Positions 1 to 64,000 of a DNA stretch of 64,000 bases are shown piece after piece; within the stretch, counting starts at the first letter, position 1; each line of letters starts with the position of its first letter. The position numbers were made by a program, and so were the translations under genes. This stretch comes from Anaerolineales bacterium (GTDB lineage: Bacteria > Chloroflexota > Anaerolineae > Anaerolineales > UBA4823): positions 124,001 to 188,000 of the forward strand of contig PQAL01000019.1 of NCBI GenBank assembly GCA_003105035.1. Reading direction: 5' to 3'. The notes below the pieces were generated by a model that worked only from the letters and a program-made list of their open reading frames with translations, had not been told where the DNA came from and made no database searches.

Positions 1-1709
1 GGCACTGAGCTATTCTGCAGGATGCCGCGTACAGCCTGTGAGCTGGTGCGCGGCCTGGCTTGCAAGAGCAAAGCCACTGCACCTGCCACGTGAGGTGACG
101 ACATGGAAGTGCCGCTCATGGTGGTATATCCGCCTAATTCCAGCGGGTAGGTGGAGTAGATGTTTCCGCCTGGTGCACCGAGGTCTGGCTTAAGCGCTAA
201 ATCAGGTGAGAGGCCATAGGAACTGAAGGACGAGATCAATCCACCAGTTGGGCTGGGAAAGGAATCCATCTGGTCAGTCCAGGTAAGGGTTATGGGTGCA
301 GTTTGGGTATTCAGGAAATTACCATCTGCTTGAGAAATGCCCACGACCGGTGTAATCCCGTCAAGTGGTCCTCCAAGTGTGCCATTAAAGACACCAGGAG
401 CATTGTTAGAAATCAATACCGCCACGGCCCCGGCGTTGATTGCATTGGTAGCCTTTATGGCAAATGAGCATGTTCCTCGTACTGCATGGGCTACTTTCCC
501 TGTGAGTGATCCAGCTGGTAAAGCTGAGCATGCCAAGCCAACATTGACGATTTCACCTGTCCCAGCGGTAGGTGGATTGGGTGAAAATGTCATCGTGATG
601 TAACCAATTTTCCATCCATTTACCGTAAAGTATGGCAGCATCACATTGGTGTTATCGTAAGATGCTACCCCGATCACTTTATCACCCACACCGGGGGCAC
701 CGGCAGAATAGAGGCCGTTGGCACCATTGTTGCCGATGGACGCCACAACGACCATGCCCTTGTTAACCAGGCGATTGGCTGCCATAGCTGTTGGATATTG
801 CGGCCACTGGTAGGCTGAGCCGATGCTCATGTTGAGCACCTGCATGCCATCCGCAAGGGCTCTCTCCATGGCTGCAATCATTATGTCGGCAGTTGTGGAG
901 CCTTCACAGCCAAAGACACGGTAAGACCCGAACGTGACATCCGGAGCAACACCCTTCAAACCATTGGTTAGATCGTTGGCACCGATGATGCCCGCCACAT
1001 GAGTACCATGTCCATAACAGTCGTCTGGGTATAGATCAGGTGTTGGAACAGGATTATAGGATGGTGAGGTCGAATCGGCATTGAAGGCGTCCCCAACCAG
1101 GTCATAACCATAGGCAACACGGGCAGTTGGGAAAACAGTGCTGTTCGACCGAGCGACTCCGTCACCACCAAATGCCTGGTGATCGTAGTCAATACCGGTG
1201 TCCATCACTGCCACCTTGACCCCCATCCCGGTATAACCGAGCTCTGATTGGGCAACATCCGCGCCAATCATCGCCAAAGAGGTGAAGAGCTCAGGCTCTG
1301 ACGGTGTGGTTACCGGCATGGCAATGGTTTCCACAGGGTAGATGTTCTTCACGCCCGCCATACGGTTAAGCTTGCCTAGCTGGTCAGTTGTGATGGAAAT
1401 CGAGAAACCGTTGAACAGGGTGTCGAAAGCGTAGCGCTCGGTGTAGACCAGGCCTGCCTTTTTCGCATTCACCCGGAAAGCAGCTTTCTCAGCTTTAAGT
1501 GCAGCGAGATTGGTGCCATCCGCGGTGGGAGCGCTGGACAATTCGACAAACCACAATTGGGGTGTTTCGTCAACCATCTCTCCCGTTTCTGCTGAAGGAG
1601 GCGGGAATAATGGCTCGATCGGAACCACATCATCAGCAAAAACAGGCACGACGATCAGGCTTAATAAAAGTGTGACCACAAGCATGGAAAAAATGATTTT
1701 CTTAGACAC
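1..1709 (-). CDS. Secreted S8 subtilisin-like serine protease with PA domain (C-terminus cut by window edge)
   Basis: The frame is open from a GTG at 1709 to the window start, about 569 codons. The start has GGAGG at 1715-1719, five bases upstream, and encodes a basic-hydrophobic signal peptide ending near VFA-DD. The peptidase S8 triad is intact: Asp170 in MDTGID, His234 in GHGTHVAG and Ser535 in GTSMSSPH. An inhibitor-I9-like propeptide lies at about residues 45-115. A protease-associated domain is inserted between His and Ser, with the stretch GKVAHAVRGTCSFAIKA. This indicates an exported endopeptidase that matures by propeptide removal. It is divergent from the second subtilase at 2627. 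The C-terminal domains are outside the window. Confidence 0.93.
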   Translation of the reverse strand, partial: MSKKIIFSMLVVTLLLSLIVVPVFADDVVPIEPLFPPPSAETGEMVDETPQLWFVELSSAPTADGTNLAALKAEKAAFRVNAKKAGLVYTERYAFDTLFNGFSISITTDQLGKLNRMAGVKNIYPVETIAMPVTTPSEPELFTSLAMIGADVAQSELGYTGMGVKVAVMDTGIDYDHQAFGGDGVARSNSTVFPTARVAYGYDLVGDAFNADSTSPSYNPVPTPDLYPDDCYGHGTHVAGIIGANDLTNGLKGVAPDVTFGSYRVFGCEGSTTADIMIAAMERALADGMQVLNMSIGSAYQWPQYPTAMAANRLVNKGMVVVASIGNNGANGLYSAGAPGVGDKVIGVASYDNTNVMLPYFTVNGWKIGYITMTFSPNPPTAGTGEIVNVGLACSALPAGSLTGKVAHAVRGTCSFAIKATNAINAGAVAVLISNNAPGVFNGTLGGPLDGITPVVGISQADGNFLNTQTAPITLTWTDQMDSFPSPTGGLISSFSSYGLSPDLALKPDLGAPGGNIYSTYPLELGGYTTMSGTSMSSPHVAGAVALLLQARPRTSSQAVRGILQNSSV

Positions 1710-2086
1710 ATTATCCTCCGTTTGGTTTGGGTAAGATTTTGTCTTCCAGAAGACACAAGATCATTATCTTATGCAGTACCAATAAACCGTAACTTCACCT
1801 CCTCATATAACAACGGTCCCAATGCCCCCTTTTGTAAAGTTCCAAGAATCGAGTGAGACCTCTAGCTATTGGTATGTCCATCATCCTCCTTTCTGCTCAC
1901 CGAGCATATGCAGGCAGCAAGAAAAAGCTACAACAACATTGACCATACCTGGCCGGCTTCGCAATTGGCTCCCCAATAGGATGCTTCAATAATCTCTGCG
2001 ACCAGTCCCCTGTTGGATCATCGCCTACCAATGAGTTATATTTTCAATTCGTTAACTTAGTTACAGAGTAGATTGAACGCAAATCT
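1710..2086 (-). promoter_or_regulatory. Long 5' leader of the minus-strand subtilase
   Basis: About 370 nt separate the predicted transcription start from the GTG at 1709. On the minus strand it contains AGAAAGGAGG (1885-1894), a very strong match to the anti-Shine-Dalgarno, but more than 170 nt from the gene start. Two ATGs follow it immediately and open a 29-codon frame ending in TGA near 1797. The spacing (0 or 3 bases) is too short for normal initiation, so I do not call it a gene. The plus-strand leaders of this region carry the same misplaced strong SD. Confidence 0.4.
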
Positions 2087-2115
2087 ATTATAGCAAATGA
2101 TACTATCCATGTCTA
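2087..2115 (-). promoter_or_regulatory. Sigma-70-type promoter for the minus-strand subtilase
   Basis: Read on the minus strand, TAGACA (2110-2115) is separated by exactly 17 bases from TATAAT (2087-2092). The -35 matches TTGACA at five of six bases and the -10 is perfect. The only downstream gene is the protease starting at 1709. Confidence 0.7.
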
Positions 2116-2365
2116 TTATTTAGCTTTTGTCTATTTCTTTAGCACGGAGAGCTATTCACCATCAATGGTCTCAAAAAGAGACGGCAGGGGAATTGGTCGG
2201 TGTAATCACTTGGCTGTGGTGAAGCAAGCAAAAGCAGGTTCTTCACTCAGCTTGTTAAACCTTCCTGTTATCAAGATGGATAGAATTTTAATAATCAACT
2301 CGCAATATTAATTGCTATTCTGGCATAAATTTAGGGAAAGAATGGCAAAATCATGAAAAATCTAG

Positions 2366-2394
2366 TTGACTTGCTCAAAATAAGTTGCTATAAT
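2366..2394 (+). promoter_or_regulatory. Sigma-70 promoter, cassette copy A
   Basis: TTGACT (2366-2371), 17 bases, TATAAT (2389-2394). The same hexamers and spacing recur in copies B and C, which supports function by conservation. Confidence 0.85.
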
Positions 2395-2399
2395 CAGGT

Positions 2400-2626
2400 C
2401 ACGGTCTAAACAAAACGCAGTAGCACCGCCGAAGTGCAGATCTACAGGGAGATCAGCCATAATTGTTTGTTGCATTTAAAAGGATAGAAAGGAGGTGTCA
2501 GCCCACCAATCTACCTGGTCTAAAAGACCAGTAATATCCCCTATCTGGTCGTTGAACGCGAAATCCCAGGGGATGCGTTTTTAAAATATCACATATTCCG
2601 TACCGATCAATGAGAGGAGGACGTAC
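2400..2626 (+). promoter_or_regulatory. Structured 5' leader, cassette copy A
   Basis: Predicted untranslated leader of about 225 nt. Elements in order: GATCT/AGATC hairpin (2439-2454); AGAAAGGAGGTG (2486-2497), the exact complement of a 16S rRNA 3' end; GGTG/CACC hairpin (2494-2507) overlapping that SD; ATCCCC (2536-2541) pairing with GGGGAT (2569-2574); and CGTAC (2599-2603) pairing with GTACG (2623-2627), which places the true SD AGGAGG (2615-2620) in a loop and the GTG start at the stem foot. I know no named riboswitch that matches. The structural reading is inference from three related copies. Confidence 0.6.
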
Positions 2627-5605
2627 GTGAAACGATTATTATATCTAACCATAATAGTGGTGTTGTTAGCAGGCTTCCTGCCAGTAGCCAGCCTGGCTCA
2701 AGCCCCTCAATCCAAGGGAGGAAATCTTACTGAAAGCCCCAACGGGGTCTATATTGTCCAGATGCTGGACGAACCTGTGGTTGCTTATGAAGGCGGTATC
2801 CCTGGCCTGAAGGCCACTGCACCCAAGAACGGCGATAAGATCGACCCCTATAGCCCAACTGTGGTAGCCTATGACAATTATTTGAAAGGCAAGCATGACC
2901 AGGCCTTGGGAAAAGTGGGTGGTGGTAAGAAGCTATATAGCTATACCTACAGCTTCAATGGCTTTGCCGCCCAATTGAGCCTGGACCAGGCCAACAAGAT
3001 GACCTCCGTCGACGGCGTCAAGGTGGTGACCCCCGATGCGCTGCAAACGATGGATACCTCATCTACTTATAAATTCCTTGAATTGAATGCACCGGGTGGG
3101 TTGTGGGATCAACTTGGTGGAACAGCCGGTGCCGGTGAAGGCATGATCATTGGCATTATCGACTCGGGTATCTGGCCTGAGAGCCTGAGCTTCACCGACC
3201 GTGTCGACAGGAATGGCGACCCAGCTGCCAAGGGCAAGCTGGTTTACCAACAGATCCCCGGCTGGCACGGCAAGTGTACCCCCGGTGAGCAGTTCAACGC
3301 CTCCATGTGTAACCAGAAGCTGATCGGCGCCCAGTGGTTCAATGCCGGGTGGGGCGGTGATGCAGGTATCGATGCCCAACGCCCCTGGGAGTTCAACTCG
3401 GTGCGCGATTACAACGGCCACGGCAGCCACACTTCTTCTACTTCAGGTGGTAACTATGGAGTCTTAGCGACCGGTCCGACTGAAGCATTCGGCAAGATCA
3501 GCGGTATGGCACCCCGTGCCCGTATTGCCATGTACAAGGCCTTGTGGTCCACCGAGGATGCCTCCACAGCCAGCGGAAACACCTCCGATCTCGTGGCAGC
3601 CATTGACCAGGCGGTGGCGGATGGCGTGGATGTGATCAACTACTCGATCAGCGGTTCCCTCACCAACTTCCTGGATCCGGTAATGGTCGCTTACCTTTAT
3701 GCGGCGCGTGCCGGTGTGTTTGTCTCCTGCTCGGCTGGTAACAGTGGCCCCACCACCGCCACGGTTGCACACCCCGGCCCGTGGGTGACGACCGTTGCTG
3801 CCGGTACCCACAACCGTAGTGCGGTTGGCTCTGTGACTTTAGGTAATGGCTCGACCTACTATGGATCATCAGTATCTGTGGTCTCCGTTACAGCTCCTTT
3901 GATTGACTCAATCGCTGCCGGATTACCCGGTGCAGACCCGACACAAGTTGCGTTGTGCTATAGCTCGCTCGACGGTGGTAATGTGCTCGATCCTGCTAAA
4001 GTGGCCGGCAAGATTGTAGTCTGTGACCGGGGCGTGACCGCCCGGGTGAATAAGAGCCTGGCGGTGAAGGAAGCCGGTGGTGTCGGGATGATCCTATTGA
4101 ATCCTACTTCCGCCACACTAAATGCCGATTTCCACTCCGTTCCGACAGTGCATCTGCAAAACACAGACTACGCAGCTGTCCACGCTTATGCTGCCACCGC
4201 AGGTGCTACCGCAACCATCAATCCAGCGACTATCGAATATAACACCCCTGCTCCATATACCGCTTCCTTCTCGTCCCGTGGACCATTGCGCGCAGGTGGT
4301 GGTGACCTGCTCAAGCCGGATGTGATGGCTCCGGGCGTGGACATCCTCGCGGCAGTATCCCCAGCCAGTGGTGGCGGTTTGAATTTCAACCTGTATCAAG
4401 GCACGTCCATGTCAGCACCGCATGTGGCGGGCGTGGCGGCTCTGCTGATGCAGGCCCACCCCGACTGGACCGTAATGATGGTCAAGTCGGCCCTGATGAC
4501 CTCCGCGTATGACGTCCTGGATGGACCGAACACCAATCCGCTGGTGATTTTCCGCCAGGGTGCCGGTCACATCAAGCCCAACAGCGCGGTGAATCCCGGC
4601 CTGGTGTACAATGCCGGCTGGAATGACTGGCTGGCTTTCTTGTGCGGCACGACTACGGGTGTTGCCCCTGCTACTTGTAGTGCATTAGCTGGGCTGGGCT
4701 ACTCGCTGGATCCGAGCGACCTGAATGTGGCTTCCATTGCCATCGGCGACCTGGCAGGAGTACAGACGATCACCCGCAAGGTGACCAACGTCGGAACAAG
4801 CGCAGCCACCTACACTGCTTCCTACACTGGCATGGGCGGGTTCAATGTCGTGATCGCGCCTACATCGCTATCACTCAATCCGGGTCAGACGAAGTCATTC
4901 ACTGTGATCTTCACCCGCACCACGGCTGCATTGAATGCATACACTGGCGGACAGCTCACCTGGACAGATGGCACGCACAGCGTGCGCATCCCCATGGTAG
5001 TACAACCAGTCGCCCTAGCAGCGCCAGCACAGGTTTCTGGCAGCTACACAGTAGTCTTTGGATATAACGGAGATTTCACGGCAACTCCGCGCGGCCTGGT
5101 TCCGGCAACTACATTTACTGACTCAATCAGCACCGGCCAACAGCAATACTATCCCGTGACTGTGCCAGCTGGTAGCACCTATGCCCGCTTCTCGCTTTTC
5201 GATGCCAACGTCATCCCAGCCAGTGACCTTGACCTGGTTGTTTATCGCTGTGGTGATCCAACCTGTGCGACAGGAACACAAGTAGGCTCAAGTGGAGGTG
5301 GAACATCTGCAGAAGAAGTCAACCTGCTGAATCCCACAGCTGCTACCTACCTGGTGCTTGTCGATGGTTATGCCACGCCCAACAACCAGCCAGCCACCTT
5401 CACCCTGTTCACCTGGGTGCTGGGCACTGCTGATGAGGGTAACATGACGGTCACCGCACCCACAACTGCGGTCATTGGAACCACCGGCATGATCGACCTG
5501 ACCTTCAGCGGACTCGCAGCTGGGACCAAGTATCTGGGCAGTGTGGCTTACTCCGGTATCGCTGGCCTGCCAAACCCCACCATCGTGCGTGTGGACACAC
5601 CATAA
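2627..5605 (+). CDS. Secreted cucumisin-like S8 subtilase
   Basis: A 992-residue exported serine endopeptidase. It starts at GTG with AGGAGG six bases upstream. Layout: signal peptide 1-24; inhibitor I9 propeptide at about 40-140; catalytic domain with Asp179 in IIDSGIWPES (the hallmark of cucumisin-type subtilases), His265 in NGHGSHTSS and Ser594 in GTSMSAPH; a PA domain at about 430-530 between His and Ser (GKIVVCDRG); a fibronectin-III-like domain at about 690-790; and a C-terminal pre-peptidase-type beta domain. All catalytic residues are present. It follows cassette copy A and is closed by a strong terminator, so it is probably monocistronic. The probable role is digestion of extracellular protein. 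Confidence 0.95.
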   Translation: MKRLLYLTIIVVLLAGFLPVASLAQAPQSKGGNLTESPNGVYIVQMLDEPVVAYEGGIPGLKATAPKNGDKIDPYSPTVVAYDNYLKGKHDQALGKVGGGKKLYSYTYSFNGFAAQLSLDQANKMTSVDGVKVVTPDALQTMDTSSTYKFLELNAPGGLWDQLGGTAGAGEGMIIGIIDSGIWPESLSFTDRVDRNGDPAAKGKLVYQQIPGWHGKCTPGEQFNASMCNQKLIGAQWFNAGWGGDAGIDAQRPWEFNSVRDYNGHGSHTSSTSGGNYGVLATGPTEAFGKISGMAPRARIAMYKALWSTEDASTASGNTSDLVAAIDQAVADGVDVINYSISGSLTNFLDPVMVAYLYAARAGVFVSCSAGNSGPTTATVAHPGPWVTTVAAGTHNRSAVGSVTLGNGSTYYGSSVSVVSVTAPLIDSIAAGLPGADPTQVALCYSSLDGGNVLDPAKVAGKIVVCDRGVTARVNKSLAVKEAGGVGMILLNPTSATLNADFHSVPTVHLQNTDYAAVHAYAATAGATATINPATIEYNTPAPYTASFSSRGPLRAGGGDLLKPDVMAPGVDILAAVSPASGGGLNFNLYQGTSMSAPHVAGVAALLMQAHPDWTVMMVKSALMTSAYDVLDGPNTNPLVIFRQGAGHIKPNSAVNPGLVYNAGWNDWLAFLCGTTTGVAPATCSALAGLGYSLDPSDLNVASIAIGDLAGVQTITRKVTNVGTSAATYTASYTGMGGFNVVIAPTSLSLNPGQTKSFTVIFTRTTAALNAYTGGQLTWTDGTHSVRIPMVVQPVALAAPAQVSGSYTVVFGYNGDFTATPRGLVPATTFTDSISTGQQQYYPVTVPAGSTYARFSLFDANVIPASDLDLVVYRCGDPTCATGTQVGSSGGGTSAEEVNLLNPTAATYLVLVDGYATPNNQPATFTLFTWVLGTADEGNMTVTAPTTAVIGTTGMIDLTFSGLAAGTKYLGSVAYSGIAGLPNPTIVRVDTP

Positions 5606-5635
5606 CCAGCTTATCCACATTTTGTATTATCGATC

Positions 5636-5670
5636 ATCAGGTTGGCAGGCTTACCTGCCAACCTGATTTT
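5636..5670 (+). terminator. Intrinsic terminator after the subtilase
   Basis: A perfect 14-bp stem (5636-5649 with 5654-5667, core AGGTTGGCAGG/CCTGCCAACCT) with a CTTA loop, followed by a short T run. Confidence 0.9.
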
Positions 5671-5816
5671 CAATAACTGTCAGATTGAAGCACAATGAAG
5701 TTCGGTTATGTCCTGGGTGTTCTTCCTGGCGTATGCCGATTCATGATCATCAGGTTATAGGTGAGTATATCTCTGTTTTTTTTTGTGAAATGACGTTCTC
5801 GTAATTGGAGGTTAGG

Positions 5817-6434
5817 TTGAAAGGAATTGTCCTGGCTTTATTCGTGATATTTCTGCTCCTGGGCGCTGGCGTAGCCGCGGCTTCATCTACAACCGTGTAT
5901 TTACCGATTGCATCCAATATGAATACGCCAACACCCACGCCAAACCTCAGCCCGATATTATTCCCCAATGGGGACTTTGAACAAGGTGCGACGATATGGG
6001 TAGAATCTTCTACTCAGGGATACGAATTGATCCTCGAACAATATCCCTACGGGCTTCCTGCAACCATTCCACCCTACAATGGTCGCTGGGTGGCATGGTT
6101 AGGATTTGTTGATATCGAATACTCGACGATCAGCCAGCAAATCCTGGTTCCATATAACCACCCATATCTGTCATACTGGATATGGATCGATTCTGAAGAT
6201 CCTAATTGTGGTATTGCATACGACCTCGCCCAGGTGACAGTTAATGGTGCAACAGTAGATGAATATTACCTGTGTACGGCTACCAAAACAAATGGCTGGG
6301 TACAAAGAGTGGTAGATTTGCATGCCTATCGAGGAGAAACAGTTGAGATAAAATTTGGGGGATTTACGGATCTATATTATCAAAGCGGCTTGTTCATCGA
6401 TCACGTTACCTTCCAGGTTAGCGAGGATGGGTAA
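5817..6434 (+). CDS. Small secreted protein with beta-sandwich-like domain
   Basis: About 205 residues. I place the start at TTG 5817, because GGAGG at 5807-5811 is five bases upstream; a longer frame from TTG 5805 would overlap the SD. It has a signal peptide (LKGIVLALFVIFLLLGAG), then the motif VYLPIASN and a Thr-Pro linker often seen in secreted Chloroflexota proteins. A domain starting FPNGDFEQG and ending near IDHVTFQV resembles carbohydrate-binding or MAM-type jelly rolls. No catalytic residues are recognised. It follows a terminator and has no obvious partner. The exact function is unknown. Confidence 0.75.
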   Translation: MKGIVLALFVIFLLLGAGVAAASSTTVYLPIASNMNTPTPTPNLSPILFPNGDFEQGATIWVESSTQGYELILEQYPYGLPATIPPYNGRWVAWLGFVDIEYSTISQQILVPYNHPYLSYWIWIDSEDPNCGIAYDLAQVTVNGATVDEYYLCTATKTNGWVQRVVDLHAYRGETVEIKFGGFTDLYYQSGLFIDHVTFQVSEDG

Positions 6435-6688
6435 TCGCTTTCGGATAAGTGAACTTGATAATCTCGCTAGATCCGCGGGGGCGGAAAATTGAGGCTTGAA
6501 GTACATGGTCTTCAAACAACCCGCTATTCTTTGTATATTCTTAATTCTCGAATTTCAGAAATTCTAACTGGGTATACTGGTAATATTCTTCTCATTCGCC
6601 TGTAAAATTATGCGAATATCAGGCCTTGCTTAAGATCTGCTCACTGCATGAATAAACCCAAATCAACTAGTTTCACGGGAGGAAAATA

Positions 6689-7357
6689 ATGGAATATTAC
6701 GCCACCCCACAAGACATCCATACCAAAGGCAAGCAATGGCTCGACCACATCGCTCCCTTCAATACCCATAAAATGGAGCTCAATGCGGCCAGATCTGCCT
6801 TACTGGTGATCGACATGCAAAACTTCTTCCTTGACCCGGCTTCGCCCAGCTTCACCTGTGGTGGGCAGGCAATCCTGCCCAACCTCAAAACGCTAATCCA
6901 GGCTTACCGGAAAGCCAACCTCCCGGTCATCTACACCCGCCATGTACACCACCCCGACCTGTTGGATGCCGGCATCATGCGTTGGTGGTGGCCGGGCATG
7001 TGCCGTGAGGGTTACCCGGAAAGCGAGGTCCATCCAGACCTGGCACCACAGCCCGGTGAAAAGCAGGTGCTTAAGCACCGCTATTCGTCCTTCTACAACA
7101 CCGACCTGGAGACCATCCTGCGCGTGATGAAGGTGGAAGATTTGGTAATCAGCGGCATCATGACCAATATGTGCTGCGAATCGACTGCCCGAGATGCCTA
7201 TTTTCGCGATTACCGGGTCTTCTTCCTGGCTGACGGGACGGGCAGCATCACTGAGGAAATGCACCTGGCCAGCCTGCTCAACCTGGCTTTCGGTTTCGCC
7301 TGGGTGACCAGCGTGGATAGCCTTCTTGCCCAGTTAAAAGTCACCGCAACCGGTTAG
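6689..7357 (+). CDS. Isochorismatase-family cysteine hydrolase
   Basis: A 222-residue cytoplasmic hydrolase. The start ATG has GGGAGG upstream. The family triad is visible: Asp42 in LLVIDMQNFF, a Lys at 129 in VLKHRYSSF, and Cys162 in TNMCCESTARDA. Members cleave amide or vinyl-ether bonds (nicotinamide, N-carbamoyl compounds, biuret, isochorismate). The sequence does not tell the substrate, and there are no metabolic neighbours to guide it. It lies alone between two secreted-protein units. Confidence 0.9.
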   Translation: MEYYATPQDIHTKGKQWLDHIAPFNTHKMELNAARSALLVIDMQNFFLDPASPSFTCGGQAILPNLKTLIQAYRKANLPVIYTRHVHHPDLLDAGIMRWWWPGMCREGYPESEVHPDLAPQPGEKQVLKHRYSSFYNTDLETILRVMKVEDLVISGIMTNMCCESTARDAYFRDYRVFFLADGTGSITEEMHLASLLNLAFGFAWVTSVDSLLAQLKVTATG

Positions 7358-7534
7358 CTGCCTGGAATATTTTTGAAATATGCTCTGGGCAAGAATTTTA
7401 CAACTTTGGTCGAGCAAACATCGCATAGATTCCTCCGTAATCAAGAATGATAGAATCAAATCGCTGGGTATGCAAATATTATTGCTAATTTATTTATTTT
7501 AAGGTATAAGCTGGCAAAATCAGGCGGAATCGAA

Positions 7535-7563
7535 TTGACTTGCTCAAAAATAGTTGCTATAAT
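7535..7563 (+). promoter_or_regulatory. Sigma-70 promoter, cassette copy B
   Basis: TTGACT (7535-7540), 17 bases, TATAAT (7558-7563), with hexamers and spacing identical to copy A. Confidence 0.85.
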
Positions 7564-7569
7564 CTAATC

Positions 7570-7783
7570 ACGGTCTAAACGAGACGCAATCGCTTGCAGA
7601 AGGATAGATCTACAGGGAGATCAGTCAGAAGTTTTTTTCCTTTAATTGGTCAGAAAGGAGGTGTTTTCACACCGATCGATCTGGTCTTGCATATCAATAA
7701 TATCCCCAATCTAATCATGGCATGCTGATTCTCAGGGGATGCCAAAAAAATATTGCGTACCAATCAATGAGAGGAGGACGTAC
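7570..7783 (+). promoter_or_regulatory. Structured 5' leader, cassette copy B
   Basis: It has the same order of elements as copy A: AGATCTACAGGGAGATCA hairpin; AGAAAGGAGGTG (7652-7663); hairpin GGTGT-TTTC-ACACC (7660-7673); ATCCCC (7702-7707) with GGGGAT (7735-7740); and CGTAC/GTACG flanking the true SD AGGAGG. The fifth pair of the SD hairpin is T-A here and C-G in copy C, a compensatory change. Confidence 0.6.
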
Positions 7784-10700
7784 GTGAAAAAGCTATTTTA
7801 TTTAACCATGGTGTTAGTGTTATTACTGGGGGTCGTGCCTGTCACCGCGCAAAGCCAGGCAGAGATAGATGGTACACTGGCTTCCAAAGCGATCTATTTT
7901 GCTGCTGATGGCATGCGCCCCGACCTGATGGAGCGCTATGCCGCAGAAGGCAGCCTGCCCACCTATGCGGATTTGATCGCCAAAGGTGTGATAGGGGAGA
8001 ACGGTCTGGTGCAAGCCTTCCCACCCAATACAGGCGTGGGCTGGTATACCCTGGCGACAGGTGCCTACCCTGGTGAGGCTGGCTCAACCAACAACACTTT
8101 CTTCCGCACAGGCGATAGTTTCAACAACCGGACTGCGGCGTTTTCTGCGGGCGTGCTCCAGGCGGATACCATTGCCGAATCAGCCGAGCGGGCCGGCAAG
8201 AAAGTCGTCTCCATGGAGTGGTCAGGCGGATCGCGCACAATGACCCCCGTCCAGGGTCCTGTGGTCGACTACCGCAATTTCTACTCCAACCGCGGCTTGT
8301 GGACCAATTATGATGTCCTCGGTCAGCCAGCGGGTGCCAACGCCTTCGGCGTGCAATACCAGCGTTTTGACCTGGCTGATGCCAGTGGATGGATGAATGT
8401 ACCCGCCACTTACAGCACCGCCAAACAAGGAACTTTTGATGTTGGTTCCTACACCAGCGGTGGTAGCCCGGTGATCACCAATGACCAGTATGATTTCTAT
8501 GTGTATGACTCAACCAACGATGCTACGATCAACTATGACCATGTGCTGATTGTCCCTAATGCTAGCCTGAAAGATGGTAGCACGGCTGTCGCCAATCTGA
8601 TGGCCGATGAGTGGGCGGATGTCAAGGTCGTACTCGCAAACCCAGCTGGCAAGAGTGCGGGGTTTTATGTCAAAGCCCAGATGTTTGTGCCTGACCTGAG
8701 CCAGTTTGCCATATTTTTCAGCTCTGTGGCTCGTTCGGTTGCCACTTGCAACGGTTGTGGATACATAGGTGACTTTGAGGACGATCTGAACCGGTGGTTC
8801 CCCAGCTCAACTGCAGCAGACTACGCCATCTTCGAGTCAGGCCTGGTGGATGCTGATACCTATATCGAGCAGGGCCTGATGTGGAAGAATGCCCACTGGG
8901 CTTACCTGAATTTTATCCTCGGCACAGATCCGGTTCAAACAGTTAGCGGTGGTAGCGTGCCCGGAATGGGGTACCCAGCCGATTTGCTGATGATGGGCAA
9001 CCCGGCCACGGATGAGTTTTCCCACATGTTCTTTGGATTAACTCAATCCCAGGTTAACGGCATCACCAACCCATACTACAATAACTATTATTCATACGGC
9101 GAGCTCATCACCCCTGATATCGCAGATGGCTTCTTGAGAGAAGCGTATATGGAAGCCGATGCTACCCTGGCTTTAGGGAAGCAGCTGATGGGCGGCTCGC
9201 CAACCATCTTTGCCACTTCCGACCACGGCTTTGGCTCCCAATGGCTGGCCGTCAACGCCGGTAAGGTGCTAGCTGATGCTGGCATTCAAAAGAATGCAGA
9301 TGGGAGCGAAGTGTTCAGCAACTGCCGGGCAGCCACTGGTGCCACCGCGATAAATTTGGCCAAGGCTTGCTGGGCAGGCGGAACGGCACAGATCTACGTG
9401 AATACTTCATTACCCGCCGGTACAACTTACGAACAGGTTCGCACAGCGGTGGTCAATGCCTTCCAGAATTTGACCGACCCGGCTAACCCGGGTGCCCAGG
9501 TGGTGCTGAGGATTATGATGAAGGAAGAGCTACGCGACGTTGACGGCTCTGACTCCCTGCACCCCAATCGCAGTGGTGATGTCGTCGTGGTGCTCAATCC
9601 ACCCTACCAGTTCGATGCGGCCACTTTTGGTCAGACAATCGCCTTCTCGCAGTTCTTCGGACAGCACGGCTACCTGCCTGAGACGGTCAGCCTGGCAGAT
9701 GGCGTCAACATGCATGCCACCTTCGTGGCTGCTGGGCCTGGCATTCGTCATCAAGGTCCGGTGGCAGGGATACGTGCGGTTGACCTGGCCCCCACACTGT
9801 CATTCTTGTTGAATGTCCCTGGCCCGGCCAATGCACGTGGCAGAATCCTCTACAACCTGCTCAAATCTCCCGGGCAGTACAAGGAAGCCACCATCCTTTA
9901 CATCAGTGACTTCCATGGTCAGCTTACCCCACTCTCCCAGGCTGCTGACACGTTTAGCAGTCCAACATACAGTATCGGTGGCGCAGCTTACCTGAAGCCC
10001 TGGTTCGATACCTATCGTGCAGAAGTGCCAACCACCAGTAACTACAGCGTGCTCACCCTGTCAGGAGGAGACCTGGTAGGTGCTACTCCTCCCATCTCCA
10101 ACTTCTTCGGCGACACACCTACCATGGAAATCGCCAATATGATGGGCCTGACCGCCGACACGCTGGGCAACCATAACTTTGACCGGGGTTCTGATTACTT
10201 ACGGAATGTGCTTATTCCACTGGCAGACTTCCCTTACCTGGCCTCCAACGTGGTCTATCAGACCACTGGCAAGCTGCCGCCAGAGTGGATGGCATCGAAG
10301 ATCTTCAACTTTAACGGCTTTAAGCTGGGCGTCATTGGATACACCCTGCCGGAGCTACCAACGTTGATCTTCCCGGGTTACCTTGACCCATTCATGGTCA
10401 CCGATCCTGTTGCGGCGATCAATGCTGAAGCAGCCAGTCTACGCTCGAAGGGCAAAGTCAATGCCGTCATCGCTGTCGGCCATATGGGTGGGGATGGTAC
10501 AAGTATCTTCAACCCCACGGGTGCGCTGGTGAATCTAGCTGATAATCTGACTGGGGTGAACGCCGTATTTGGTGGTCATACCCACTCGGAGTACATTACC
10601 TACCGCCCAGATGGTAAGCTGGTGACTGAAGCCCCCAATGGTGGCTTACGCTTCAACCGCATTCGCATCACCGTTGATACCAATACGAAACAGGTGATCT

Positions 10701-11503
10701 ATATGACTGCCGATTACCACAAGCCCTGGAATATCGGCGTCACCCCCAACCCTGCCATCCAGGCGTATATCGACGAGCTGAATGCTGAGCTTGCACCGAT
10801 CATGAGCACAGTGATTGGAAACTCCACCCGATATATTCCTCGAGCAGATGCGTGCGGTCGAGCAGATGGTCGATTGTGTGAATCGCTCATCGGCGATGTG
10901 ACCGCTGATGCTTTGCGCCTGACATACAACGTCGATTTCGCAATCACCAACTCGGGCGGCTTGCGGGCTGACCTGACCTGCCCCACGACGGACAACCCAA
11001 GTGATTTTTGCCCACCTTATACTCCACCACCGTACCCCATTACGCGTGGTTCTGTGCTGGGTGTGCTGCCGTTTGGTAACGTGGTCTTCACGGTAAGCAT
11101 CAGCGGGGCAGAGCTCAAAACCATGCTGGAGAACGGTGTCTCTGCAATGCCAGCAGCCAATGGCAAGTTCCCCCAGGTGTCTGGCCTGTGCTTCACCTAC
11201 GATATCTCTGCAGCCGTCGGTAGCCGGGTGTTAAGTGCCGTCCGGCAGGCAGCAAACGGTTCCTGCACAGGGGCCCCAGTCGACCTTACCGCTGCCTCCA
11301 CCTACACGATCGCTGAAAACGACTTCATGGCGACCGGTGGAGATGGGTACCCGAACTTTTATGCTCGCGGTACTACCCAGAATATCATGGACCAGGTGTT
11401 GGCCGACTATATCACAGTCAATACCCCGATCAGCCCTGCGATCCAGGGACGCGTTGCTTGCACGACCAGTGGAGCAACGGCTTGCCCTGTGGTCACACCA
11501 TAA
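7784..11503 (+). CDS. Secreted fusion: type I phosphodiesterase/nucleotide pyrophosphatase plus 5'-nucleotidase
   Basis: A 1239-residue exported protein. I use GTG 7784, not the in-frame ATG at 7739, because AGGAGG lies six bases upstream of the GTG and copy A aligns exactly there. Signal peptide 1-23. The N-terminal alkaline-phosphatase-superfamily module (about 30-690) has the metal site Asp42 (AADGMRP), probable nucleophile Thr83 (PNTGVGW), TDEFSH, TSDHGFG and His644 (NMHATF, typical of NPP enzymes). The C-terminal UshA-like module (about 700-1225) has Asp709/His711 (ISDFHGQ), [14 protein letters not shown], His932 (GGHTHS), then the 5'-nucleotidase C domain with NSGGLRADL and [11 protein letters not shown]. 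Together it could hydrolyse phosphodiesters or nucleotides to nucleosides and phosphate outside the cell. A terminator follows. Confidence 0.92.
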
Positions 11504-11524
11504 AGTAAGCACGTCTTGTTCGCC

Positions 11525-11562
11525 AAAAGGTCAGGAGGGTCGTTATCCTCCTGACCTTTTTT
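11525..11562 (+). terminator. Intrinsic terminator after the fusion phosphoesterase
   Basis: AAAAGGTCAGGAGG (11525-11538) pairs with CCTCCTGACCTTTT (11547-11560), with an 8-base loop and a run of six T. Confidence 0.93.
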
Positions 11563-11782
11563 CCATATATCCCACCACCTGTAGCGTTGCGATAGCAAGC
11601 TGCCTGGATTATTCTCTGTAATACAACTTCGCTCCGGTTAAGCATATTACAACGAGTGTCGAATATTCACATCGGGATCCACTCGAAATCAAGAATGATA
11701 GAAACGAATCGCATGGCGAACAATATTTATTGCATTTACGAATATTTTAAGGTAAAAACAGGCGGAATCAAGTGAAAATAAA

Positions 11783-11811
11783 TTGACGTGCTCAAAAATT
11801 GTTGCTATAAT
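11783..11811 (+). promoter_or_regulatory. Sigma-70 promoter, cassette copy C
   Basis: TTGACG (11783-11788), 17 bases, TATAAT (11806-11811). It is presumably the promoter of the double 5'-nucleotidase at 12208. Confidence 0.82.
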
Positions 11812-11817
11812 CTAATC

Positions 11818-12043
11818 ACGGTCTAATCTAAACGCAGATAGCTCGCAGAGAAATAGATCTACAGGGAGATCAGCCATAATTGTTCGTTGCGTTTAATGGG
11901 TCAGAAAGGAGGTGCCGTCGCACCGATTAACCCGGTCATAGACATCAGGTATATCCCCTATCTATTCGTGGAATACTAATTCTCAGGGGATGGCGCTTTG
12001 AAATACCATGATTTGCGTACGAATCAATGAGAGGAGGAAGTAC
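11818..12043 (+). promoter_or_regulatory. Structured 5' leader, cassette copy C
   Basis: AGATCTACAGGGAGATCA hairpin; AGAAAGGAGGTG (11903-11914); hairpin GGTGC-CGTC-GCACC (11911-11924); ATCCCC (11953-11958) with GGGGAT (11986-11991); and CGTAC/GTACG around AGGAGG. It is conserved although the start codon behind it is lost, which suggests that the leader acts on transcription or RNA stability as well as on initiation. Confidence 0.58.
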
Positions 12044-12171
12044 GTAAAGTGATATTTCAATCTCACCTTGGTGTGGTGCTATTTAGTGTTGTACTTTCAC
12101 CGAGGTGGATTCTAGCAAGCTTGGAGGTGCATCAACTCGATCTTTTTTCACCAGGTCACTTGAAAACGTGA
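12044..12171 (+). pseudogene. Remnant signal-peptide coding start (or 40-codon leader ORF)
   Basis: At the position of the cassette start codon the sequence reads GTA AAG TGA, a lost start followed by a stop. The next bases still resemble the signal-peptide region of copy B in a shifted frame. A GTG at 12049 opens a 40-codon hydrophobic frame ending in TGA at 12169-12171, 36 nt before the real gene. Its spacing from AGGAGG (about 11 bases) is long. Decay is the simplest reading; a short translated leader peptide is possible. Confidence 0.45.
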
Positions 12172-12207
12172 CATACTTTTGATTCTAATATTTTTGAGGA
12201 GGAATGC

Positions 12208-15200
12208 ATGTTTAGAAATAAAAAATCACGAAGCGTAATTGCAATGCTGATCGCCATAGCGTGTGTTGCGGCAGTGCTGGCGATCGCTCTGCCCAAGGTG
12301 AATGCCACCGCCGCTCCGGCTGTACCGGTGACCTTCAGCATCTTGCACCACAACGATTTCCACGGCCAGCTCGAGCCATCTGGCAGCAACCCTGGCCTGG
12401 CGCGCCTGGCCAACACGGTCAATGGAGTCCGTACAGCCGTCGGTGCGGGTAACGTCTTACTCCTGGACGCTGGTGACGAGATGCAGGGTAGCCTGCTCTC
12501 GAACATCTGGCAGGGTGAGCCGGTCATTGCGGCTTACGACCTAATGGGTTATGACGCTGCCACCTTCGGCAACCACGAGTTTGACTGGGGTCAAGATGTG
12601 CTGACTGCCCGCACTGGCGAAGCAACCTACCCCTACGTCTCAGCCAATATCGTGGTCAACGACACCGGCAACTGCAACACAGCTGGTTGGACCAGCCCGG
12701 ATTTCGCTACTCCCTATACGATCTTGACAGTCGGGGATCCTGTGCAGGTCAAGGTTGGGGTGATCGGTGTCACCACGCAGGAAACACCCTACATCACCAT
12801 TGCCGAAGCCACTGACGGATTGTGTTTCAAGGATCCAAAAGACTCAATCCTTCATTATTACGACGAATTGAATGCCCAGGTAGATGTAATTGTGGTCCTG
12901 AGCCACCTCGGTTTCAATGATGGGGGTTACGGTTACGGTTTCACAGTTTACGGTGATAAGACCCTGGCGCAAAAGCTGATCGATGCCGGGAAGCCGGTTG
13001 ACCTGATCATCGGTGGTCACAGCCATACTGACTTGGCTACAGCGACCGTAGTAGGACCAACTACAGTGGCTCAAGCACATTACAATGGTCGCAAGCTTGG
13101 CCGAGCAGATATCACTGTTCAACCCAGTGGTGCAGTCAGCATTGTCTGGACAAGGCTTACGATCGGCACGAGTGATCCACAAGATTCCGCTGTCGCAGCC
13201 CTCATCGCCACATATGCCACCGACCCCGACTACCTGGCGCTGATTAACCAGCCTATCGGTTATGCCCAAACGGACCTGCTACGCGATTACAACGGCGATA
13301 ACATGATGGGCGATTTCGTCGACGATGCGATCTATGAATACCTTAATAATGACGCTGAGCCAACCAACGATGTTGACCTGTTCCTCAATAACGCAGGTGG
13401 CATCCGCATCGACTGGTGCGATAAGTGGGATGCTGGTTTGGGGCAATGGATTTGGAGCAGCGCTGCAGCAGATTGCCAGCCAGGGCTCTGGGCGCATGAC
13501 CCACTGCTGCTGACCTATGGCCAGATGTTCCAGATCTTGCCCTTCGGTAATGCCACCATTGTTGGTGACATGACCGGTGCCCAGATCCTGGATCTGATCA
13601 ATCAGAGTGCCACCCTGTTCAAGGGTGCCATCCAACCCTCCGGCATACGCTATTCATTCTACCGCTATTCCGATGCTCTGCCTGGTCCACAGCCATGGGC
13701 ATGGGGCGGATATGACGTCGAGGTGTTCGATAAGGTGGCTGACGCTTGGGTGCCCCTAGACCTGGAAAAGACTTACCGGGTGGGCACCAATGAGTTCCTG
13801 GCTCCTGCCGGGCAGGATGGCTATGTCCAGTTCAAGTATATGACCAACATTTCCTACTGGGGCGATATGCTCAACGCAGTTAATGCCCATGTGGCTGCCA
13901 CCTATGGCACACCTGAGACTGCCTACAAGGGTCCAGATGGTGACGGCACACTTGACGGACGCATCACCCGGGATGGAACTGATGCAGGTGGAAGCATCGT
14001 ACCCATCACAGTCTTGCATCACAACGATTCACACGGCAACCTGGTCAAGGGATCATATGTTGGTTATAGCCAGCTGGCCGCCAAGATTACCCAGGAACGC
14101 GCCCATAACCCCACCCGCACACTGTTGCTGAATGCAGGTGACAGCTTCCAGGGCGACTCGATGATGTATTACTTCAAGTCAGCCGCACTGGGCTATGCTG
14201 CTGATAACACGCCGCTCGATCCGGCATTGCAGATCAACCCACTCATGGCTGCCTTCAACCTGATGAACTATGATGCCATGACGCTGGGCAACCATGAGTT
14301 CAACTTCGGCTCACAGATCTTCACCAGCTCAATGTCACAAGCTACCTTCCCAGTCTTACAGGCTAACCTGGAAGATACCGGTGCATATGGTATCGCTCAG
14401 GTTCCAGTACAAGACTATGTCTTGAAGTCGGTTGGTCCAGAGGGCATCAATGTGGCAATCCTGGGCATCGGTAATCACCGGGTACCCAATTATGAGCTGC
14501 CCAGTAACATCCCTGGTCTGACATTCACCGACCCGATGGCGAAAGCTCAAGAGCTATCTGACGCGTTGCGGGCGACCAATGATGTAGTGCTGGCGCTCAC
14601 CCATATCGGCTTCACTGAAAACCCGGGCAGCGTGGAGATCGACAACAACGTTGACACTTACATGGCAGCCAATGTTAGCGGGTTGGACATGATCGTAGGC
14701 GGGCACAGCCACACGAACCCTGTTTATGGCTTTGGACCCTACAAGTTCCTCCCAACCTTTGTGGCAGGCCCCAATAACACCCCGGTGCTGATTAACCAGG
14801 CCTACCGTTACAACAACACCCTGGGCGAGAACGTGATTGGCCTACGCCCCGATGGAAACGGTGGTTATGAAGTCGTCAGCCGTGCTGGGCGCTACATCTC
14901 AATCGCTTTGACAGATCAAGAAGATCCGGCTATTCAGGCGATTGCCGCGCCGTACGTAGCGCTGTTGAGTGAATACAACAATACGATCATCGGCACGACC
15001 ACCCAACCCATTGACACTACCAATGCTTACATCGCCGAAACCAATGCAGCTAACTTACAGGCGGATGCCGCAGTCCATGAATTGGAAGTGCTCAATAGTA
15101 TCCCTGTCGACTTCCATTTATCCGGTGCGATGACAAGGCCAAGCGCACAGGCAAATTGGATCATGTTTGACGACGCCACACCTGTTAATCCGGTACCAAT

Positions 15201-16269
15201 GAAGGTCAGCGACATGTTCACCCTCATGCCCTATGAGAACTCGCTGGTGGTCTTGGAAATGAACGGTCCACAGCTGAAGGCGGTGCTGGAGCGCGCCTAC
15301 CGCAACTACTATTACTACAATTATGTACCCGGGTATGGCGGTTACTCCTACTACACCACCTGTATGGTCGACATTAATTCCGGTGGCCAGATTACATACA
15401 ACGACATTTTTGACCAGGCATATGATCCTAATAAAAGCTATGTCGTGTCACTGGAATTTGACGGACACCAGGTAGACTTTAACGACGCGGATACTTACTA
15501 CCGTGTCTCGACAGTCAATTACCTGGCAGCAGGCTCGTGCAACTTCAACAATGGCGGTGTCAGTTTGTGGCCGCTGGACCAGATCGTCAATGACACACAG
15601 TTCTATGTACGCGATGCGGTCATCCACTATGTCCAGGCGGAAGAGACTGTCAATCCCTTGGTTGAAGGCCGGCTGCAATTCATCTACGATACCCAGGCTC
15701 CAGTAATCACGATCACAGCCCCCACCGCGACGACTTACCTGCACACTGCCATGCTAACCCTCGACTTTAGTGCAGAAGATGTAGGTCCTGCGGGTCTTAA
15801 GGATGTCTGGGCCGACCTCGATGGCGTACCCGTGACCGATGGTCAGGTAATCGACCTGCTCACATTGGCATTAGGTGACCACACCCTGACTGTGTACGCG
15901 ATGGACAACGCCTACAACCAGTCAAGCGCCTCGGTAACCTTCACAATCACCGCCACGATCGGCAGCCTGAAGGAAACCCTGACTCGCTTCTACCTTGAGG
16001 GAAAAATCGACAATCTCGGTCTCTACAACAGTTTGTGGGTAAAACTAACCCAGGCCGAGAAAGCATACGAGAAAGGAAACTACCGTATAGTTGGAAACGT
16101 GCTGAATGCCTTCATCAATGAAGTAATGGCACAACGTGGCCAGCACATCACAATGGACGCTGCCGATCTGTTGATTGCCGACGCAATGTGGGTCATCAAT
16201 CACTTGTCGGGCGGAAGCACCATCCTGCCCGTCCTCCCAAGAGATCTCACTAAGTCAAGTGGTCGATAA
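12208..16269 (+). CDS. Secreted tandem double 5'-nucleotidase with Ig-like and FIMAH domains
   Basis: 1353 residues. ATG 12208 has GAGGAGG upstream. Signal peptide 1-33. Module 1 (about 45-600) is a complete UshA/NutA-like enzyme: Asp50/His52 (HHNDFHGQ), DAGDEMQGS, GNHEFDWG, GGHSHTD, then NNAGGIRIDW and NEFLAPAGQDGY in the substrate-binding domain. Module 2 (about 600-1160) keeps the metal motifs (Asp607/His609, NAGDSFQGD, GNHEFNFG, GGHSHTN), but its C domain reads LSGAMTRPS where NxGGxR is expected and lacks the NDFxxxGGDGY loop. Then come an Ig-like domain (about 1167-1245) and a FIMAH domain (about 1251-1340). It is driven by cassette copy C and is probably monocistronic. Likely role: extracellular nucleotide dephosphorylation. 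Confidence 0.93.
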   Translation: MFRNKKSRSVIAMLIAIACVAAVLAIALPKVNATAAPAVPVTFSILHHNDFHGQLEPSGSNPGLARLANTVNGVRTAVGAGNVLLLDAGDEMQGSLLSNIWQGEPVIAAYDLMGYDAATFGNHEFDWGQDVLTARTGEATYPYVSANIVVNDTGNCNTAGWTSPDFATPYTILTVGDPVQVKVGVIGVTTQETPYITIAEATDGLCFKDPKDSILHYYDELNAQVDVIVVLSHLGFNDGGYGYGFTVYGDKTLAQKLIDAGKPVDLIIGGHSHTDLATATVVGPTTVAQAHYNGRKLGRADITVQPSGAVSIVWTRLTIGTSDPQDSAVAALIATYATDPDYLALINQPIGYAQTDLLRDYNGDNMMGDFVDDAIYEYLNNDAEPTNDVDLFLNNAGGIRIDWCDKWDAGLGQWIWSSAAADCQPGLWAHDPLLLTYGQMFQILPFGNATIVGDMTGAQILDLINQSATLFKGAIQPSGIRYSFYRYSDALPGPQPWAWGGYDVEVFDKVADAWVPLDLEKTYRVGTNEFLAPAGQDGYVQFKYMTNISYWGDMLNAVNAHVAATYGTPETAYKGPDGDGTLDGRITRDGTDAGGSIVPITVLHHNDSHGNLVKGSYVGYSQLAAKITQERAHNPTRTLLLNAGDSFQGDSMMYYFKSAALGYAADNTPLDPALQINPLMAAFNLMNYDAMTLGNHEFNFGSQIFTSSMSQATFPVLQANLEDTGAYGIAQVPVQDYVLKSVGPEGINVAILGIGNHRVPNYELPSNIPGLTFTDPMAKAQELSDALRATNDVVLALTHIGFTENPGSVEIDNNVDTYMAANVSGLDMIVGGHSHTNPVYGFGPYKFLPTFVAGPNNTPVLINQAYRYNNTLGENVIGLRPDGNGGYEVVSRAGRYISIALTDQEDPAIQAIAAPYVALLSEYNNTIIGTTTQPIDTTNAYIAETNAANLQADAAVHELEVLNSIPVDFHLSGAMTRPSAQANWIMFDDATPVNPVPMKVSDMFTLMPYENSLVVLEMNGPQLKAVLERAYRNYYYYNYVPGYGGYSYYTTCMVDINSGGQITYNDIFDQAYDPNKSYVVSLEFDGHQVDFNDADTYYRVSTVNYLAAGSCNFNNGGVSLWPLDQIVNDTQFYVRDAVIHYVQAEETVNPLVEGRLQFIYDTQAPVITITAPTATTYLHTAMLTLDFSAEDVGPAGLKDVWADLDGVPVTDGQVIDLLTLALGDHTLTVYAMDNAYNQSSASVTFTITATIGSLKETLTRFYLEGKIDNLGLYNSLWVKLTQAEKAYEKGNYRIVGNVLNAFINEVMAQRGQHITMDAADLLIADAMWVINHLSGGSTILPVLPRDLTKSSGR

Positions 16270-16301
16270 CCAATAATCCCTTCAACATAAAGCAGTAACC
16301 T

Positions 16302-16339
16302 ACAGGGTGTTCGTGATAACCACGAACACCCTGTTGTTT
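16302..16339 (+). terminator. Intrinsic terminator after the double 5'-nucleotidase
   Basis: A perfect 13-bp stem, CAGGGTGTTCGTG (16303-16315) with CACGAACACCCTG (16321-16333), loop ATAAC, then TTGTTT. Confidence 0.92.
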
Positions 16340-16616
16340 ATAATCCTTACTTAATTTCCTTTCTACCATAGGTTTTTGTCTCCTACCCACCACCAGCACC
16401 ATGAGATTATGCATGGCAAGTCAAACCATGAGGCACCCATTCACGCAACCAGCTGTTCTGATCATTTTTACCCTCGTACCTCAATAAAATGGTCGGATTA
16501 ACCTCCATTGTGAAATATATATAATTCACCAATCAATTCTTAATATTTTCTGAACCTGCTCCCTTTATACTTATCAAGAGATAGATATACCTTAAGGTTC
16601 GTTACGGAGGTTGTGT
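16340..16616. other. AT-rich intergenic region before the HtrA-like gene
   Basis: No gene or clear repeat. TATACT near 16568 and TATATAAT near 16521 could be -10 elements for the downstream gene, but neither has a convincing -35. GGAGG at 16606-16610 is the SD of the next gene. Confidence 0.5.
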
Positions 16617-17771
16617 ATGACCATGAAAAAGCTCCTTGGATTTATCCTGGCGATCTTCATCCTGGGAGGCACCGCCATGTTGGGTGCCATGGCGGGAGGG
16701 GTCGTCGTGTACCAACTGATGAGTAAAAACCAGACAGCTATTTCTGCGTTGCCAACCGAATCTTCGGTGCAAGCCCTGCCTGCCAATCACCAAGGCCAAA
16801 CCCTGGCCGTGAACACTATGGATGTTGAGACCGCTGTCACCCAGGCAGTCCAGGATGTTGGTCCCTCGGTGGTCACCGTGGTGGGCACCATCCCAGGCCA
16901 GCAGACTTTCTTCGGCTATAGCGGTGATTCGACCTCAACCGGTAGCGGTGTGATCATTTCCTCAGATGGGTACATCCTCACCAATAACCATGTCATTGAT
17001 GGGGCAAAGCAGCTCCAGGTCATCTTTGCGGATGGAACCCAGCAGGATGCTTCCCTGGTGGGGAGTGATCAATATTCCGACCTGGCTGTCTTAAAAGTGA
17101 GCGGGACAATGCCTGCAGTTGCCACGCTTGGCAACTCCGATGCATTGAACCCGGGTGAGACGGTTATTGCCATCGGCTCACCCCTGGGTGACTTCAAGAA
17201 CACGGTCACCGTTGGGGTGGTCAGTGCCACCGGGCGCTCCATCGATACAGGGGACGGCTACTCCATTGACGGCTTGATCCAAACCGACGCGGCCATCAAT
17301 CAGGGCAATTCTGGCGGGCCATTGGTCAACCTGGCCGGGGAAGTAATCGCAATCAACACCCTGATCATCCGAAGTAGCAACTCGGGAACGGTCACGGAAG
17401 GCCTAGGGTTCGCCATACCCATCAACACGGCTCGTGTGGTGTCAGACCAGCTCATCCAGAAAGGTTACGTTTCCCGGCCCAATCTGGGCATCAGCTGGCA
17501 GCCCATCACACCGCGGGTTGCTGCCATATATCGCCTGCCCGTCCAGTACGGCGTGTACATAACCGATGTGACCAGCAACAGCCCAGCAGATCTGGCTGGC
17601 CTGCGAGCCGGCGATATCATCACCGGCATCGATGCCACCACCATCGATGAAACCCATGCTTATCTTAATACCTTATTCCAATATTCTGCAGGAGATACAG
17701 TGAACCTTACAGTGATGCGCAACAACCGGGAGATACAGGTACAGGTCACATTGGGTGAATCAGGTTCCTGA
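16617..17771 (+). CDS. HtrA/DegP-like membrane-anchored serine protease with PDZ domain
   Basis: 384 residues. ATG 16617 is chosen because GGAGG (16606-16610) is six bases upstream; the TTG at 16611 abuts the SD. An N-terminal membrane anchor spans about residues 6-34. The trypsin-like domain has His125 ([10 protein letters not shown]), Asp155 (YSDLAVLKV) and Ser232 ([12 protein letters not shown]). One PDZ domain lies at about 285-380 ([18 protein letters not shown]). This is the usual layout of a single-PDZ HtrA that removes damaged envelope proteins. Its 3' end overlaps the convergent transporter gene by 12 bp. A standalone unit is likely. Confidence 0.93.
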
Positions 17772-18893
17772 GCTTGGGGCTGAGCTGTGAATGGAGAATA
17801 AGCTCACCACCCATGTATAGAGCATCCCAGCGAGGGTAACCAACCAGGCTGCCAGGGCAACGTAGAAAAAATAGTGTGGAATCGCAGATAAAAACTGCAG
17901 GCCCAGAGCCTTCGCTAATTGATAGCTACACACCGTGTACATCCCGAGGGGAAACACCATGCTCCAGTACTGCGGGTCATAGCGTAAAGGGTAATGCTGT
18001 AGGAGATGCCGCCAGATACCCAGGAGCACGAGCATGGGAACCCACCAGGTGGCAGTAGCCCAAAACATGCTGGTGATGCCCTTCAGGAAAGGCAGTAGCT
18101 CAGCTAAAAAGTCCCATTGGCCAGCATTTAAGATCAGCAATGCGCCGGCCAGGGTGGATATGGCAGCTGCCCCCATGCTGATCCAATACGACGGGGTAAG
18201 CTGGTAAGGCGTGAGCCTGGAGAATAACAGGCGGGATAAGATCAGCGTGATGATCAGGATATAGAGCATCCCACCCAACAGGTACATTGCCAGAGTAAAA
18301 AACAATAATGGTTGCTGAAGACCAGCTGCATTTCCGGCCAGGAGCGTTCCCAAGACCGAGACGGATTGAGTTGCCACCACGGCTACCAGCCAGGTGCCGT
18401 TGATCCCCATCTCCATGGGCGGCTTATCGGCTTTCACCATCATGCTCACCAGGATCAGATTAATGAAGATCAACCACAGAACAAGCCCGACTCCCCACAA
18501 GATGCCTGCAACGATGATTTCGCCCGAAAGCAAAACAAACTGGCTGCCAAGCACGCACGTGCCCGCCACCAGGGTGAAAAATCCTGCCGCACGCAAGTTA
18601 TCCTGAATATCAGCAGTGATGTAGCTAAAGAAAAAGACCAGGCGTGCCAGGAAAAATATCCACAAAAGGAAATAAAAACCGATATTGATGGTGAACAACA
18701 CGCGTGCCACCCATTCCAACCCAAACAGATGGGCAGCGATAGATACGATTCCGGTAGCCATCACCAGCGAAAAGTACCCCGGCAGCAGGTCTCTGACCCC
18801 GTTTTTAAGAGAATTGGCTGGGCTTGAATCCACTCTCAGGTGCCTTTGTTTGCTAAGCGTCGGTTCCAAATGAACACCTGGATGTGCCGCCAC
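17760..18893 (-). CDS. TDT-family (TehA/Mae1/SLAC1-like) membrane transporter
   Basis: Up to 377 residues with about ten transmembrane helices. It opens with [20 protein letters not shown], a typical start of the tellurite-resistance/dicarboxylate transporter family, whose members move C4-dicarboxylates or anions. The annotated GTG at 18893 overlaps narI by 58 bp. GTG 18833, just after the narI stop, is an alternative that avoids most of the overlap. It is the last gene on the nar strand and may be cotranscribed. A role in nitrate or nitrite movement is only a guess from position. Confidence 0.85.
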
Positions 18894-19519
18894 AGGTAGG
18901 TGATAGGGAAGCTCATCATATGTACCAGACGGGTGAAAGGAAACAAGGCAATCAGCAGCGTGGCATTGAGAAAATGCAGCTTGGGGATGAGTGGCAACGG
19001 AGCGATATTAAGCGTCTGGGGTTGGAATTTAGCCAATGACCCCACCCATACCGAAACAGTCTCCAGGAACCAGACCGCACCCCAGCGGTAGAACAAGGAG
19101 ACCCACAAGCCCAGGAAAATCTGATTAAGTAACAGGAGCAGGACGATCCAATCAAGGGGTGTGGTCAGCAGGCGCAATTTGGAGTGGGATAGCCTGCGGA
19201 TGATCAGGATGAGGATCCCCAGCAAGGCCAAAAATGCCATGAATTTCCCGATCAGCTCGGCGATATACAATCGGTCGGCCTGGCTGTGAATCTGATGCAT
19301 GATGGATGGGATGGTAAAGCCCGCCAGGTGGATGATCAGGATGGGCACCACGCCGTAATGCCATGGGACCGCACCCCAAAACAACACCTTACTCTCCACC
19401 AACTGTGAAGACAGGCTGGAATAACTGTACCGGTTATAGAAGTAGCGAGCCAGGCCAACCACCACGGTCAATAGCACGGCGACATACGGAAAGACGATAA
19501 AAAGGAGTGTATTAAGCAT
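18836..19519 (-). CDS. narI: Respiratory nitrate reductase gamma subunit
   Basis: 227 residues, the usual NarI length. I use ATG 19519 rather than the upstream frame start at 19576: it gives an 8-bp overlap with the narJ stop, has GGAG upstream, and starts directly with the first membrane helix ([15 protein letters not shown]). There are five predicted transmembrane helices. Family knowledge: NarI binds two b hemes through His residues and passes quinol electrons to NarH. His residues are present in the helical segments (for example [16 protein letters not shown] and [10 protein letters not shown]). Confidence 0.93.
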
Positions 19520-20090
19520 GGGCAACGTCTCCTGTTTCGGAACCAACCACAGATTGTGATGGGGTGTCAAACGCATGGCTCAGCACATCCAGGACTACCT
19601 GGAGTACATCGCTGTATGGATTTTCTTCATGTGCCGCCAGCTCACCTGTCATCCTGGTCAAGGCGGGAATCAGCCCTTCAACGACCAAGGTCTGGCTGAA
19701 TTCATCTCCAGTGCCAAGCGCCAGGAAATGCAGGATCACGGTTACATGGTCAGGCAGCTCCGTACCGGAAGAAAACTGCCTGGTGTGATATTCGTGGTTC
19801 AAGCAAGCCATAAACCGGCTGCGCTTGAAGCTCTCACCAAATAACTGATGCCCAACATACGGGCAACTCACGCCTTGCAGATCAAAGGTATGGGTATACA
19901 GCTCTTCTACCGCAGCGAGCGAATGGGAATTCACATAATCGTAGAATACTGTGAGCCATCCTTCTCTTTGAGGGAAGCGATCACATAGTAATGAAGCAGC
20001 CTGCTCCACCTGTATACACAGCGATGAGGTTGGATGCTCCAGCAAACTGGCGAACAGGCTATATAGTTGTCCGTGCGTGTCCGGCAACAT
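19512..20090 (-). CDS. narJ: Nitrate reductase assembly chaperone (delta subunit)
   Basis: 192 residues of TorD/DmsD-type all-alpha fold. It is the cytosolic chaperone that inserts the molybdenum cofactor into NarG and is not part of the final enzyme. Recognised by position between narH and narI and by the segment EELYTHTFDLQGVSCPYVGHQLFGE. It begins 3 bp after the narH stop and overlaps narI by 8 bp, consistent with translational coupling. Confidence 0.92.
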   Translation of the reverse strand: MLPDTHGQLYSLFASLLEHPTSSLCIQVEQAASLLCDRFPQREGWLTVFYDYVNSHSLAAVEELYTHTFDLQGVSCPYVGHQLFGESFKRSRFMACLNHEYHTRQFSSGTELPDHVTVILHFLALGTGDEFSQTLVVEGLIPALTRMTGELAAHEENPYSDVLQVVLDVLSHAFDTPSQSVVGSETGDVAHA

Positions 20091-20093
20091 CGC

Positions 20094-21596
20094 TCAGGGT
20101 CCTCTGTGGGGGTGGCGCTTGAAACCAAAACCGGTTTCCTTCTTCTTGATATCGGTGCTCGTGATGGATTCATCCGCCATTTCGCGTGCCATGGGCGGAA
20201 TGACAAAATGGTCGTAATACGTAGATTGGGTCGTTAGGTGGTAAATCTCCTCGACCTGCCCTTCAGATAGCTGTGCCTCTGCCATAACAGCACTCACCTG
20301 GGTGGGATCAGCATCGCCAACAGCCTGGAGGCGCTTCACTAGCCGGACCGCCAACAAACGCCTGTATACCGCTTCGACGGGTTCCACCTGCCCGGCGCTA
20401 AATAGCCCAGCCATATACTGCATGGGTAGGCGGGCATGTTCCAGAGTTCCGAAAAAGTCATCCGCCAGGCGTTGGGTTCCGCCTGGTTGGGTAGCGGAAA
20501 CAACCGGCAGGAGGGGAGGTACATAGAACAGCATCGGCAGGGTGCGGAACTCGGGGTGTAAAGGCAATGCCAATCTCCACTCCTTCACATATTTATAGAC
20601 GGGGGACTTCTGTGCGATCGCCAGCACACCATCCGGGATGCCATTCTTCCTTGCTGCTTCAATCACCTGAGGGTCCGCCGGGTTGAGGATCATCTCCAGC
20701 TGCCGCTCAACAAGAACTACATCTTCCGCTTTTGCTGCTTCTTCGATGCGGTCAGCATCATAGAGTAGCACACCCAGGTAGCGGATGCGCCCCACGCAAA
20801 CATGGAAACAAGCCGGGGCTTGCCCGGTCTCCTGGCGTGGGTAACACAGGATGCATTTCTCTGATTTTCCGGTCGACCAGTTGTAATAGACTTTTTTATA
20901 GGGGCATCCGGAGATACACATCCGCCAGGCTCGGCACTTTTCCTGGCTGACGAGCACGATCCCATCCTCGCCACGTTTATAGATCGCCCCTGCCGGGCAG
21001 GCTGCCAGGCAGCCAGGGTTCAGGCAGTGGTTGCAGATGCGCGGGATATAGAAGTAGACCTGTTTTTCGATGGTTAAAAGCTGTTGCTGCTCCACCTCGC
21101 TCAGGCGGGTCACCTGCGGGTCGTTGGCAGCATAGACCTGGGAACCGCCGTAGTCATCATCCCAGTTCGGTCCAGATTCGATCTCCATGGGCCGTCCATC
21201 GATCTGAGAAATGACCCTGGCAACCGGCTGGTCATCACCCTGAGGAGCGGTGAACAGGTCATTGTAGCGGTAGGTCCAGGGCTCGTAGTAATCATCCAGT
21301 TGGGGCATGGAGGGGTTATAGAAAATCTCACCCAGCTCCCTCAGCCGGTTCTGCAGACGCAGCCCTAAACGGCGCGATTTGCCCTTGGCCTTGACCTCCC
21401 ATCCACCGTGATATTTACCCTGATCTTCCCATAGGGTGGGGTAACCCGTGCCAGGTTTCGTCTCCACGTTGTTCCACCACATATATTCCACACCGCGCCG
21501 GTCGGTCCAGATGTTCTTACAAGCCACGCTGCAGGTGTGGCAGCCGATGCATTTATCGAGGTGGAAGACCATTGATATCTGTGAGCGTATGTCCAT
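20094..21596 (-). CDS. narH: Respiratory nitrate reductase beta subunit
   Basis: 500 residues. Ferredoxin-like iron-sulfur protein with the four NarH Cys clusters: Cys16/19/22/26 (CIGCHTCSVACK), then CNHCLNPGCLAACP, CRAWRMCISGCP, where Trp replaces a Cys as is typical for the [3Fe-4S] site, and CILCYPRQETGQAPACFHVC. It relays electrons from NarI hemes to NarG. The start ATG lies 9 bp after the narG stop. Length and motifs match the family throughout. Confidence 0.97.
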   Translation of the reverse strand: MDIRSQISMVFHLDKCIGCHTCSVACKNIWTDRRGVEYMWWNNVETKPGTGYPTLWEDQGKYHGGWEVKAKGKSRRLGLRLQNRLRELGEIFYNPSMPQLDDYYEPWTYRYNDLFTAPQGDDQPVARVISQIDGRPMEIESGPNWDDDYGGSQVYAANDPQVTRLSEVEQQQLLTIEKQVYFYIPRICNHCLNPGCLAACPAGAIYKRGEDGIVLVSQEKCRAWRMCISGCPYKKVYYNWSTGKSEKCILCYPRQETGQAPACFHVCVGRIRYLGVLLYDADRIEEAAKAEDVVLVERQLEMILNPADPQVIEAARKNGIPDGVLAIAQKSPVYKYVKEWRLALPLHPEFRTLPMLFYVPPLLPVVSATQPGGTQRLADDFFGTLEHARLPMQYMAGLFSAGQVEPVEAVYRRLLAVRLVKRLQAVGDADPTQVSAVMAEAQLSEGQVEEIYHLTTQSTYYDHFVIPPMAREMADESITSTDIKKKETGFGFKRHPHRGP

Positions 21597-21605
21597 ATAT
21601 AGCCT

Positions 21606-24600
21606 CTAATACTCCGGTTCGCCTGGCAGCTTGCGCACCAATACGTAAGTGTCGCGGTTGACCCCGGTCGGCCCCCAGTAATTGATCGCATAGGTGAATT
21701 GACCATAACCGCCCATCATCAACACGGGCTTCAAGCGGGCCCGGGTGGGGCTGTTGGTGGCTCCAGCCCGTTTGCGCCCGCGCAGGGGTGATTTTGGGAT
21801 CCCGAGTGTCCGGTCATAGGCGTGATAATGGAGACACAGGCCGGCAGGGATGCGGGCACTGACCACGGCACGGGTGACAATCACCCCGTTGTCGTTGTAG
21901 GCTTCCACCCAATCGTTATCCAGGATGCCAAGCCTGGCGGCATCCTGGTCATTCAGCCATAGCGGTTCAATGCCCCGGGATAAGGTGAGCATACGCTCAT
22001 TGTCGTAGTAGGTGGAATGGATGTGCCATTTTCCGTGGGGCGTGAGGTAATTCAGCTGCAGGCAATTGCCTTCCGGCTGACTCTTGTCCAGATCACCGAA
22101 ATCTGCCGGCCCCGGCGGAGGTTTGTAAGTAGGAAGGTTTTCGCCGAAAGCCAGATAACCTTCATGGTCGAGATAAAAATGCTGGCGGCCTGTCAGGGTG
22201 TGCCAGGGTACCAGGCGCTCCACATTCTGGCAGTATGCTGAATATGCCCGGCCGTCACTGACGATGCCGGACCAGTTGGGGCTGTTCAGCACTCGCCGGG
22301 GTTGGCTCACCAGGTCTTCAAATGTCATGCGCACGCCGCGGGTCGCCTCGGCCAGGTCCGACAGGTGTAATCCGGTCTCCTCTTCAGCGGTCTCAAATGC
22401 CCGGTAGCCCACTTCACCATTGGTCTCCGGCGCCAGGTAGAGCACAACATTGGCAGCCTCACAGGCTTCTTCCAAGGATGGAAATTTCTTGCCATCCCAT
22501 TCAACGGTCGGCTTGTTTACCAGCAAATCCTGGTATAGATCAGCGATCGACCAGCGGTGGCCATGGGCACCCATACCCTCTTTTTCGGCAAGCGGACCCA
22601 GAGAGATATAACGGTTATACAGGTTGACGTAATCACGCTCAACCGTCTTGAAGTTGGGCATGCTGATGCCTGGTTGAGGCTGGCATTCCCCCTGGCTCCA
22701 ATCCTTCACTGAGCTCTGGGCAACTTCGCCTGAGGTGTCATGCTGTAACGGCACGCACACCAGATCGGTTACCGGCTCGGGCAGGTGTACTACAGCCAGC
22801 TCACTCACCTTTTTGGCAATCGCCTTGAAGATGTCCCAATCGCTCCTCGATTCCCAGCAGGGGGGCACTGCGGCTGAGAGCGGGTGGATGAAGGAATGCA
22901 GGTCGGTGGTATTCAGGTCATCCTTTTCATACCAGGTGGCAGCCGGAAGGATGATATCCGAATAGAGGGCAGTAGTATCCATGCGGAAATTCAGGTTCAC
23001 CACCAGGTCGAGCTTGCCACGCACTTCCTGGTCATGCCAGGTAGCCTCTTCAACCTCATCACCTGCAGCCTGGTCAGCGATGACCTGGTTGTGCGTGCCC
23101 AGGTAGTGTTTAAAGAAAAATTCCTGCCCCTTGGCGCTGGAATTCAAGGCACTTCCCCTCCAGATGAACCAGAGGCGCGGCCAATTCTCAGGGGCATCCG
23201 GGTCCTGCACGGAGAAGTTGAACTTTTTAGATGTGAGCTGATCCACTACCCACTGGCGCACCTGCGATTCTGTTTCAGCACCAGCTTGCCTGGCCTGGTG
23301 TACCAACTCAAGCGGACTAAGGTTGAATTGCGGGTAGAATGGCAGCCACCCCATCCTCACCGCCTGCACCTGGGTATCCATGGTGTGCTGGTGGGTTAAG
23401 CCCTGTGCCCAACGCCCATCAGCAGGGCGTGTAACCGGTTCAGGCAGGCTATACGCATGCTCATAGCGCCATTGATCAGTGTGGACATAATGGAACGATG
23501 GTGCATTTTGCTGGCGGGGTGGCTTGAGCCAGTCGAGCGCAAAAGCGATGGTTGACCACGAAGATAATGGAGCGATCTTTTCCTGGCCGACATAATGGTT
23601 GAGCCCACCGCCGTTGCGCCCGATACAGCCGGTCAGCATCAACGTGGCGATCCCCGCCCGGTAGATCAGGTTGTTGTGGTACCAGTGATTAACGCCCGAC
23701 CCGATGATGATGGTGCACTTCCCTTGGGTTTGGACTGCGGTGGAGGCCCACTCGCGAGCGAATTGGATCACCGTCTGGCGGTCTACGCCTGTGAAACGCT
23801 CCTGCCAGGCGGGCGTATAGGCGCTTTCATCATCGTAGCTCGCCGGATAATCGCCTCCCAATCCGCGCCCCACACCGAACTGCCCCATGAGCAGGTCGTA
23901 GATGGTGGCCACCGGTAAGCGCCCATCGCGGGTATCAACCATTCGTACAGGGATTTCACGGCGCACCGCTTTATCCATACCGAAATCTGAGAAGGCTACT
24001 CGCAGGAGATTGTCGTGCTGTTCAAAAAAGGTCAGCTGGGGGGCGATCTCCGATCCATCCAACCCATCTTTAAGCTCAAGGTTCCATTGGCCCTTTTGCT
24101 TCTGCCAGCGGAAGCCTACCGAACCTTGCGGGGTACGCCAGGAATTGCTCAGGCTATCCCACACAGGGAACTTCCAATCAGCTAATTCCTCATCCTGCTT
24201 GCCTTCCAGCTGGCTGAGGCGCAGTAATCTCCCTGGTACATAATCCTCCCCCGCCTTGTCCAATACCACCAGGAAGGGTGCATCGGTATAGCGTTTAAGG
24301 TAGTCCAAAAAGTAGGCGGTGGGTTTTTCGTAATGGTATTCATTGAGGATGACATGATTCACCGCCATCCAGAAGGCCGCATCCTGCCCGGCATGCACCG
24401 GCACCCACCAATCAGCATACTTCGCTACCTGGCTGAAATCGGGAGAGAAAACAACCAGCTTTGTGCCGTTATGGCGTGCTTCTACCACATAATGCACATC
24501 GGGTGTGCGGGTCATGCTCAGGTTTGAGCCAACCGTGGCGATGTACTTGGCGTTGTACCAATCGGCTGCCTCTGCCACATCAGTCTGCTCTCCAAACACC

Positions 24601-25238
24601 TCAGGCGAAGCGGGAGGCAGGTCAGAATACCAGTCATAAAAGCTCAGGCTCACCCCCCCGAGCAGCTGCAGGAAGCGATTGCCCGACGCATGGCTGAGCA
24701 TCGACATGGCTGGGATGGGTGAAAAACCCACCACCCGGTCAGGACCATATTTCTTTATCGTGTAGATCGTCGATGCGGCTATGATTTCCAGCACTTCATC
24801 CCAGCTGGCACGACGAAAGCCGCCTTTCCCGCGGGCTTCCTGGTATGACCTGTGCCCGGTTTCATCTTCAACCAGCATTGTCCATGCTTCAACAGGGTCG
24901 TCTGATCGCTGGCGCACTGCCCGCCATAAATCCATTAATACCCCACGCAGATAAGGATACTTCACGCGCAGCGGCGAATACATATACCACGAAAAACTGA
25001 TACCACGCTGGCAACCACGTGGCTCGTATGGGGGAATTTCTCCAGCCAGCTCTGGGTAGTCGGTAGCCTGCAGCTCCCAGGTTACGATGCCGTCTTTAAC
25101 GTACACCATCCATGAGCAGCCACCGGTGCAGTTGACCCCGTGCGTGCTGCGGACCATTCGGTCATATTGCCAGCGGTTGCGGTAGAACTCCTCCCACTGG
25201 CGTTGTTGCGGACTGTATATATCCTGGATCCAGCTCAC
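21606..25238 (-). CDS. narG: Respiratory nitrate reductase alpha (molybdopterin catalytic) subunit
   Basis: 1210 residues. The N-terminal His-Cys3 iron-sulfur site is His33, Cys37, Cys41 and Cys76 ([12 protein letters not shown] and EPRGCQRG), diagnostic of NarG. The start resembles the E. coli NarG N-terminus ([15 protein letters not shown]), and no twin-arginine signal is seen, suggesting the cytosol-facing form. Reaction: nitrate plus two electrons to nitrite, using a bis-MGD molybdenum cofactor. The downstream order narH, narJ, narI is canonical. Confidence 0.97.
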
Positions 25239-25288
25239 ATCGACCTCCTCCTAATAAAAATCACCGCCTAACCGCCTGACCCATCAAC

Positions 25289-26149
25289 CTATTTTTTCTC
25301 CCGATAATTATTTAATAGCTCCTTGCGAACACCCTGCAGACGATTACGCCATATGAATGCAAAAGCGATCAAACTGGCTCCAAACCCAACCAGGGAGATA
25401 AGGATGATCCATGGTTCTTTATTCACAACAGGCTTGCCTGCTGATTCTTTCAAGAAAGCCCGGATATCCGCCCGCTCGCTGATGGTAAGTGTATGGTTGG
25501 AAAAGATAAGGCGCATGGTCGGGAATGGCAGGTTGGATAAAATTTCTTCCAATCCAGCATCACCATACTTGGTGAATGCCTCAGTCAGGTCAGGGCCAAG
25601 CGTTCCCCCACCCAGGATCCCGGTATCGTCGTTATTGTGGCACCCGATGCAAAATGGAGCGCCATTTTTCAGGTGGATATCGCCTAAAAATAAAGCCCGT
25701 CCATTGTTCGGGTCACCAGCTGGGAGGACTTGCGCTGAAGTGCCAACCGGTGATGCCATCACCAGCCCGGATTCGGCTTTCAAGTAGTCTAGGACTGCCA
25801 GGATCTGGTCGGTAGTGAGCCCCATGTTGGGCATAACGACGAAATTAAATTGCTGCAAAAGCTGGTTGGCTCTCGTATCACCCGAGGTGATCATCTGGTC
25901 GGGATTGCTGATGAAATCGATCAGCCATTTCTGGCTTTGCTGGTCAGTCACCCCTATTAAGTCTGGGCCAACCAGGTTTCCCCTTCCGATCGTATGGCAG
26001 CTGCTGCAATTGGCAGCAAATATCTCCTGGCCGTCCAGGTTGATCTGGGAAGAAGAGGCGCATGCGGCCATCACCCCAATACCAAATAATAAGAAGACCA
26101 GAGGGATGTAAATTACCCCAGCGTGAGAACCGTGTATCCTTGCGATCAT
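25289..26149 (-). CDS. Diheme cytochrome c lipoprotein heading the nar operon
   Basis: 286 residues. Signal sequence with lipobox-like GVMAAC (Cys30). Two class-I cytochrome c domains carry heme motifs Cys48-Ser-Ser-Cys51-His52 and Cys167-Ile-Gly-Cys170-His171. Met106 (VVMPNMG) is a likely axial ligand. A C-terminal membrane helix is at about 248-270, followed by basic residues. It precedes narG by 50 bp on the same strand. NarC-type cytochromes in this position are known from Thermus-like nitrate reductase operons and mediate electron transfer; that role here is inference. Confidence 0.88.
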   Translation of the reverse strand: MIARIHGSHAGVIYIPLVFLLFGIGVMAACASSSQINLDGQEIFAANCSSCHTIGRGNLVGPDLIGVTDQQSQKWLIDFISNPDQMITSGDTRANQLLQQFNFVVMPNMGLTTDQILAVLDYLKAESGLVMASPVGTSAQVLPAGDPNNGRALFLGDIHLKNGAPFCIGCHNNDDTGILGGGTLGPDLTEAFTKYGDAGLEEILSNLPFPTMRLIFSNHTLTISERADIRAFLKESAGKPVVNKEPWIILISLVGFGASLIAFAFIWRNRLQGVRKELLNNYREKK

Positions 26150-26493
26150 TAATCCCTCCTCCCCCCAGGTATCATCATTGATCTATCAGGAATTGATTAA
26201 AACCGGTCGATCACGAATATCTGTTGGTCACTATCAACGCAACCTGCGGTGGTGATTTTCTCTACAAAAATATCCTTTATACCCACCCAGGGAGTGCGTT
26301 GGTTACCAGGCTATCAACTTGCCATCTCTATTGTGCCGTATAAATCACTTAATCTATTATAAATCAGATTAATAATGGATAAATTTTCTATGCCTCAGCT
26401 GTGCCCCTGACACAAAGTGGTAATGTCTTGCTTAAAAATCCTTCCATGCGGTAGTGCTAACCCATTTCTCATGGTAGTCGAAAGTTATCTTAT
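26150..26493. other. Divergent intergenic region between nar operon and cupin gene
   Basis: About 345 bp with no gene. On the minus strand TATAAT occurs within ATTTATAATAG near 26355-26363 and could be the nar -10, but I see no good -35. Single ATCAA half sites exist, yet no full TTGAT-N4-ATCAA FNR palindrome was found. Confidence 0.4.
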
Positions 26494-26501
26494 GCTATAC
26501 T
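26494..26501 (+). promoter_or_regulatory. Possible extended -10 promoter of the cupin gene
   Basis: TGCTATACT near 26493-26501 is an extended -10 element located about 38 bp before the gene. No -35 consensus is present. Confidence 0.4.
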
Positions 26502-26538
26502 AGTCGAGAATACATAAAAAAAATTGAGGAGGATAATT

Positions 26539-26928
26539 ATGACTGGTTTTGTTGGCGATATCGAAAAACTAACTGAGAAGAACAAATACTTCCGGCAGGT
26601 ACTCTACACCGGGAAATTCGCCCAGCTGGTAGTCATGTGCCTGCAGCCGGGAGAAGAGATTGGTAACGAAGTGCACCACACGGTTGACCAATTCTTCCGC
26701 ATTGAGGAAGGCGAGGCCAAGTTCGTCTTCAGCGGCAGCGAGGAACACGTGGTTCACGAGGGGGATGCTGTTATCGTCCCAGCCGGCACATTCCACAATG
26801 TAATCAACACCTCATCCAAGGAATCACTGCAGCTGTACACTATCTACTCGCCGCCCAACCATCCCGATGGAACAGTTCACAAGACCAAAGCGGAGGCAGA
26901 AGCTGCTGAAGCTGCCCATCATCATTAA
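26539..26928 (+). CDS. Small cupin-domain protein
   Basis: 129 residues. ATG 26539 has GAGGAGG six bases upstream; an in-frame TTG at 26524 precedes the SD and is rejected. Single cupin barrel: GEEIGNEVHHTVDQFFRIEEGEA gives the metal-binding His, His and Glu of motif 1, and HEGDAVIVPAGTFHNV gives the His of motif 2. The C-terminus ends in three His. Such stand-alone cupins are often isomerases, dioxygenases or regulators. No substrate can be named. It is a single-gene unit with its own terminator. Confidence 0.88.
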   Translation: MTGFVGDIEKLTEKNKYFRQVLYTGKFAQLVVMCLQPGEEIGNEVHHTVDQFFRIEEGEAKFVFSGSEEHVVHEGDAVIVPAGTFHNVINTSSKESLQLYTIYSPPNHPDGTVHKTKAEAEAAEAAHHH

Positions 26929-26952
26929 CATCCTAAATCTTTGAGTCATTGA

Positions 26953-26991
26953 CCTCCTGCAGAGTCATTGACTGCAGGAGGTTCTTTTCTT
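26953..26991 (+). terminator. Intrinsic terminator after the cupin gene
   Basis: CCTCCTGCAG (26953-26962) pairs with CTGCAGGAGG (26972-26981), then TTCTTTTCTTT. Confidence 0.88.
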
Positions 26992-27018
26992 TACGGATAT
27001 ATACTGTCTGAGGGCCAA

Positions 27019-28404
27019 ATGAAACGAGCTTATCTTGCCATAATTTTTCTGGTCATTGCCTCACTGGCCTGCGTTTTTACCAGTAATGTCACTCAGGAAC
27101 CAGTCAGCCTGCCCACTACCGTTCCTGCTGGCACATTGCCGCCAACCCAGGTGAAGACCCCCCGCCCCACCTCTGAAGAACCAACCAAGACGCCCTACCC
27201 CACCTCCCAGCTGGATGCCAGCCTGGAGAATGAGATCAACCTGATCCAGACTCAGGTGGTGGAAGAGCGTGGCCTTCAGCCGAAATATCCAGTACCGGTT
27301 GTGCTTCTTTCGCCGGCTGAGCTGCGTCAAAATGTGGTCAATGATTATGAAATGGACTACTCCGACGATGAAGCAGCTGACGATGTGCTTGAGCTCTCGA
27401 CCATCGGCCTGCTAGAGCCAGGCTTCGACCTGCGTACATTGATGGTTAACCTGTTGAGTGAGCAGATTGCCGGGTATTATGATAATGAGACCAAGGAGAT
27501 GTTTGTAGTCCAGGGACAAGGTTTTGAAGGACCAGAGCGTTTCACCTATTCCCATGAGTACACGCATGTCTTGCAAGACCAGAACTACGATATCCAGAAC
27601 GGCCTTGATTATAATGATGATGCCTGTGAAGCCGACACCGAACGCTGTGCTGGCATCCAGGCATTGCTTGAAGGCGATGCCACCCTGTCACAGACCATCT
27701 GGTACCAATATTACGCCACCGATCAAGATAAACAACAGATCGAGTCATTCTACAGCACGTTTAAAAGCCCGGTCTACGATAATGCGCCTGCTTTCCTCAA
27801 GGATGATTTCGGTTTTCCTTACGACCAGGGGGCTGCATTTGTCCAGGAGGTGTTCACCAATGGTGGCTGGTCAGCAGTCGATGCGGTCTATAAAGACCCA
27901 CCCATATCAACCGAGCAGATCCTGCACCCTAATCACTACCCAGCCGATAAACCCATCCCAGTTGATTTGCCAGACCTGACGACTGTGCCTGGCGAAGGCT
28001 GGCGAGAAGTCTCACGCAACCAGATGGGCGAGTGGTACACCTATCTCATCCTGGCACGCGGTGCTAACACAGCTGCCCGCCTGGATGACTCCACTGCTAA
28101 AGATGCAACGGCGGGCTGGGGCGGCGACGAATACGTGCTACTGCACAATGATGCTACCGGTGAGACCGCCTTCGTGATGAAAACTGTATGGGATACGAAT
28201 AAGGATGCTGCGCAATTCGCATCGGCATTCAGCACTTATGCCAACACTCGCTTTGGAGTCCCGGCGGCTACCCAGGGGGATACCACCACTTGGAGCTATT
28301 CAGGGGGGTATACCAGCCTGTACCACTTGGGAGATACCACCCTGTGGATCACTGCCCCCGATTCCACAACGGCACAATCGCTAACTACTGCAGTCTTTCC
28401 CTAG
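27019..28404 (+). CDS. Lipoprotein zinc metallopeptidase (HEYTH)
   Basis: 461 residues from ATG 27019 (AGGG upstream; the longer frame begins inside the preceding terminator and is rejected). Lipoprotein signal with Cys18 in IASLAC, followed by a Pro-Thr-rich linker (about 25-65). The zinc-binding motif is His179-Glu180-Tyr-Thr-His183 in YSHEYTHVLQDQ, with a downstream Glu in ALLEGDATL as a candidate third ligand (gluzincin-like pattern). The remainder is an unassigned C-terminal domain. It probably sits on the outer face of the membrane. Its 3' end overlaps the opposite gene by 4 bp. Substrate unknown. Confidence 0.8.
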   Translation: MKRAYLAIIFLVIASLACVFTSNVTQEPVSLPTTVPAGTLPPTQVKTPRPTSEEPTKTPYPTSQLDASLENEINLIQTQVVEERGLQPKYPVPVVLLSPAELRQNVVNDYEMDYSDDEAADDVLELSTIGLLEPGFDLRTLMVNLLSEQIAGYYDNETKEMFVVQGQGFEGPERFTYSHEYTHVLQDQNYDIQNGLDYNDDACEADTERCAGIQALLEGDATLSQTIWYQYYATDQDKQQIESFYSTFKSPVYDNAPAFLKDDFGFPYDQGAAFVQEVFTNGGWSAVDAVYKDPPISTEQILHPNHYPADKPIPVDLPDLTTVPGEGWREVSRNQMGEWYTYLILARGANTAARLDDSTAKDATAGWGGDEYVLLHNDATGETAFVMKTVWDTNKDAAQFASAFSTYANTRFGVPAATQGDTTTWSYSGGYTSLYHLGDTTLWITAPDSTTAQSLTTAVFP

Positions 28405-30023
28405 GAGCCAGGTCTCTTATCCCACTGTGACCATCTCTCCGACCAGCGCTTTTCCACCAGGCGGGTGTCTTCCAGGTACATCCGCCTGGTTGCTTCTTCG
28501 AAGGAAATCGGGTTGCCCAATACCGGCTGAGAATAATTCTCGCCCTCGTACTGGATCAAGGCTTCGTTCGAGTGCATTTGCAACACGCCGTCTGAGTAAA
28601 ACAGGCAGGTGAGGCGATCGCCTTCAGTGAGGATGAACTCATCCCCAATCACTTTGAAAGCAATGGCATGCGGACCGCTGAATTCCATCCGATCAGCCGC
28701 ACAGAAAAGGGCAGCCCCGCCATGTGGCATTTTCAGCGTATTGTGTTTCCCCGCCACAACCACTCCCCCAAAGATCACGGTATCAATCCCGGTGATCAGT
28801 GTATCCAACAGGAGTGAATCGCGGATATCCGCGCCTGTCGGAACCGTGCTGCGCAGGAGGATATTTCCGTTGCGATCGCGTTCATGGGGTAGCTGAAAAA
28901 GCTCACGAGTGGTCCTCCCCAGGTCCGAATCAACGGTCATCGCTTCCAGAGAACGCCTCAAACTCAGGTGAAGGCCCCAGTCCATCCAGTAAGGTTGGCC
29001 AAAATCGAGCACCTTAACCATGGGCTGCCGGCCATAGCGCTCGTGGAAAGCATCCCGCATGCGTTTGATTTGACGATAAAAATCAGGGAAGCGTGCTTCG
29101 AGTTCGCGGATGCCGGTCTTTCCAATCCCTTCCTCAAAAGCTGCTTCAGCACGCCATTCAGTCTCTGTCGGGCAAGCCAGAGCTATCCAGGTGTATGGAT
29201 CCCAGTCCACCCACTTCCCTTCATCTAATAGGTCACCCTTAAATACTTCTTCAGCCACCTCCATCAGGCGATAGCTGATCCCCAGGCTACCCAGGTTGAC
29301 CCCTATCAGTCGGTCCTGGCCACGCCCGGCCAACCTCTTTTGCAGGCCTCCCAACCCCTGACGGGTGAACTGGTAGGTCATTTTCGAGGATTCGGCCTCG
29401 AATTCCACCCATTCCTTCTCGCGTGCCAGGTCTTCAGTCGGTTGGGTTTGCCAGACGAAGCGGATCCCATCCACCTGCTGGTATTCATCTGGACTGGTCT
29501 GCCAGAGCTTGCCTGGGATAACCGCTTCATCGCCCCATTTGACCACGATGCCGCGGAAACCATTGGTCTCGAGGTGGTGCAGCCACAGCGTGGCAGACAT
29601 GGAAGCTGCGTCCACCGTGCTCAGGTAGACTTCACCATTCGAGCTTTTCATCGGGGTCGGGAAGGCCGGTTTACGGTTGGTGAGAGCCTGGGTAAATGGG
29701 CTGAGACGCTTGCCCAAGCCAAAAACCATATTCATGAGGATCACCGGTGGCTGTTGACGACCGGCCATAGCCTGGCGTAATGCCTGCCAGGCATTAATGC
29801 TTCCCAGGAAATTCCCTTTGCGGGTCTTTTCAAGGCTGGAGACTACCAGCGTGTCTCCATCACAGCGGAATACATCTCGGCGGGTCATTTCCAACCGATC
29901 CTGCCAATACTCCTGGTCGGCAGTGCTGCCGGATACGATATTTACTACCTTAGGCCCTTGGTTTTGTTGCAGGATGTTACAGTATGCTTGGATATTTTGC
30001 TGCCAGGTCTCAGATATTACCAA
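28401..30023 (-). CDS. Unrecognised 540-residue protein with nucleotidyltransferase-like signature
   Basis: It starts at TTG 30023 with GGAGG seven bases upstream. I do not recognise the whole protein. Residues 102-119 read GLGKRLSPFTQALTNRKP, resembling the GxGxRLxPxTxxxxKP signature of sugar-nucleotide pyrophosphorylases and related NTP transferases. Near the C-terminus, VIFGGVVVAGKHNTLKMP could be turns of a beta helix. No signal peptide or membrane segment. It lies 54 bp downstream of ecfT on the same strand, so it may belong to the B12-riboswitch transcription unit. Function in cobamide metabolism would be speculation. Confidence 0.65.
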   Translation of the reverse strand: MVISETWQQNIQAYCNILQQNQGPKVVNIVSGSTADQEYWQDRLEMTRRDVFRCDGDTLVVSSLEKTRKGNFLGSINAWQALRQAMAGRQQPPVILMNMVFGLGKRLSPFTQALTNRKPAFPTPMKSSNGEVYLSTVDAASMSATLWLHHLETNGFRGIVVKWGDEAVIPGKLWQTSPDEYQQVDGIRFVWQTQPTEDLAREKEWVEFEAESSKMTYQFTRQGLGGLQKRLAGRGQDRLIGVNLGSLGISYRLMEVAEEVFKGDLLDEGKWVDWDPYTWIALACPTETEWRAEAAFEEGIGKTGIRELEARFPDFYRQIKRMRDAFHERYGRQPMVKVLDFGQPYWMDWGLHLSLRRSLEAMTVDSDLGRTTRELFQLPHERDRNGNILLRSTVPTGADIRDSLLLDTLITGIDTVIFGGVVVAGKHNTLKMPHGGAALFCAADRMEFSGPHAIAFKVIGDEFILTEGDRLTCLFYSDGVLQMHSNEALIQYEGENYSQPVLGNPISFEEATRRMYLEDTRLVEKRWSERWSQWDKRPGS

Positions 30024-30077
30024 TTACCCACCTCCTGAAAATTCACTTACTGCCTGCCATTATAACATCAGCATGTT

Positions 30078-31145
30078 TCACCCCGGTTCAGCCAGCTTAT
30101 GGTGCGACTTGCGGGTTGGCTGGATTCTCATCAATTTTAAGAGGCCGGGGATGAGCAATCCCAGGATGGTTGCTCCAAGCAATGGGTCAAAAAGCGGAAG
30201 GGTCAAGGTCGGATACGGGTCATAGTACAGGCTCTCGTGGCTTATCCATGGTATGGGTAGCACGCAAATCGCCAGGATGAGCAACGATACCAGCACAGTG
30301 AGCACATCTTGCCAGGTCCATCCAGGGTTATGGTAGGTGGTTCGGGTTGATTTTCGGCCCATGTACCATATCCCCCCGATGATCAGGGCAGCCCCTGCCA
30401 CGAGCAGGCTTGTCCCGTATAATCCTGCACCGCCAAGCTGGATAATCCATCCCAGCGAGAGCAGCACCAGCCCTACAACCATCACCAGGCGGGGAAAATT
30501 CCGCTTTTCATCCGCTGAAGGCCTGGTGCTGGCAAACCCCCTGGCAGTCATCGCCTCGGCCAGCTGCATGGCATGCTCGAGGCCGCCCACGAGGAGAGGC
30601 ATCCACAGCGGGAGCCAATCGCGCAGGGTTCGCATCTGATGGCCGCGGATGGCCTGGGCCTCGCGGATCTTGTGGAATTGCCGAATCGTCGTGGGAATGT
30701 AGGTGACCGCAATAGAGGTCACCACGGCCAGCGGGAAAAAAGCCTGCGGAATCAAACTGATCAATTCGCGCACGGTTAAAGCCAGATTTAGCACCACGAA
30801 GCTGGCCAGCATACCCGTCAGGATCAAACCATTAATCGCCCCATACACCATGGCTTCCAGGGTCACCGGGCCGCTTAACAGGGGCAAATTGCCGGGGATG
30901 GTGAACAGCACTGTTTCGCCGTAATGGGAGGTCAGGGCGTTAAAAACCGTGGAGAGCAGCATGATCCAAAGCGCTAATTTCCACAAGGGGAAGGGATTAC
31001 GCACATCCCCACCTGCCTGGCGTAAAACCATCCCGACAAAACTGACGCACATCAAGATCAACACCAGGTAAAGCGGGTTGCGCGTTATCGAGAGGATGAT
31101 GACCGCAGTGACCAGCCAGGCGACCCAGGCCCAAGGTTGCTTCAT
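30078..31145 (-). CDS. ecfT: ECF transporter transmembrane protein (EcfT/CbiQ family)
   Basis: 355 residues, mostly membrane helices. Two Ala-Arg-Gly-type coupling motifs, REAQAIRGHQ and AEAMTARGFA, are the family hallmark that contacts the paired ATPases. The protein is longer than typical EcfT because it has extra C-terminal helices. It overlaps the upstream S-component by 4 bp. In ECF transporters it couples ATP hydrolysis to toppling of the substrate-binding S-component. No ATPase gene is next to it. Confidence 0.85.
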   Translation of the reverse strand: MKQPWAWVAWLVTAVIILSITRNPLYLVLILMCVSFVGMVLRQAGGDVRNPFPLWKLALWIMLLSTVFNALTSHYGETVLFTIPGNLPLLSGPVTLEAMVYGAINGLILTGMLASFVVLNLALTVRELISLIPQAFFPLAVVTSIAVTYIPTTIRQFHKIREAQAIRGHQMRTLRDWLPLWMPLLVGGLEHAMQLAEAMTARGFASTRPSADEKRNFPRLVMVVGLVLLSLGWIIQLGGAGLYGTSLLVAGAALIIGGIWYMGRKSTRTTYHNPGWTWQDVLTVLVSLLILAICVLPIPWISHESLYYDPYPTLTLPLFDPLLGATILGLLIPGLLKLMRIQPTRKSHHKLAEPG

Positions 31146-32014
31146 CGAGTGGATCTCTCTTCCGGTAAACTAGCAGATGGATTTCCATCCGGAGTATAGG
31201 TGAATTCAAAGCGTTGGCGGAAGCGACGTAACGAACGCAAGGCTGGCCCACCCAATAGCAACAATAAGAACAGGTTGCCTAGCGCAGCGATGGTGTCCCA
31301 CACCAGAGAAGTCACCAGGTAAAAAGCCAGGTAGTGCCGCAGGGTGGCCAGGAAACCCAAGCCTGCCGTGAAGGATTGATCCTGTGGGCCAACGATGAAT
31401 GGCCATTGCCATAGGTTCATCACCGCCCCGTACATGAATCCCCACAAGAGGCCAAAGCCCGCCAGCGCGTATACTTCCAGCTGGCCAGCTCGTTTTGGTC
31501 TGCCAGTCATTCGGGCAGTCAGCCTTCTAACGATAGGCCGTAGCAGGATTGCACTCATCCCTACCCACCCGGCGGTGAACATCTGGGCTGGCAGCCAGGG
31601 CCCAACACCACCTGTCACGAGCGCTGAAACCAGCATGGTGAGAGCCCCCATCAGGAATCCCACCCGCCCACCAAACACATAACCCACCAGGATGATCAGA
31701 AAGAAGATCGGGGTGAAGCCTCCTGGCCCTGGTATGGCAGTCTCGATAAATCGCAGAGCCGAGTTGATCGCTACGAGGATTCCCAACAAGGCGATGAGCT
31801 TGGTGTTGACCATCTGACCCTGGGCTTCGAACAGGAGCACCACCAGGCATAAAGCCAGCAGGAAGGTCATCATCAACGGCATCTCGCTCATCCGCAACGT
31901 GCCAAAGCCGGTCTGTTGCGATGCCGTAGGTAAGAAGAAGGGATACAACAGCACCAGCAGCCCAGATAGGGTTGCAGTCAGGTAAATAGCGGCACTGGAT
32001 AAACGCGACTTCAT
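31142..32014 (-). CDS. ECF transporter S-component, probably for cobalamin
   Basis: 290 residues with about six to seven hydrophobic helices. It contains GYVFGGRVGFLMGALTMLVSA and TGGVGPWLPAQMFTAGWVGM, typical of ECF substrate-binding membrane proteins. Specificity for a cobamide is inferred from the cobalamin riboswitch upstream and from the transcobalamin-like gene 47 bp before it. The C-terminal tail is basic and polar. It overlaps ecfT by 4 bp. Confidence 0.78.
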   Translation of the reverse strand: MKSRLSSAAIYLTATLSGLLVLLYPFFLPTASQQTGFGTLRMSEMPLMMTFLLALCLVVLLFEAQGQMVNTKLIALLGILVAINSALRFIETAIPGPGGFTPIFFLIILVGYVFGGRVGFLMGALTMLVSALVTGGVGPWLPAQMFTAGWVGMSAILLRPIVRRLTARMTGRPKRAGQLEVYALAGFGLLWGFMYGAVMNLWQWPFIVGPQDQSFTAGLGFLATLRHYLAFYLVTSLVWDTIAALGNLFLLLLLGGPALRSLRRFRQRFEFTYTPDGNPSASLPEERSTR

Positions 32015-32061
32015 ACCGACTCACATTCTCAATAACAAGTATTTTTCGGCTGAAAATTCAA

Positions 32062-33657
32062 TCATTTCCCTCCCCGCCGGATTAAGAACAGAATCAGTAA
32101 TCCCAATCCGAGCAGAATGACGGCATAGATGATGTAATTAACTGGTACTGCCGGTGAGGGCGGTGGTGCTTCGGTTGCCACCGGTGTAAGCGTTGCCAGG
32201 GCTTCGGTGACATTCATTTGAGGCTCTGAGGTATCCGTCGCAGGCACCACGGTCTGAGTGGAAGGTGGTAGTACATACGGCACACCTTCACAGATATTTT
32301 GGAAGGTGAGCACGGGAGGTGGGTTCCCGGTGCCCCAGCTCCAGGCATTGATAGCGCCATCCTGCACCTGGCTTTGGTCTGCACCGCTCACCGCATAATC
32401 CCAGCCATTGGTCGCCAGCTGCCAATAGGACCAATAATCAGGCATACTCCCGAAGCAATCGGAAGAGGCATTCCCTACCTCACCGATTTTACAAACTGCA
32501 GTACCCTGGTTAGGGTTCGTGGCAGTCTCCACCGGTAAGCCTGAGCGTATCAGCAAGTCCAAGCCGGTGATCGTGGTCTCCGTGAAGCTAATACAGGTGG
32601 TATATAGCGAGCTGTCACTATAATAAATCACCAACCCAGCACGGTGGGGGACGGGTGCAGCTACGAGATTCGATAAGGGTATACCGGAAAGGCCGATGAT
32701 GGCCTCGGCAGTGCTGTACGTATTGGCGTAGCTGCCACCGATCGAGCCATCGGGTTTATGCAGGCTTAGCAAGGCATCCAGGGGATTAGCCTGCTGCATG
32801 CTCCAGCTTTGCCCACGCACATCCTCCCCAGCAGTGACCAGGGCCTGGATGATCCACCCGGTCGAATCGGCATTGAGTGGGTCGGTATCCCAGGCAGGCT
32901 TCCAACCGCCGCTAGGAGCCTGTGAGGCGTGGAAATAAGCAATTGCTTTTTGGATGGCATCTGCCTGGCTGTCGAGATTACGGCTGGCAAGCAGGGCAGT
33001 CACCGCCAAGGCAGTTGTGTCAGGGTCTCCCGCTCCCCAACTGCCATCCACAGCCTGTGAACGGATGAGGTAATCGGTGGCAGTGGCAGGGGTGGTTCGC
33101 CCAGCCAGGCTCAACCCCAGGATGGACCAGGCTTGGCTCAGGTCACTGGCCTCCCCGCTGCTGAAGCCTCCCTTTGCATCCGTGCTGTACGTGCCTGCAT
33201 CCGAATGGTAATTTGCCTCCAGCTCGCCTGCCAGGTCCATGCCACCGAAATCGGATGGATCGCCACCTGCCAGTGATACGGCCGTCAGCAAAACTCCAGC
33301 CCTTCCTGGAAACAATGATCCCGTGATATCGTGCGTATACGAGATCGCCTGGTTGGCCAGATAGTCCAGCATGGATAGACTATCTGTGGAAAGCACATCG
33401 GTGAGGGTTTGCCTGGCAGCGATGAACGCCATCACCGACCGGGCCGTCGTATCGGGGTCGGAGACCTCGCTGAAGCCAGTGATGCCACCATCGGATTGCT
33501 GCTGGCTTTGAAGATATGTCAGGCCTGCCTGAATCACATCCGTCTGGCTGGGAGCGACTTGTGCGAAACCAAGTTTTACCTGCACCAGGCATATCACCCC
33601 TGCGACTAGCAAAAATCCGGCAATCAATGAGAGCGATAATTTTAAAAATTTTTTCAT
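32062..33657 (-). CDS. Membrane-anchored transcobalamin/intrinsic-factor-like protein
   Basis: 531 residues. ATG 33657 has GGAG six bases upstream; an ATG four codons earlier overlaps that SD. Signal peptide 1-30. Alpha/alpha-toroid repeats of the prenyltransferase/squalene-cyclase type lie at about 35-330 (QQQSDGGITGF, SQAVDGSWGAGDPDTTALAV, QAPSGGWKPAWDTD, HKPDGSIGGSY). A DUF4430 domain, related to the transcobalamin C-terminal beta domain, lies at about 335-445 with PDYWSYWQLATNGWDYA and GAINAWSWGTG. A Thr/Pro-rich linker follows, then a C-terminal membrane helix and RRGGK. Human intrinsic factor and transcobalamin share this toroid-plus-beta layout. With the riboswitch upstream, surface capture of B12 is the most likely role. 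Confidence 0.82.
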   Translation of the reverse strand: MKKFLKLSLSLIAGFLLVAGVICLVQVKLGFAQVAPSQTDVIQAGLTYLQSQQQSDGGITGFSEVSDPDTTARSVMAFIAARQTLTDVLSTDSLSMLDYLANQAISYTHDITGSLFPGRAGVLLTAVSLAGGDPSDFGGMDLAGELEANYHSDAGTYSTDAKGGFSSGEASDLSQAWSILGLSLAGRTTPATATDYLIRSQAVDGSWGAGDPDTTALAVTALLASRNLDSQADAIQKAIAYFHASQAPSGGWKPAWDTDPLNADSTGWIIQALVTAGEDVRGQSWSMQQANPLDALLSLHKPDGSIGGSYANTYSTAEAIIGLSGIPLSNLVAAPVPHRAGLVIYYSDSSLYTTCISFTETTITGLDLLIRSGLPVETATNPNQGTAVCKIGEVGNASSDCFGSMPDYWSYWQLATNGWDYAVSGADQSQVQDGAINAWSWGTGNPPPVLTFQNICEGVPYVLPPSTQTVVPATDTSEPQMNVTEALATLTPVATEAPPPSPAVPVNYIIYAVILLGLGLLILFLIRRGGK

Positions 33658-33686
33658 GGTCGTCTCCATCCCAGTGTTATTCCACT

Positions 33687-33720
33687 AAAAAAGAAACCCC
33701 TGTTGCTTTTCGGACAGGGG
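33687..33720 (-). terminator. Riboswitch-associated intrinsic terminator
   Basis: On the minus strand CCCCTGT (33714-33720) pairs with ACAGGGG (33697-33703), followed by TTTCTTTTTT. It lies between the aptamer and the transcobalamin-like gene, so the switch probably works by transcription termination. Confidence 0.85.
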
Positions 33721-33786
33721 TGAAATGCACATCGTTAATTAACGGCATTGTTCACAGTGCCTTCAGGCGAGGTAATGGTGAACCCA

Positions 33787-33912
33787 ACTTGGGCGGGCGA
33801 CCTGGCTGAGGAGTATCTCCTTTACAGTTGCGTGACAGCGCCGGACTATGAACCTTGAAACCTACCGGCTTCGCCTTTAAGCCATCCCATCCGGGGGATA
33901 TGGCACCCAAGT
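33787..33912 (-). promoter_or_regulatory. Cobalamin riboswitch aptamer
   Basis: On the minus strand the conserved core AGTCCGGCGCTGTCACGCAA CTGTAA is followed by CTCAGCCAGGTCGCC, the B12-box region. The ends ACTTGGG (33906-33912) and CCCAAGT (33787-33793) form the closing P1 helix. It is a standard cobalamin-class aptamer; which cobamide form is sensed cannot be told. High cobalamin is expected to repress the downstream genes. Confidence 0.93.
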
Positions 33913-33935
33913 GGATAATATTCGATTGTGAAGGT

Positions 33936-33964
33936 ATTTTATACTGCTAAGAAGCGTGCGTCAA
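33936..33964 (-). promoter_or_regulatory. Promoter of the B12 riboswitch operon
   Basis: TTGACG (33959-33964), 17 bases, TAAAAT (33936-33941) on the minus strand, ending about 24 bases before the aptamer. Confidence 0.72.
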
Positions 33965-34006
33965 GTCTATTCTTGATAATGAAAACGTCTCGATATCCTG
34001 TACGAA

Positions 34007-34582
34007 TCAGATTTTGTGAGGATGCTTTCGGCCCACCAGGTCAGCGGCTGCAAAACCAGCTGATAGAGCTGCCCGGTTCATTTCCTCGGTGCCCTTGGGC
34101 GCGCGGGCGGCTACTGCCTGGATAATTGCCTGGCGGGATACGACATTCGTCAGGCCCACCAACACACCCAGGGCTACCACATTGGCGGTGATGCTTTTCC
34201 CGCTGCTTTCCTGTGCCAGGCGGCTGATAGGCACCTTGATCGCCCGGCTGGAAGGGACACGGCCGACCTTCTCCTGGTCCACGATCAACAGGCCATCTTT
34301 TTTGAGGTTCCCGGCATATTTATCGCAAGCTTCCTGGCTCATGGCCACCAGCACATCAGCGATGATCACCTCAGGATGGTCAATTTCCGCTCCAGAAATC
34401 ACCACTTCAGCCTTGCTGGCACCCCCACGCGCCTCTGGGCCGTAGCTCTGGGTTTGCGTGGCGTTTTTATTGTCAAAGATGGCCGCTGCTTCAGCCAGGA
34501 TGATGCCTGCTAAAATCATGCCCTGACCACCCTCACCCGCCAGACGGATTTCCATTCGACTACCATGGTTTTTTGTTGCCAC
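34007..34582 (-). CDS. korC: 2-oxoacid:ferredoxin oxidoreductase gamma subunit
   Basis: 191 residues. GTG 34582 has GAGGAGG upstream. It opens with MEIRLAGEGGQGMILAGIILAEAA, the standard gamma-subunit start, and has YGPEARGGASKAEVVIS. It forms part of the 2-oxoglutarate or related 2-oxoacid oxidoreductase that turns 2-oxoacid plus CoA into acyl-CoA, CO2 and reduced ferredoxin. Last gene of the korDABC order; it ends just before the divergent-facing B12 promoter region. Confidence 0.92.
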   Translation of the reverse strand: MATKNHGSRMEIRLAGEGGQGMILAGIILAEAAAIFDNKNATQTQSYGPEARGGASKAEVVISGAEIDHPEVIIADVLVAMSQEACDKYAGNLKKDGLLIVDQEKVGRVPSSRAIKVPISRLAQESSGKSITANVVALGVLVGLTNVVSRQAIIQAVAARAPKGTEEMNRAALSAGFAAADLVGRKHPHKI

Positions 34583-34593
34583 AAGTCACCTCC

Positions 34594-35448
34594 TCACGCC
34601 TTAACCCGTTTAGCGGTTTGCTCAGCCTGCACCCGCTGGATCAGCTCTTCGTAAAGCTGGGTGTATTCAGGTTTTTCGATATCGTGGATGACACCACGCA
34701 CGATTTTCGCCTCACGCTCTTCGGGGGAAAGTTTTTCGGCGGCACTGGCTGAAACACTATTTTCCTTGAGCAGGCGCATCATGTCTACCGGTGAGCCCAG
34801 CTTATTCACCCGCCCAAAGGTGGTGTGGCAATAGCTGACAGCTTCCACCAGGCTGAAGCCATTCTTGCGGATAGCCTGTTCGAGGAAGCGATCCAGCTCA
34901 ACAGCATGATAGACCGTACTGCGTGCTACATAAGTTGCCCCGGCAGCCTTCGCCAGCTCGCAAATCGGCATGGGAGGTTCCACGTTTCCGTACGGAGCTG
35001 TAGCAGCTCGAGCACCAATCGGTGTGGTCGGGCTGTACTGCCCACCAGTCATGCCGTAGATGGCATTATTGACCACAATCGCCGTTATGCCGATATTGCG
35101 GCGGGCGGCATGAATGAAATGGTTGCCCCCGATCGCCAGGGCATCGCCATCACCCATGATAGTGATCACCTTCATGGCAGGCCGGGCGATTTTTAACCCA
35201 GTGGCAAAAGCCAGGGCGCGACCATGCGTGGTGTGAATGGTATTGAAATCCATATAGACCGGCATGCGTCCCGTGCAGCCGATCCCCGATACCAGGGCGA
35301 CGTCATCTTTTTCGATGCCAATCCGATCTATGGCGCGGATCAGTGCACTCATGACGATGCCGATCCCGCAGCCAGCGCACCATACGTTTGGGAATTTCTT
35401 GGTCGGACGTAGATACATATACTCGGTATGTTCAGCGTGTGTTGGCAT
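34594..35448 (-). CDS. korB: 2-oxoacid:ferredoxin oxidoreductase beta subunit
   Basis: 284 residues. Cys24 and Cys27 (WCAGCGIG) and a third Cys at about 58 (GIGCTGR) are iron-sulfur ligands. The thiamine diphosphate motif is GDGDALAIGGNHFIHAARR through VVNNAIYGMTGGQ. It starts 2 bp after the korA stop and precedes korC by 11 bp. The subunit set and short beta length fit KGOR rather than a single-chain pyruvate enzyme. Substrate specificity is not proven by sequence. Confidence 0.93.
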   Translation of the reverse strand: MPTHAEHTEYMYLRPTKKFPNVWCAGCGIGIVMSALIRAIDRIGIEKDDVALVSGIGCTGRMPVYMDFNTIHTTHGRALAFATGLKIARPAMKVITIMGDGDALAIGGNHFIHAARRNIGITAIVVNNAIYGMTGGQYSPTTPIGARAATAPYGNVEPPMPICELAKAAGATYVARSTVYHAVELDRFLEQAIRKNGFSLVEAVSYCHTTFGRVNKLGSPVDMMRLLKENSVSASAAEKLSPEEREAKIVRGVIHDIEKPEYTQLYEELIQRVQAEQTAKRVKA

Positions 35449-35450
35449 AA

Positions 35451-36572
35451 TTACCTGTCTTCGATCGCTTCCAGGATCATCTGGGGAGTCACCATTTCAC
35501 CATTGGCGCGGTTCACCCTCACCACCTTGTTGCGCCCTGCCACCCTTTCCACTTCTAAGGCCAGCTGCCCGAGGTTCATCTCGGGGACGATGATACGCTT
35601 GGCGGTGCGTGCTACCCGGCTGATTTCTTCTTCTGCAAATGGCCAGATGGTCAACAAGGTGACCATGCCCACCTTGGTGCGGCGCTGGCGGGCTAGCTTG
35701 ACGGCATGCCGGGCGCTGCGCGCTGATGCACCATAAGTGACTACGACGGTTTTGTCGGTTGGAGATAAGTCCTCTTCAAAGAGAATGATGTCGTTAAGAT
35801 TGCGGTCAATCTTGCGGTGAACCCGCTCGATCCAGGGATCAATCTCATCCAGCCGGGTTGTAGGATAGCCCAATACATCATGGAACAAGCCAGTAATATG
35901 ATATCGATAACCCTCACCAAAATTCGCCATGGGAGGCACATCACTGAGTGAATCCCCGTAAGGTTTGTACCACTCCGGTGGCACATCCGTGGCAATCCGC
36001 TCGACCCGTTCAACGCTTTCAAAATCGGGCAGCTCGATTTTCTCGCGCATGTGCCCGACCACCTCATCCAACAACAGGATGACCGGTGTACGGTATTTTT
36101 CTGAGTAGTTGAAGGCTTTGACAGTCAGATCGAAGGACTGGCTGACCGATACCGGACTGAGCACGATCATTGGATGGTCGCCATGCGTTCCCCAACGCGC
36201 CTGCATGACATCTCCTTGAGAAGCACTGGTCGGCTGCCCAGTACTGGGACCCAGGCGCTGGACATCCACAACAACCACAGGCACTTCGGTCATGGCGGCG
36301 TAACCAATATGCTCCTGCATCAATGAAAAGCCTGGTCCTGATGTGGCAGTTAGCGATTTCAAACCACCCACGGAAGCACCGATGCAGGCAGCCAGGCTGG
36401 CGATCTCATCTTCCATCTGGATAAATTTTCCGCCCACCTTGGGCAGCTCGCGCGATAACATTTCAGCGATCTCAGTCGACGGAGTGATCGGGTAACCGGC
36501 ATAGAATTTACACCCTGCCGCAATCGCCCCCCAACCTACAGCTTCATTCCCTTGCATCAATCGAACGGTCAA
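35451..36572 (-). CDS. korA: 2-oxoacid:ferredoxin oxidoreductase alpha subunit
   Basis: About 373 residues. I place the start at TTG 36572, because AAGGAGG directly precedes it by five bases and the longer open frame would run over korD. ATG 36557 is an alternative. The start VRLMQGNEAVGWGAIAAGCKFYAGYPITPSTEIAE is the pyrimidine-binding domain of the family, followed by ATSGPGFSLMQE. It pairs with korB to form the thiamine diphosphate site. It lies 10 bp after korD. Confidence 0.92.
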   Translation of the reverse strand: MTVRLMQGNEAVGWGAIAAGCKFYAGYPITPSTEIAEMLSRELPKVGGKFIQMEDEIASLAACIGASVGGLKSLTATSGPGFSLMQEHIGYAAMTEVPVVVVDVQRLGPSTGQPTSASQGDVMQARWGTHGDHPMIVLSPVSVSQSFDLTVKAFNYSEKYRTPVILLLDEVVGHMREKIELPDFESVERVERIATDVPPEWYKPYGDSLSDVPPMANFGEGYRYHITGLFHDVLGYPTTRLDEIDPWIERVHRKIDRNLNDIILFEEDLSPTDKTVVVTYGASARSARHAVKLARQRRTKVGMVTLLTIWPFAEEEISRVARTAKRIIVPEMNLGQLALEVERVAGRNKVVRVNRANGEMVTPQMILEAIEDR

Positions 36573-36582
36573 TCCGGCCTCC

Positions 36583-36843
36583 TTATGGTTCGATCTTCTT
36601 GACGATAATCGCCAAATCTGGGCAGTGCGTGTCACACCAATGGCAGGCAGTGCATTTTTCAGGGTAGACCACCACCGGATGATCATCGTCATCAAGCGCC
36701 AGTACCCCGGTTGGACAAAAAGCCACACAAATACCACACCCCTTACACCAGTTGGCGAACACCGTAACATGACCACGTGGCCCTTTTTTGGCTGTGGGCT
36801 TTACTTCGGCTATGGATTCTTCTGCCTTTGAGGGATCACTCAT
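36583..36843 (-). CDS. korD: 2-oxoacid oxidoreductase delta subunit, 2x[4Fe-4S] ferredoxin
   Basis: 86 residues with two complete clusters: Cys33/36/39/43 (CKGCGICVAFCP) and Cys64/67/70/74 (CTACHWCDTHCP). It carries electrons from KorAB to ferredoxin. The N-terminal 25 residues are charged and likely flexible. It is the first gene of the kor operon, about 52 nt downstream of the predicted -10 element. Confidence 0.93.
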   Translation of the reverse strand: MSDPSKAEESIAEVKPTAKKGPRGHVTVFANWCKGCGICVAFCPTGVLALDDDDHPVVVYPEKCTACHWCDTHCPDLAIIVKKIEP

Positions 36844-36894
36844 CGAATTTCATCCTCACCCAAACTGAAAAAATTAGACTCAACTTATCCAATC

Positions 36895-36923
36895 ATTATA
36901 CTTTTCGGAACATCGCATGTTAA
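36895..36923 (-). promoter_or_regulatory. Promoter of the korDABC operon
   Basis: On the minus strand TTAACA (36918-36923), 17 bases, TATAAT (36895-36900). Five of six and six of six consensus matches. Confidence 0.72.
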
Positions 36924-37061
36924 CCGATAAACAGCTAATCTTTCCAGTGAATATCATCACATTAACTGCGTGAGGTCACCTGATTTCTGAACGAGAATTA
37001 TCCCAGACATTTTTTTATTAATCTCATGTTAAAATGGTAATTCCAGATTAACCTGATCCTT

Positions 37062-37973
37062 ATGGCGATTGAAGCGCGGAATATTATAAACAGCCGATAT
37101 GGCTTAAATATCGCTTATTTTATTGGCAGATATCTGCCTGCCTGGATGGGGCGCGGCATCGCTTCATTCGCGGCAGACCAACTGTCATCACGCAAGGATT
37201 GGCCGATGGTGCGGGCTGCCCGTTTAAATCAGTGGGTAGTGCGGGGTGAGCAGCTTTCAGCTCGCCTCCTGGATGAGGCTGTGAGGGATAACTTCCGCAG
37301 CACGGCGCATTCGATTTTCGACCTGTACCATAACATTAATAACCCCGATATATTCCGTAAAATCATTAATGTCGATCCAATTGCTGAACAATTCGTCCAG
37401 CGACCCGAATTTACCGAGCGTGGTCTGGTAATCTCTGCAGTGCATCTAAGCAGCTTTGATTTCATTGGTCAGGCTGCGGGTACTGTTGGGGTAAAAGCCA
37501 TGTTCCTGGTCTTACCCGACCTGAACCCGGGCTATCAGAAACAGCTGGAGATGCGCCGCGAAAAGGGTATGAACATCCATCCCACGACCCCGGGGGTAAT
37601 TAAACAGGCAGTCAAGTATCTGCGGGAGGGTGGCGTGGTGATGACCGGGATCGACCGACCGGATGAGAGTTACCCTTATCGCCCATGCTTCTTTGGGCGA
37701 CCGGCAGCTCTGCCTGTGCATCATGTATTCCTGGCCCTTAAAGCCCAGGTGCCAGTTCTCGTCGCAGGGGTCGTCTGGCAACCGGACAAGCGCTACCACT
37801 TCCTATTCTCCGACCCTATCGAGATGGAGCCCCATCCTGACCGCCAGGCGGAGATTATCCTTAATGCCGAAAAGATCTTGCGTGTGGCGGAGGGCTACAT
37901 CCGTCAATACCCCAACCAATGGGCAATGACCTTCCCAGTCTGGCCGGGTATCATGGATCAGGTTCCTGAATGA
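37062..37973 (+). CDS. LpxL/HtrB-family lipid acyltransferase
   Basis: 303 residues. The catalytic HxxxxD motif is His128 to Asp133 (HLSSFD). The glycerolipid-binding segment is GVVMTGIDRPDESYPYRPCFFGRPAALP. A hydrophobic N-terminal part suggests membrane association. The family transfers acyl chains to lipid A or, in Actinobacteria (PatA), to phosphatidylinositol mannosides. It is followed 21 bp later by a CDP-alcohol phosphatidyltransferase, so acylation of a phospholipid headgroup product is the more likely role. The SD is weak. Confidence 0.82.
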   Translation: MAIEARNIINSRYGLNIAYFIGRYLPAWMGRGIASFAADQLSSRKDWPMVRAARLNQWVVRGEQLSARLLDEAVRDNFRSTAHSIFDLYHNINNPDIFRKIINVDPIAEQFVQRPEFTERGLVISAVHLSSFDFIGQAAGTVGVKAMFLVLPDLNPGYQKQLEMRREKGMNIHPTTPGVIKQAVKYLREGGVVMTGIDRPDESYPYRPCFFGRPAALPVHHVFLALKAQVPVLVAGVVWQPDKRYHFLFSDPIEMEPHPDRQAEIILNAEKILRVAEGYIRQYPNQWAMTFPVWPGIMDQVPE

Positions 37974-37994
37974 AAATATCACGGGAGGGAAAAC

Positions 37995-38675
37995 ATGAGT
38001 GAAATCAAGGATCATAAGCGGGTAAATGACATCCTTTTAGGACCGCTTGAACGCCCTGCCCTTCAGTGGCTGGCAGCCCATTTGCCCGCCTGGGCAACAC
38101 CCGACCTGATGACTGTGATTGGCATCATTGGAGCGTTGATCATCACCCTGGGGTATGGATTAAGCCGCTATAATCCTGCATTTTTATGGCTGGCCACGTT
38201 TGGTTTTATCGTCAACTGGTTTGGAGACAGCCTGGATGGTACCCTGGCACGCTACCGCCATATTGAGCGTCCAAAATATGGCTTCTTTATCGACCATGTC
38301 ACCGACTGCCTTACCGAGATCATCATCATCCTGGGTCTGGGTTTGACTTTCTACATCAGCTTTTCGGTGGCGGCCATGTGCTGCATCGCTTATATTTCAA
38401 TGTCGGTGCTGGTCTACGTCCGCATGAATGTGATGGGTGAATTCAAGATCTCATACGGCAAGCTGGGGCCCACCGAAGTAAGGGTGCTGGCTATCCTGCT
38501 CAATACAGCCATGTTCATCTTCGGTGTGTATAAAATCAACTTCTCGTTGGGCGGTGTTACAGCTGCCATCAGCCCGTATGACCTGGTTGTGGCAATTATC
38601 GCTCTGCTATTGATCTACTTCTTCGGTGAAACGAGCTTTAAACAGGCTGTAGCCTTGCGAAATTTACACGAGTGA
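37995..38675 (+). CDS. CDP-alcohol phosphatidyltransferase
   Basis: 226 residues, about six membrane helices. The full family signature is present: Asp78, Asp81-Gly82, Ala85-Arg86, Gly96, Asp100, Asp104 (DSLDGTLAR then GFFIDHVTD). The enzyme joins a CDP-diacylglycerol phosphatidyl group to an alcohol such as glycerol phosphate or inositol phosphate. The acceptor cannot be read from sequence. SD GGGAGG before the ATG. It follows the acyltransferase with a 21-bp gap. The last 12 bp overlap the convergent amidase gene. Confidence 0.88.
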   Translation: MSEIKDHKRVNDILLGPLERPALQWLAAHLPAWATPDLMTVIGIIGALIITLGYGLSRYNPAFLWLATFGFIVNWFGDSLDGTLARYRHIERPKYGFFIDHVTDCLTEIIIILGLGLTFYISFSVAAMCCIAYISMSVLVYVRMNVMGEFKISYGKLGPTEVRVLAILLNTAMFIFGVYKINFSLGGVTAAISPYDLVVAIIALLLIYFFGETSFKQAVALRNLHE

Positions 38676-40061
38676 AGATGTCTGCTTCGGCAGATCCCTG
38701 CAGCGTTCAAACAACTCTCCAGCAAGGATTACTTTATCTTCTGTCCATGCCTTGCCTACGATCTGCAACCCGATAGGCAGCCCACTTTTCGACCAACCGC
38801 AAAGCAGTGAGAGGGCAGGCAAGCCAGTCAGGTTGAATGGAGCGGTAAAGCGCGTCAGCAAGCGGGCACGTTCCAGCGCATCCGCTGAACCGCGCCTGGG
38901 TGCGGTGATCGGCACGGTTGGTGTGAGCAGCAGGTCAAACTCGTTAAAGAATTGGTCGAACTGGTGTCGCAGGACGGTCTGCAGGCGGCGGGCTTCTGCA
39001 TATTCAATGGCTCTGAAAGATGCCCCGGTTTGGAGGCGCTTGAGTACATCGCTACCAAATCCTTGAGGCTGCTCAACCAGGCGCTGGTAATGAAAAGCAG
39101 CAGCATCAGCAGGAGTCATCAGACCATTGGCTATGGCTGCCTCGCGTGCCTCTGATAATGCCACTTCATCAACGCGAGCTCCAAGATTTTCAAATATTGT
39201 CACTGATTGTTGGATGGCTTCGTGCACCTCTGGGTCAATAATTTCAGGATCGGTGAAATAATCGTTGTTTGCCAGGGCAATCCGCCAGCCTTGAATGCCG
39301 TTATCCGGTATGCTCAGATAATCCACCACCGGTTGGTCGACTGACCAGGCATCCTGCGGGTCATAGCCTGCGATGGCATTTAGTAAGATGGCGACATCAC
39401 GCACGCAGCGCGCCATAGGTCCGGCGTGGTCCAGGTTCCAACTTAATGGAATAACGCCGCGCAGGCTCACCCTGCCATACGTCGGCTTAAGGCCAACCAC
39501 CCCACAACATGCCGAAGGGATGCGGATGGACCCACCAGTGTCACTGCCCACCGCACCCATGCATAGTCCAGCAGCCAGGGCAGCAGCGTTCCCACCCGAT
39601 GAGCCCCCCGAGATGCACTTCAGGTCCCAGGGATTACAGCAATCACCATAATGAGGGTTTTCGTTCGTCACACCCAGGGCAATTTCGTGCATATTGAGCT
39701 TCCCCACTAACACACAACCGGCCCCTTTAAGCTTCTGCACCACGGCAGCATCAGCTTTAGGGAAGTATTCCGAAAAAAAAGTCGATCCTGCGGTTGTGCG
39801 GATGCCCTCGGTTTCAAAGAGATCTTTCAACCCCAGCGGAATGCCATGCAGAGGTCCCTTATATATTCCATTGATAATTTCCTGCTCCGCCAGGCGCGCT
39901 TGCTGTAAGGCTAGCTCTGGAGTGACGGTGATGAATGCATTCACCTTATCATTGAATAATTCGATGCGCTCGATATGGGCTTTCGTCAGCTCGACTGGTG
40001 ATATTTCTTTATGCTCAAGCAACGCTGCGGCTTGATTTAACGTCAACGATGTTAACTCCAT
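38664..40061 (-). CDS. Amidase-signature-family hydrolase (GatA-like)
   Basis: 465 residues from ATG 40061, which has GGGAG upstream; an ATG four codons earlier overlaps that SD. The Ser-cisSer-Lys triad is present: Lys79 (GLKDLF), Ser154/155 in GGSSGG, and Ser178 in SDTGGSIR. Similar to the GatA subunit of the Asp/Glu-tRNA amidotransferase. However, no gatB or gatC is adjacent, so it may be either GatA or a stand-alone amidase. Convergent with the phosphatidyltransferase gene. Confidence 0.85.
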   Translation of the reverse strand: MELTSLTLNQAAALLEHKEISPVELTKAHIERIELFNDKVNAFITVTPELALQQARLAEQEIINGIYKGPLHGIPLGLKDLFETEGIRTTAGSTFFSEYFPKADAAVVQKLKGAGCVLVGKLNMHEIALGVTNENPHYGDCCNPWDLKCISGGSSGGNAAALAAGLCMGAVGSDTGGSIRIPSACCGVVGLKPTYGRVSLRGVIPLSWNLDHAGPMARCVRDVAILLNAIAGYDPQDAWSVDQPVVDYLSIPDNGIQGWRIALANNDYFTDPEIIDPEVHEAIQQSVTIFENLGARVDEVALSEAREAAIANGLMTPADAAAFHYQRLVEQPQGFGSDVLKRLQTGASFRAIEYAEARRLQTVLRHQFDQFFNEFDLLLTPTVPITAPRRGSADALERARLLTRFTAPFNLTGLPALSLLCGWSKSGLPIGLQIVGKAWTEDKVILAGELFERCRDLPKQTSSLV

Positions 40062-40101
40062 ATCTTCTCCCATTTGCTTGGTATTAAAATTTTATTCTCG
40101 T

Positions 40102-40944
40102 CTACTTAACTGCCACCACCCCGAAAGCTCGCGGGGCGCGCCGCACCTGTCTGAAGCCCACTTGTTCCAGCCTGCGCATCACGCCTGCGGTGATGTTCCT
40201 CCCCGATTTACTTTCAGGATCACCAACATAATGAAATAACTGGCTGCGGTTACGCATCACCCGATACAGCTCATGGTAAAACTCGCCTGAATACAGGTCC
40301 CCTGCCAGGCTGAAGACTGGCGGATCATGAATCACACGGGTGAAGCTCGCATCCGGGAAGGTGCTCACCACATCAAAGCTGTCACCCATGAGCTGGGTAA
40401 TTTTTGGGTTATTGAACAAAATCTGAGACCAGGGGTTTCGGAGGCAAACCTCTAAAGCCGCGGGGTCCAGCTCGATTGTTGTGACGTGTTCTGCAGTCCT
40501 GGCAGCTTCAATGGCGGTGTATCCCAGACCGGTGGCTGTATCCAGAACCTGCCCGACCAGGGGCTTGATCGCTCGAATTTTCTCCAGTGTATCCCGGTGT
40601 GGATCGGTGCCCTTGATGCGATGCATGGGGATGCCCGAGACCAACATGGTGGGCGCTCCGGAAGTGGGGTACAGGCTGTACACCCGCTCGGTCTCCTCGG
40701 AATAGAATTGGATCGGTTGGGCATGGCTATCTTCGATAAAAAAACAGCTGGATTCCGATCCGGCGATAATATTTAACTGGTCCCACGACAGGATATCGTC
40801 CTGTGGCAGTTGGAGACCTTTCTCATTAATGGGTAATTCAATGGTGCTGATCCCCAAATCCAGGGACACATTTACATGGGTAGCCCCTTCAGCCTTTGCA
40901 TCGAGTGCCATCTTTGCCTGGTAGAAAGACAGGACTACCATCAT
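40102..40944 (-). CDS. Class I SAM-dependent methyltransferase-fold protein
   Basis: 280 residues. The Rossmann motif I is VLDTATGLGYTAIEAA, motif II TTIELDPAALEVC, and a catalytic-loop-like HDPPVFSLAGDLYSGEFY resembles spermidine-synthase-like and RNA methyltransferase loops. The N-terminal 90 residues form a separate domain. It lies 10 bp downstream of a HAD phosphatase on the same strand. Substrate unknown. Confidence 0.78.
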   Translation of the reverse strand: MMVVLSFYQAKMALDAKAEGATHVNVSLDLGISTIELPINEKGLQLPQDDILSWDQLNIIAGSESSCFFIEDSHAQPIQFYSEETERVYSLYPTSGAPTMLVSGIPMHRIKGTDPHRDTLEKIRAIKPLVGQVLDTATGLGYTAIEAARTAEHVTTIELDPAALEVCLRNPWSQILFNNPKITQLMGDSFDVVSTFPDASFTRVIHDPPVFSLAGDLYSGEFYHELYRVMRNRSQLFHYVGDPESKSGRNITAGVMRRLEQVGFRQVRRAPRAFGVVAVK

Positions 40945-40954
40945 GAAATCCTTT

Positions 40955-41566
40955 TTATCTGCCTGCTAAGCAATCACGAAGTGCTGTGATTGTGTTATTG
41001 GTATCCCGATGCAAGATAGCACATAAGCCTTCTTTACGGGCGGCTTCGATATTCTCTAGCATGTCATCTATAAATACAGTTTCCGATGGTTGGACTCCCA
41101 GGCGTTTAACAGCAAGATGAAAGATGCCCGGGTCTGGCTTGATCATCTTCACCTCGGCTGAAATGATCAGCTGATCAAACAACCCATCGATGCCCCATCG
41201 CTCATGCATGGTTTGGCGCAGGTTATCCCAGGCGTTACTAAGCAACCCCACCTTATAATGAGGATGAAGCTCCCGGATAAATTTCAAGAGCTCCCAATTG
41301 ACATCATCGGCAGACCAGTATTTCTCCAGGAAAGCAGGCATCGCTTCACGGGTAAGATGGAGAGCTTCCCTGACCGATTCCCAGTGCTCATCCACGCTGA
41401 TCTCGCCCTTGGATGCTCGCTGGGCAGAAACGCTCGAGAATACCAGCTCATCCAACCTTGCAAGGGTCACACCTAATTCCTGAGCTAGCTCCTGGCGTGG
41501 GCGGTCATCCACCATGCGCACCAGCACGCCCCCAAAATCGAAAATGACAGCCTGGATTTTTGCCAT
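40955..41566 (-). CDS. HAD-family phosphatase (YihX-like), copy 2
   Basis: 203 residues from ATG 41566; the longer open frame overlaps the upstream HAD gene. Motif I is VIFDFGGVLV (Asp nucleophile), motif II SNAW, motif III Lys in IKPDPGIFHLA, motif IV FIDDMLENIEAA. This pattern matches YihX-type alpha-glucose-1-phosphatases and related haloacid dehalogenases. It lies 8 bp after a paralogue, pointing to tandem duplication. Confidence 0.85.
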   Translation of the reverse strand: MAKIQAVIFDFGGVLVRMVDDRPRQELAQELGVTLARLDELVFSSVSAQRASKGEISVDEHWESVREALHLTREAMPAFLEKYWSADDVNWELLKFIRELHPHYKVGLLSNAWDNLRQTMHERWGIDGLFDQLIISAEVKMIKPDPGIFHLAVKRLGVQPSETVFIDDMLENIEAARKEGLCAILHRDTNNTITALRDCLAGR

Positions 41567-41574
41567 GGATTGTT

Positions 41575-42183
41575 TCAAGACTCTACAAGAAGAGTAGCAA
41601 GGTCTTGCTGCACTTGGCGTGCATCCCTGAAGCGAATGCCACACAGACCAACCTGTATTGCTGCATCTATGTTTGTTTGGGCATCATCCACAAAGACTGC
41701 CTCACTCGCCTTAACCCCAAGTCGATCCAGCACCAGCTGGTATATCTGCGCATCGGGCTTGACCATCCCAACCTCACCGGAGATGACCATCGTATCAAAA
41801 GCGTCCTCGATATGCCACGTCTTTACGATCTGTTTCCGTAAATCATTGGCTGCGTTACTGAGAAGGGCGGTTTTAAAACCCCGGTGCAGGTCGCGGATAT
41901 AATCGACAAGGTCGTTGTCCAGGGCATCTTCGGCAAAGAAAATGTCGATCGCCTCATTGAATTTTTCTGGTGAGAGGTTGAGCACCGATCGTACGTATTC
42001 GAGGTGTTGCTTAATGCTGATTTCACCTCGTTGTGCTTTGCTGCCTGATTCACCCCAGAAAATCAGCTCCTCCAGCTCAGACCGGCTCATCCCAAGGCGT
42101 GCTGCCAGGTGCTCCCGCTGCGCGAAATCGGTGGTGCGCAACAGCACTCCGCCGAGATCGAAGATGATGGCTTTGATCGGCAT
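41575..42183 (-). CDS. HAD-family phosphatase (YihX-like), copy 1
   Basis: 202 residues. Motifs AIIFDLGGVLLR, LLSNAAND, VKPDAQIYQLVLDRLGV and VFVDDAQTNIDAA. Same length and layout as the next gene, clearly a paralogue. First gene of a three-gene minus-strand run ending with the methyltransferase. Specific substrate unknown. Confidence 0.87.
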   Translation of the reverse strand: MPIKAIIFDLGGVLLRTTDFAQREHLAARLGMSRSELEELIFWGESGSKAQRGEISIKQHLEYVRSVLNLSPEKFNEAIDIFFAEDALDNDLVDYIRDLHRGFKTALLSNAANDLRKQIVKTWHIEDAFDTMVISGEVGMVKPDAQIYQLVLDRLGVKASEAVFVDDAQTNIDAAIQVGLCGIRFRDARQVQQDLATLLVES

Positions 42184-42319
42184 GCCAGCAAGTATAACAT
42201 CTGATAAAAACCGTATGCAAACAAAAGAGCACGAAAAACGAATGCTGGGGATACGCCTTGTAACCGTTGCCAGCTCCTCCTACCTTATAATTTTGCAAAC
42301 TTCCTTCTGTCATCTTTGC

Positions 42320-42349
42320 TTGACATCCGCTTAACCCACGATGTATACT
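42320..42349 (+). promoter_or_regulatory. Promoter of the zinc-ribbon gene
   Basis: TTGACA (42320-42325), 18 bases, TATACT (42344-42349), about 60 bp before the gene. Confidence 0.7.
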
Positions 42350-42410
42350 TACGCCTTACAGCAATCCTCTCAATGATTCTTCATAAATTTTGAATTTTAA
42401 GGAGCATATC

Positions 42411-43163
42411 ATGTCCCCCTTCTCTCGCATGCCACGCTATGATATTCGTAATGATGGCGCTGGTCCCTATGCTATCTTTTATTGCGATATGTGCGGGCGC
42501 GAATTCCGCAGCCAACCTGATTATGTCAATACGGTGAAGCAGGATATCGGCAAGTCTGCCCTGGGCGGATTCTTGCGAAAGGTACCCCTGGTCGGAGACG
42601 CTGTTGCAGAAAACGTAGTCGGGGAAGACCCGCGCTACAGCTATAAGATGAGCCCTGCCCAGCTGGAATCTGCCTGGAAACAATGCCAGGTGCATTTTGG
42701 TGAGTGCCCTACCTGCAATCGCATCGTCTGCCTATCAGATTTCGATGCACAGAGCGGCTTCTGCCAGGAAGATAGCCCCCGTACAGAGGAAATATCTGAA
42801 GCGCGGGGCGCCCAGGCTGGAGCTGCGATCAAAGGCTTTGCCACGGCCTTTGGTCTGGGTGGAGCACTCGAAGGCATTGGTAAAACCGTTGAAGCTGCGG
42901 GTAGGGCCAGTGCTCAAATGGCCGTGTGTCCCAACGACGGCACCCTGGCAGCCCCAGGAACCAAATTCTGCCCCGAGTGCGGCTCACCCATGACCCAACC
43001 GGTAGCCACCACTTGCCCGAAATGCGGTGCTGATACTCACGGTGCCAAGTTTTGCCCTAACTGTGGTAATAAAATGGAGCAAGCCCCTACCCACTGCCCA
43101 AATTGCGGGGCCGAGACGAAGGGTGCTAAATTCTGTCCAGAATGCGGGACAAAATTAGGCTAG
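42411..43163 (+). CDS. Multi-zinc-ribbon protein
   Basis: 250 residues. ATG 42411 has AAGGAG six bases upstream. The N-terminal part has CDMCGREF and CPTCNRIVCLSDFD, then a Gly/Ala-rich stretch (about 125-175, AFGLGGALEGIGKTVEAAG) that may associate with membranes or other proteins. The C-terminal half has three successive Cys4 ribbons of the form CPxCG...KFCPxCG (about 180-250). Such tails bind zinc and usually mediate protein contacts. No enzymatic function can be named. Confidence 0.8.
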   Translation: MSPFSRMPRYDIRNDGAGPYAIFYCDMCGREFRSQPDYVNTVKQDIGKSALGGFLRKVPLVGDAVAENVVGEDPRYSYKMSPAQLESAWKQCQVHFGECPTCNRIVCLSDFDAQSGFCQEDSPRTEEISEARGAQAGAAIKGFATAFGLGGALEGIGKTVEAAGRASAQMAVCPNDGTLAAPGTKFCPECGSPMTQPVATTCPKCGADTHGAKFCPNCGNKMEQAPTHCPNCGAETKGAKFCPECGTKLG

Positions 43164-43176
43164 CATTATTGATAAT

Positions 43177-43212
43177 GAAAGGGCAGGCTGAACAAGTCTG
43201 CCCTTTTCTGTT
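43177..43212. terminator. Shared terminator of convergent genes
   Basis: AAAGGGCAG (43178-43186) with CTGCCCTTT (43198-43206), then TTCTGTTT on the plus strand. It lies between the zinc-ribbon gene and the convergent GH15 gene. Confidence 0.8.
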
Positions 43213-45239
43213 TAACCTGCTTTTAAGTGCCTCTTGCGCTGCAGGTAGGTGAGCACTGTGCTGACATACGCAGCATGACTCCAGGTAAGCGGGCTGACTG
43301 ATACCGGCTGGTCAGTGTATGGGTCAACCTGCTCAGCCAATATTCCACTGGGCAAGGCATGCCCTGCCACCCACTCCAGGAGCTCAAGGGCAGGCTGTAG
43401 CTCATCTGGTTTTGTGGCAACCAGCGACAGCCACTCCGCCAGCCATAATGTGCAGATGAACCAGGGATTGCCTGGCACATTGCCGATATCCTGGCTGACC
43501 TGGTGGTAATGGTCATTGGTATAACGCGCCACACCTCCCACACTCGTCTTCACCCACAGCTGGTCGCGGATGGCCTGCATGGTAGGCAGGATCTTTGGGT
43601 CATCCGCCTTATACATGCCAAACTGCCATAACCCAACCAGGCTGGCATCGAGTGTCTCGTCGATCTGCCACTCGCCCTTTTCATTCACATTGACCATGCG
43701 AACAAAGCGTTTCAAGGCAGGTTGCCAAAGGTGTGCCTCTGTGCCAGCTTTGATCTCCCGGGCTGCCTGGTGGTAATGGTTAGCACGCTCGATCTCACCG
43801 AAAGCCTCAGCAAAACGCGCCGCAGCAGTCAAGCCACCCCAGGTGGCTGCCACCGTCCAGCTAAGAATGCCCAGGCGCTCCTCCCAGAGGTCATAACTCG
43901 CTAAGGGTAACCCAGCGTGTGGATCTCGAAAACTTGCCATGAAATCTGCCAGGGGACAAATCAACGTTCGGTACAACGGCTTAATAAAAGCCACATCCCC
44001 GTAACGTGAGAAATGCTCCCACAATGCCCATAACACCAGGGCAGTTTCATCCTCCTGTATAGGCAGGTTCTTAGCACCGTCCACTGCCCAGGGTAACCAG
44101 CTGGAGGCCAGCGAGCCATCCGGGTTATATTTATGCAGCATGTAACCTTCGCGGCTGTGCACCTGGTCGCAGAACTGGAAGAAAGCCCTTGGAAGATCGA
44201 GGTAACCCGCCTTATTCAAGGCGTGTGCTACCAGCGCGCCATCACGCGACCACATGTAGCTGTAAGTGTCGCGCACATCGGAGGAGATATCTGAATCGTT
44301 GGCAGCGATGATGGCACCTCCTTCATCTACCTGGGTCCGAATGGTAAGCAGGCTGCGTTCATATTGGTCTTTCACCTTCTCGGGTAGGCCACTCAGCTCC
44401 GGTAGATGCACCTGTAGCCACAGGCGCCAGAAGGCCACGGTCCGGTCAATAAAAAATTGGGGACCGCGCTGGCGAACCATGCGATTAAGAATCGTCACCG
44501 CCTCGAAATTCTTTCCCACTGCCATCCAATAATAAAGCATTTTTTTCTGCCCACCCTTGACCTGCAGGTTGAAGCCGACCGTTGAGTCGACTGAGCCATG
44601 GGCTACCACGCCGCAGGCCAGCTCACCATCTTCTGCATCCTTCCAGGTGCCTTGGAGGTTGCGGATTTCCTTCAATCCACAAGCCCACTGGTGGACCCCC
44701 ACCAAAATACCCGGGAATGTCTCCAGTGATGGCTCCCAACCTGGCCTGGGCTGCCCCTCCCCGGTCAATACAGCACCATTCATCATGAACCAGTACTTAT
44801 CTTTGTAATGAAAGATTGCCCGCCGCTCCGGTTCATAATAGGCGGTATCACCAATATCGTTTCCGGCGATGTGAAAATCATGGTGGAAGAATACCCGGAT
44901 CTCACGCTCTTCAGGCTGCAGGTTTTCGATTTCCATACGCCTGATTAAAAGGTCTTCGTGAAAATCCACCATATCGGCACATTCGAGCCTCACCCGCAGG
45001 TTTGGGTGTTCCATCACCACTGCGCTCACCAGGGTTTCTGGTTGATATTTAATGCTCCGCTGCCAGCGTGCATCGTCAAACCAGCAGAACTGGCCATCCA
45101 CCCACACACCGGTCCGGAAGGGATGCCCCAAAGCATGGTTTTCCTGCCCAACATGCGGCCAGTAGAGATCACGTATTTGATAAGTTTGGTCAAAAGCTAC
45201 CAGCAATGAGCCATTTCCGAGCGGTAAATCTCTGGGCAT
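43212..45239 (-). CDS. Glycoside hydrolase family 15 enzyme (glucoamylase/glucodextranase type)
   Basis: 675 residues. ATG 45239 has AAGGAGG upstream. An N-terminal beta-sandwich (about 1-270) precedes the alpha/alpha barrel (about 290-670). The barrel carries YSYMWSRDGALVAHAL, YDLWEERLGILSWTVAA (first catalytic Glu region) and LAEQVDPYTDQPVSVSPLTWSHA (second catalytic Glu region). No signal peptide, so it is probably cytoplasmic and acts on glycogen, maltodextrin or trehalose-like glucosides, releasing glucose. Single-gene unit. Confidence 0.9.
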   Translation of the reverse strand: MPRDLPLGNGSLLVAFDQTYQIRDLYWPHVGQENHALGHPFRTGVWVDGQFCWFDDARWQRSIKYQPETLVSAVVMEHPNLRVRLECADMVDFHEDLLIRRMEIENLQPEEREIRVFFHHDFHIAGNDIGDTAYYEPERRAIFHYKDKYWFMMNGAVLTGEGQPRPGWEPSLETFPGILVGVHQWACGLKEIRNLQGTWKDAEDGELACGVVAHGSVDSTVGFNLQVKGGQKKMLYYWMAVGKNFEAVTILNRMVRQRGPQFFIDRTVAFWRLWLQVHLPELSGLPEKVKDQYERSLLTIRTQVDEGGAIIAANDSDISSDVRDTYSYMWSRDGALVAHALNKAGYLDLPRAFFQFCDQVHSREGYMLHKYNPDGSLASSWLPWAVDGAKNLPIQEDETALVLWALWEHFSRYGDVAFIKPLYRTLICPLADFMASFRDPHAGLPLASYDLWEERLGILSWTVAATWGGLTAAARFAEAFGEIERANHYHQAAREIKAGTEAHLWQPALKRFVRMVNVNEKGEWQIDETLDASLVGLWQFGMYKADDPKILPTMQAIRDQLWVKTSVGGVARYTNDHYHQVSQDIGNVPGNPWFICTLWLAEWLSLVATKPDELQPALELLEWVAGHALPSGILAEQVDPYTDQPVSVSPLTWSHAAYVSTVLTYLQRKRHLKAG

Positions 45240-45372
45240 AATTTCCTCCTTCTCGCCTTACTTGATTATAAGGGTAACCTCTATAGCATCATATTAATGG
45301 ATTAATAACCCGCCGTCATTCCCTGCCACTTCAAACAATCTGATGGCATCTAAGGGATAGAGAGGAACCCAA

Positions 45373-45876
45373 ATGAGCGACCTGATTGAATTCCGAAAGA
45401 TGAAAGATGATTTATTCGCCAATGATGGACAAAGCCCGCTTACACCAGGACAAAAAAAGAGCTTCAAAGGCCTCAAGTATTTCCCGCCTAATCCAAGCCT
45501 TGATTTGGAAGTGACGGTGGAAGAATACCCGGATAAGCAGCAGATCAAGATGCAAACCACCACGGGTGAGATCCAGGAATATGAACGCTATGGAAAGTTC
45601 AATTTTATTGTTGAAGGTCAGCCTGCTGAACTGACCATTTATCGCAGCGAGGATGGCTATTTTCTCCCTTTTGTGGACAGCCTGGCAAGCCGCGAGACCT
45701 ACCCCGCTGGCCGTTACCTCGAGCCTGTGCCGCTGAACAGCCACCGCTTTAAAGTGGATTTCAATATGGCATATAACCCTTATTGTGCCTATAACGATTA
45801 TTGGTCTTGCCCACTCACACCCTTCGAAAACCACCTCAAAGTGCCTATCCGTGCCGGGGAAAAGCTTTTCCATTAA
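45373..45876 (+). CDS. DUF1684 family protein
   Basis: 167 residues, SD AGAGGA. The C-terminal half matches the conserved pattern of DUF1684: SRETYPAGRYL, VDFNMAYNPYCAYNDYWSCPLTPFEN and PIRAGEK. The N-terminal part has FRKMKDDLFAND and a Pro-rich beta segment. The family is widespread and of unknown biochemical role. Nothing nearby suggests a partner. Confidence 0.9.
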   Translation: MSDLIEFRKMKDDLFANDGQSPLTPGQKKSFKGLKYFPPNPSLDLEVTVEEYPDKQQIKMQTTTGEIQEYERYGKFNFIVEGQPAELTIYRSEDGYFLPFVDSLASRETYPAGRYLEPVPLNSHRFKVDFNMAYNPYCAYNDYWSCPLTPFENHLKVPIRAGEKLFH

Positions 45877-45883
45877 ATAATTA

Positions 45884-45925
45884 TGCAAAAGGGGCTGCCC
45901 ATCTATTTGACAACCCCTCTTTGCA
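45884..45925. terminator. Probable bidirectional terminator
   Basis: Imperfect stem GCAAAAGGGGCTG with CAACCCCTCTTTGC between two convergent genes. The T runs are short on both strands. Confidence 0.5.
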
Positions 45926-45962
45926 TTCGTGATGGCCGTCGAAAAAACTGACCTTCGATCGA

Positions 45963-47003
45963 TCAAACATTTAATGGTTTTCGGTAGATCGTCCCGTTTT
46001 TGACTACCTGGTAGCCCATAAATTTATAAAGATTTAATGCTCCAGAGGTGTTCTGTGTATCCACGCCTAAAGCAGCTTCTAGCATGCCGCGTTCCTTTAG
46101 AGCCTTTAAGCTAAGTGCAATCAAGGCTTTTGCCAAACCTTGCTTGCGCCATGGCCGGCGCACGCATATATTTTCAGTATAGCCTCGCAGCCGACCATAC
46201 ATCTCGTTTTCATCTTTATTGATAAAGCTCAGCACCATCCCGGCAATCTGGTCTCCCTGCCAGGCCACCCTCCACAAGCTTGGGTCGAAATCTGGGTCAC
46301 TCATCATCTGCTCGTATTCCTCCCACGGGTCGGGGATGTAGCCCCAGTGGTCTTGGAAGGCCTCGTTGGAAGCCTCCCAGATCAAGCGCATATGGTCAGG
46401 TGTGGCAAGTCGAACCTCCATACCCACCGGTAGGGGCAGATCAGGGATATTCTCCAGGTTAGGACGTACCATCTCAAAGGTGTAGCGTGCCGGCTTATAA
46501 CCCCGCCTTTTGAGCAGGTTGATACGGTCAACTTCAGTGCAGCTGACAAAGTTTTCCAGGATGCATGGAGCATCACTGGGTAGGCTGCCCGAGTCTTTAA
46601 GCTGGCACGCGATCTGGCCCAAACGTTCCTCATTAAAACGGAGCAAGGTGCTTCCGATACCCTTCCTACGCCACTTGGGGATGACATTGCCAAAGTGAAA
46701 ACCCACCCAGGTTCTGCTGCCATCGACTTCCCACCATACACGGCTATACGCAATCACCATCCCGTTTACTTCAACAAAAAGCGCGTCTTGGTATGGATCG
46801 CAATTGTGCAAGTGAGTATAGGTATTGATCACATCCTCCAGCTTTTCTGAACGCTCCAGCCCATCGGCTTCACCACAGCCGTGGATGACCTTCAGGATAT
46901 TTGGGTATTCCCCTTCGCCACTAAATCCTCGCAGGGATAACCCTGCGATATCTGAGATTCGTGGGTCAACATATGATTCAATAAATGCTGTATTGGTATT
47001 CAT
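45963..47003 (-). CDS. Double-domain GNAT acetyltransferase
   Basis: 346 residues with two GNAT folds. Each keeps an acetyl-CoA loop: RRKGIGSTLL in the first (about 110-125) and RRPWRKQGLAKAL in the second (about 275-290). Paired-GNAT proteins include MshD-type mycothiol synthase, but the match is only architectural. SD AAGGA. First member met of a GNAT-rich minus-strand cluster (46-56 kb). Acceptor substrate unknown. Confidence 0.85.
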   Translation of the reverse strand: MNTNTAFIESYVDPRISDIAGLSLRGFSGEGEYPNILKVIHGCGEADGLERSEKLEDVINTYTHLHNCDPYQDALFVEVNGMVIAYSRVWWEVDGSRTWVGFHFGNVIPKWRRKGIGSTLLRFNEERLGQIACQLKDSGSLPSDAPCILENFVSCTEVDRINLLKRRGYKPARYTFEMVRPNLENIPDLPLPVGMEVRLATPDHMRLIWEASNEAFQDHWGYIPDPWEEYEQMMSDPDFDPSLWRVAWQGDQIAGMVLSFINKDENEMYGRLRGYTENICVRRPWRKQGLAKALIALSLKALKERGMLEAALGVDTQNTSGALNLYKFMGYQVVKNGTIYRKPLNV

Positions 47004-47060
47004 CGTTTTTCCTTAAACAATCAAATCACACTATTTTTGTTAAGCTCAGCAGTATTTGGG

Positions 47061-48335
47061 TTACTCACCCATTTCTATCCCGGGATCATCGGTTCTCATA
47101 TCGGGAACTATCTGCCCATTCGGAGGCAGCTTGAACTTGAACCATGCTGGGATGACACTGACTAAAGCCGCCAGTCCAGTCACATAAAACGGCACTTTTG
47201 GACTGTATTTTTCCCATAGCTTGGCACCTACCCAGGGGGCCGGGAGGGATACCAAACCCAGGCTGGTACCGAACAAGCCAAAGGCAGTGCCTCGCAGCTT
47301 TTCAGGCACAGCTTTGCTGATCAGCGAGTTATAGGCAGGTGACATCATCCCTGCACCCAACCCGAATAAGGCCCATACCAGTGCGTAGCCCCAGAACCCT
47401 GCTGCCTTCATAAAAGTAAACATGGCAATAAACTCGGTCAGGAAACCGATCACGATACCCACTCGTTCACCTTTTCGGTCAGCCAACCAGCCAGCGGGCA
47501 TGGTGACGGTCATCATGCACATACTGAAGATAGATCCCAGCCAGCCGATCTGCTGGAAGGTCATTCCACCAATCTGCTCCAGGTAGACCGGCATCAGGTT
47601 ACCCGAGAGTGAGTAGGCGATATCGCGCACCCCATCGGTGATCAACACCCAGGTAATCAGCCCACCGCTCAACAGCAGGGTGGTCATCGTGCCCAGGTTG
47701 GTTTTCAGGTTTCCAAAAGATAACCTTTGCGGGTGGGCTTCCTCGCCTTTTGCAGCCGTGCGGGCCATGCTGACCCGGATGATGGTGGCGAAGAAATATA
47801 AGACCCAGGCACAAGCCAGCATGATACGGAAGCCATATCTATCAGCCAGGTATCCACCCAGCGGAGGTCCCACCACACCAACGATCATAAAAAGTGTATC
47901 CGTGATGCCAAACACCTTGGCCCGATTCTTTTCTTCCGATTGTTCAGCAATAAAAGCGCTGAAACTTGGGCCGATCAGCGAGCGCGTTACCGCACTGAAA
48001 AACATGCTGCTCATCACCCACTGCCAGGTGGGTGCAAAGATTATCCCAACGTAGGTCAGGTTACCCGCGACACTTCCCCAGGCAATACTGCGTAATCTGC
48101 CAAGCGAATCGGACACCCAGCCACCCAGGATCTGTACCACCAGGGGGATGACCTGCGAGATGGTGAAGAACAACCCGATCTGCACTACCGAGGCATTCAG
48201 CTCCTTCAGGTAGAGCGGGAGCAACATACCATACATTTCACCGCCGATATTGGCCAGGATCATGGCCAGCAAGAACATCAGCAGCGTACCATTGACCAAC
48301 GGCTCGGCTTTTACAGAGCCTTTCGCAATGTCCAT
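47061..48335 (-). CDS. Major facilitator superfamily transporter
   Basis: 424 residues, about 12 membrane helices. MFS motif A appears as GGWVSDSLGRLRSI in the first half and AGWLADRKGERVG in the second; a long helix-free loop with charged residues is around 200-215. The overall pattern resembles drug or small-molecule exporters. SD AAGGAAG, six bases before ATG. It lies between a GNAT gene and a methyltransferase gene on the same strand. Confidence 0.87.
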   Translation of the reverse strand: MDIAKGSVKAEPLVNGTLLMFLLAMILANIGGEMYGMLLPLYLKELNASVVQIGLFFTISQVIPLVVQILGGWVSDSLGRLRSIAWGSVAGNLTYVGIIFAPTWQWVMSSMFFSAVTRSLIGPSFSAFIAEQSEEKNRAKVFGITDTLFMIVGVVGPPLGGYLADRYGFRIMLACAWVLYFFATIIRVSMARTAAKGEEAHPQRLSFGNLKTNLGTMTTLLLSGGLITWVLITDGVRDIAYSLSGNLMPVYLEQIGGMTFQQIGWLGSIFSMCMMTVTMPAGWLADRKGERVGIVIGFLTEFIAMFTFMKAAGFWGYALVWALFGLGAGMMSPAYNSLISKAVPEKLRGTAFGLFGTSLGLVSLPAPWVGAKLWEKYSPKVPFYVTGLAALVSVIPAWFKFKLPPNGQIVPDMRTDDPGIEMGE

Positions 48336-48397
48336 AATAAACTTCCTTTATTACATACCATCTGGTTCATGCTAATATTCCTAATGCAACAGTCTTG

Positions 48398-49168
48398 CTA
48401 TGAGGAGGGCTTGACTGCCCTGGTGGCGATATACCCAGGCATGAATTTCCCCAGCGGAGAATTCTGCCCATCTTCGTATATGTCCAACAGCCTGAAACCT
48501 GCCTGTAGCTGCCCACCGATCTGCTCTTCCAGGCTGTGGCTGAACTCCAATGGACTGTCTTCTCCGAACTCGCGCTGGCGTTGCTCTTCAGTCAGCCTGG
48601 TGGCATCATATGGAAGCGAGTACTTCACTTCGAAAACGCCTTGCTCTGCTTTGGGGAAATCGAAGATGAAATTACATGGGTTATCGAAACCAGCCAGCAG
48701 GACACCTCCCTTGCGCAAGACACGGAAAGCTTCCCGCCACACTGGCAACACCTCCGGGCAGAAGACGTTCGATACCGGGTGTAAGATAAGGTCAAAGCAT
48801 TCATTTCCAAACGCTGAAAGGTCGCGCATATCGCCTTCTACGGTTACAAGCTTCAATCCCTCCCGCCGGGCGACCATACGGTCTTGTTCCAGCTGCCGGG
48901 GTGAAAGGTCGAAGACAGTCACGTTTGCACCCAGTGAAGCAAAGATCGGTCCCTGCTGACCACCCCCGGAAGCCAGGCAGAGGATATCCAGGCCGCGCAG
49001 ATCATCCGGGAACCAGCGGCGCGGTACAGGTTTTTGTTCGGTCAGTAAAACCGACCATTCGCCTTGCCGAGCCGCGGCGATGATCTCTGGGCTGCAGGGG
49101 ATCGTCCAGGGATTGCCCAGTTCCACCTGCTTATCCCATCGTTTTCGATTGATTGAACTTACATCCAT
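48398..49168 (-). CDS. Class I SAM-dependent methyltransferase
   Basis: 256 residues. ATG 49168 lies 1 bp after the stop of the upstream GNAT; the longer frame would overlap that gene by about 100 bp. Motif I is DILCLASGGGQQGPIFASLGA, followed by VTVFDLSPRQLEQD and GDMRDLS. The C-terminal half has a substrate domain with EFSHSLEEQIGGQL. A small-molecule methyltransferase is likely. It is tightly coupled to the GNAT and ABC-F genes. Confidence 0.85.
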   Translation of the reverse strand: MDVSSINRKRWDKQVELGNPWTIPCSPEIIAAARQGEWSVLLTEQKPVPRRWFPDDLRGLDILCLASGGGQQGPIFASLGANVTVFDLSPRQLEQDRMVARREGLKLVTVEGDMRDLSAFGNECFDLILHPVSNVFCPEVLPVWREAFRVLRKGGVLLAGFDNPCNFIFDFPKAEQGVFEVKYSLPYDATRLTEEQRQREFGEDSPLEFSHSLEEQIGGQLQAGFRLLDIYEDGQNSPLGKFMPGYIATRAVKPSS

Positions 49169-49169
49169 T

Positions 49170-50093
49170 TCAAACATCCTTTTCATAAGTTCCCAGGTGG
49201 TAAACCACCTGAAAACCCAGTGATTCATAAAACTTGATCGCAGTTGGGTTATCCTCATAAGTTGAGACAATGGCTTGCTTCATGCCATACGCTTGCAACC
49301 TGCGCAGCCCTTCCTGCATGACTGCCCTTCCCAGCCCTTTACGCTGAAAATTGGGGTGCGTCCCCACCGGCTCAAACAGGCCCACGAGGTTCTCCGCATC
49401 CAGCCAGATAATGCCAAATGCGCCTACCTGTCCATCCTGTGCGACTGCGACGATATCGTGGTCTCGGTCATACACGGGCGATCGCATGAAGCTCCTGAAT
49501 CGCCCCTCGTAGTGTTCGAAAGGTGCCAGCGAAGCGAACGCCCCATACTGGGCGCGAGCCCGGGCGTTCACTTCAGGCTCTCCCATGCAGCTGCGAACAT
49601 CGAAACCGACCGGCGTATCCAGGGTCTGGAGCACGTTATCCAGGTTGCACGTCAGGTGAACCATGCCACGTTTCCGGCTAAAGCCATGCTCCATAAAGTA
49701 CCTATCCATCACTTCATCATCATGCCTGATCCACAGGCAGTAGATGGTTGGCTTGCCTTTTTCTTGGGCTATCATTGTCGCCTTCTGCTCAGCCCAGGTA
49801 TACATATTCATAGTGAGTGGGCTGCCGCGCAGCTCAGGTTGTACGTAGACGTCAAAACCCACCCAATCCGTGCTTAAAAACGCCCAACCAAGCAATCTAG
49901 CGGGTTGCTGCGGGTCATCCCACAGGTAGATATCCTTCCAGAAATCCGCTTCCAAGGGCGGGTAGTACAACCACCAACGCAGATCACCGGTATGTATATA
50001 GTAGGTACCATTACCAGCTTTACGCCCGCTGGTCAGCAGGTCTATCATTGCCTGCAGGTCATGTTCATCCAGGTAGGGTCGTGGCTCACTCAT
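49170..50093 (-). CDS. GNAT acetyltransferase (two-domain)
   Basis: 307 residues. The C-terminal GNAT domain has the acetyl-CoA loop NFQRKGLGRAVMQEGL and the typical end NPTAIKFYESLGFQVV. The N-terminal half looks like a second, weaker GNAT fold. Its start overlaps the ABC-F stop by 4 bp (ATGA), showing translational coupling. Substrate unknown. Confidence 0.85.
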   Translation of the reverse strand: MSEPRPYLDEHDLQAMIDLLTSGRKAGNGTYYIHTGDLRWWLYYPPLEADFWKDIYLWDDPQQPARLLGWAFLSTDWVGFDVYVQPELRGSPLTMNMYTWAEQKATMIAQEKGKPTIYCLWIRHDDEVMDRYFMEHGFSRKRGMVHLTCNLDNVLQTLDTPVGFDVRSCMGEPEVNARARAQYGAFASLAPFEHYEGRFRSFMRSPVYDRDHDIVAVAQDGQVGAFGIIWLDAENLVGLFEPVGTHPNFQRKGLGRAVMQEGLRRLQAYGMKQAIVSTYEDNPTAIKFYESLGFQVVYHLGTYEKDV

Positions 50094-52078
50094 GATTTTT
50101 CAACCAGCTTTTCCCATTCACCGGTTAGCTTCTCCAACTCTGCCTGGGCCTTTGCATATTGCCAGCTCAAGGCATTTACGGTTTCAAAACCCCTTGAGCC
50201 GGTTGCCTGGTGCAGCTCTTGCGATAGATGCTGCACCGCCTGCTCCTGCTCACGGATGCGCAATTCCAGCCTTTCCAGGGCTTGCTGGACGCGGCGTGTC
50301 TCCTGGCTGTTATCCCGCACCAGAGGCCTGGAGGGCAGGATCATGTGCCTGGCTTGCCCTGCGGATGCTGCCCGGTGTAGCACAAATTCGCGGTAGGTGC
50401 CCTCGAAGATTTGCAGGCTGCCATCATGCAGCTCCCAGATCTGGGTGGCGAGTTGGTCGATCAGATATCGGTCGTGAGACACCAGCAGGATCGTACCCTG
50501 ATAATCCTGCAATACCTGCTGCAAGACCTCGCGGGCAGGTAAATCGAGATGGTTGGTGGGTTCGTCCAACAGCAGGACGTTAGCCCCTCGCAAGGCTAGG
50601 ATAGCCAATGCCAGCCGGCCGCGTTCCCCGCCGCTCAAGGCACTGACCAGCTTGAAGACATCATCACCACGAAACAAATACTGAGCCAGGTAACTACGGG
50701 CAGCTTCAGGGTCCATCTGCCGCTGGCTGAGCAGCTCATCCAGCACCGTGTTCTGCGGACCCAGCTCATCATGAGCCTGTGCAAAGTAACCAATATCCAG
50801 GCTGGCGCCCAGGCCAACTTCACCGCCCAGAGTATCCACCTGACCGAGTAGCGTCTTCAGGAATGTGGTTTTACCACTTCCGTTCGGCCCAATCAGGGCT
50901 GCGCACTCCCCCCGCCTGAGTTCCAGCTGCCCAACCGTGAACAACACCTTGCCCGGGTAGCCTATCCTGGCAGATCTGGCGCGCAGGATGATATTGCTAC
51001 TATCCTTGACCGGCGCAAGGCGCGGCCGGATATGGGGTGGCCTGGCTGGCATGGATAGGGCATTTACCTTGCGGATGGCCTCAATCACATCCAATGGCTT
51101 ATCCGCCCGCAAGTCAAGCTCATGCCAATCTTTTCCACTACGCAGCACCATGATCCCGTAAGTCTCCACCGCCATCAGCTCTCGCGTCACTTTCCGCAGC
51201 ATCCCCAGGGCACGGGCATGCGTACTGGCACGGACCCAGTTACGCTGTATGAAATCCACTTCATTCTGTAAGCGTTCTTTCTCTTCTTCAAAAACACGCT
51301 CGGCATATTCCCAGCGGGCATCACGCTGTAACAGATAGCTGCTGTAATTCCCAGAATATTCCTCAATGCCCGCGGGACCCATCTCCCAGATTGAATCAAC
51401 CGCGTTATCCAGGAAATAGCGGTCGTGGCTGGCTACCAGCACGGCCCCATCCCAAACCTTTAAAGTATGCTCGAGCCACTCAATAGCTTCCGCATCCAGG
51501 TGATTGGTGGGCTCATCCAGCATCAGCAAGGCAGGCCTTTCCAGCAGCAGGCGGGCTAAAAGCAGGCGTGTCTTTTGACCCCCACTCAAGTGGTCAAGGG
51601 GCATATCCCACGTTTGTCTGCTCAAGCCAAGCCCCTGCAGGGTCTGTTGGATGCGCAAATCATAATCGTAACCTCCGGCATGCTCAAAGGCTGCCTGCAG
51701 GTCACCGTAGCTCTCCAACATCTCCTCTGTATAGCAACCCCCAGCCATTTGAGCTTCCAACCTGTGCAGGCGTTCTTGCTGTTCACGCAAGCCTGAGAAA
51801 ACGGTCAGCATTTCTGCATAGACGGTGTTCTCATCCCTGGCAAAAGCATCGCTGGCTTCCTGGCGCAAGTATCCCAAACGCTTACCCCGGGCAATATGAA
51901 TTCTTCCCGTAGTCGGTTGGTTCAACCCAGCCAGGATCATCATCAACGAGGTTTTCCCAATCCCGTTTGGCCCGATCAAGCCAATTTTGCTATCATTGGC
52001 AATGGTGACCGTAATGCCGCGGAACAGGTCAAATGCCCCGAACGATAAACCGATGTTTTGTGCAGATAATATCGACAT
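50090..52078 (-). CDS. ABC-F family ATP-binding protein
   Basis: 662 residues, no membrane segments. Two ABC domains: GPNGIGKTS, LSGGQKTRLLLARLLL and LDEPTNHLD; then GPNGSGKTT, LSGGERGRLALAIL and LDEPTNHLD. A charged linker lies between them (about 240-330), and a coiled-coil C-terminus (about 590-662) is rich in Glu and Gln. ABC-F proteins act on ribosomes, either in translation control or in antibiotic protection. The neighbouring exporters and acetyltransferases fit, but do not prove, a resistance role. The SD is weak. Confidence 0.92.
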   Translation of the reverse strand: MSILSAQNIGLSFGAFDLFRGITVTIANDSKIGLIGPNGIGKTSLMMILAGLNQPTTGRIHIARGKRLGYLRQEASDAFARDENTVYAEMLTVFSGLREQQERLHRLEAQMAGGCYTEEMLESYGDLQAAFEHAGGYDYDLRIQQTLQGLGLSRQTWDMPLDHLSGGQKTRLLLARLLLERPALLMLDEPTNHLDAEAIEWLEHTLKVWDGAVLVASHDRYFLDNAVDSIWEMGPAGIEEYSGNYSSYLLQRDARWEYAERVFEEEKERLQNEVDFIQRNWVRASTHARALGMLRKVTRELMAVETYGIMVLRSGKDWHELDLRADKPLDVIEAIRKVNALSMPARPPHIRPRLAPVKDSSNIILRARSARIGYPGKVLFTVGQLELRRGECAALIGPNGSGKTTFLKTLLGQVDTLGGEVGLGASLDIGYFAQAHDELGPQNTVLDELLSQRQMDPEAARSYLAQYLFRGDDVFKLVSALSGGERGRLALAILALRGANVLLLDEPTNHLDLPAREVLQQVLQDYQGTILLVSHDRYLIDQLATQIWELHDGSLQIFEGTYREFVLHRAASAGQARHMILPSRPLVRDNSQETRRVQQALERLELRIREQEQAVQHLSQELHQATGSRGFETVNALSWQYAKAQAELEKLTGEWEKLVEKS

Positions 52079-52226
52079 ATTTCCACTTCATTATTGCCAG
52101 GGTGATTAACCCACAGCAATCTCCTTCTTGTTTACGTGCGCCTGTTCGCCCCTACCCTAACTATCGAGATGTTGGATTGAAGGGTAATCCTCACCCCAAC
52201 CATTCGAAGACCAGGTGAACAAGGTT

Positions 52227-53054
52227 TTATCCATTGCGGTGCAGCTTCCCTGCCCGCTTGGCATAACGCTCCGCCAGGCCAAAGACCCACAGGCCGACGG
52301 GGATGGCTATGACACCCATCAACAAGGTTGGCCAGATATATTGCCACAGTTGCATAGTGGGAGTGCCTTCCAGCAATGCTTTGCGCGTGCCGTCCAACAC
52401 ATAGGTTGCCGGGCTGTATACTGCCAGTTTCTGCAGAGAACTCGGGAGGACTTCCACCGGGTAGTACACCCCTGATACCAGCAGGAGTACGGCAATGATC
52501 ACGTGCGTCATCTGTGAGCCGCGCTCAGGAAAGAGCAACGGCAGCACGCTACCCATCACGCCCACACCGATGAATGACAGGCTGCCTGCCAGCAACATCA
52601 CGGTGGCGCCTGCCAGGTTGGCATGGCTCAGGTCGATCTTGAACAAGGCCACAGTCACAGCCAGGATAATCCCGGTCGAGAACATGCTATAAATCACTGC
52701 CCACAACGTTTGCCCTGCCATATGGGTGATACGCCGGATAGGAGCCATCAGGGTATATTCGATGGTGCCTTCCCAACGTTCCATCCCAATCACATCGGTG
52801 ATCCAGTAAAAGATCAGTGACAGGTAACGCCATACCAATGTGCCCACTACCAGGTACAGCACCAGGTAGCGTCCATCTGTTACGGAGGTGCCACCGATCT
52901 TCTCCATGCCCAGCCCAATGAAGCTCACCGACAGGCTGTTAGCAATGGAATAGACGATCCATACCAGCTCCCATGACCAGTAGCGCTTCACCAGGTTGGC
53001 ATTGCGTTCCATGAACGCGTAAGTTGCTCTAAATTCATTAACAATCGTACTCAT
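52227..53054 (-). CDS. ABC-2 type transporter permease
   Basis: 275 residues, about six helices. ATG 53054 has GGAG upstream; the longer open frame would run into the preceding GNAT gene. The start MSTIVNEFRATYAFMERN and the helix pattern fit ABC-2 export permeases of drug or polysaccharide systems. No ATPase is adjacent. The nearest is at 55283-56110 on the same strand, separated by three GNAT genes and a non-coding stretch. Confidence 0.84.
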   Translation of the reverse strand: MSTIVNEFRATYAFMERNANLVKRYWSWELVWIVYSIANSLSVSFIGLGMEKIGGTSVTDGRYLVLYLVVGTLVWRYLSLIFYWITDVIGMERWEGTIEYTLMAPIRRITHMAGQTLWAVIYSMFSTGIILAVTVALFKIDLSHANLAGATVMLLAGSLSFIGVGVMGSVLPLLFPERGSQMTHVIIAVLLLVSGVYYPVEVLPSSLQKLAVYSPATYVLDGTRKALLEGTPTMQLWQYIWPTLLMGVIAIPVGLWVFGLAERYAKRAGKLHRNG

Positions 53055-53071
53055 TTCAATTACTCCAAAAA

Positions 53072-53635
53072 CTAGGCGGTATTCAGTGCAAACCATTCTT
53101 CGCGCAGGATACCCATAAAAATCAAATCCCAACGACGTCCTTCCCGCCACAAGAATTCCCGAGCTCGTCCTTCGTGAATAAACCCGGCTTTCTCGTAAGA
53201 ACGGACAGCGCGAGGGTTATATTCGAAGGTGGTAAGGGCCACCCTTCTCAAGTTAAGCTCACGGAAGCCATACCTTAATATCACCTGCATGGCATCCGTG
53301 CCATAACCCTTACTCCAGTACTCACGCTCTCCAATGCCGATACCTACAAAAGCTTCACCGTGAGCATATATATCGCCATCCAGGCCAACAAAACCGATGA
53401 AACGATCATCTTCCAGGGTGCAGATGGAGAAGAAATAACCAGGAATGGGTTCTTTCTCCTGGTCCTTCTGGATCCAGTCAGAGATCTTTTTGGCTGAGAA
53501 CAGGTTCGTCGGTTCAGAAGCTAACAAGCGCCACCATTCTGAATCAGTGTTCCAATGAGCTACAGCCTCAGCTTCCTCTTTCGGATCCTGAGCAGTTATT
53601 TTCACCAATCTACCACGAAGCATGTCCGTATCCAT
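53072..53635 (-). CDS. RimJ/RimL-type GNAT acetyltransferase, paralogue 3
   Basis: About 187 residues. I use ATG 53635; a TTG at 53671 extends it by 12 residues without an SD. Acetyl-CoA loop SKGYGTDAMQVILRYGF, then LNLRRVALTTFEYNPRAVRSYEKAGF. Very similar in layout to the next gene upstream. Known family members acetylate ribosomal-protein N-termini or small amines. Acceptor unknown. Confidence 0.83.
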   Translation of the reverse strand: MDTDMLRGRLVKITAQDPKEEAEAVAHWNTDSEWWRLLASEPTNLFSAKKISDWIQKDQEKEPIPGYFFSICTLEDDRFIGFVGLDGDIYAHGEAFVGIGIGEREYWSKGYGTDAMQVILRYGFRELNLRRVALTTFEYNPRAVRSYEKAGFIHEGRAREFLWREGRRWDLIFMGILREEWFALNTA

Positions 53636-53683
53636 AAACCACCTGTGTTTCTTCCGCCCATCCAATCTCAAGCCGAATATTCA

Positions 53684-54253
53684 TTAGCTGGTCAGGATAC
53701 CCTTTGCCAGCCATTCTTCTCGAAAAATGCCCATAAACAAGAAGTCCCAGCGTTTTCCATCCCGGTGGATGTATTCACGCTTGCACCCTTCATATACAAA
53801 CCCGGCTTTTTCATAAGAGCTTATGGCACGGGTGTTGTATTCGAAGACACCCAGGCTTACCCTGCGAAGGTTTAACTCGTTGAAGGCATAGCGTAACATG
53901 ATGCGCATGGCATCTGTCCCATAGCCCTGATTCCAGGCGTGGCGCTCTCCCAGGGCGATGGCTACATGGGCATCACCGTGATGGAGGAAAAGCTCAAAAA
54001 GGCCAATGAAACCGATCAGATCATCACCTTTCAGGGTTCGGATGGCATACATGCAGCCGTCCACCAAAGGACGTTCCAGGTCTTTTTCAAGCCACTCCTG
54101 CCATTTCTTGGCAGAGAAGTTCCTGGGTGGCTCGGTATCCAGCAAGCGCAGAAATCCGGTATCCTGGTTCCAATGGGCAAAATGGCTCGCCATCACATCC
54201 GGATTCTCAGATGTCAGGCGCACCAACTCACCATGCAACAGATCGTTAGGCAT
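53684..54253 (-). CDS. RimJ/RimL-type GNAT acetyltransferase, paralogue 2
   Basis: 189 residues. Loop NQGYGTDAMRIMLRYAF and LNLRRVSLGVFEYNTRAISSYEKAGF match paralogue 3 nearly position by position. Its ATG overlaps the stop of paralogue 1 by 8 bp. The strong similarity to the 53072 gene indicates a recent tandem duplication. Confidence 0.86.
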   Translation of the reverse strand: MPNDLLHGELVRLTSENPDVMASHFAHWNQDTGFLRLLDTEPPRNFSAKKWQEWLEKDLERPLVDGCMYAIRTLKGDDLIGFIGLFELFLHHGDAHVAIALGERHAWNQGYGTDAMRIMLRYAFNELNLRRVSLGVFEYNTRAISSYEKAGFVYEGCKREYIHRDGKRWDFLFMGIFREEWLAKGILTS

Positions 54254-54836
54254 TGTCTACACTCTCTTTCACTGCAGCCGACCATTCCTGCTGCAGTAAC
54301 CCGAGATGAATCACATCCCACGTCTGGCCATCGCGCGTGATGGCTTTACGCCGGCGGACCTCATCCACGAAGCCGTGTTTCTTGAAGAACCTCAGAGCAC
54401 CTGGATTGTCTTCGACCACCACAGCCGACAGGCGGTAGAGATTCAGCTCATTGAAGGCCATGTAGAGCATTTGCTGTAGAGCTTCACTTCCGTAGCCTTT
54501 ACCTCGCTCAGCTGCATCACCAATGGCGATCTTGAGGTTACCCGTGCCATGGTTCCACTCGATCCACTCAATGCGGATATAGCCCAGCAGCCTGCCATCC
54601 TCCTTGCTACGGATGGTGAAATGGAAGAGATTCTTGGCTTCCTCCACCTCTTTCTCGATGGCCTCATATTTCTTTTTTATCTGCGCCACCGATTGAGGCA
54701 TGGCAGGCTTGCGGCTCAGAGCCCTGGAAAGCGTCAGGTCGTGCGTCCAGCGTGCTTCCACTTCCGGGTCATGTTCATGGTCAATGGGTGCCAGGCGGAT
54801 CAATTTACCTTCAAAAAGTTGTCTGTCGATGCTCAT
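54246..54836 (-). CDS. RimJ/RimL-type GNAT acetyltransferase, paralogue 1
   Basis: 196 residues. Loop GKGYGSEALQQMLYMAF and LNLYRLSAVVVEDNPGALRFFKKHGF. Same fold as the two following genes but more diverged. It lies downstream of the non-coding stretch 54837-55282. Confidence 0.85.
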   Translation of the reverse strand: MSIDRQLFEGKLIRLAPIDHEHDPEVEARWTHDLTLSRALSRKPAMPQSVAQIKKKYEAIEKEVEEAKNLFHFTIRSKEDGRLLGYIRIEWIEWNHGTGNLKIAIGDAAERGKGYGSEALQQMLYMAFNELNLYRLSAVVVEDNPGALRFFKKHGFVDEVRRRKAITRDGQTWDVIHLGLLQQEWSAAVKESVDNA

Positions 54837-55282
54837 TATGCAGTCCTTTCATGTCAATGCGGAACCAGGCATATATGCCAGTCCAGTCATTTGTCTGTCA
54901 ATGTCGTTTTATAACAATATGCGCCCTGAGCCGGAGATATCGCTCGCATACGCGATGAACGATGCCAGCATATTCCAGGCCTTGCGAAGCAATCTCCTCA
55001 TTGAAGAGCTGAGATTGCTTCGTCGTAGGATGCGCTCCTCGTATTTGCAATCTCTGTTGTGCGACATTCTTTCCTTCCTGTTCATCATCCACTGCCAGCT
55101 GGTTGCTAACCAGCCTGGTGGGTATCCTTGGTAAGTTGGGTTGCCCATAAAAACCCAACGAATTTTCTCGATCCAGATCTCCTCCAAAACTGCAAATCAT
55201 CAGTAGTTTTGTTGGAGGTGGGAGAGCCCTGGTTTTTCCTGCCCCCAGGCTGGTTCTTCCTGGGTTTAGAGGGAAAGCCATG
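54837..55282. other. Gene-poor stretch with several inverted repeats
   Basis: About 445 bp without a convincing gene. It holds GAAGCAATCT with AGATTGCTTC (near 54986-55022), TTGGGTT with AACCCAA (near 55135-55160), and CTCCAAAACT with AGTTTTGTTGGAG (near 55181-55224). The last two could terminate minus-strand transcription from the ABC ATPase gene, but the T runs are short. A 134-codon minus-strand frame across it has no recognisable features and is not called. Confidence 0.4.
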
Positions 55283-56110
55283 CTACTCCTCATCTTCGTC
55301 ACTCACCAGCTTGTTCCCGGTCAGCTCCAGGAACACATCCTCCAGCGTCGGCTCGTGCCCATTGCGCGGGATCATCCGCTTGAGTGCTTCAGGTGTGTCC
55401 AGTGCCACAATCTTGCCGTCATCCACGATGGCGATGCGCTGGCAGAGTGCTTCAGCTTCGCTCATGTCATGCGTGGTGAGCAAAATCGTCGTGCCGTGCT
55501 GCTCGTTCAGCTCCCGGATCACCGCCTGCACCTCGCGCTTGGAGCGGGGGTCAAGCCCGGTGGTCGGCTCATCCAGCAGCAGGAGCTTCGGTGTGGAAAG
55601 CAACGCACGGGCAATTGCCACCTTCTGCTGCATGCCACGCGACATCTCCTCCATCGGTGACACGATCGTGCGTCTATCCAGGCCCAGGCGGGTGAGGATC
55701 TCCAGCACTCTGCGACGTGTCTCCCCGCCTTCCATCCCATACAGGCGTGCCCCGTATAACAGGTTCTCCATGGGTGAGAGCTTCTTGAAGAAGCTGGCTT
55801 CCACCGAAACACGGTTGATGATCCGCTGGACCTGCATTGATTGGCTCACCACGTCGTGCCCGAAGACCGTGATTGAGCCTGCGTCAGGCAGCAGCAGCGT
55901 GGCGATCAGGCGGATCAACGTGGATTTACCCGAACCGTTCGGTCCCAGCACGCCGAAGATCTCAGCCTCATGTACCGAGAAGGAGACATGATCCAGCGCC
56001 ACCTTGAGCGTCTTGCCAGCCTCTGCCTGGGAGCTATTGCGCTTCCACACCGGGTGGCTGACTTTACCGAACTTTTTGTATGCATCCTTTACCTGTATCG
56101 CCTCGTACAT
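55283..56110 (-). CDS. ABC transporter ATP-binding protein (ABC-2/drug-exporter type)
   Basis: 275 residues. ATG 56110 has GGAG upstream. Walker A GPNGSGKST, Q-loop region SVEASFFKKLSPMENL, signature MSRGMQQKVAIARALL (LSGGQ variant), Walker B LLLLDEPTTGLDPRSK and His switch TTHDM. Typical partner of ABC-2 permeases; the permease at 52227 is the likely one. It is preceded by a small ORF and two tandem terminators, so expression is probably controlled by attenuation. Confidence 0.9.
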   Translation of the reverse strand: MYEAIQVKDAYKKFGKVSHPVWKRNSSQAEAGKTLKVALDHVSFSVHEAEIFGVLGPNGSGKSTLIRLIATLLLPDAGSITVFGHDVVSQSMQVQRIINRVSVEASFFKKLSPMENLLYGARLYGMEGGETRRRVLEILTRLGLDRRTIVSPMEEMSRGMQQKVAIARALLSTPKLLLLDEPTTGLDPRSKREVQAVIRELNEQHGTTILLTTHDMSEAEALCQRIAIVDDGKIVALDTPEALKRMIPRNGHEPTLEDVFLELTGNKLVSDEDEE

Positions 56111-56196
56111 TTCATACTCCTATCTTGTTGCTGTGAAGCATCATTCGTGATGGTGCTAATTTTATAAATCTTTATGAGATGCCTCACCCATCCAAT

Positions 56197-56233
56197 AAAA
56201 AAAACCGGTCACGGAAGTGGTCCCCGTGACCGG
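56197..56233 (-). terminator. Attenuator terminator 2
   Basis: On the minus strand CCGGTCACGG (56224-56233) pairs with CCGTGACCGG (56205-56214), followed by eight T. It ends about 87 nt before the ABC ATPase start. Confidence 0.92.
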
Positions 56234-56248
56234 CTAAATCCAATACAC

Positions 56249-56293
56249 CCAAAAAAACAAAACGACCACGGGGCTTGGAGCACACCGTGGTCG
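56249..56293 (-). terminator. Attenuator terminator 1
   Basis: On the minus strand CGACCACGG (56285-56293) pairs with CCGTGGTCG (56263-56271), then TTTTGTTTTTTT. It begins about 20 nt after the small ORF stop. Confidence 0.92.
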
Positions 56294-56312
56294 ATAGGTT
56301 TACAAAGACTAC

Positions 56313-56408
56313 CTAACGAGCTATAGGCGCGCTCCGCGAAGGTACGGCAGATCCGCTGCCAGCGGCGACTGCACGCACATCACAGGTTTGCTTGATAAGA
56401 TCGAACAT
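56313..56408 (-). CDS. Candidate 31-residue leader peptide ORF
   Basis: ATG 56408 to TAG 56313. The upstream sequence is GAAAGGAAAGGCGCGAAG, giving an SD-like AAAGG about nine bases before the ATG. The peptide begins MFDLIKQTCDVRAV and continues Ala/Gly/Ser/Arg/Pro-rich to a C-terminal Arg. It resembles no leader I know. Its position between a possible promoter and two tandem terminators ahead of an ABC exporter gene is that of a translated attenuation leader. It could also be a non-coding RNA. Confidence 0.5.
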   Translation of the reverse strand: MFDLIKQTCDVRAVAAGSGSAVPSRSAPIAR

Positions 56409-56489
56409 CTTCGCGCCTTTCCTTTCATTAGAATAAGATTAACAACCTTTGAAGTTTACCATTACCAGCTTAATATCGTCAAGGGTTAA

Positions 56490-56520
56490 ATTTTATCTTG
56501 TTATATCTATAATCTGTCAA
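56490..56520 (-). promoter_or_regulatory. Possible promoter of the leader/ABC ATPase unit
   Basis: TTGACA (56515-56520) and TAAAAT (56490-56495) on the minus strand with 19-base spacing, longer than optimal. A second TTGACG at 56477-56482 has no good -10. Confidence 0.45.
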
Positions 56521-56668
56521 ATACAAATATTCAAGAATAGTTTGCGAAATACAACGAGATCTTTACTCCTATGTTGACTAAATGAGAAAGTCGTAGAAAA
56601 CCGGAAATGATTCTGTAATAAGCATTTTTCCAAGTGATATAAATAAAAGGCATTCTGGAATAGAATTA

Positions 56669-58693
56669 TTATTTTTTTGAAATTTTTATCTCGCCCCAAT
56701 ACCACTCATCACCCAGCTGACTGCGATTGTCAGTCTTGTACGCATCGATATTGTTTGCAATGTACCATACTGTAGAAAGCAGGTAGGTTCCTGATGGAAA
56801 GTTTTCTGGTATTCTGATATCAAATGTTTCAATTATTGTCTCATCCTTCTTCCAATCAATCGCTGGATAAATGATTTCTGTTGGTATATGGATAACCCGG
56901 AAGTTAGATATTTCCTGCCTATTAAGTTGATTTCTAAATCTGGTAATTGCAAATACAGGTCCAATTTCTTGTAAGTTACCAACTAGATTCCAAGTAAATT
57001 TCATTGTATACACATTATTATCCTTCTGAACTATTGTTGCATCAATTGCTCCGATTAAATCAGAGTACGTATGGAGAAGTTTAGCATTCTTACCTATTTG
57101 GTCGTTCTCTATAGTTTGATCTAAATTATCAGAATTATGATCTCGCACGAAAAATAACAAACCATCTTGAACGTTCAACAATGAGTAATCCGGACGGTTT
57201 AGCAATGCTTGAATATATTGTGCATCGTGAAGTACTCCACCAGTGAAACCACCAGGCACAGGTACCGCATAATCAAACAAACCGTCTGCAATTGCTATAT
57301 TAAAATCTCGCGAGTTAATATCGAAATAATCTAACACATATAATGTATGGCGATTTGTCAAATGAGGTGCCAAAGCCCAACTAACTGCTAATGACTCATC
57401 AGGTCGATTATAAGAACTTAATAATTCATCTTTCATTCTATCCCGTGGTATTACCCCATAACGAAGAGAATCAATTCCCTTCCCGGGTTGCCTTGACCAA
57501 AACAAAGGATTCAAAGGCGTGTCAACGATTGTGATATTCAAAATAAATGTCATCAGAAGAGATAATTGAATCATCTTCTCTGGTTTGTAAAAGATAGAAA
57601 TTTTACCCAGCGCTTGATCCTTATTCTGTAATTTACTTACCCCTTTAACAGCAGAGTATATAAGAAATGGAACTGCTAATGCATAATGATGAAACAAATA
57701 TGTATATTGGATACCATTTGATAATAGTGATGGTACCGCTGTTACTGCAGCTGGAATCAACCAAATCAGGGAATGACAACTCAGCCAGATTACTGGTGCT
57801 AAGATTAGAAACAGCACACCTATCCGCTGGGCTGACGAATTTACCAATCCATTTATTAGTTCACTAAAATAATAAGTTACATAACCAAAAGGCGATACTG
57901 AAGAAGAAAGGGTGAATCCTTCACCAGGTGAAAAAAATGGACGGATAAATAAGAATGTCAAAATTCCCCATGATATAGCTACCAATGCAGTCAAAATTCC
58001 AACAATTTTATTGACCCTAGGTCCTTTTCTATTATTATAGATAATTACTAAACCCAAGAAAAAAACCGGAACAGACACATAAAATTTACAGCATAATGCT
58101 AGAATGATGAATAGTGCATATGCCTTCCATCGCTGTTGTTCAAGCGAATTTAAAGCAAACAATAATATCGGCATTGCAAGAGTATCACCATGGAAATCAA
58201 ATAAAACAGCTGTTTGCGCAACTGGATATAAAAGATACATGAATACGAAAGCTAGTGCATAAGCTGGCCTGTTTATATTTCTAATTGCAATTTGATAGAC
58301 AGGAATAGCCCCAATGGCGAAAAGGAAAGACTGAAAAAAAAGCAATGTAGGAGGTTGTGGATAGATTGCATAAATCGGGCTTATTAATAAATATATCAAC
58401 TCAACATGCAATCCAAGTCGACTCAATTGCCCATTATTTATCGTAAATTCCAGAGGACGACCATGGAATACACTCCAAATCGATTGAGCCATGTTTCCTA
58501 AATCGAACATGCTGTTATTGTATCCGTGATAAATTTGGCTACTTAGAACCCCTAATAACAGCCCAAAAATAATTATTCCTGCATAAAGAACTAATTTAGG
58601 CCAAATTAAAGAAATTTGAAGATGATTTATGTAATTCCTGTCTCGAAATTTATTATTTATTTTTATCAAGCTTGCCTCATTATCGCTTATCAT
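56669..58693 (-). CDS. DUF2079 family integral membrane protein
   Basis: 674 residues. The start contains the family pattern YNNSMFDLGNMAQSIW and GLHVELIYLLISPIYAIYP, with about ten helices to residue 400. A soluble C-terminal region ends in a beta-sandwich (about 545-674). The GT-C-like fold suggests a lipid-linked glycosyltransferase, but the family is uncharacterised. The gene is visibly AT-rich in third positions compared with its neighbours, a sign of possible transfer. Its ATG overlaps the preceding phosphoesterase stop by 4 bp. Confidence 0.82.
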   Translation of the reverse strand: MISDNEASLIKINNKFRDRNYINHLQISLIWPKLVLYAGIIIFGLLLGVLSSQIYHGYNNSMFDLGNMAQSIWSVFHGRPLEFTINNGQLSRLGLHVELIYLLISPIYAIYPQPPTLLFFQSFLFAIGAIPVYQIAIRNINRPAYALAFVFMYLLYPVAQTAVLFDFHGDTLAMPILLFALNSLEQQRWKAYALFIILALCCKFYVSVPVFFLGLVIIYNNRKGPRVNKIVGILTALVAISWGILTFLFIRPFFSPGEGFTLSSSVSPFGYVTYYFSELINGLVNSSAQRIGVLFLILAPVIWLSCHSLIWLIPAAVTAVPSLLSNGIQYTYLFHHYALAVPFLIYSAVKGVSKLQNKDQALGKISIFYKPEKMIQLSLLMTFILNITIVDTPLNPLFWSRQPGKGIDSLRYGVIPRDRMKDELLSSYNRPDESLAVSWALAPHLTNRHTLYVLDYFDINSRDFNIAIADGLFDYAVPVPGGFTGGVLHDAQYIQALLNRPDYSLLNVQDGLLFFVRDHNSDNLDQTIENDQIGKNAKLLHTYSDLIGAIDATIVQKDNNVYTMKFTWNLVGNLQEIGPVFAITRFRNQLNRQEISNFRVIHIPTEIIYPAIDWKKDETIIETFDIRIPENFPSGTYLLSTVWYIANNIDAYKTDNRSQLGDEWYWGEIKISKK

Positions 58694-59781
58694 TTGAAAA
58701 TAACTTTTTGGTCGACTAATTTGTTCGTGGTTGTAAGAAATTCAAACGCGAGACTTGTGCTTGCCGCTGTTATCTTCATTGCCCCATACTCAGAGTTATA
58801 CCTCACCTGGCTACCATCCAGGACCTCTTCGAAATCATACCTGCCACCGCTGCCCAATCCATTCACAATATATGGCAGGCCGTCCTGCTCCAGACGTTCA
58901 TAGGTGTGGTCATGACCTGACAATACCGCGTCTGCACCCCATTCTTTATAGGGCCAGCGTGCCCAATCCGTTGAGCCGTGCATTCCCGACGAATAAGGCG
59001 GGTAGTGCATGTAAACGATATTCCATGGTGAAGTAGATGCAGCCAGGCTAGCTTTCAGCCACTCTGCTTGCGTAGAGGTAGCACCTACCCCGTCTGGTTC
59101 GAGCTCGTAGTTATTGAGCGCGAACAGGTGGACAGGCCCGCAGATAAAGTCATAATAGCGTTCGTTCCCAGGTAAGGTGAAGTAGTCAAAATATGGCCGG
59201 GCATTATCGGTGTACCAATCGTGATTCCCCATGGTCGGGAAGAAGCGGTTCACATCGGCCCCCGCACCATAGCTGCCAGTATACGGGTAGATGTAAGCAT
59301 GGAAGAACTGCCCGACGTTTTGATCGAGCGTGTCTGCCGCGCCATCTGGATAATTATTATCCCCTACCGTGATGATGAAGTCGGGCTGCCAGCCCAAGAC
59401 CAGGTCAGCTACTTTGCCCTCATCCCGATGCCCTGTACCGTAATCTCCAATCACAGCAAATACCACTGGAGAAACATAAGTAGTTGTAGGTTCGGGGGTA
59501 GCGGTGATGACTTGTGCTGTGGCTGCGGCTTTTGGGGTGAGGGTCGGCGCTAGCGTCGCCGGCATGGTTAGGAATTCCACAGGCAGGGTAGGCGTTGGCG
59601 AGCCAGGCACAACCTCGATGGCTATCGGATTAACCTGGGTTGAAGGTAAGGTTGTCACACCCCCAGTCAACCCGCATGCTTGCAAGAGGATCATTAGCAG
59701 GCAGACTGGCAGGCAGGCCATCAATTGTAGCAAAAATGATCCGTGCTTACCTGGTGTTGCTGTCAGGTCTTTGGGCTTCAT
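58690..59781 (-). CDS. Lipoprotein metallophosphoesterase (purple acid phosphatase-like)
   Basis: 363 residues. Lipobox LLQAC with Cys36, then a Thr/Pro-rich linker. The dimetal site motifs are all present: VIGDYGTG, VGDNNYPDG, MGNHDWY, MHYPPYSSG and SGHDHTYER. It would hydrolyse phosphomonoesters at the cell surface. Both ends overlap neighbouring genes by 4 bp. It complements the secreted phosphoesterases at 7.8-16.3 kb. Confidence 0.9.
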   Translation of the reverse strand: MKPKDLTATPGKHGSFLLQLMACLPVCLLMILLQACGLTGGVTTLPSTQVNPIAIEVVPGSPTPTLPVEFLTMPATLAPTLTPKAAATAQVITATPEPTTTYVSPVVFAVIGDYGTGHRDEGKVADLVLGWQPDFIITVGDNNYPDGAADTLDQNVGQFFHAYIYPYTGSYGAGADVNRFFPTMGNHDWYTDNARPYFDYFTLPGNERYYDFICGPVHLFALNNYELEPDGVGATSTQAEWLKASLAASTSPWNIVYMHYPPYSSGMHGSTDWARWPYKEWGADAVLSGHDHTYERLEQDGLPYIVNGLGSGGRYDFEEVLDGSQVRYNSEYGAMKITAASTSLAFEFLTTTNKLVDQKVIFK

Positions 59782-61091
59782 TTCAGCATTAAGATGCTGC
59801 CACTGTCATCCACCAGGTAGATTTCCCCGTTTTCATCGACTCCGAAGGAAGAGATATTCCTGCCGGTATCAAATAGCTGGTTGTTCAGCCAGGTGCCATC
59901 CGGCAGGTGAAGCAAGCCCCATACCCTACCGGAGCCATAATCGCCATACAGGTACACACCCTGCCACGCAGGAAGGTCGTTCCCCCGGTACACATAACCA
60001 CCGATCACGGCATTACCCTGGTCATGGCTGTATTCAGCAACCGGTATGACGAATTCCGCCCCGGCAGGCGGCGAGCCTCGGTAAGGGTGCGAGCCTTCAA
60101 AATAGCTCCAACCAAAATTCGCTCCACTCGGGCTGCCGGCCGGCAGGTAGTCGATCTCCTCCCAGGCGTCCTGCCCGACGTCTGCAATATACAGGTCACC
60201 AGTTAGCTTGTCAAAGGAAAACCGCCAGGGGTTACGCAACCCGTAGGCCCAAATCTCCCATAAGCCGCCACCATCAACGAAAGGATTATCCGATGGGACT
60301 GCATATGGCTCGCCGTGATCAACATCGATACGCAGGATTTTTCCCAGCAGAGTTTGTAAGGATTGGCCATTTAAAAGCGGGTCACCCTCTGAACCGCCAT
60401 CGCCCATTCCAACGTACAGGTATCCATCCGGGCCGAACTGCAGCTGCCCGCCTTTATGGTTTTGGAAAGGTTGTTCGATGTGCAGGATGCGTATCTCGCT
60501 ACCCGGGTCAGCCTGGTCAGGGCTGTCTGCCGAAACGTTATAGCGGGCAACAACGGTATAAATTGTGCTACCCACCTTCTCGGTATAGTCAACGTAGAAG
60601 TAGCCATTCTCGGCGAATTTCGGATGAAAAGTTAATCCGAGCAGGCCCTTTTCGCCACAACAGTTTACCTTTTGGGTCAGATCCAGGAACGGGACAGGTA
60701 AAAGCTTCCCATCTATGAATATGCGGATCAAACCGGTTTGTTCAACAATGAATAATCGACCCAAGCCATCGCCAGCATTGACCAGGCCTTCAGGGTTATC
60801 CAGACCATCCACCACCACCTGCCAGGAATACCCAGATGGATCAGGCAGCTCGACTACGGTGACCGGCGTAGAGGTGGGTATGGGCAGCGTGACGGTAAGG
60901 GTTGAAGATACCGATATCGTGGGGGTGATGGTCGGACGAGGTGTCCGCGAGGCTGAAAGTGTCGGAGTGGGTACGCGAATGAACCGACCAGGTGTGGGTG
61001 TATTGGTGGGGACGGGTGTCTTAGGCGCTTGGGCACATCCAACCAGGAGGAACGCTAAAACGGCACAAATTAATCTGGCGAGGCGGCTCAT
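59778..61091 (-). CDS. PQQ-dependent sugar dehydrogenase-like lipoprotein
   Basis: 437 residues. Lipoprotein signal with Cys19 (LLVGCAQAP) and a Thr/Pro-rich linker to about 90. Six-bladed propeller of the glucose/sorbosone dehydrogenase family: LLGLTFHPKFAENGYFYVDYTEK, HKGGQLQFGPDGYLYVGMGDGG, ILRIDVD, YGLRNPWRFSFD and DVGQDAWEEIDYL. Such proteins oxidise aldose sugars with PQQ and calcium. Whether this organism makes PQQ is not visible here. Coupled by 4-bp overlaps on both sides. Confidence 0.88.
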   Translation of the reverse strand: MSRLARLICAVLAFLLVGCAQAPKTPVPTNTPTPGRFIRVPTPTLSASRTPRPTITPTISVSSTLTVTLPIPTSTPVTVVELPDPSGYSWQVVVDGLDNPEGLVNAGDGLGRLFIVEQTGLIRIFIDGKLLPVPFLDLTQKVNCCGEKGLLGLTFHPKFAENGYFYVDYTEKVGSTIYTVVARYNVSADSPDQADPGSEIRILHIEQPFQNHKGGQLQFGPDGYLYVGMGDGGSEGDPLLNGQSLQTLLGKILRIDVDHGEPYAVPSDNPFVDGGGLWEIWAYGLRNPWRFSFDKLTGDLYIADVGQDAWEEIDYLPAGSPSGANFGWSYFEGSHPYRGSPPAGAEFVIPVAEYSHDQGNAVIGGYVYRGNDLPAWQGVYLYGDYGSGRVWGLLHLPDGTWLNNQLFDTGRNISSFGVDENGEIYLVDDSGSILMLK

Positions 61092-61468
61092 TTCGCCTCC
61101 GGGTCACCATCCACAATCTCCCCGTCAATGACCTCACCGTGAGTCTCGGGTTGGTATGTTTCCTGATAGCTGTCCATCACCTTGCGCGTGGCGTTCAAAG
61201 CATCCAGATGTTCCTGCACCACATTGGGCGGGCAAAGCTCAACAAATAAGTATGAAGCCAGCCAGATGACCATGGCATCATCGATCGGTCCGGGCACATC
61301 CAATGGCCACAGGAGGTAGACTACTGACCCAATGGGCATCAATTTCAGTAAAAAATTCACCCGTGGATCCGTCAGGAGGCGCAGGATGAGCTTGATCCGC
61401 AACGTCAATCCCTGCAAGACCCCATCACTTTGTGGGTAAATGATTTTTCGATTGGATTTTTCAGACAT
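61088..61468 (-). CDS. DUF1232 (YkvA-like) small membrane-associated protein
   Basis: 126 residues. ATG 61468 has GGAG eight bases upstream; an earlier frame start lacks an SD. The core LLKLMPIGSVVYLLWPLDVPGPIDDAMVIWLASYLFVELCPP is the DUF1232 signature with two hydrophobic segments. The tail is acidic. Function unknown. First gene of the overlapping four-gene chain. Confidence 0.82.
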   Translation of the reverse strand: MSEKSNRKIIYPQSDGVLQGLTLRIKLILRLLTDPRVNFLLKLMPIGSVVYLLWPLDVPGPIDDAMVIWLASYLFVELCPPNVVQEHLDALNATRKVMDSYQETYQPETHGEVIDGEIVDGDPEAK

Positions 61469-61584
61469 TTTCGTTCTCCAAATACCTGCCATTTAATTAT
61501 ACGTACCGGTTAAGAATTGGTTCCCTCCACCCCATATACCAATCTAGAAGGTCGCCGTTTTTTGACAATTTTACCAGCCCCTGC

Positions 61585-64000
61585 CTATGCTTCGTCTGCC
61601 GGAGGTGCTGTCTGTCCATAATCCAGGATCTCATAACCCTGCGGGCCTGAATCCTTGGAAATGATGCCTTTCTCTTGCATGGCTTCCACCAGGCGGGAGG
61701 CGCGCGTGTACCCGATGCGTAAACGTCTTTGCAGCATGGATACCGAGGCCCGCCCCTGGCGCCGGGCCAGGTCGATTGATTCATCCAGCAAGGGATCCTC
61801 TTCTTCCTGCGATTGCATATCATCCCATAATGGCATTTGGGTCAGTGGGATTCCGGCCGGGGGCAGGTCAGGGATGCCACCTGCGGCGGTTGCGAGAGGT
61901 GCACGCTCGGGAAGAAAGCTTTGCCAATAGGTCACCAGGCTGAGGATTTCGCTATCAGAAACGTAGGTACCCTGCAAACGTAATGGTGCGGGTGCATCCG
62001 GCGCCTGGAAAAGCATGTCACCCCGCCCCAGCAGCCTTTCAGCGCCAGGTTGATCGAGGATCACACGACTGTCGGTATTGGAAGCCACGGCGAAGGCAAT
62101 GCGGGCTGGGAAGTTGGCCTTGATAATGCCGGTCACTACCTCTACCGACGGGCGTTGAGTAGCCAACACGAGGTGGATACCGGTAGCACGCGAGAGCTGC
62201 GCCAGGCGCGTGATGGCACTTTGGGTTTCATCGGGTGCCAGCATCATCAGGTCCGCCAGCTCATCGATAAACACCACCAGCTTGGACAGCTTCTTATCCT
62301 TACCATCTGGGTGGCTATCCATGCGCGCATTATACTCGCTGATATTGCGGGTACCTGCCTGGGCCAGTTTGTGATAACGCATATCCATCTCGCGCAGCAC
62401 CCACTGCAACACTCCCACCACTTTCTCCGTCTCAACCACCACGGGTGCAAGCAGGTGGGGGATGCCGTTATAGTTGGTAAGCTCAACCCGCTTCGGGTCA
62501 ACCATGATCAGCCGCAGGTCATCGGGCGTGTTATTCAGGAGCAGGCAGCAGATGAGCGAGTTCACGCACACTGATTTACCCGAGCCAGTTTGGCCGGCAA
62601 TCAACAGGTGTGGCATGGCTGCCAGATCGGCTGCCACGACATTCCCGGCTACATCCTGCCCCAGGGCAAAGCGCAGCGAGGATTTTAGGCGCTTGAATGC
62701 GTCGCTTTCAACCACATCGCGTAGATTCACCACATCGATGTGCTCGTTCGGCACTTCGATGCCGATATAACCTTTGCCTGGGACGGGCGCTTCCACGCGG
62801 ATGGTGCGAGCGGAAAGCGCTAAAGCCAGGTCATCCGCCAGCGAAGCTATTTTGGCCACCCGTACGCGCGTCCTTGAGCCGCGCGTTTCGATAAAATCAG
62901 GCTCGACCCCAAATTGGGTAATGGTCGGTCCCCGGTTGATTTCTACCACATTCACCGGTGCACCTAATACCCGCAGGGTTTCTTCGATCACCCGGGCGCG
63001 TTGCCGGTCGACATCGTCATCATAAACGGTCTCGTTGCCCTTTTCCAAAATCCGGTCGATGGGCGGCAGTGCCCACGGGCGAGGCTGGTTGGGATTTACC
63101 ATTAAATGAGCTGCCCCTCCTGTATCAGTAGCAGGTCCAGCCCCCATATCAGGCCAGTTCGCAGGTGGAGCAGGTTGGCTGAGACTGGCTGCACTCGTTG
63201 CAGGTTTCCCATGGTTCCGGCGTTCATCCAACCAATCCTGGAGGTTGTCCTGGATGCGTTCCACAAGCGGTGGCGCCCAGCGGAATAAGTCCACTGCAGC
63301 TACATCGAGGATGAGGATCCAGGCAATGATCAGCCAGGCAAGCAGGGTCACTGCCATGCCCGCCCAACCCAGGCCAACATATAGCGGGGTATAAATGAAT
63401 GCCCCCACATAGCCCCCGCCCCCTTTACTGGCTGCCAGGGCATAGGCATCCTGGGTAAAGGTGAAGAAGTGCATCCAGCCCAGGATATCAAGGAAAAGCA
63501 GGACCACGCCAATAATTCGCTCGAAGGCAAAGTGAGGCACACGCTCAAAACTACGCAGCACCAGCCACAAGCCCACAACGAATAAAGCAGCGGGGAAAAG
63601 ATATGCTCCCCAGCCAAACGCCATACCAAGGATACTTAACCAGCCAGCAGTTGCCTTATTGTGGCTGGCTGAGAGCAGGCTCAACAGGGTGAGCAAGCCG
63701 ATAAACAGCAGCACAATGCCCACCAGGTCAAGCTTACGGTCAAGCGACATGCCGGGTGAAGCCGAAGCCGCCTCCGTGGATGGCCTGCCTCTGGATTTTG
63801 AAGCTCCCCGGTGAAAGAGCGCCCCAAGCATGGCCAGGATTCCCACTGAAGCGCCCCGGCTGCTATGACTGCTTGCTGCTGTCTTACTACCCTTGCGGGT
63901 GGAAGTACGGCCTGGCGGCCGCCCTCGCCGAGCCGGAGTGCGGGTACTCGAAACCCTGCGACTTGTCTTGGCATACTGGCGGGATGGTGCTGCAGCACTC
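61585..64000 (-). CDS. ftsK: FtsK/SpoIIIE-type DNA translocase (N-terminus beyond window)
   Basis: At least 804 codons. The frame stays open past a GTG at 63846 to the window end with no start codon, so the true start lies outside. The visible N-terminal part is Ser/Arg/Lys-rich (about 50 residues), then about four membrane helices. The motor domain has Walker A GQTGSGKSVCVNS and Walker B LVVFIDELADLMM. The C-terminal gamma winged helix (QRRLRIGYTRASRLVEAMQEKGI) reads chromosomal polarity sequences. It pumps DNA through the division septum and helps dimer resolution. Confidence 0.95.
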   Translation of the reverse strand, partial: SAAAPSRQYAKTSRRVSSTRTPARRGRPPGRTSTRKGSKTAASSHSSRGASVGILAMLGALFHRGASKSRGRPSTEAASASPGMSLDRKLDLVGIVLLFIGLLTLLSLLSASHNKATAGWLSILGMAFGWGAYLFPAALFVVGLWLVLRSFERVPHFAFERIIGVVLLFLDILGWMHFFTFTQDAYALAASKGGGGYVGAFIYTPLYVGLGWAGMAVTLLAWLIIAWILILDVAAVDLFRWAPPLVERIQDNLQDWLDERRNHGKPATSAASLSQPAPPANWPDMGAGPATDTGGAAHLMVNPNQPRPWALPPIDRILEKGNETVYDDDVDRQRARVIEETLRVLGAPVNVVEINRGPTITQFGVEPDFIETRGSRTRVRVAKIASLADDLALALSARTIRVEAPVPGKGYIGIEVPNEHIDVVNLRDVVESDAFKRLKSSLRFALGQDVAGNVVAADLAAMPHLLIAGQTGSGKSVCVNSLICCLLLNNTPDDLRLIMVDPKRVELTNYNGIPHLLAPVVVETEKVVGVLQWVLREMDMRYHKLAQAGTRNISEYNARMDSHPDGKDKKLSKLVVFIDELADLMMLAPDETQSAITRLAQLSRATGIHLVLATQRPSVEVVTGIIKANFPARIAFAVASNTDSRVILDQPGAERLLGRGDMLFQAPDAPAPLRLQGTYVSDSEILSLVTYWQSFLPERAPLATAAGGIPDLPPAGIPLTQMPLWDDMQSQEEEDPLLDESIDLARRQGRASVSMLQRRLRIGYTRASRLVEAMQEKGIISKDSGPQGYEILDYGQTAPPADEA

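Follow-up and report, generated by a model that had tools for sequence, protein, structure and literature searches.

Why are three different exported enzymes at one locus preceded by such similar sequence, and what might that sequence do? Within the window (the whole 64-kb stretch of DNA analysed), direct-repeat alignment recovered three copies on the + strand, A (~2271-2700), B (~7434-7860) and C (~11684-12067), confirming the three diverged repeats with promoter and leader described in the first-pass annotation. Its claim that similarity between A and B runs through the signal peptide and gives way to unrelated mature proteins was borne out by alignment and Pfam. The genes behind the copies, and the remnant in copy C, are as follows:

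2627..5605, + strand: gene A, secreted subtilase (S8, PA, fn3; Pfam), GTG start, signal peptide in common with gene B
7784..11503, + strand: gene B, secreted fusion of type I phosphodiesterase, metallophosphoesterase and 5'-nucleotidase (Pfam: Phosphodiest, Metallophos, 5_nucleotid_C), signal peptide in common with gene A
12208..16269, + strand: gene C, exported double 5'-nucleotidase-type protein with a FIMAH domain (Pfam), ATG start, own signal peptide
12044..12130, + strand: what is left of the copy C start (now GTA) and signal peptide, both decayed (alignment)

The similarity included an A/C repeat of 213 nt (76% identity), three-copy repeats of 111 nt and 94 nt (72-83% to the reference) and an A/B repeat of 93 nt (77%) spanning the start codon and signal peptide. 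Pairwise identity was higher in the leader (159/215, 167/227 and 169/215) than after the start (47/76, 39/72 and 37/72). The earlier picture of a three-copy cassette stood for the promoter and leader, and was amended at its ends: similarity begins ~95-100 nt 5' of the -35 box, and a trace of the signal-peptide region persists in copy C, whose start now reads GTA and whose reading frame is lost. Gene C begins at ATG 12208, 164 nt beyond this dead start, with its own ribosome-binding site. Invariant columns fell in runs (19, 16, 12, 11 and so on) and were more clustered than in shuffled columns (leader, p ~2.5e-4; longest run taken alone, p 0.009). GATCTACAGGGAGATCAG occurred exactly three times in the 64 kb, with no further occurrence at up to three mismatches (0.02 expected). 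A dispersed mobile repeat was rejected, as a search of the entire assembly returned three copies, all at one locus and on one strand (next match, E 1.1).

All three promoters matched the sigma-70 consensus at 11/12 positions, with a 17-nt spacer and TATAAT. They were the three best + strand matches within 1700-12400, where one - strand match also scored 11; the scan found 17 promoter-pattern matches against 11.5 expected. Each is followed by a leader of ~225 nt:

2366..2394, + strand: copy A promoter, TTGACT, 17 nt, TATAAT, with TG before the -10 (11/12 match)
7535..7563, + strand: copy B promoter, TTGACT-17-TATAAT (11/12 match)
11783..11811, + strand: copy C promoter, TTGACG-17-TATAAT (11/12 match)
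2400..2626, + strand: copy A leader, with a probable transcription start near 2401 (alignment, invariant columns)
7569..7783, + strand: copy B leader (alignment, invariant columns)
11817..12043, + strand: copy C leader (alignment, invariant columns)
2439..2454, + strand: copy A invariant hairpin GATCT-ACAGGG-AGATC (sequence, predicted pairing)
7607..7622, + strand: copy B, the same invariant hairpin (sequence, predicted pairing)
11856..11871, + strand: copy C, the same invariant hairpin (sequence, predicted pairing)
2536..2574, + strand: copy A hairpin ATCCCCT/AGGGGAT (predicted fold)
2614..2620, + strand: GAGGAGG, the ordinary ribosome-binding site of copy A, looped out by a CGTAC/GTACG stem (sequence, predicted fold)

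The first-pass annotation knew of no named RNA family that fits, and no leader reached an Rfam gathering threshold; even at E values as high as 10 no relevant match appeared. BLAST of the leader over 101 genomes returned its own genome and one chance match. The covariance-model search that the first-pass annotation had proposed found no convincing further copy among 400 sampled genomes of the order: the model of the first half returned the own genome and three weak matches, that of the second half the own genome only. Nor did the covarying pairs it had looked to exceed shuffles; one of 10 pairs in the named helices was compensatory, equalled by 169/500 shuffles, on three sequences that hardly allow such a test. 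The RNAalifold consensus held 4/50 compensatory pairs with an unfavourable covariation term (+1.12), and folding energies were not unusual (z -1.44, -0.64 and -0.56). A new structured RNA family was rejected, given the lack of convincing homologues elsewhere and of covariation beyond shuffles. By the standard of the first-pass annotation, under which homologues confined to this locus with no covariation mean a local duplication, the leader as a whole is one.

One invariant block of the leader had escaped the first-pass annotation. This block, AAAGGAGGTG, reads as a Shine-Dalgarno (SD) sequence over its full length and lies 120-129 nt 5' of the GTG in A and B:

2488..2497, + strand: copy A distal SD AAAGGAGGTG, 129 nt before the GTG (16S pairing)
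7654..7663, + strand: copy B distal SD AAAGGAGGTG, 120 nt before the GTG (16S pairing)
11905..11914, + strand: copy C, first of two distal SDs, AAAGGAGGTG; 129 nt separate it from the dead start and 293 nt from ATG 12208
12123..12129, + strand: copy C second distal SD, GGAGGTG; the true start of gene C follows 78 nt later
2494..2507, + strand: small GGTG/CACC hairpin of copy A, which overlaps the distal SD at its end (predicted pairing)
7660..7673, + strand: copy B hairpin GGTGT/ACACC (predicted pairing)
11911..11924, + strand: copy C hairpin GGTGC/GCACC (predicted pairing)

Pairing with the 16S tail, taken as the general bacterial one rather than this genome's own, gave -16.4 (A), -15.8 (B) and -15.6 and -16.3 kcal/mol (the two sites of C), the ordinary site of copy A being weaker (-12.0 kcal/mol). 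PMC10783764 lists CCUCCUUU for Anaerolineae. These sites are SD-like, complementary to the 16S 3' end, and lie in the 5' leader apart from the real ribosome-binding site; on sequence evidence they also lack a start codon at working spacing, with none 4-12 nt after the distal SD in any of the three leaders. Part of the SD is taken up by predicted base pairs, and docking and formation of the GGTG/CACC hairpin would be in competition. The pattern AAAGGAGGTGN{3,8}CACC occurred at 28 places over 101 genomes, as did its reversal (28, both summed from a table). A leader-peptide attenuator was rejected: the short frame MRGGRT/MRGGST, present in all three leaders, has no SD before it, and the frames opened by the GTG inside the distal SD differ in length (29, 17 and 9 codons in A, B and C).

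The distal SD appears to favour exported proteins in this genome. In a sample leaving out A, B and C, AAGGAGG lay at -55..-135 in 4/48 signal-peptide genes, 0/214 cytosolic and 0/30 membrane genes (p 6.6e-4), signal peptides and starts being called by our own rules; GGAGGTG alone occurred in 2/48 versus 1/244 (p 0.07). By pairing energy the contrast was modest, with values of -11 or lower in the same region in 10/51 signal-peptide (A, B and C included), 16/214 cytosolic and 1/30 membrane genes. Five of the eight own subtilase genes listed carry a distal SD.

We extended the comparison to relatives using 89 upstream regions of solute-binding-protein (SBP; SBP_bac_1) genes, chosen independently of the motif (77 with a usable start). 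The five commonest 7-mers at -200..-35 were AAGGAGG (30), AAAGGAG (27), GGAGGTG (25), AGGAGGT (24) and GAAAGGA (22), all fragments of GAAAGGAGGTG; the sixth reached 9. GGAGGTG occurred in 25/77 SBP genes, its reversal in 2 and its reverse complement in 1, while 41 permutations averaged 0.88 (maximum 7). Over the same region it was found in 3/69 aminotransferase genes (p 1.2e-5), an imperfect control since such genes may sit inside operons more often, and AAGGAGGTG in 19/77 SBP versus 0/69 aminotransferase genes. Among subtilases the motif was rarer than among SBP genes (10/62; p 0.04 versus aminotransferases). Site ends lay 66-125 nt before the start in SBP genes (25 sites) and 60-98 nt in S8 genes (10 sites), although the region scanned was the wider -200..-35. 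The ordinary sites (-22..-1) of the 77 SBP genes never contained GGAGGTG. Counting the genes in which the best distal pairing outdid the ordinary site did not separate the groups (54/77 SBP, 45/69 aminotransferase, 45/62 subtilase). Promoter-like matches were found within 150 nt 5' of the distal SD in 4/44 SBP genes (0.5 expected) and between distal SD and start in 0/44 (0.8 expected); in L017, too, a promoter lies 5' of the distal SD. Judged from sequence, AAAGGAGGTG is one instance of a distal SD found 60-135 nt before many exported-protein genes of the order, chiefly those for solute-binding lipoproteins.

Several other readings bear on these data. That the distal SD serves a short upstream ORF as its ribosome-binding site is very improbable. 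AAAGGAGGTG would suit as a perfect SD, a start lies close by in isolated cases (e.g. the ATG in L075), and in the G040 orthologue of gene B a GTG directly follows AAGGAGGTG in a frame ending, by eye, at the ATG; against this, start codons are avoided, standing 4-12 nt after GGAGG at 1/35 SBP and S8 sites versus a 35.4% background (p 4.5e-6), with no ATG (0/35 versus 12%). The avoidance is weaker for broader motifs (3/30 after AAGGAGG, 3/20 after GAAAGGAG). A standby or loading site, from which the 30S subunit slides or relays to the ordinary site and raises translation rather than mRNA life, is a minor but serious possibility. The anatomy is alike (a strong SD with no start codon, 60-135 nt upstream), standby sites are known from E. 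coli (PMC3936740, PMC7708055), and the ordinary site of the leaders is predicted to lie in a short hairpin's loop. However, ordinary sites look strong unaided, with AGGAG at -22..-1 in 62/77 SBP genes, and the standby sites described so far consist for the most part of unpaired RNA rather than full-length SDs.

Plain local duplication, with blocks that are ordinary promoter and leader parts not yet diverged, would suit the three copies on one strand at one locus and the unremarkable folding, Rfam and covariation results; it is unlikely in view of the clustered invariant runs, the survival of the copy C promoter and leader beyond a dead signal peptide, and the reappearance of one block in other genera, ahead of unrelated genes for exported proteins. 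We consider it improbable that the leaders contain a riboswitch or a protein-bound RNA of a new kind (GATCT-ACAGGG-AGATC, ATCCCCT/AGGGGAT) that regulates the three enzymes in response to a ligand or protein. The GATCT hairpin is invariant, CACGGTCTAAAC looks, on visual comparison, like the 3' end of c-di-GMP-I aptamers, 8/28 scanned S8 loci carry c-di-GMP-I or I-GGC (the one own locus of the 28 has no match), and the divergent subtilase matches c-di-GMP-II below threshold, but the homologue and Rfam searches above speak against it and an invariant helix is uninformative on covariation. CsrA-type repression through GGA motifs in ACAGGGAG and AGGAGG is scarcely credible: ACAGGGA fits the CsrA consensus, ACANGGA, yet the own genome (a 97% complete assembly) has no CsrA match, on which ground a CsrA-regulated leader was rejected, whereas 10/21 searched genomes have one.

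We favour, with a probability of roughly 60%, a duplicated export-expression cassette containing a putative non-initiating, STAB-SD-like 30S docking site that would stabilise exported-protein mRNAs. On this reading an ancestral 5' cassette (strong sigma-70 promoter, ~225-nt leader, signal peptide) was copied before three exported enzymes, and the copies have since come to differ at roughly a quarter of positions; the signal peptide of copy C died, and a later one took over. Stretches with a distal SD are probably transcribed, judging by the promoters of A, B, C, L017 and 4/44 SBP genes. A 30S subunit could dock there via the 16S 3' end without initiating and, by analogy with cry3A, block 5'-to-3' decay (a STAB-SD acts by holding off RNase J), giving long-lived mRNAs, with the GGTG/CACC hairpin of the three leaders perhaps tuning docking. 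The earlier suggestion of an expression-secretion module copied onto new enzymes fits the promoter, leader and signal peptide found before unrelated mature proteins. Its alternative, an RNA-level regulator of the secretome, holds only for the AAAGGAGGTG block, an instance of a distal SD enriched before exported genes of the order, and fails for the whole leader, which was found at this locus only and gave no sign of a structured family. More tentatively, and at somewhat under even odds, the whole order may mark exported-protein mRNAs with a second, non-initiating SD, GAAAGGAGGTG, 60-135 nt before the start, for lineage-wide 30S docking that stabilises or localises them, the three leaders being a duplicated portable form with promoter and signal peptide.

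The cassette is an example of how a promoter-leader-signal-peptide unit can be reused on unrelated enzymes. The slpA/slpB and sapA surface-protein 5' cassettes also place a common promoter, leader and signal peptide before different proteins; those serve switching between alternative proteins, whereas here three separate enzymes stand behind diverged copies. The STAB-SD was worked out on cry3A of Bacillus thuringiensis (Agaisse and Lereclus 1996, as related in PMC4113751), the latter also reporting STAB-SD-like sequences in other Gram-positive genes and suggesting that they may be widespread; the precedent recurs in PMC3997798 and PMC7509114. As here, the cry3A element is an SD-like 5' UTR sequence that can pair with the 16S 3' end and directs no initiation, at a similar distance (~130 nt) from the start codon of a protein produced in large amounts (PMC4113751). 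It differs in that its mRNA effect was shown and it sits at the 5' end of the major transcript, while the effect proposed here rests on analogy; in addition, our sites precede many exported-protein genes across an order, have an extended core GGAGGTG and, in A, B and C, are followed by the GGTG/CACC hairpin. A figure legend in PMC4877379 marks Stab-SD in intergenic regions of exported Bacillus cereus proteins. Leader SDs of ermC, aprE, gsiB, hbs and others guard mRNAs in a like manner, a 30S subunit or ribosome bound to a strong SD protecting the mRNA downstream even where no start codon follows (PMC7509114 and PMC3997798); several of these initiate translation, whereas the SD here is a separate one further upstream. 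If true, a lineage-wide set linked to exported and lipoprotein genes, with start codons avoided behind the SD, would open the idea that docked ribosomes stabilise mRNA to comparative tests and reporter assays. It would also explain the long SBP-gene leaders passed over by automated annotation. In relatives, c-di-GMP-I and c-di-GMP-II riboswitches likewise occupy subtilase leaders, and leaders A, B and C score as neither in Rfam. Separately, other subtilases were observed to carry c-di-GMP-I riboswitches in place of the distal SD.

The repeat search and alignment across the window bore out the three repeats reported by the first-pass annotation:

about 2271-2700, copy A, before a subtilase (S8) gene
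about 7434-7860, copy B, before a phosphodiesterase/metallophosphoesterase/5'-nucleotidase fusion gene
about 11684-12067, copy C, before a double 5'-nucleotidase-type gene

Each copy carries the sigma-70 promoter it had been credited with (TTGAC(T/G)-17-TATAAT, 11/12 match), followed by ~225 nt of leader up to the start codon or, in copy C, its former position. As described, A and B also remain alike (77% over 93 nt) across the start codon and signal peptide, and the likeness ends before unrelated mature proteins. Copy C has kept promoter and leader but reads GTA in place of a start codon and has lost the signal-peptide frame; gene C starts at ATG 12208, where both the ribosome-binding site and the signal peptide are new. 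Invariant leader positions were more clustered in blocks than in shuffled columns (p about 2.5e-4). The unit found in these three copies is a product of local duplication. Short ORFs were also observed within the copies, a six-codon ORF with a ribosome-binding site inside being present in all three; its stop codon (TGA) shares bases with the GTG start codon in A and B.

2610-2630, copy A, six-codon ORF (MRGGRT)
7767-7787, copy B, six-codon ORF (MRGGRT)
12027-12047, copy C, six-codon ORF (MRGGST)
12049-12171, copy C, 40-aa GTG ORF across the decayed signal-peptide stretch

The proposal that the whole leader represents an RNA family, to be sought by covariance model, found no family by these searches. 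The containing genome (4.45-Mb assembly, 43 contigs, 97% complete) holds three leader copies, the next match having an E value of 1.1. BLAST against 101 genomes returned this genome and one match in a coding stretch (L011), and a pattern scan of named GTDB genomes, from which records of the own genome were possibly left out, returned a single stretch, within a coding region of an archaeal MAG (L012); both were taken as chance, lying within coding stretches. Among 400 genomes sampled from the order, the covariance model of the second leader half (R2) matched the own genome only. That of the first half (R1) matched the own genome and, weakly, three further loci with E values of 3.5e-4 to 2e-3 per genome, so that about one would be expected by chance over 400 genomes. 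Two of these (L016 and L018) lacked the layout by our reading and were taken as chance. The third (L017, in genome G010) was the sole R1 match outside the own genome with the right layout, again by our reading, and is kept as plausible: it matched through AATTGGTCAGACAAAGGAGGTGAGATCGCACCGATC and comprises a promoter, AAAGGAGGTGAGATCGCACC and, 81 nt downstream, an SBP_bac_5 lipoprotein gene. R2 gave no match there.

A structured RNA was likewise rejected. Rfam returned no match at the leaders, either at the gathering threshold or at E values up to 10; minimum-energy structures differed among the three leaders, and ordinary z-scores indicated no unusual stability. In the RNAalifold consensus the covariation term was unfavourable, though 4/50 pairs change on both sides, and the anticipated covarying base pairs were no more numerous than in shuffles (three sequences only). 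The leader was absent from the gene B orthologues in G040 and G031. The G040 orthologue (L053, about 5442-5450, minus strand) has AAGGAGGTG 119 nt upstream of its ATG. A GTG follows this block immediately and, as judged by eye, starts a frame with a stop codon overlapping that ATG; this frame could be a coupled upstream ORF.

To judge from sequence comparison, the conserved Shine-Dalgarno (SD) block of the leaders belongs to a class of distal SDs, i.e. SD-type blocks well upstream of the start codon, that spans the organism's own family and several others of the order. In the own genome, the 10-mer AAAGGAGGTG occurs at 19 places (reversed, 13). Those upstream of and outside genes include A, B, C and two more subtilases (L060, L061); it also precedes a lipoprotein gene (L057) and an exported-type ORF (L056), in both cases at >150 nt, beyond the usual range. 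The other places are ordinary ribosome-binding sites or lie within genes. Nine S8 matches were found in this genome, and among the eight listed a distal SD precedes five and is absent at L284, L309 and L311.

Distal SDs before S8 genes of the own genome (distance to the start codon)
gene A, 129 nt
L207, divergent subtilase of the window, minus strand, GGAGGTG at 86 nt
L307, 88 nt
L308, 113 nt
L310, 100 nt

In gene C, whose original start is dead, a second GGAGGTG lies 78 nt upstream of the new start. We also sampled gene classes in the window and 40 stretches of 20 kb each, using our own gene-calling script (295 genes with at least 130 nt of non-coding sequence upstream). AAGGAGG at -55 to -135 preceded 6/51 signal-peptide genes, 0/214 cytosolic and 0/30 membrane genes (reversed 1, 1 and 0). 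Without A, B and C, the counts were 4/48 signal-peptide genes vs 0/244 others for AAGGAGG (p 6.6e-4) and 2/48 vs 1/244 for GGAGGTG (p 0.07). By pairing energy, with A, B and C included, the counts were 10/51, 16/214 and 1/30 for the signal-peptide, cytosolic and membrane classes.

The SD of A, B and C continues into a hairpin of 4-5 bp (-4.7, -5.7 and -7.9 kcal/mol), in which B and C differ by one compensatory change; the hairpin is weaker than the pairing of the SD with the 16S tail (-15.6 to -16.4 kcal/mol). Across 101 genomes the corresponding pattern, AAAGGAGGTGN{3,8}CACC, occurred at 28 places in 23 genomes, and the reversed pattern likewise at 28. Sixteen of the 28 lie outside long ORFs, A, B and C among them; of the remaining 13, 11 are upstream of a lipoprotein gene whose lipobox is clear by our reading of the sequences, one lies before a membrane-type protein and the last has a masked gene start. 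Three (L028-L030) represent one orthologous gene in three genomes. As these 28 places had been picked by pattern, a second set was assembled independently of the motif.

This set comprised genes for solute-binding proteins (SBP_bac_1), drawn from a ranked list: 30 loci, each from a different genome, plus 60 more rows almost in order, five being skipped. With one region dropped for its shortness, 89 remained, and a start with signal peptide was identified for 77. The most frequent 7-mers at -200 to -35 were AAGGAGG (30), AAAGGAG (27), GGAGGTG (25), AGGAGGT (24) and GAAAGGA (22), the sixth reaching 9. GGAGGTG was found in 25/77 genes vs 2 for its reversal and 1 for its reverse complement, and 41 permutations averaged 0.88 with a maximum of 7. 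Aminotransferase genes (PF00155; 70 places, 69 with a start) had 3/69 (reversed 2) and subtilase genes (PF00082; 70 places, 62 with a start) 10/62 (reversed 0). Taking AAGGAGG, GGAGGTG or GAAAGGAG together, the counts were 44/77 SBP, 4/69 aminotransferase and 11/62 subtilase genes (reversed forms 4, 4 and 0). The 25 SBP genes with GGAGGTG came from 18 genomes and four families of the order: 20/59 in the own family and 3/5, 1/4 and 1/1 in the others, with 0/8 in five further families, so that numbers outside the own family are small. The upstream regions were not copies of each other, 75/77 having <3 common 14-mers. CACC followed GGAGGTG at 1/25 of these unbiased sites; because of this, and because the pattern is no commoner than its reversal, the hairpin was placed outside the general element.

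The distal sites were also confined in position. In a search reaching -200, GGAGGTG ended 66-125 nt before the start codon in SBP genes (25 sites) and 60-98 nt before it in subtilases (10 sites). Pairing with the 16S tail at a dG of -11 or lower peaked at -70 to -110 in SBP genes, with 19/77 and 18/77 in two bins of 20 nt, where aminotransferases had 1/69 and 2/69; over the whole stretch from -35 to -190 it was found in 44/77 SBP, 12/69 aminotransferase and 21/62 subtilase genes. The ordinary sites of the 77 SBP genes contained AGGAG in 62 and GGAGGTG in none. The Anaerolineae SD is given as AAAGGAGG in a table of PMC10783764, and the distal form is thus longer on its 3' side.

A start codon was present 4-12 nt downstream of GGAGG at 1/35 sites vs in 35.4% of background windows (p 4.5e-6), and ATG at 0/35 vs 12% (p 0.011); this avoidance was weaker after broader motifs (3/30 and 3/20). 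The distal site thus appears to behave as a non-initiating SD, and the reading of these sites as upstream ORFs was rejected on the same 1/35 count and because A, B and C have no start codon at that spacing. The closest known system is the STAB-SD of cry3A, an SD-like, non-initiating element located near -129 that is able to base-pair with 16S rRNA and blocks RNase J1 when bound by 30S, according to PMC4113751; PMC3997798 and PMC7509114 describe other mRNAs as likewise protected by a strong SD that lacks a start codon. The distal SD matches this system in anatomy, from which we infer that it may act on its mRNA in a STAB-SD-like manner; in A, B and C the hairpin may tune docking at it. The main rival is that the distal SD serves as a standby or loading site. 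A CsrA target was rejected, CsrA not being found in the own genome at 97% completeness, as was a c-di-GMP-I relic in the leaders, which gave no match even when the scanned stretch began at the aptamer-like block. No report of distal SDs in Chloroflexota or before SBP genes was found among the titles and abstract openings listed, a weak negative as the listings covered a part of the matching papers and few subscription papers.

Riboswitch-like elements were also observed.

1942-2037, minus strand, c-di-GMP-II match below the gathering threshold of 53.5 bits (27.5 bits, E 0.0019), preceding the divergent subtilase at 3-1709, minus strand
33775-33925, minus strand, cobalamin riboswitch (52.6 bits), before an exported-type protein at 32062-33669, minus strand, with a weak squalene-hopene-cyclase-type Pfam match

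A second c-di-GMP-II match in the own genome (contig C33, 26090; 39.1 bits, below cut-off) precedes a multicopper-oxidase gene (Cu-oxidase_3). The two are possibly a variant aptamer; weak matches to this family also occurred in 3/14 control genomes. c-di-GMP-I or c-di-GMP-I-GGC was found at 8/28 S8 loci (6/20 and 2/8, with L221 and L223 left out), namely L202, L206, L208, L209, L210, L213, L216 and L218, and at 0/6 further own S8 loci; c-di-GMP-I-type aptamer ends were seen by eye in 14/62 S8 leaders. At L034 (near 1501, minus strand), a distal AAAGGAGGTG lies behind a stretch resembling a cobalamin riboswitch by eye and ahead of a lipoprotein gene, so riboswitches may be followed by distal SDs.
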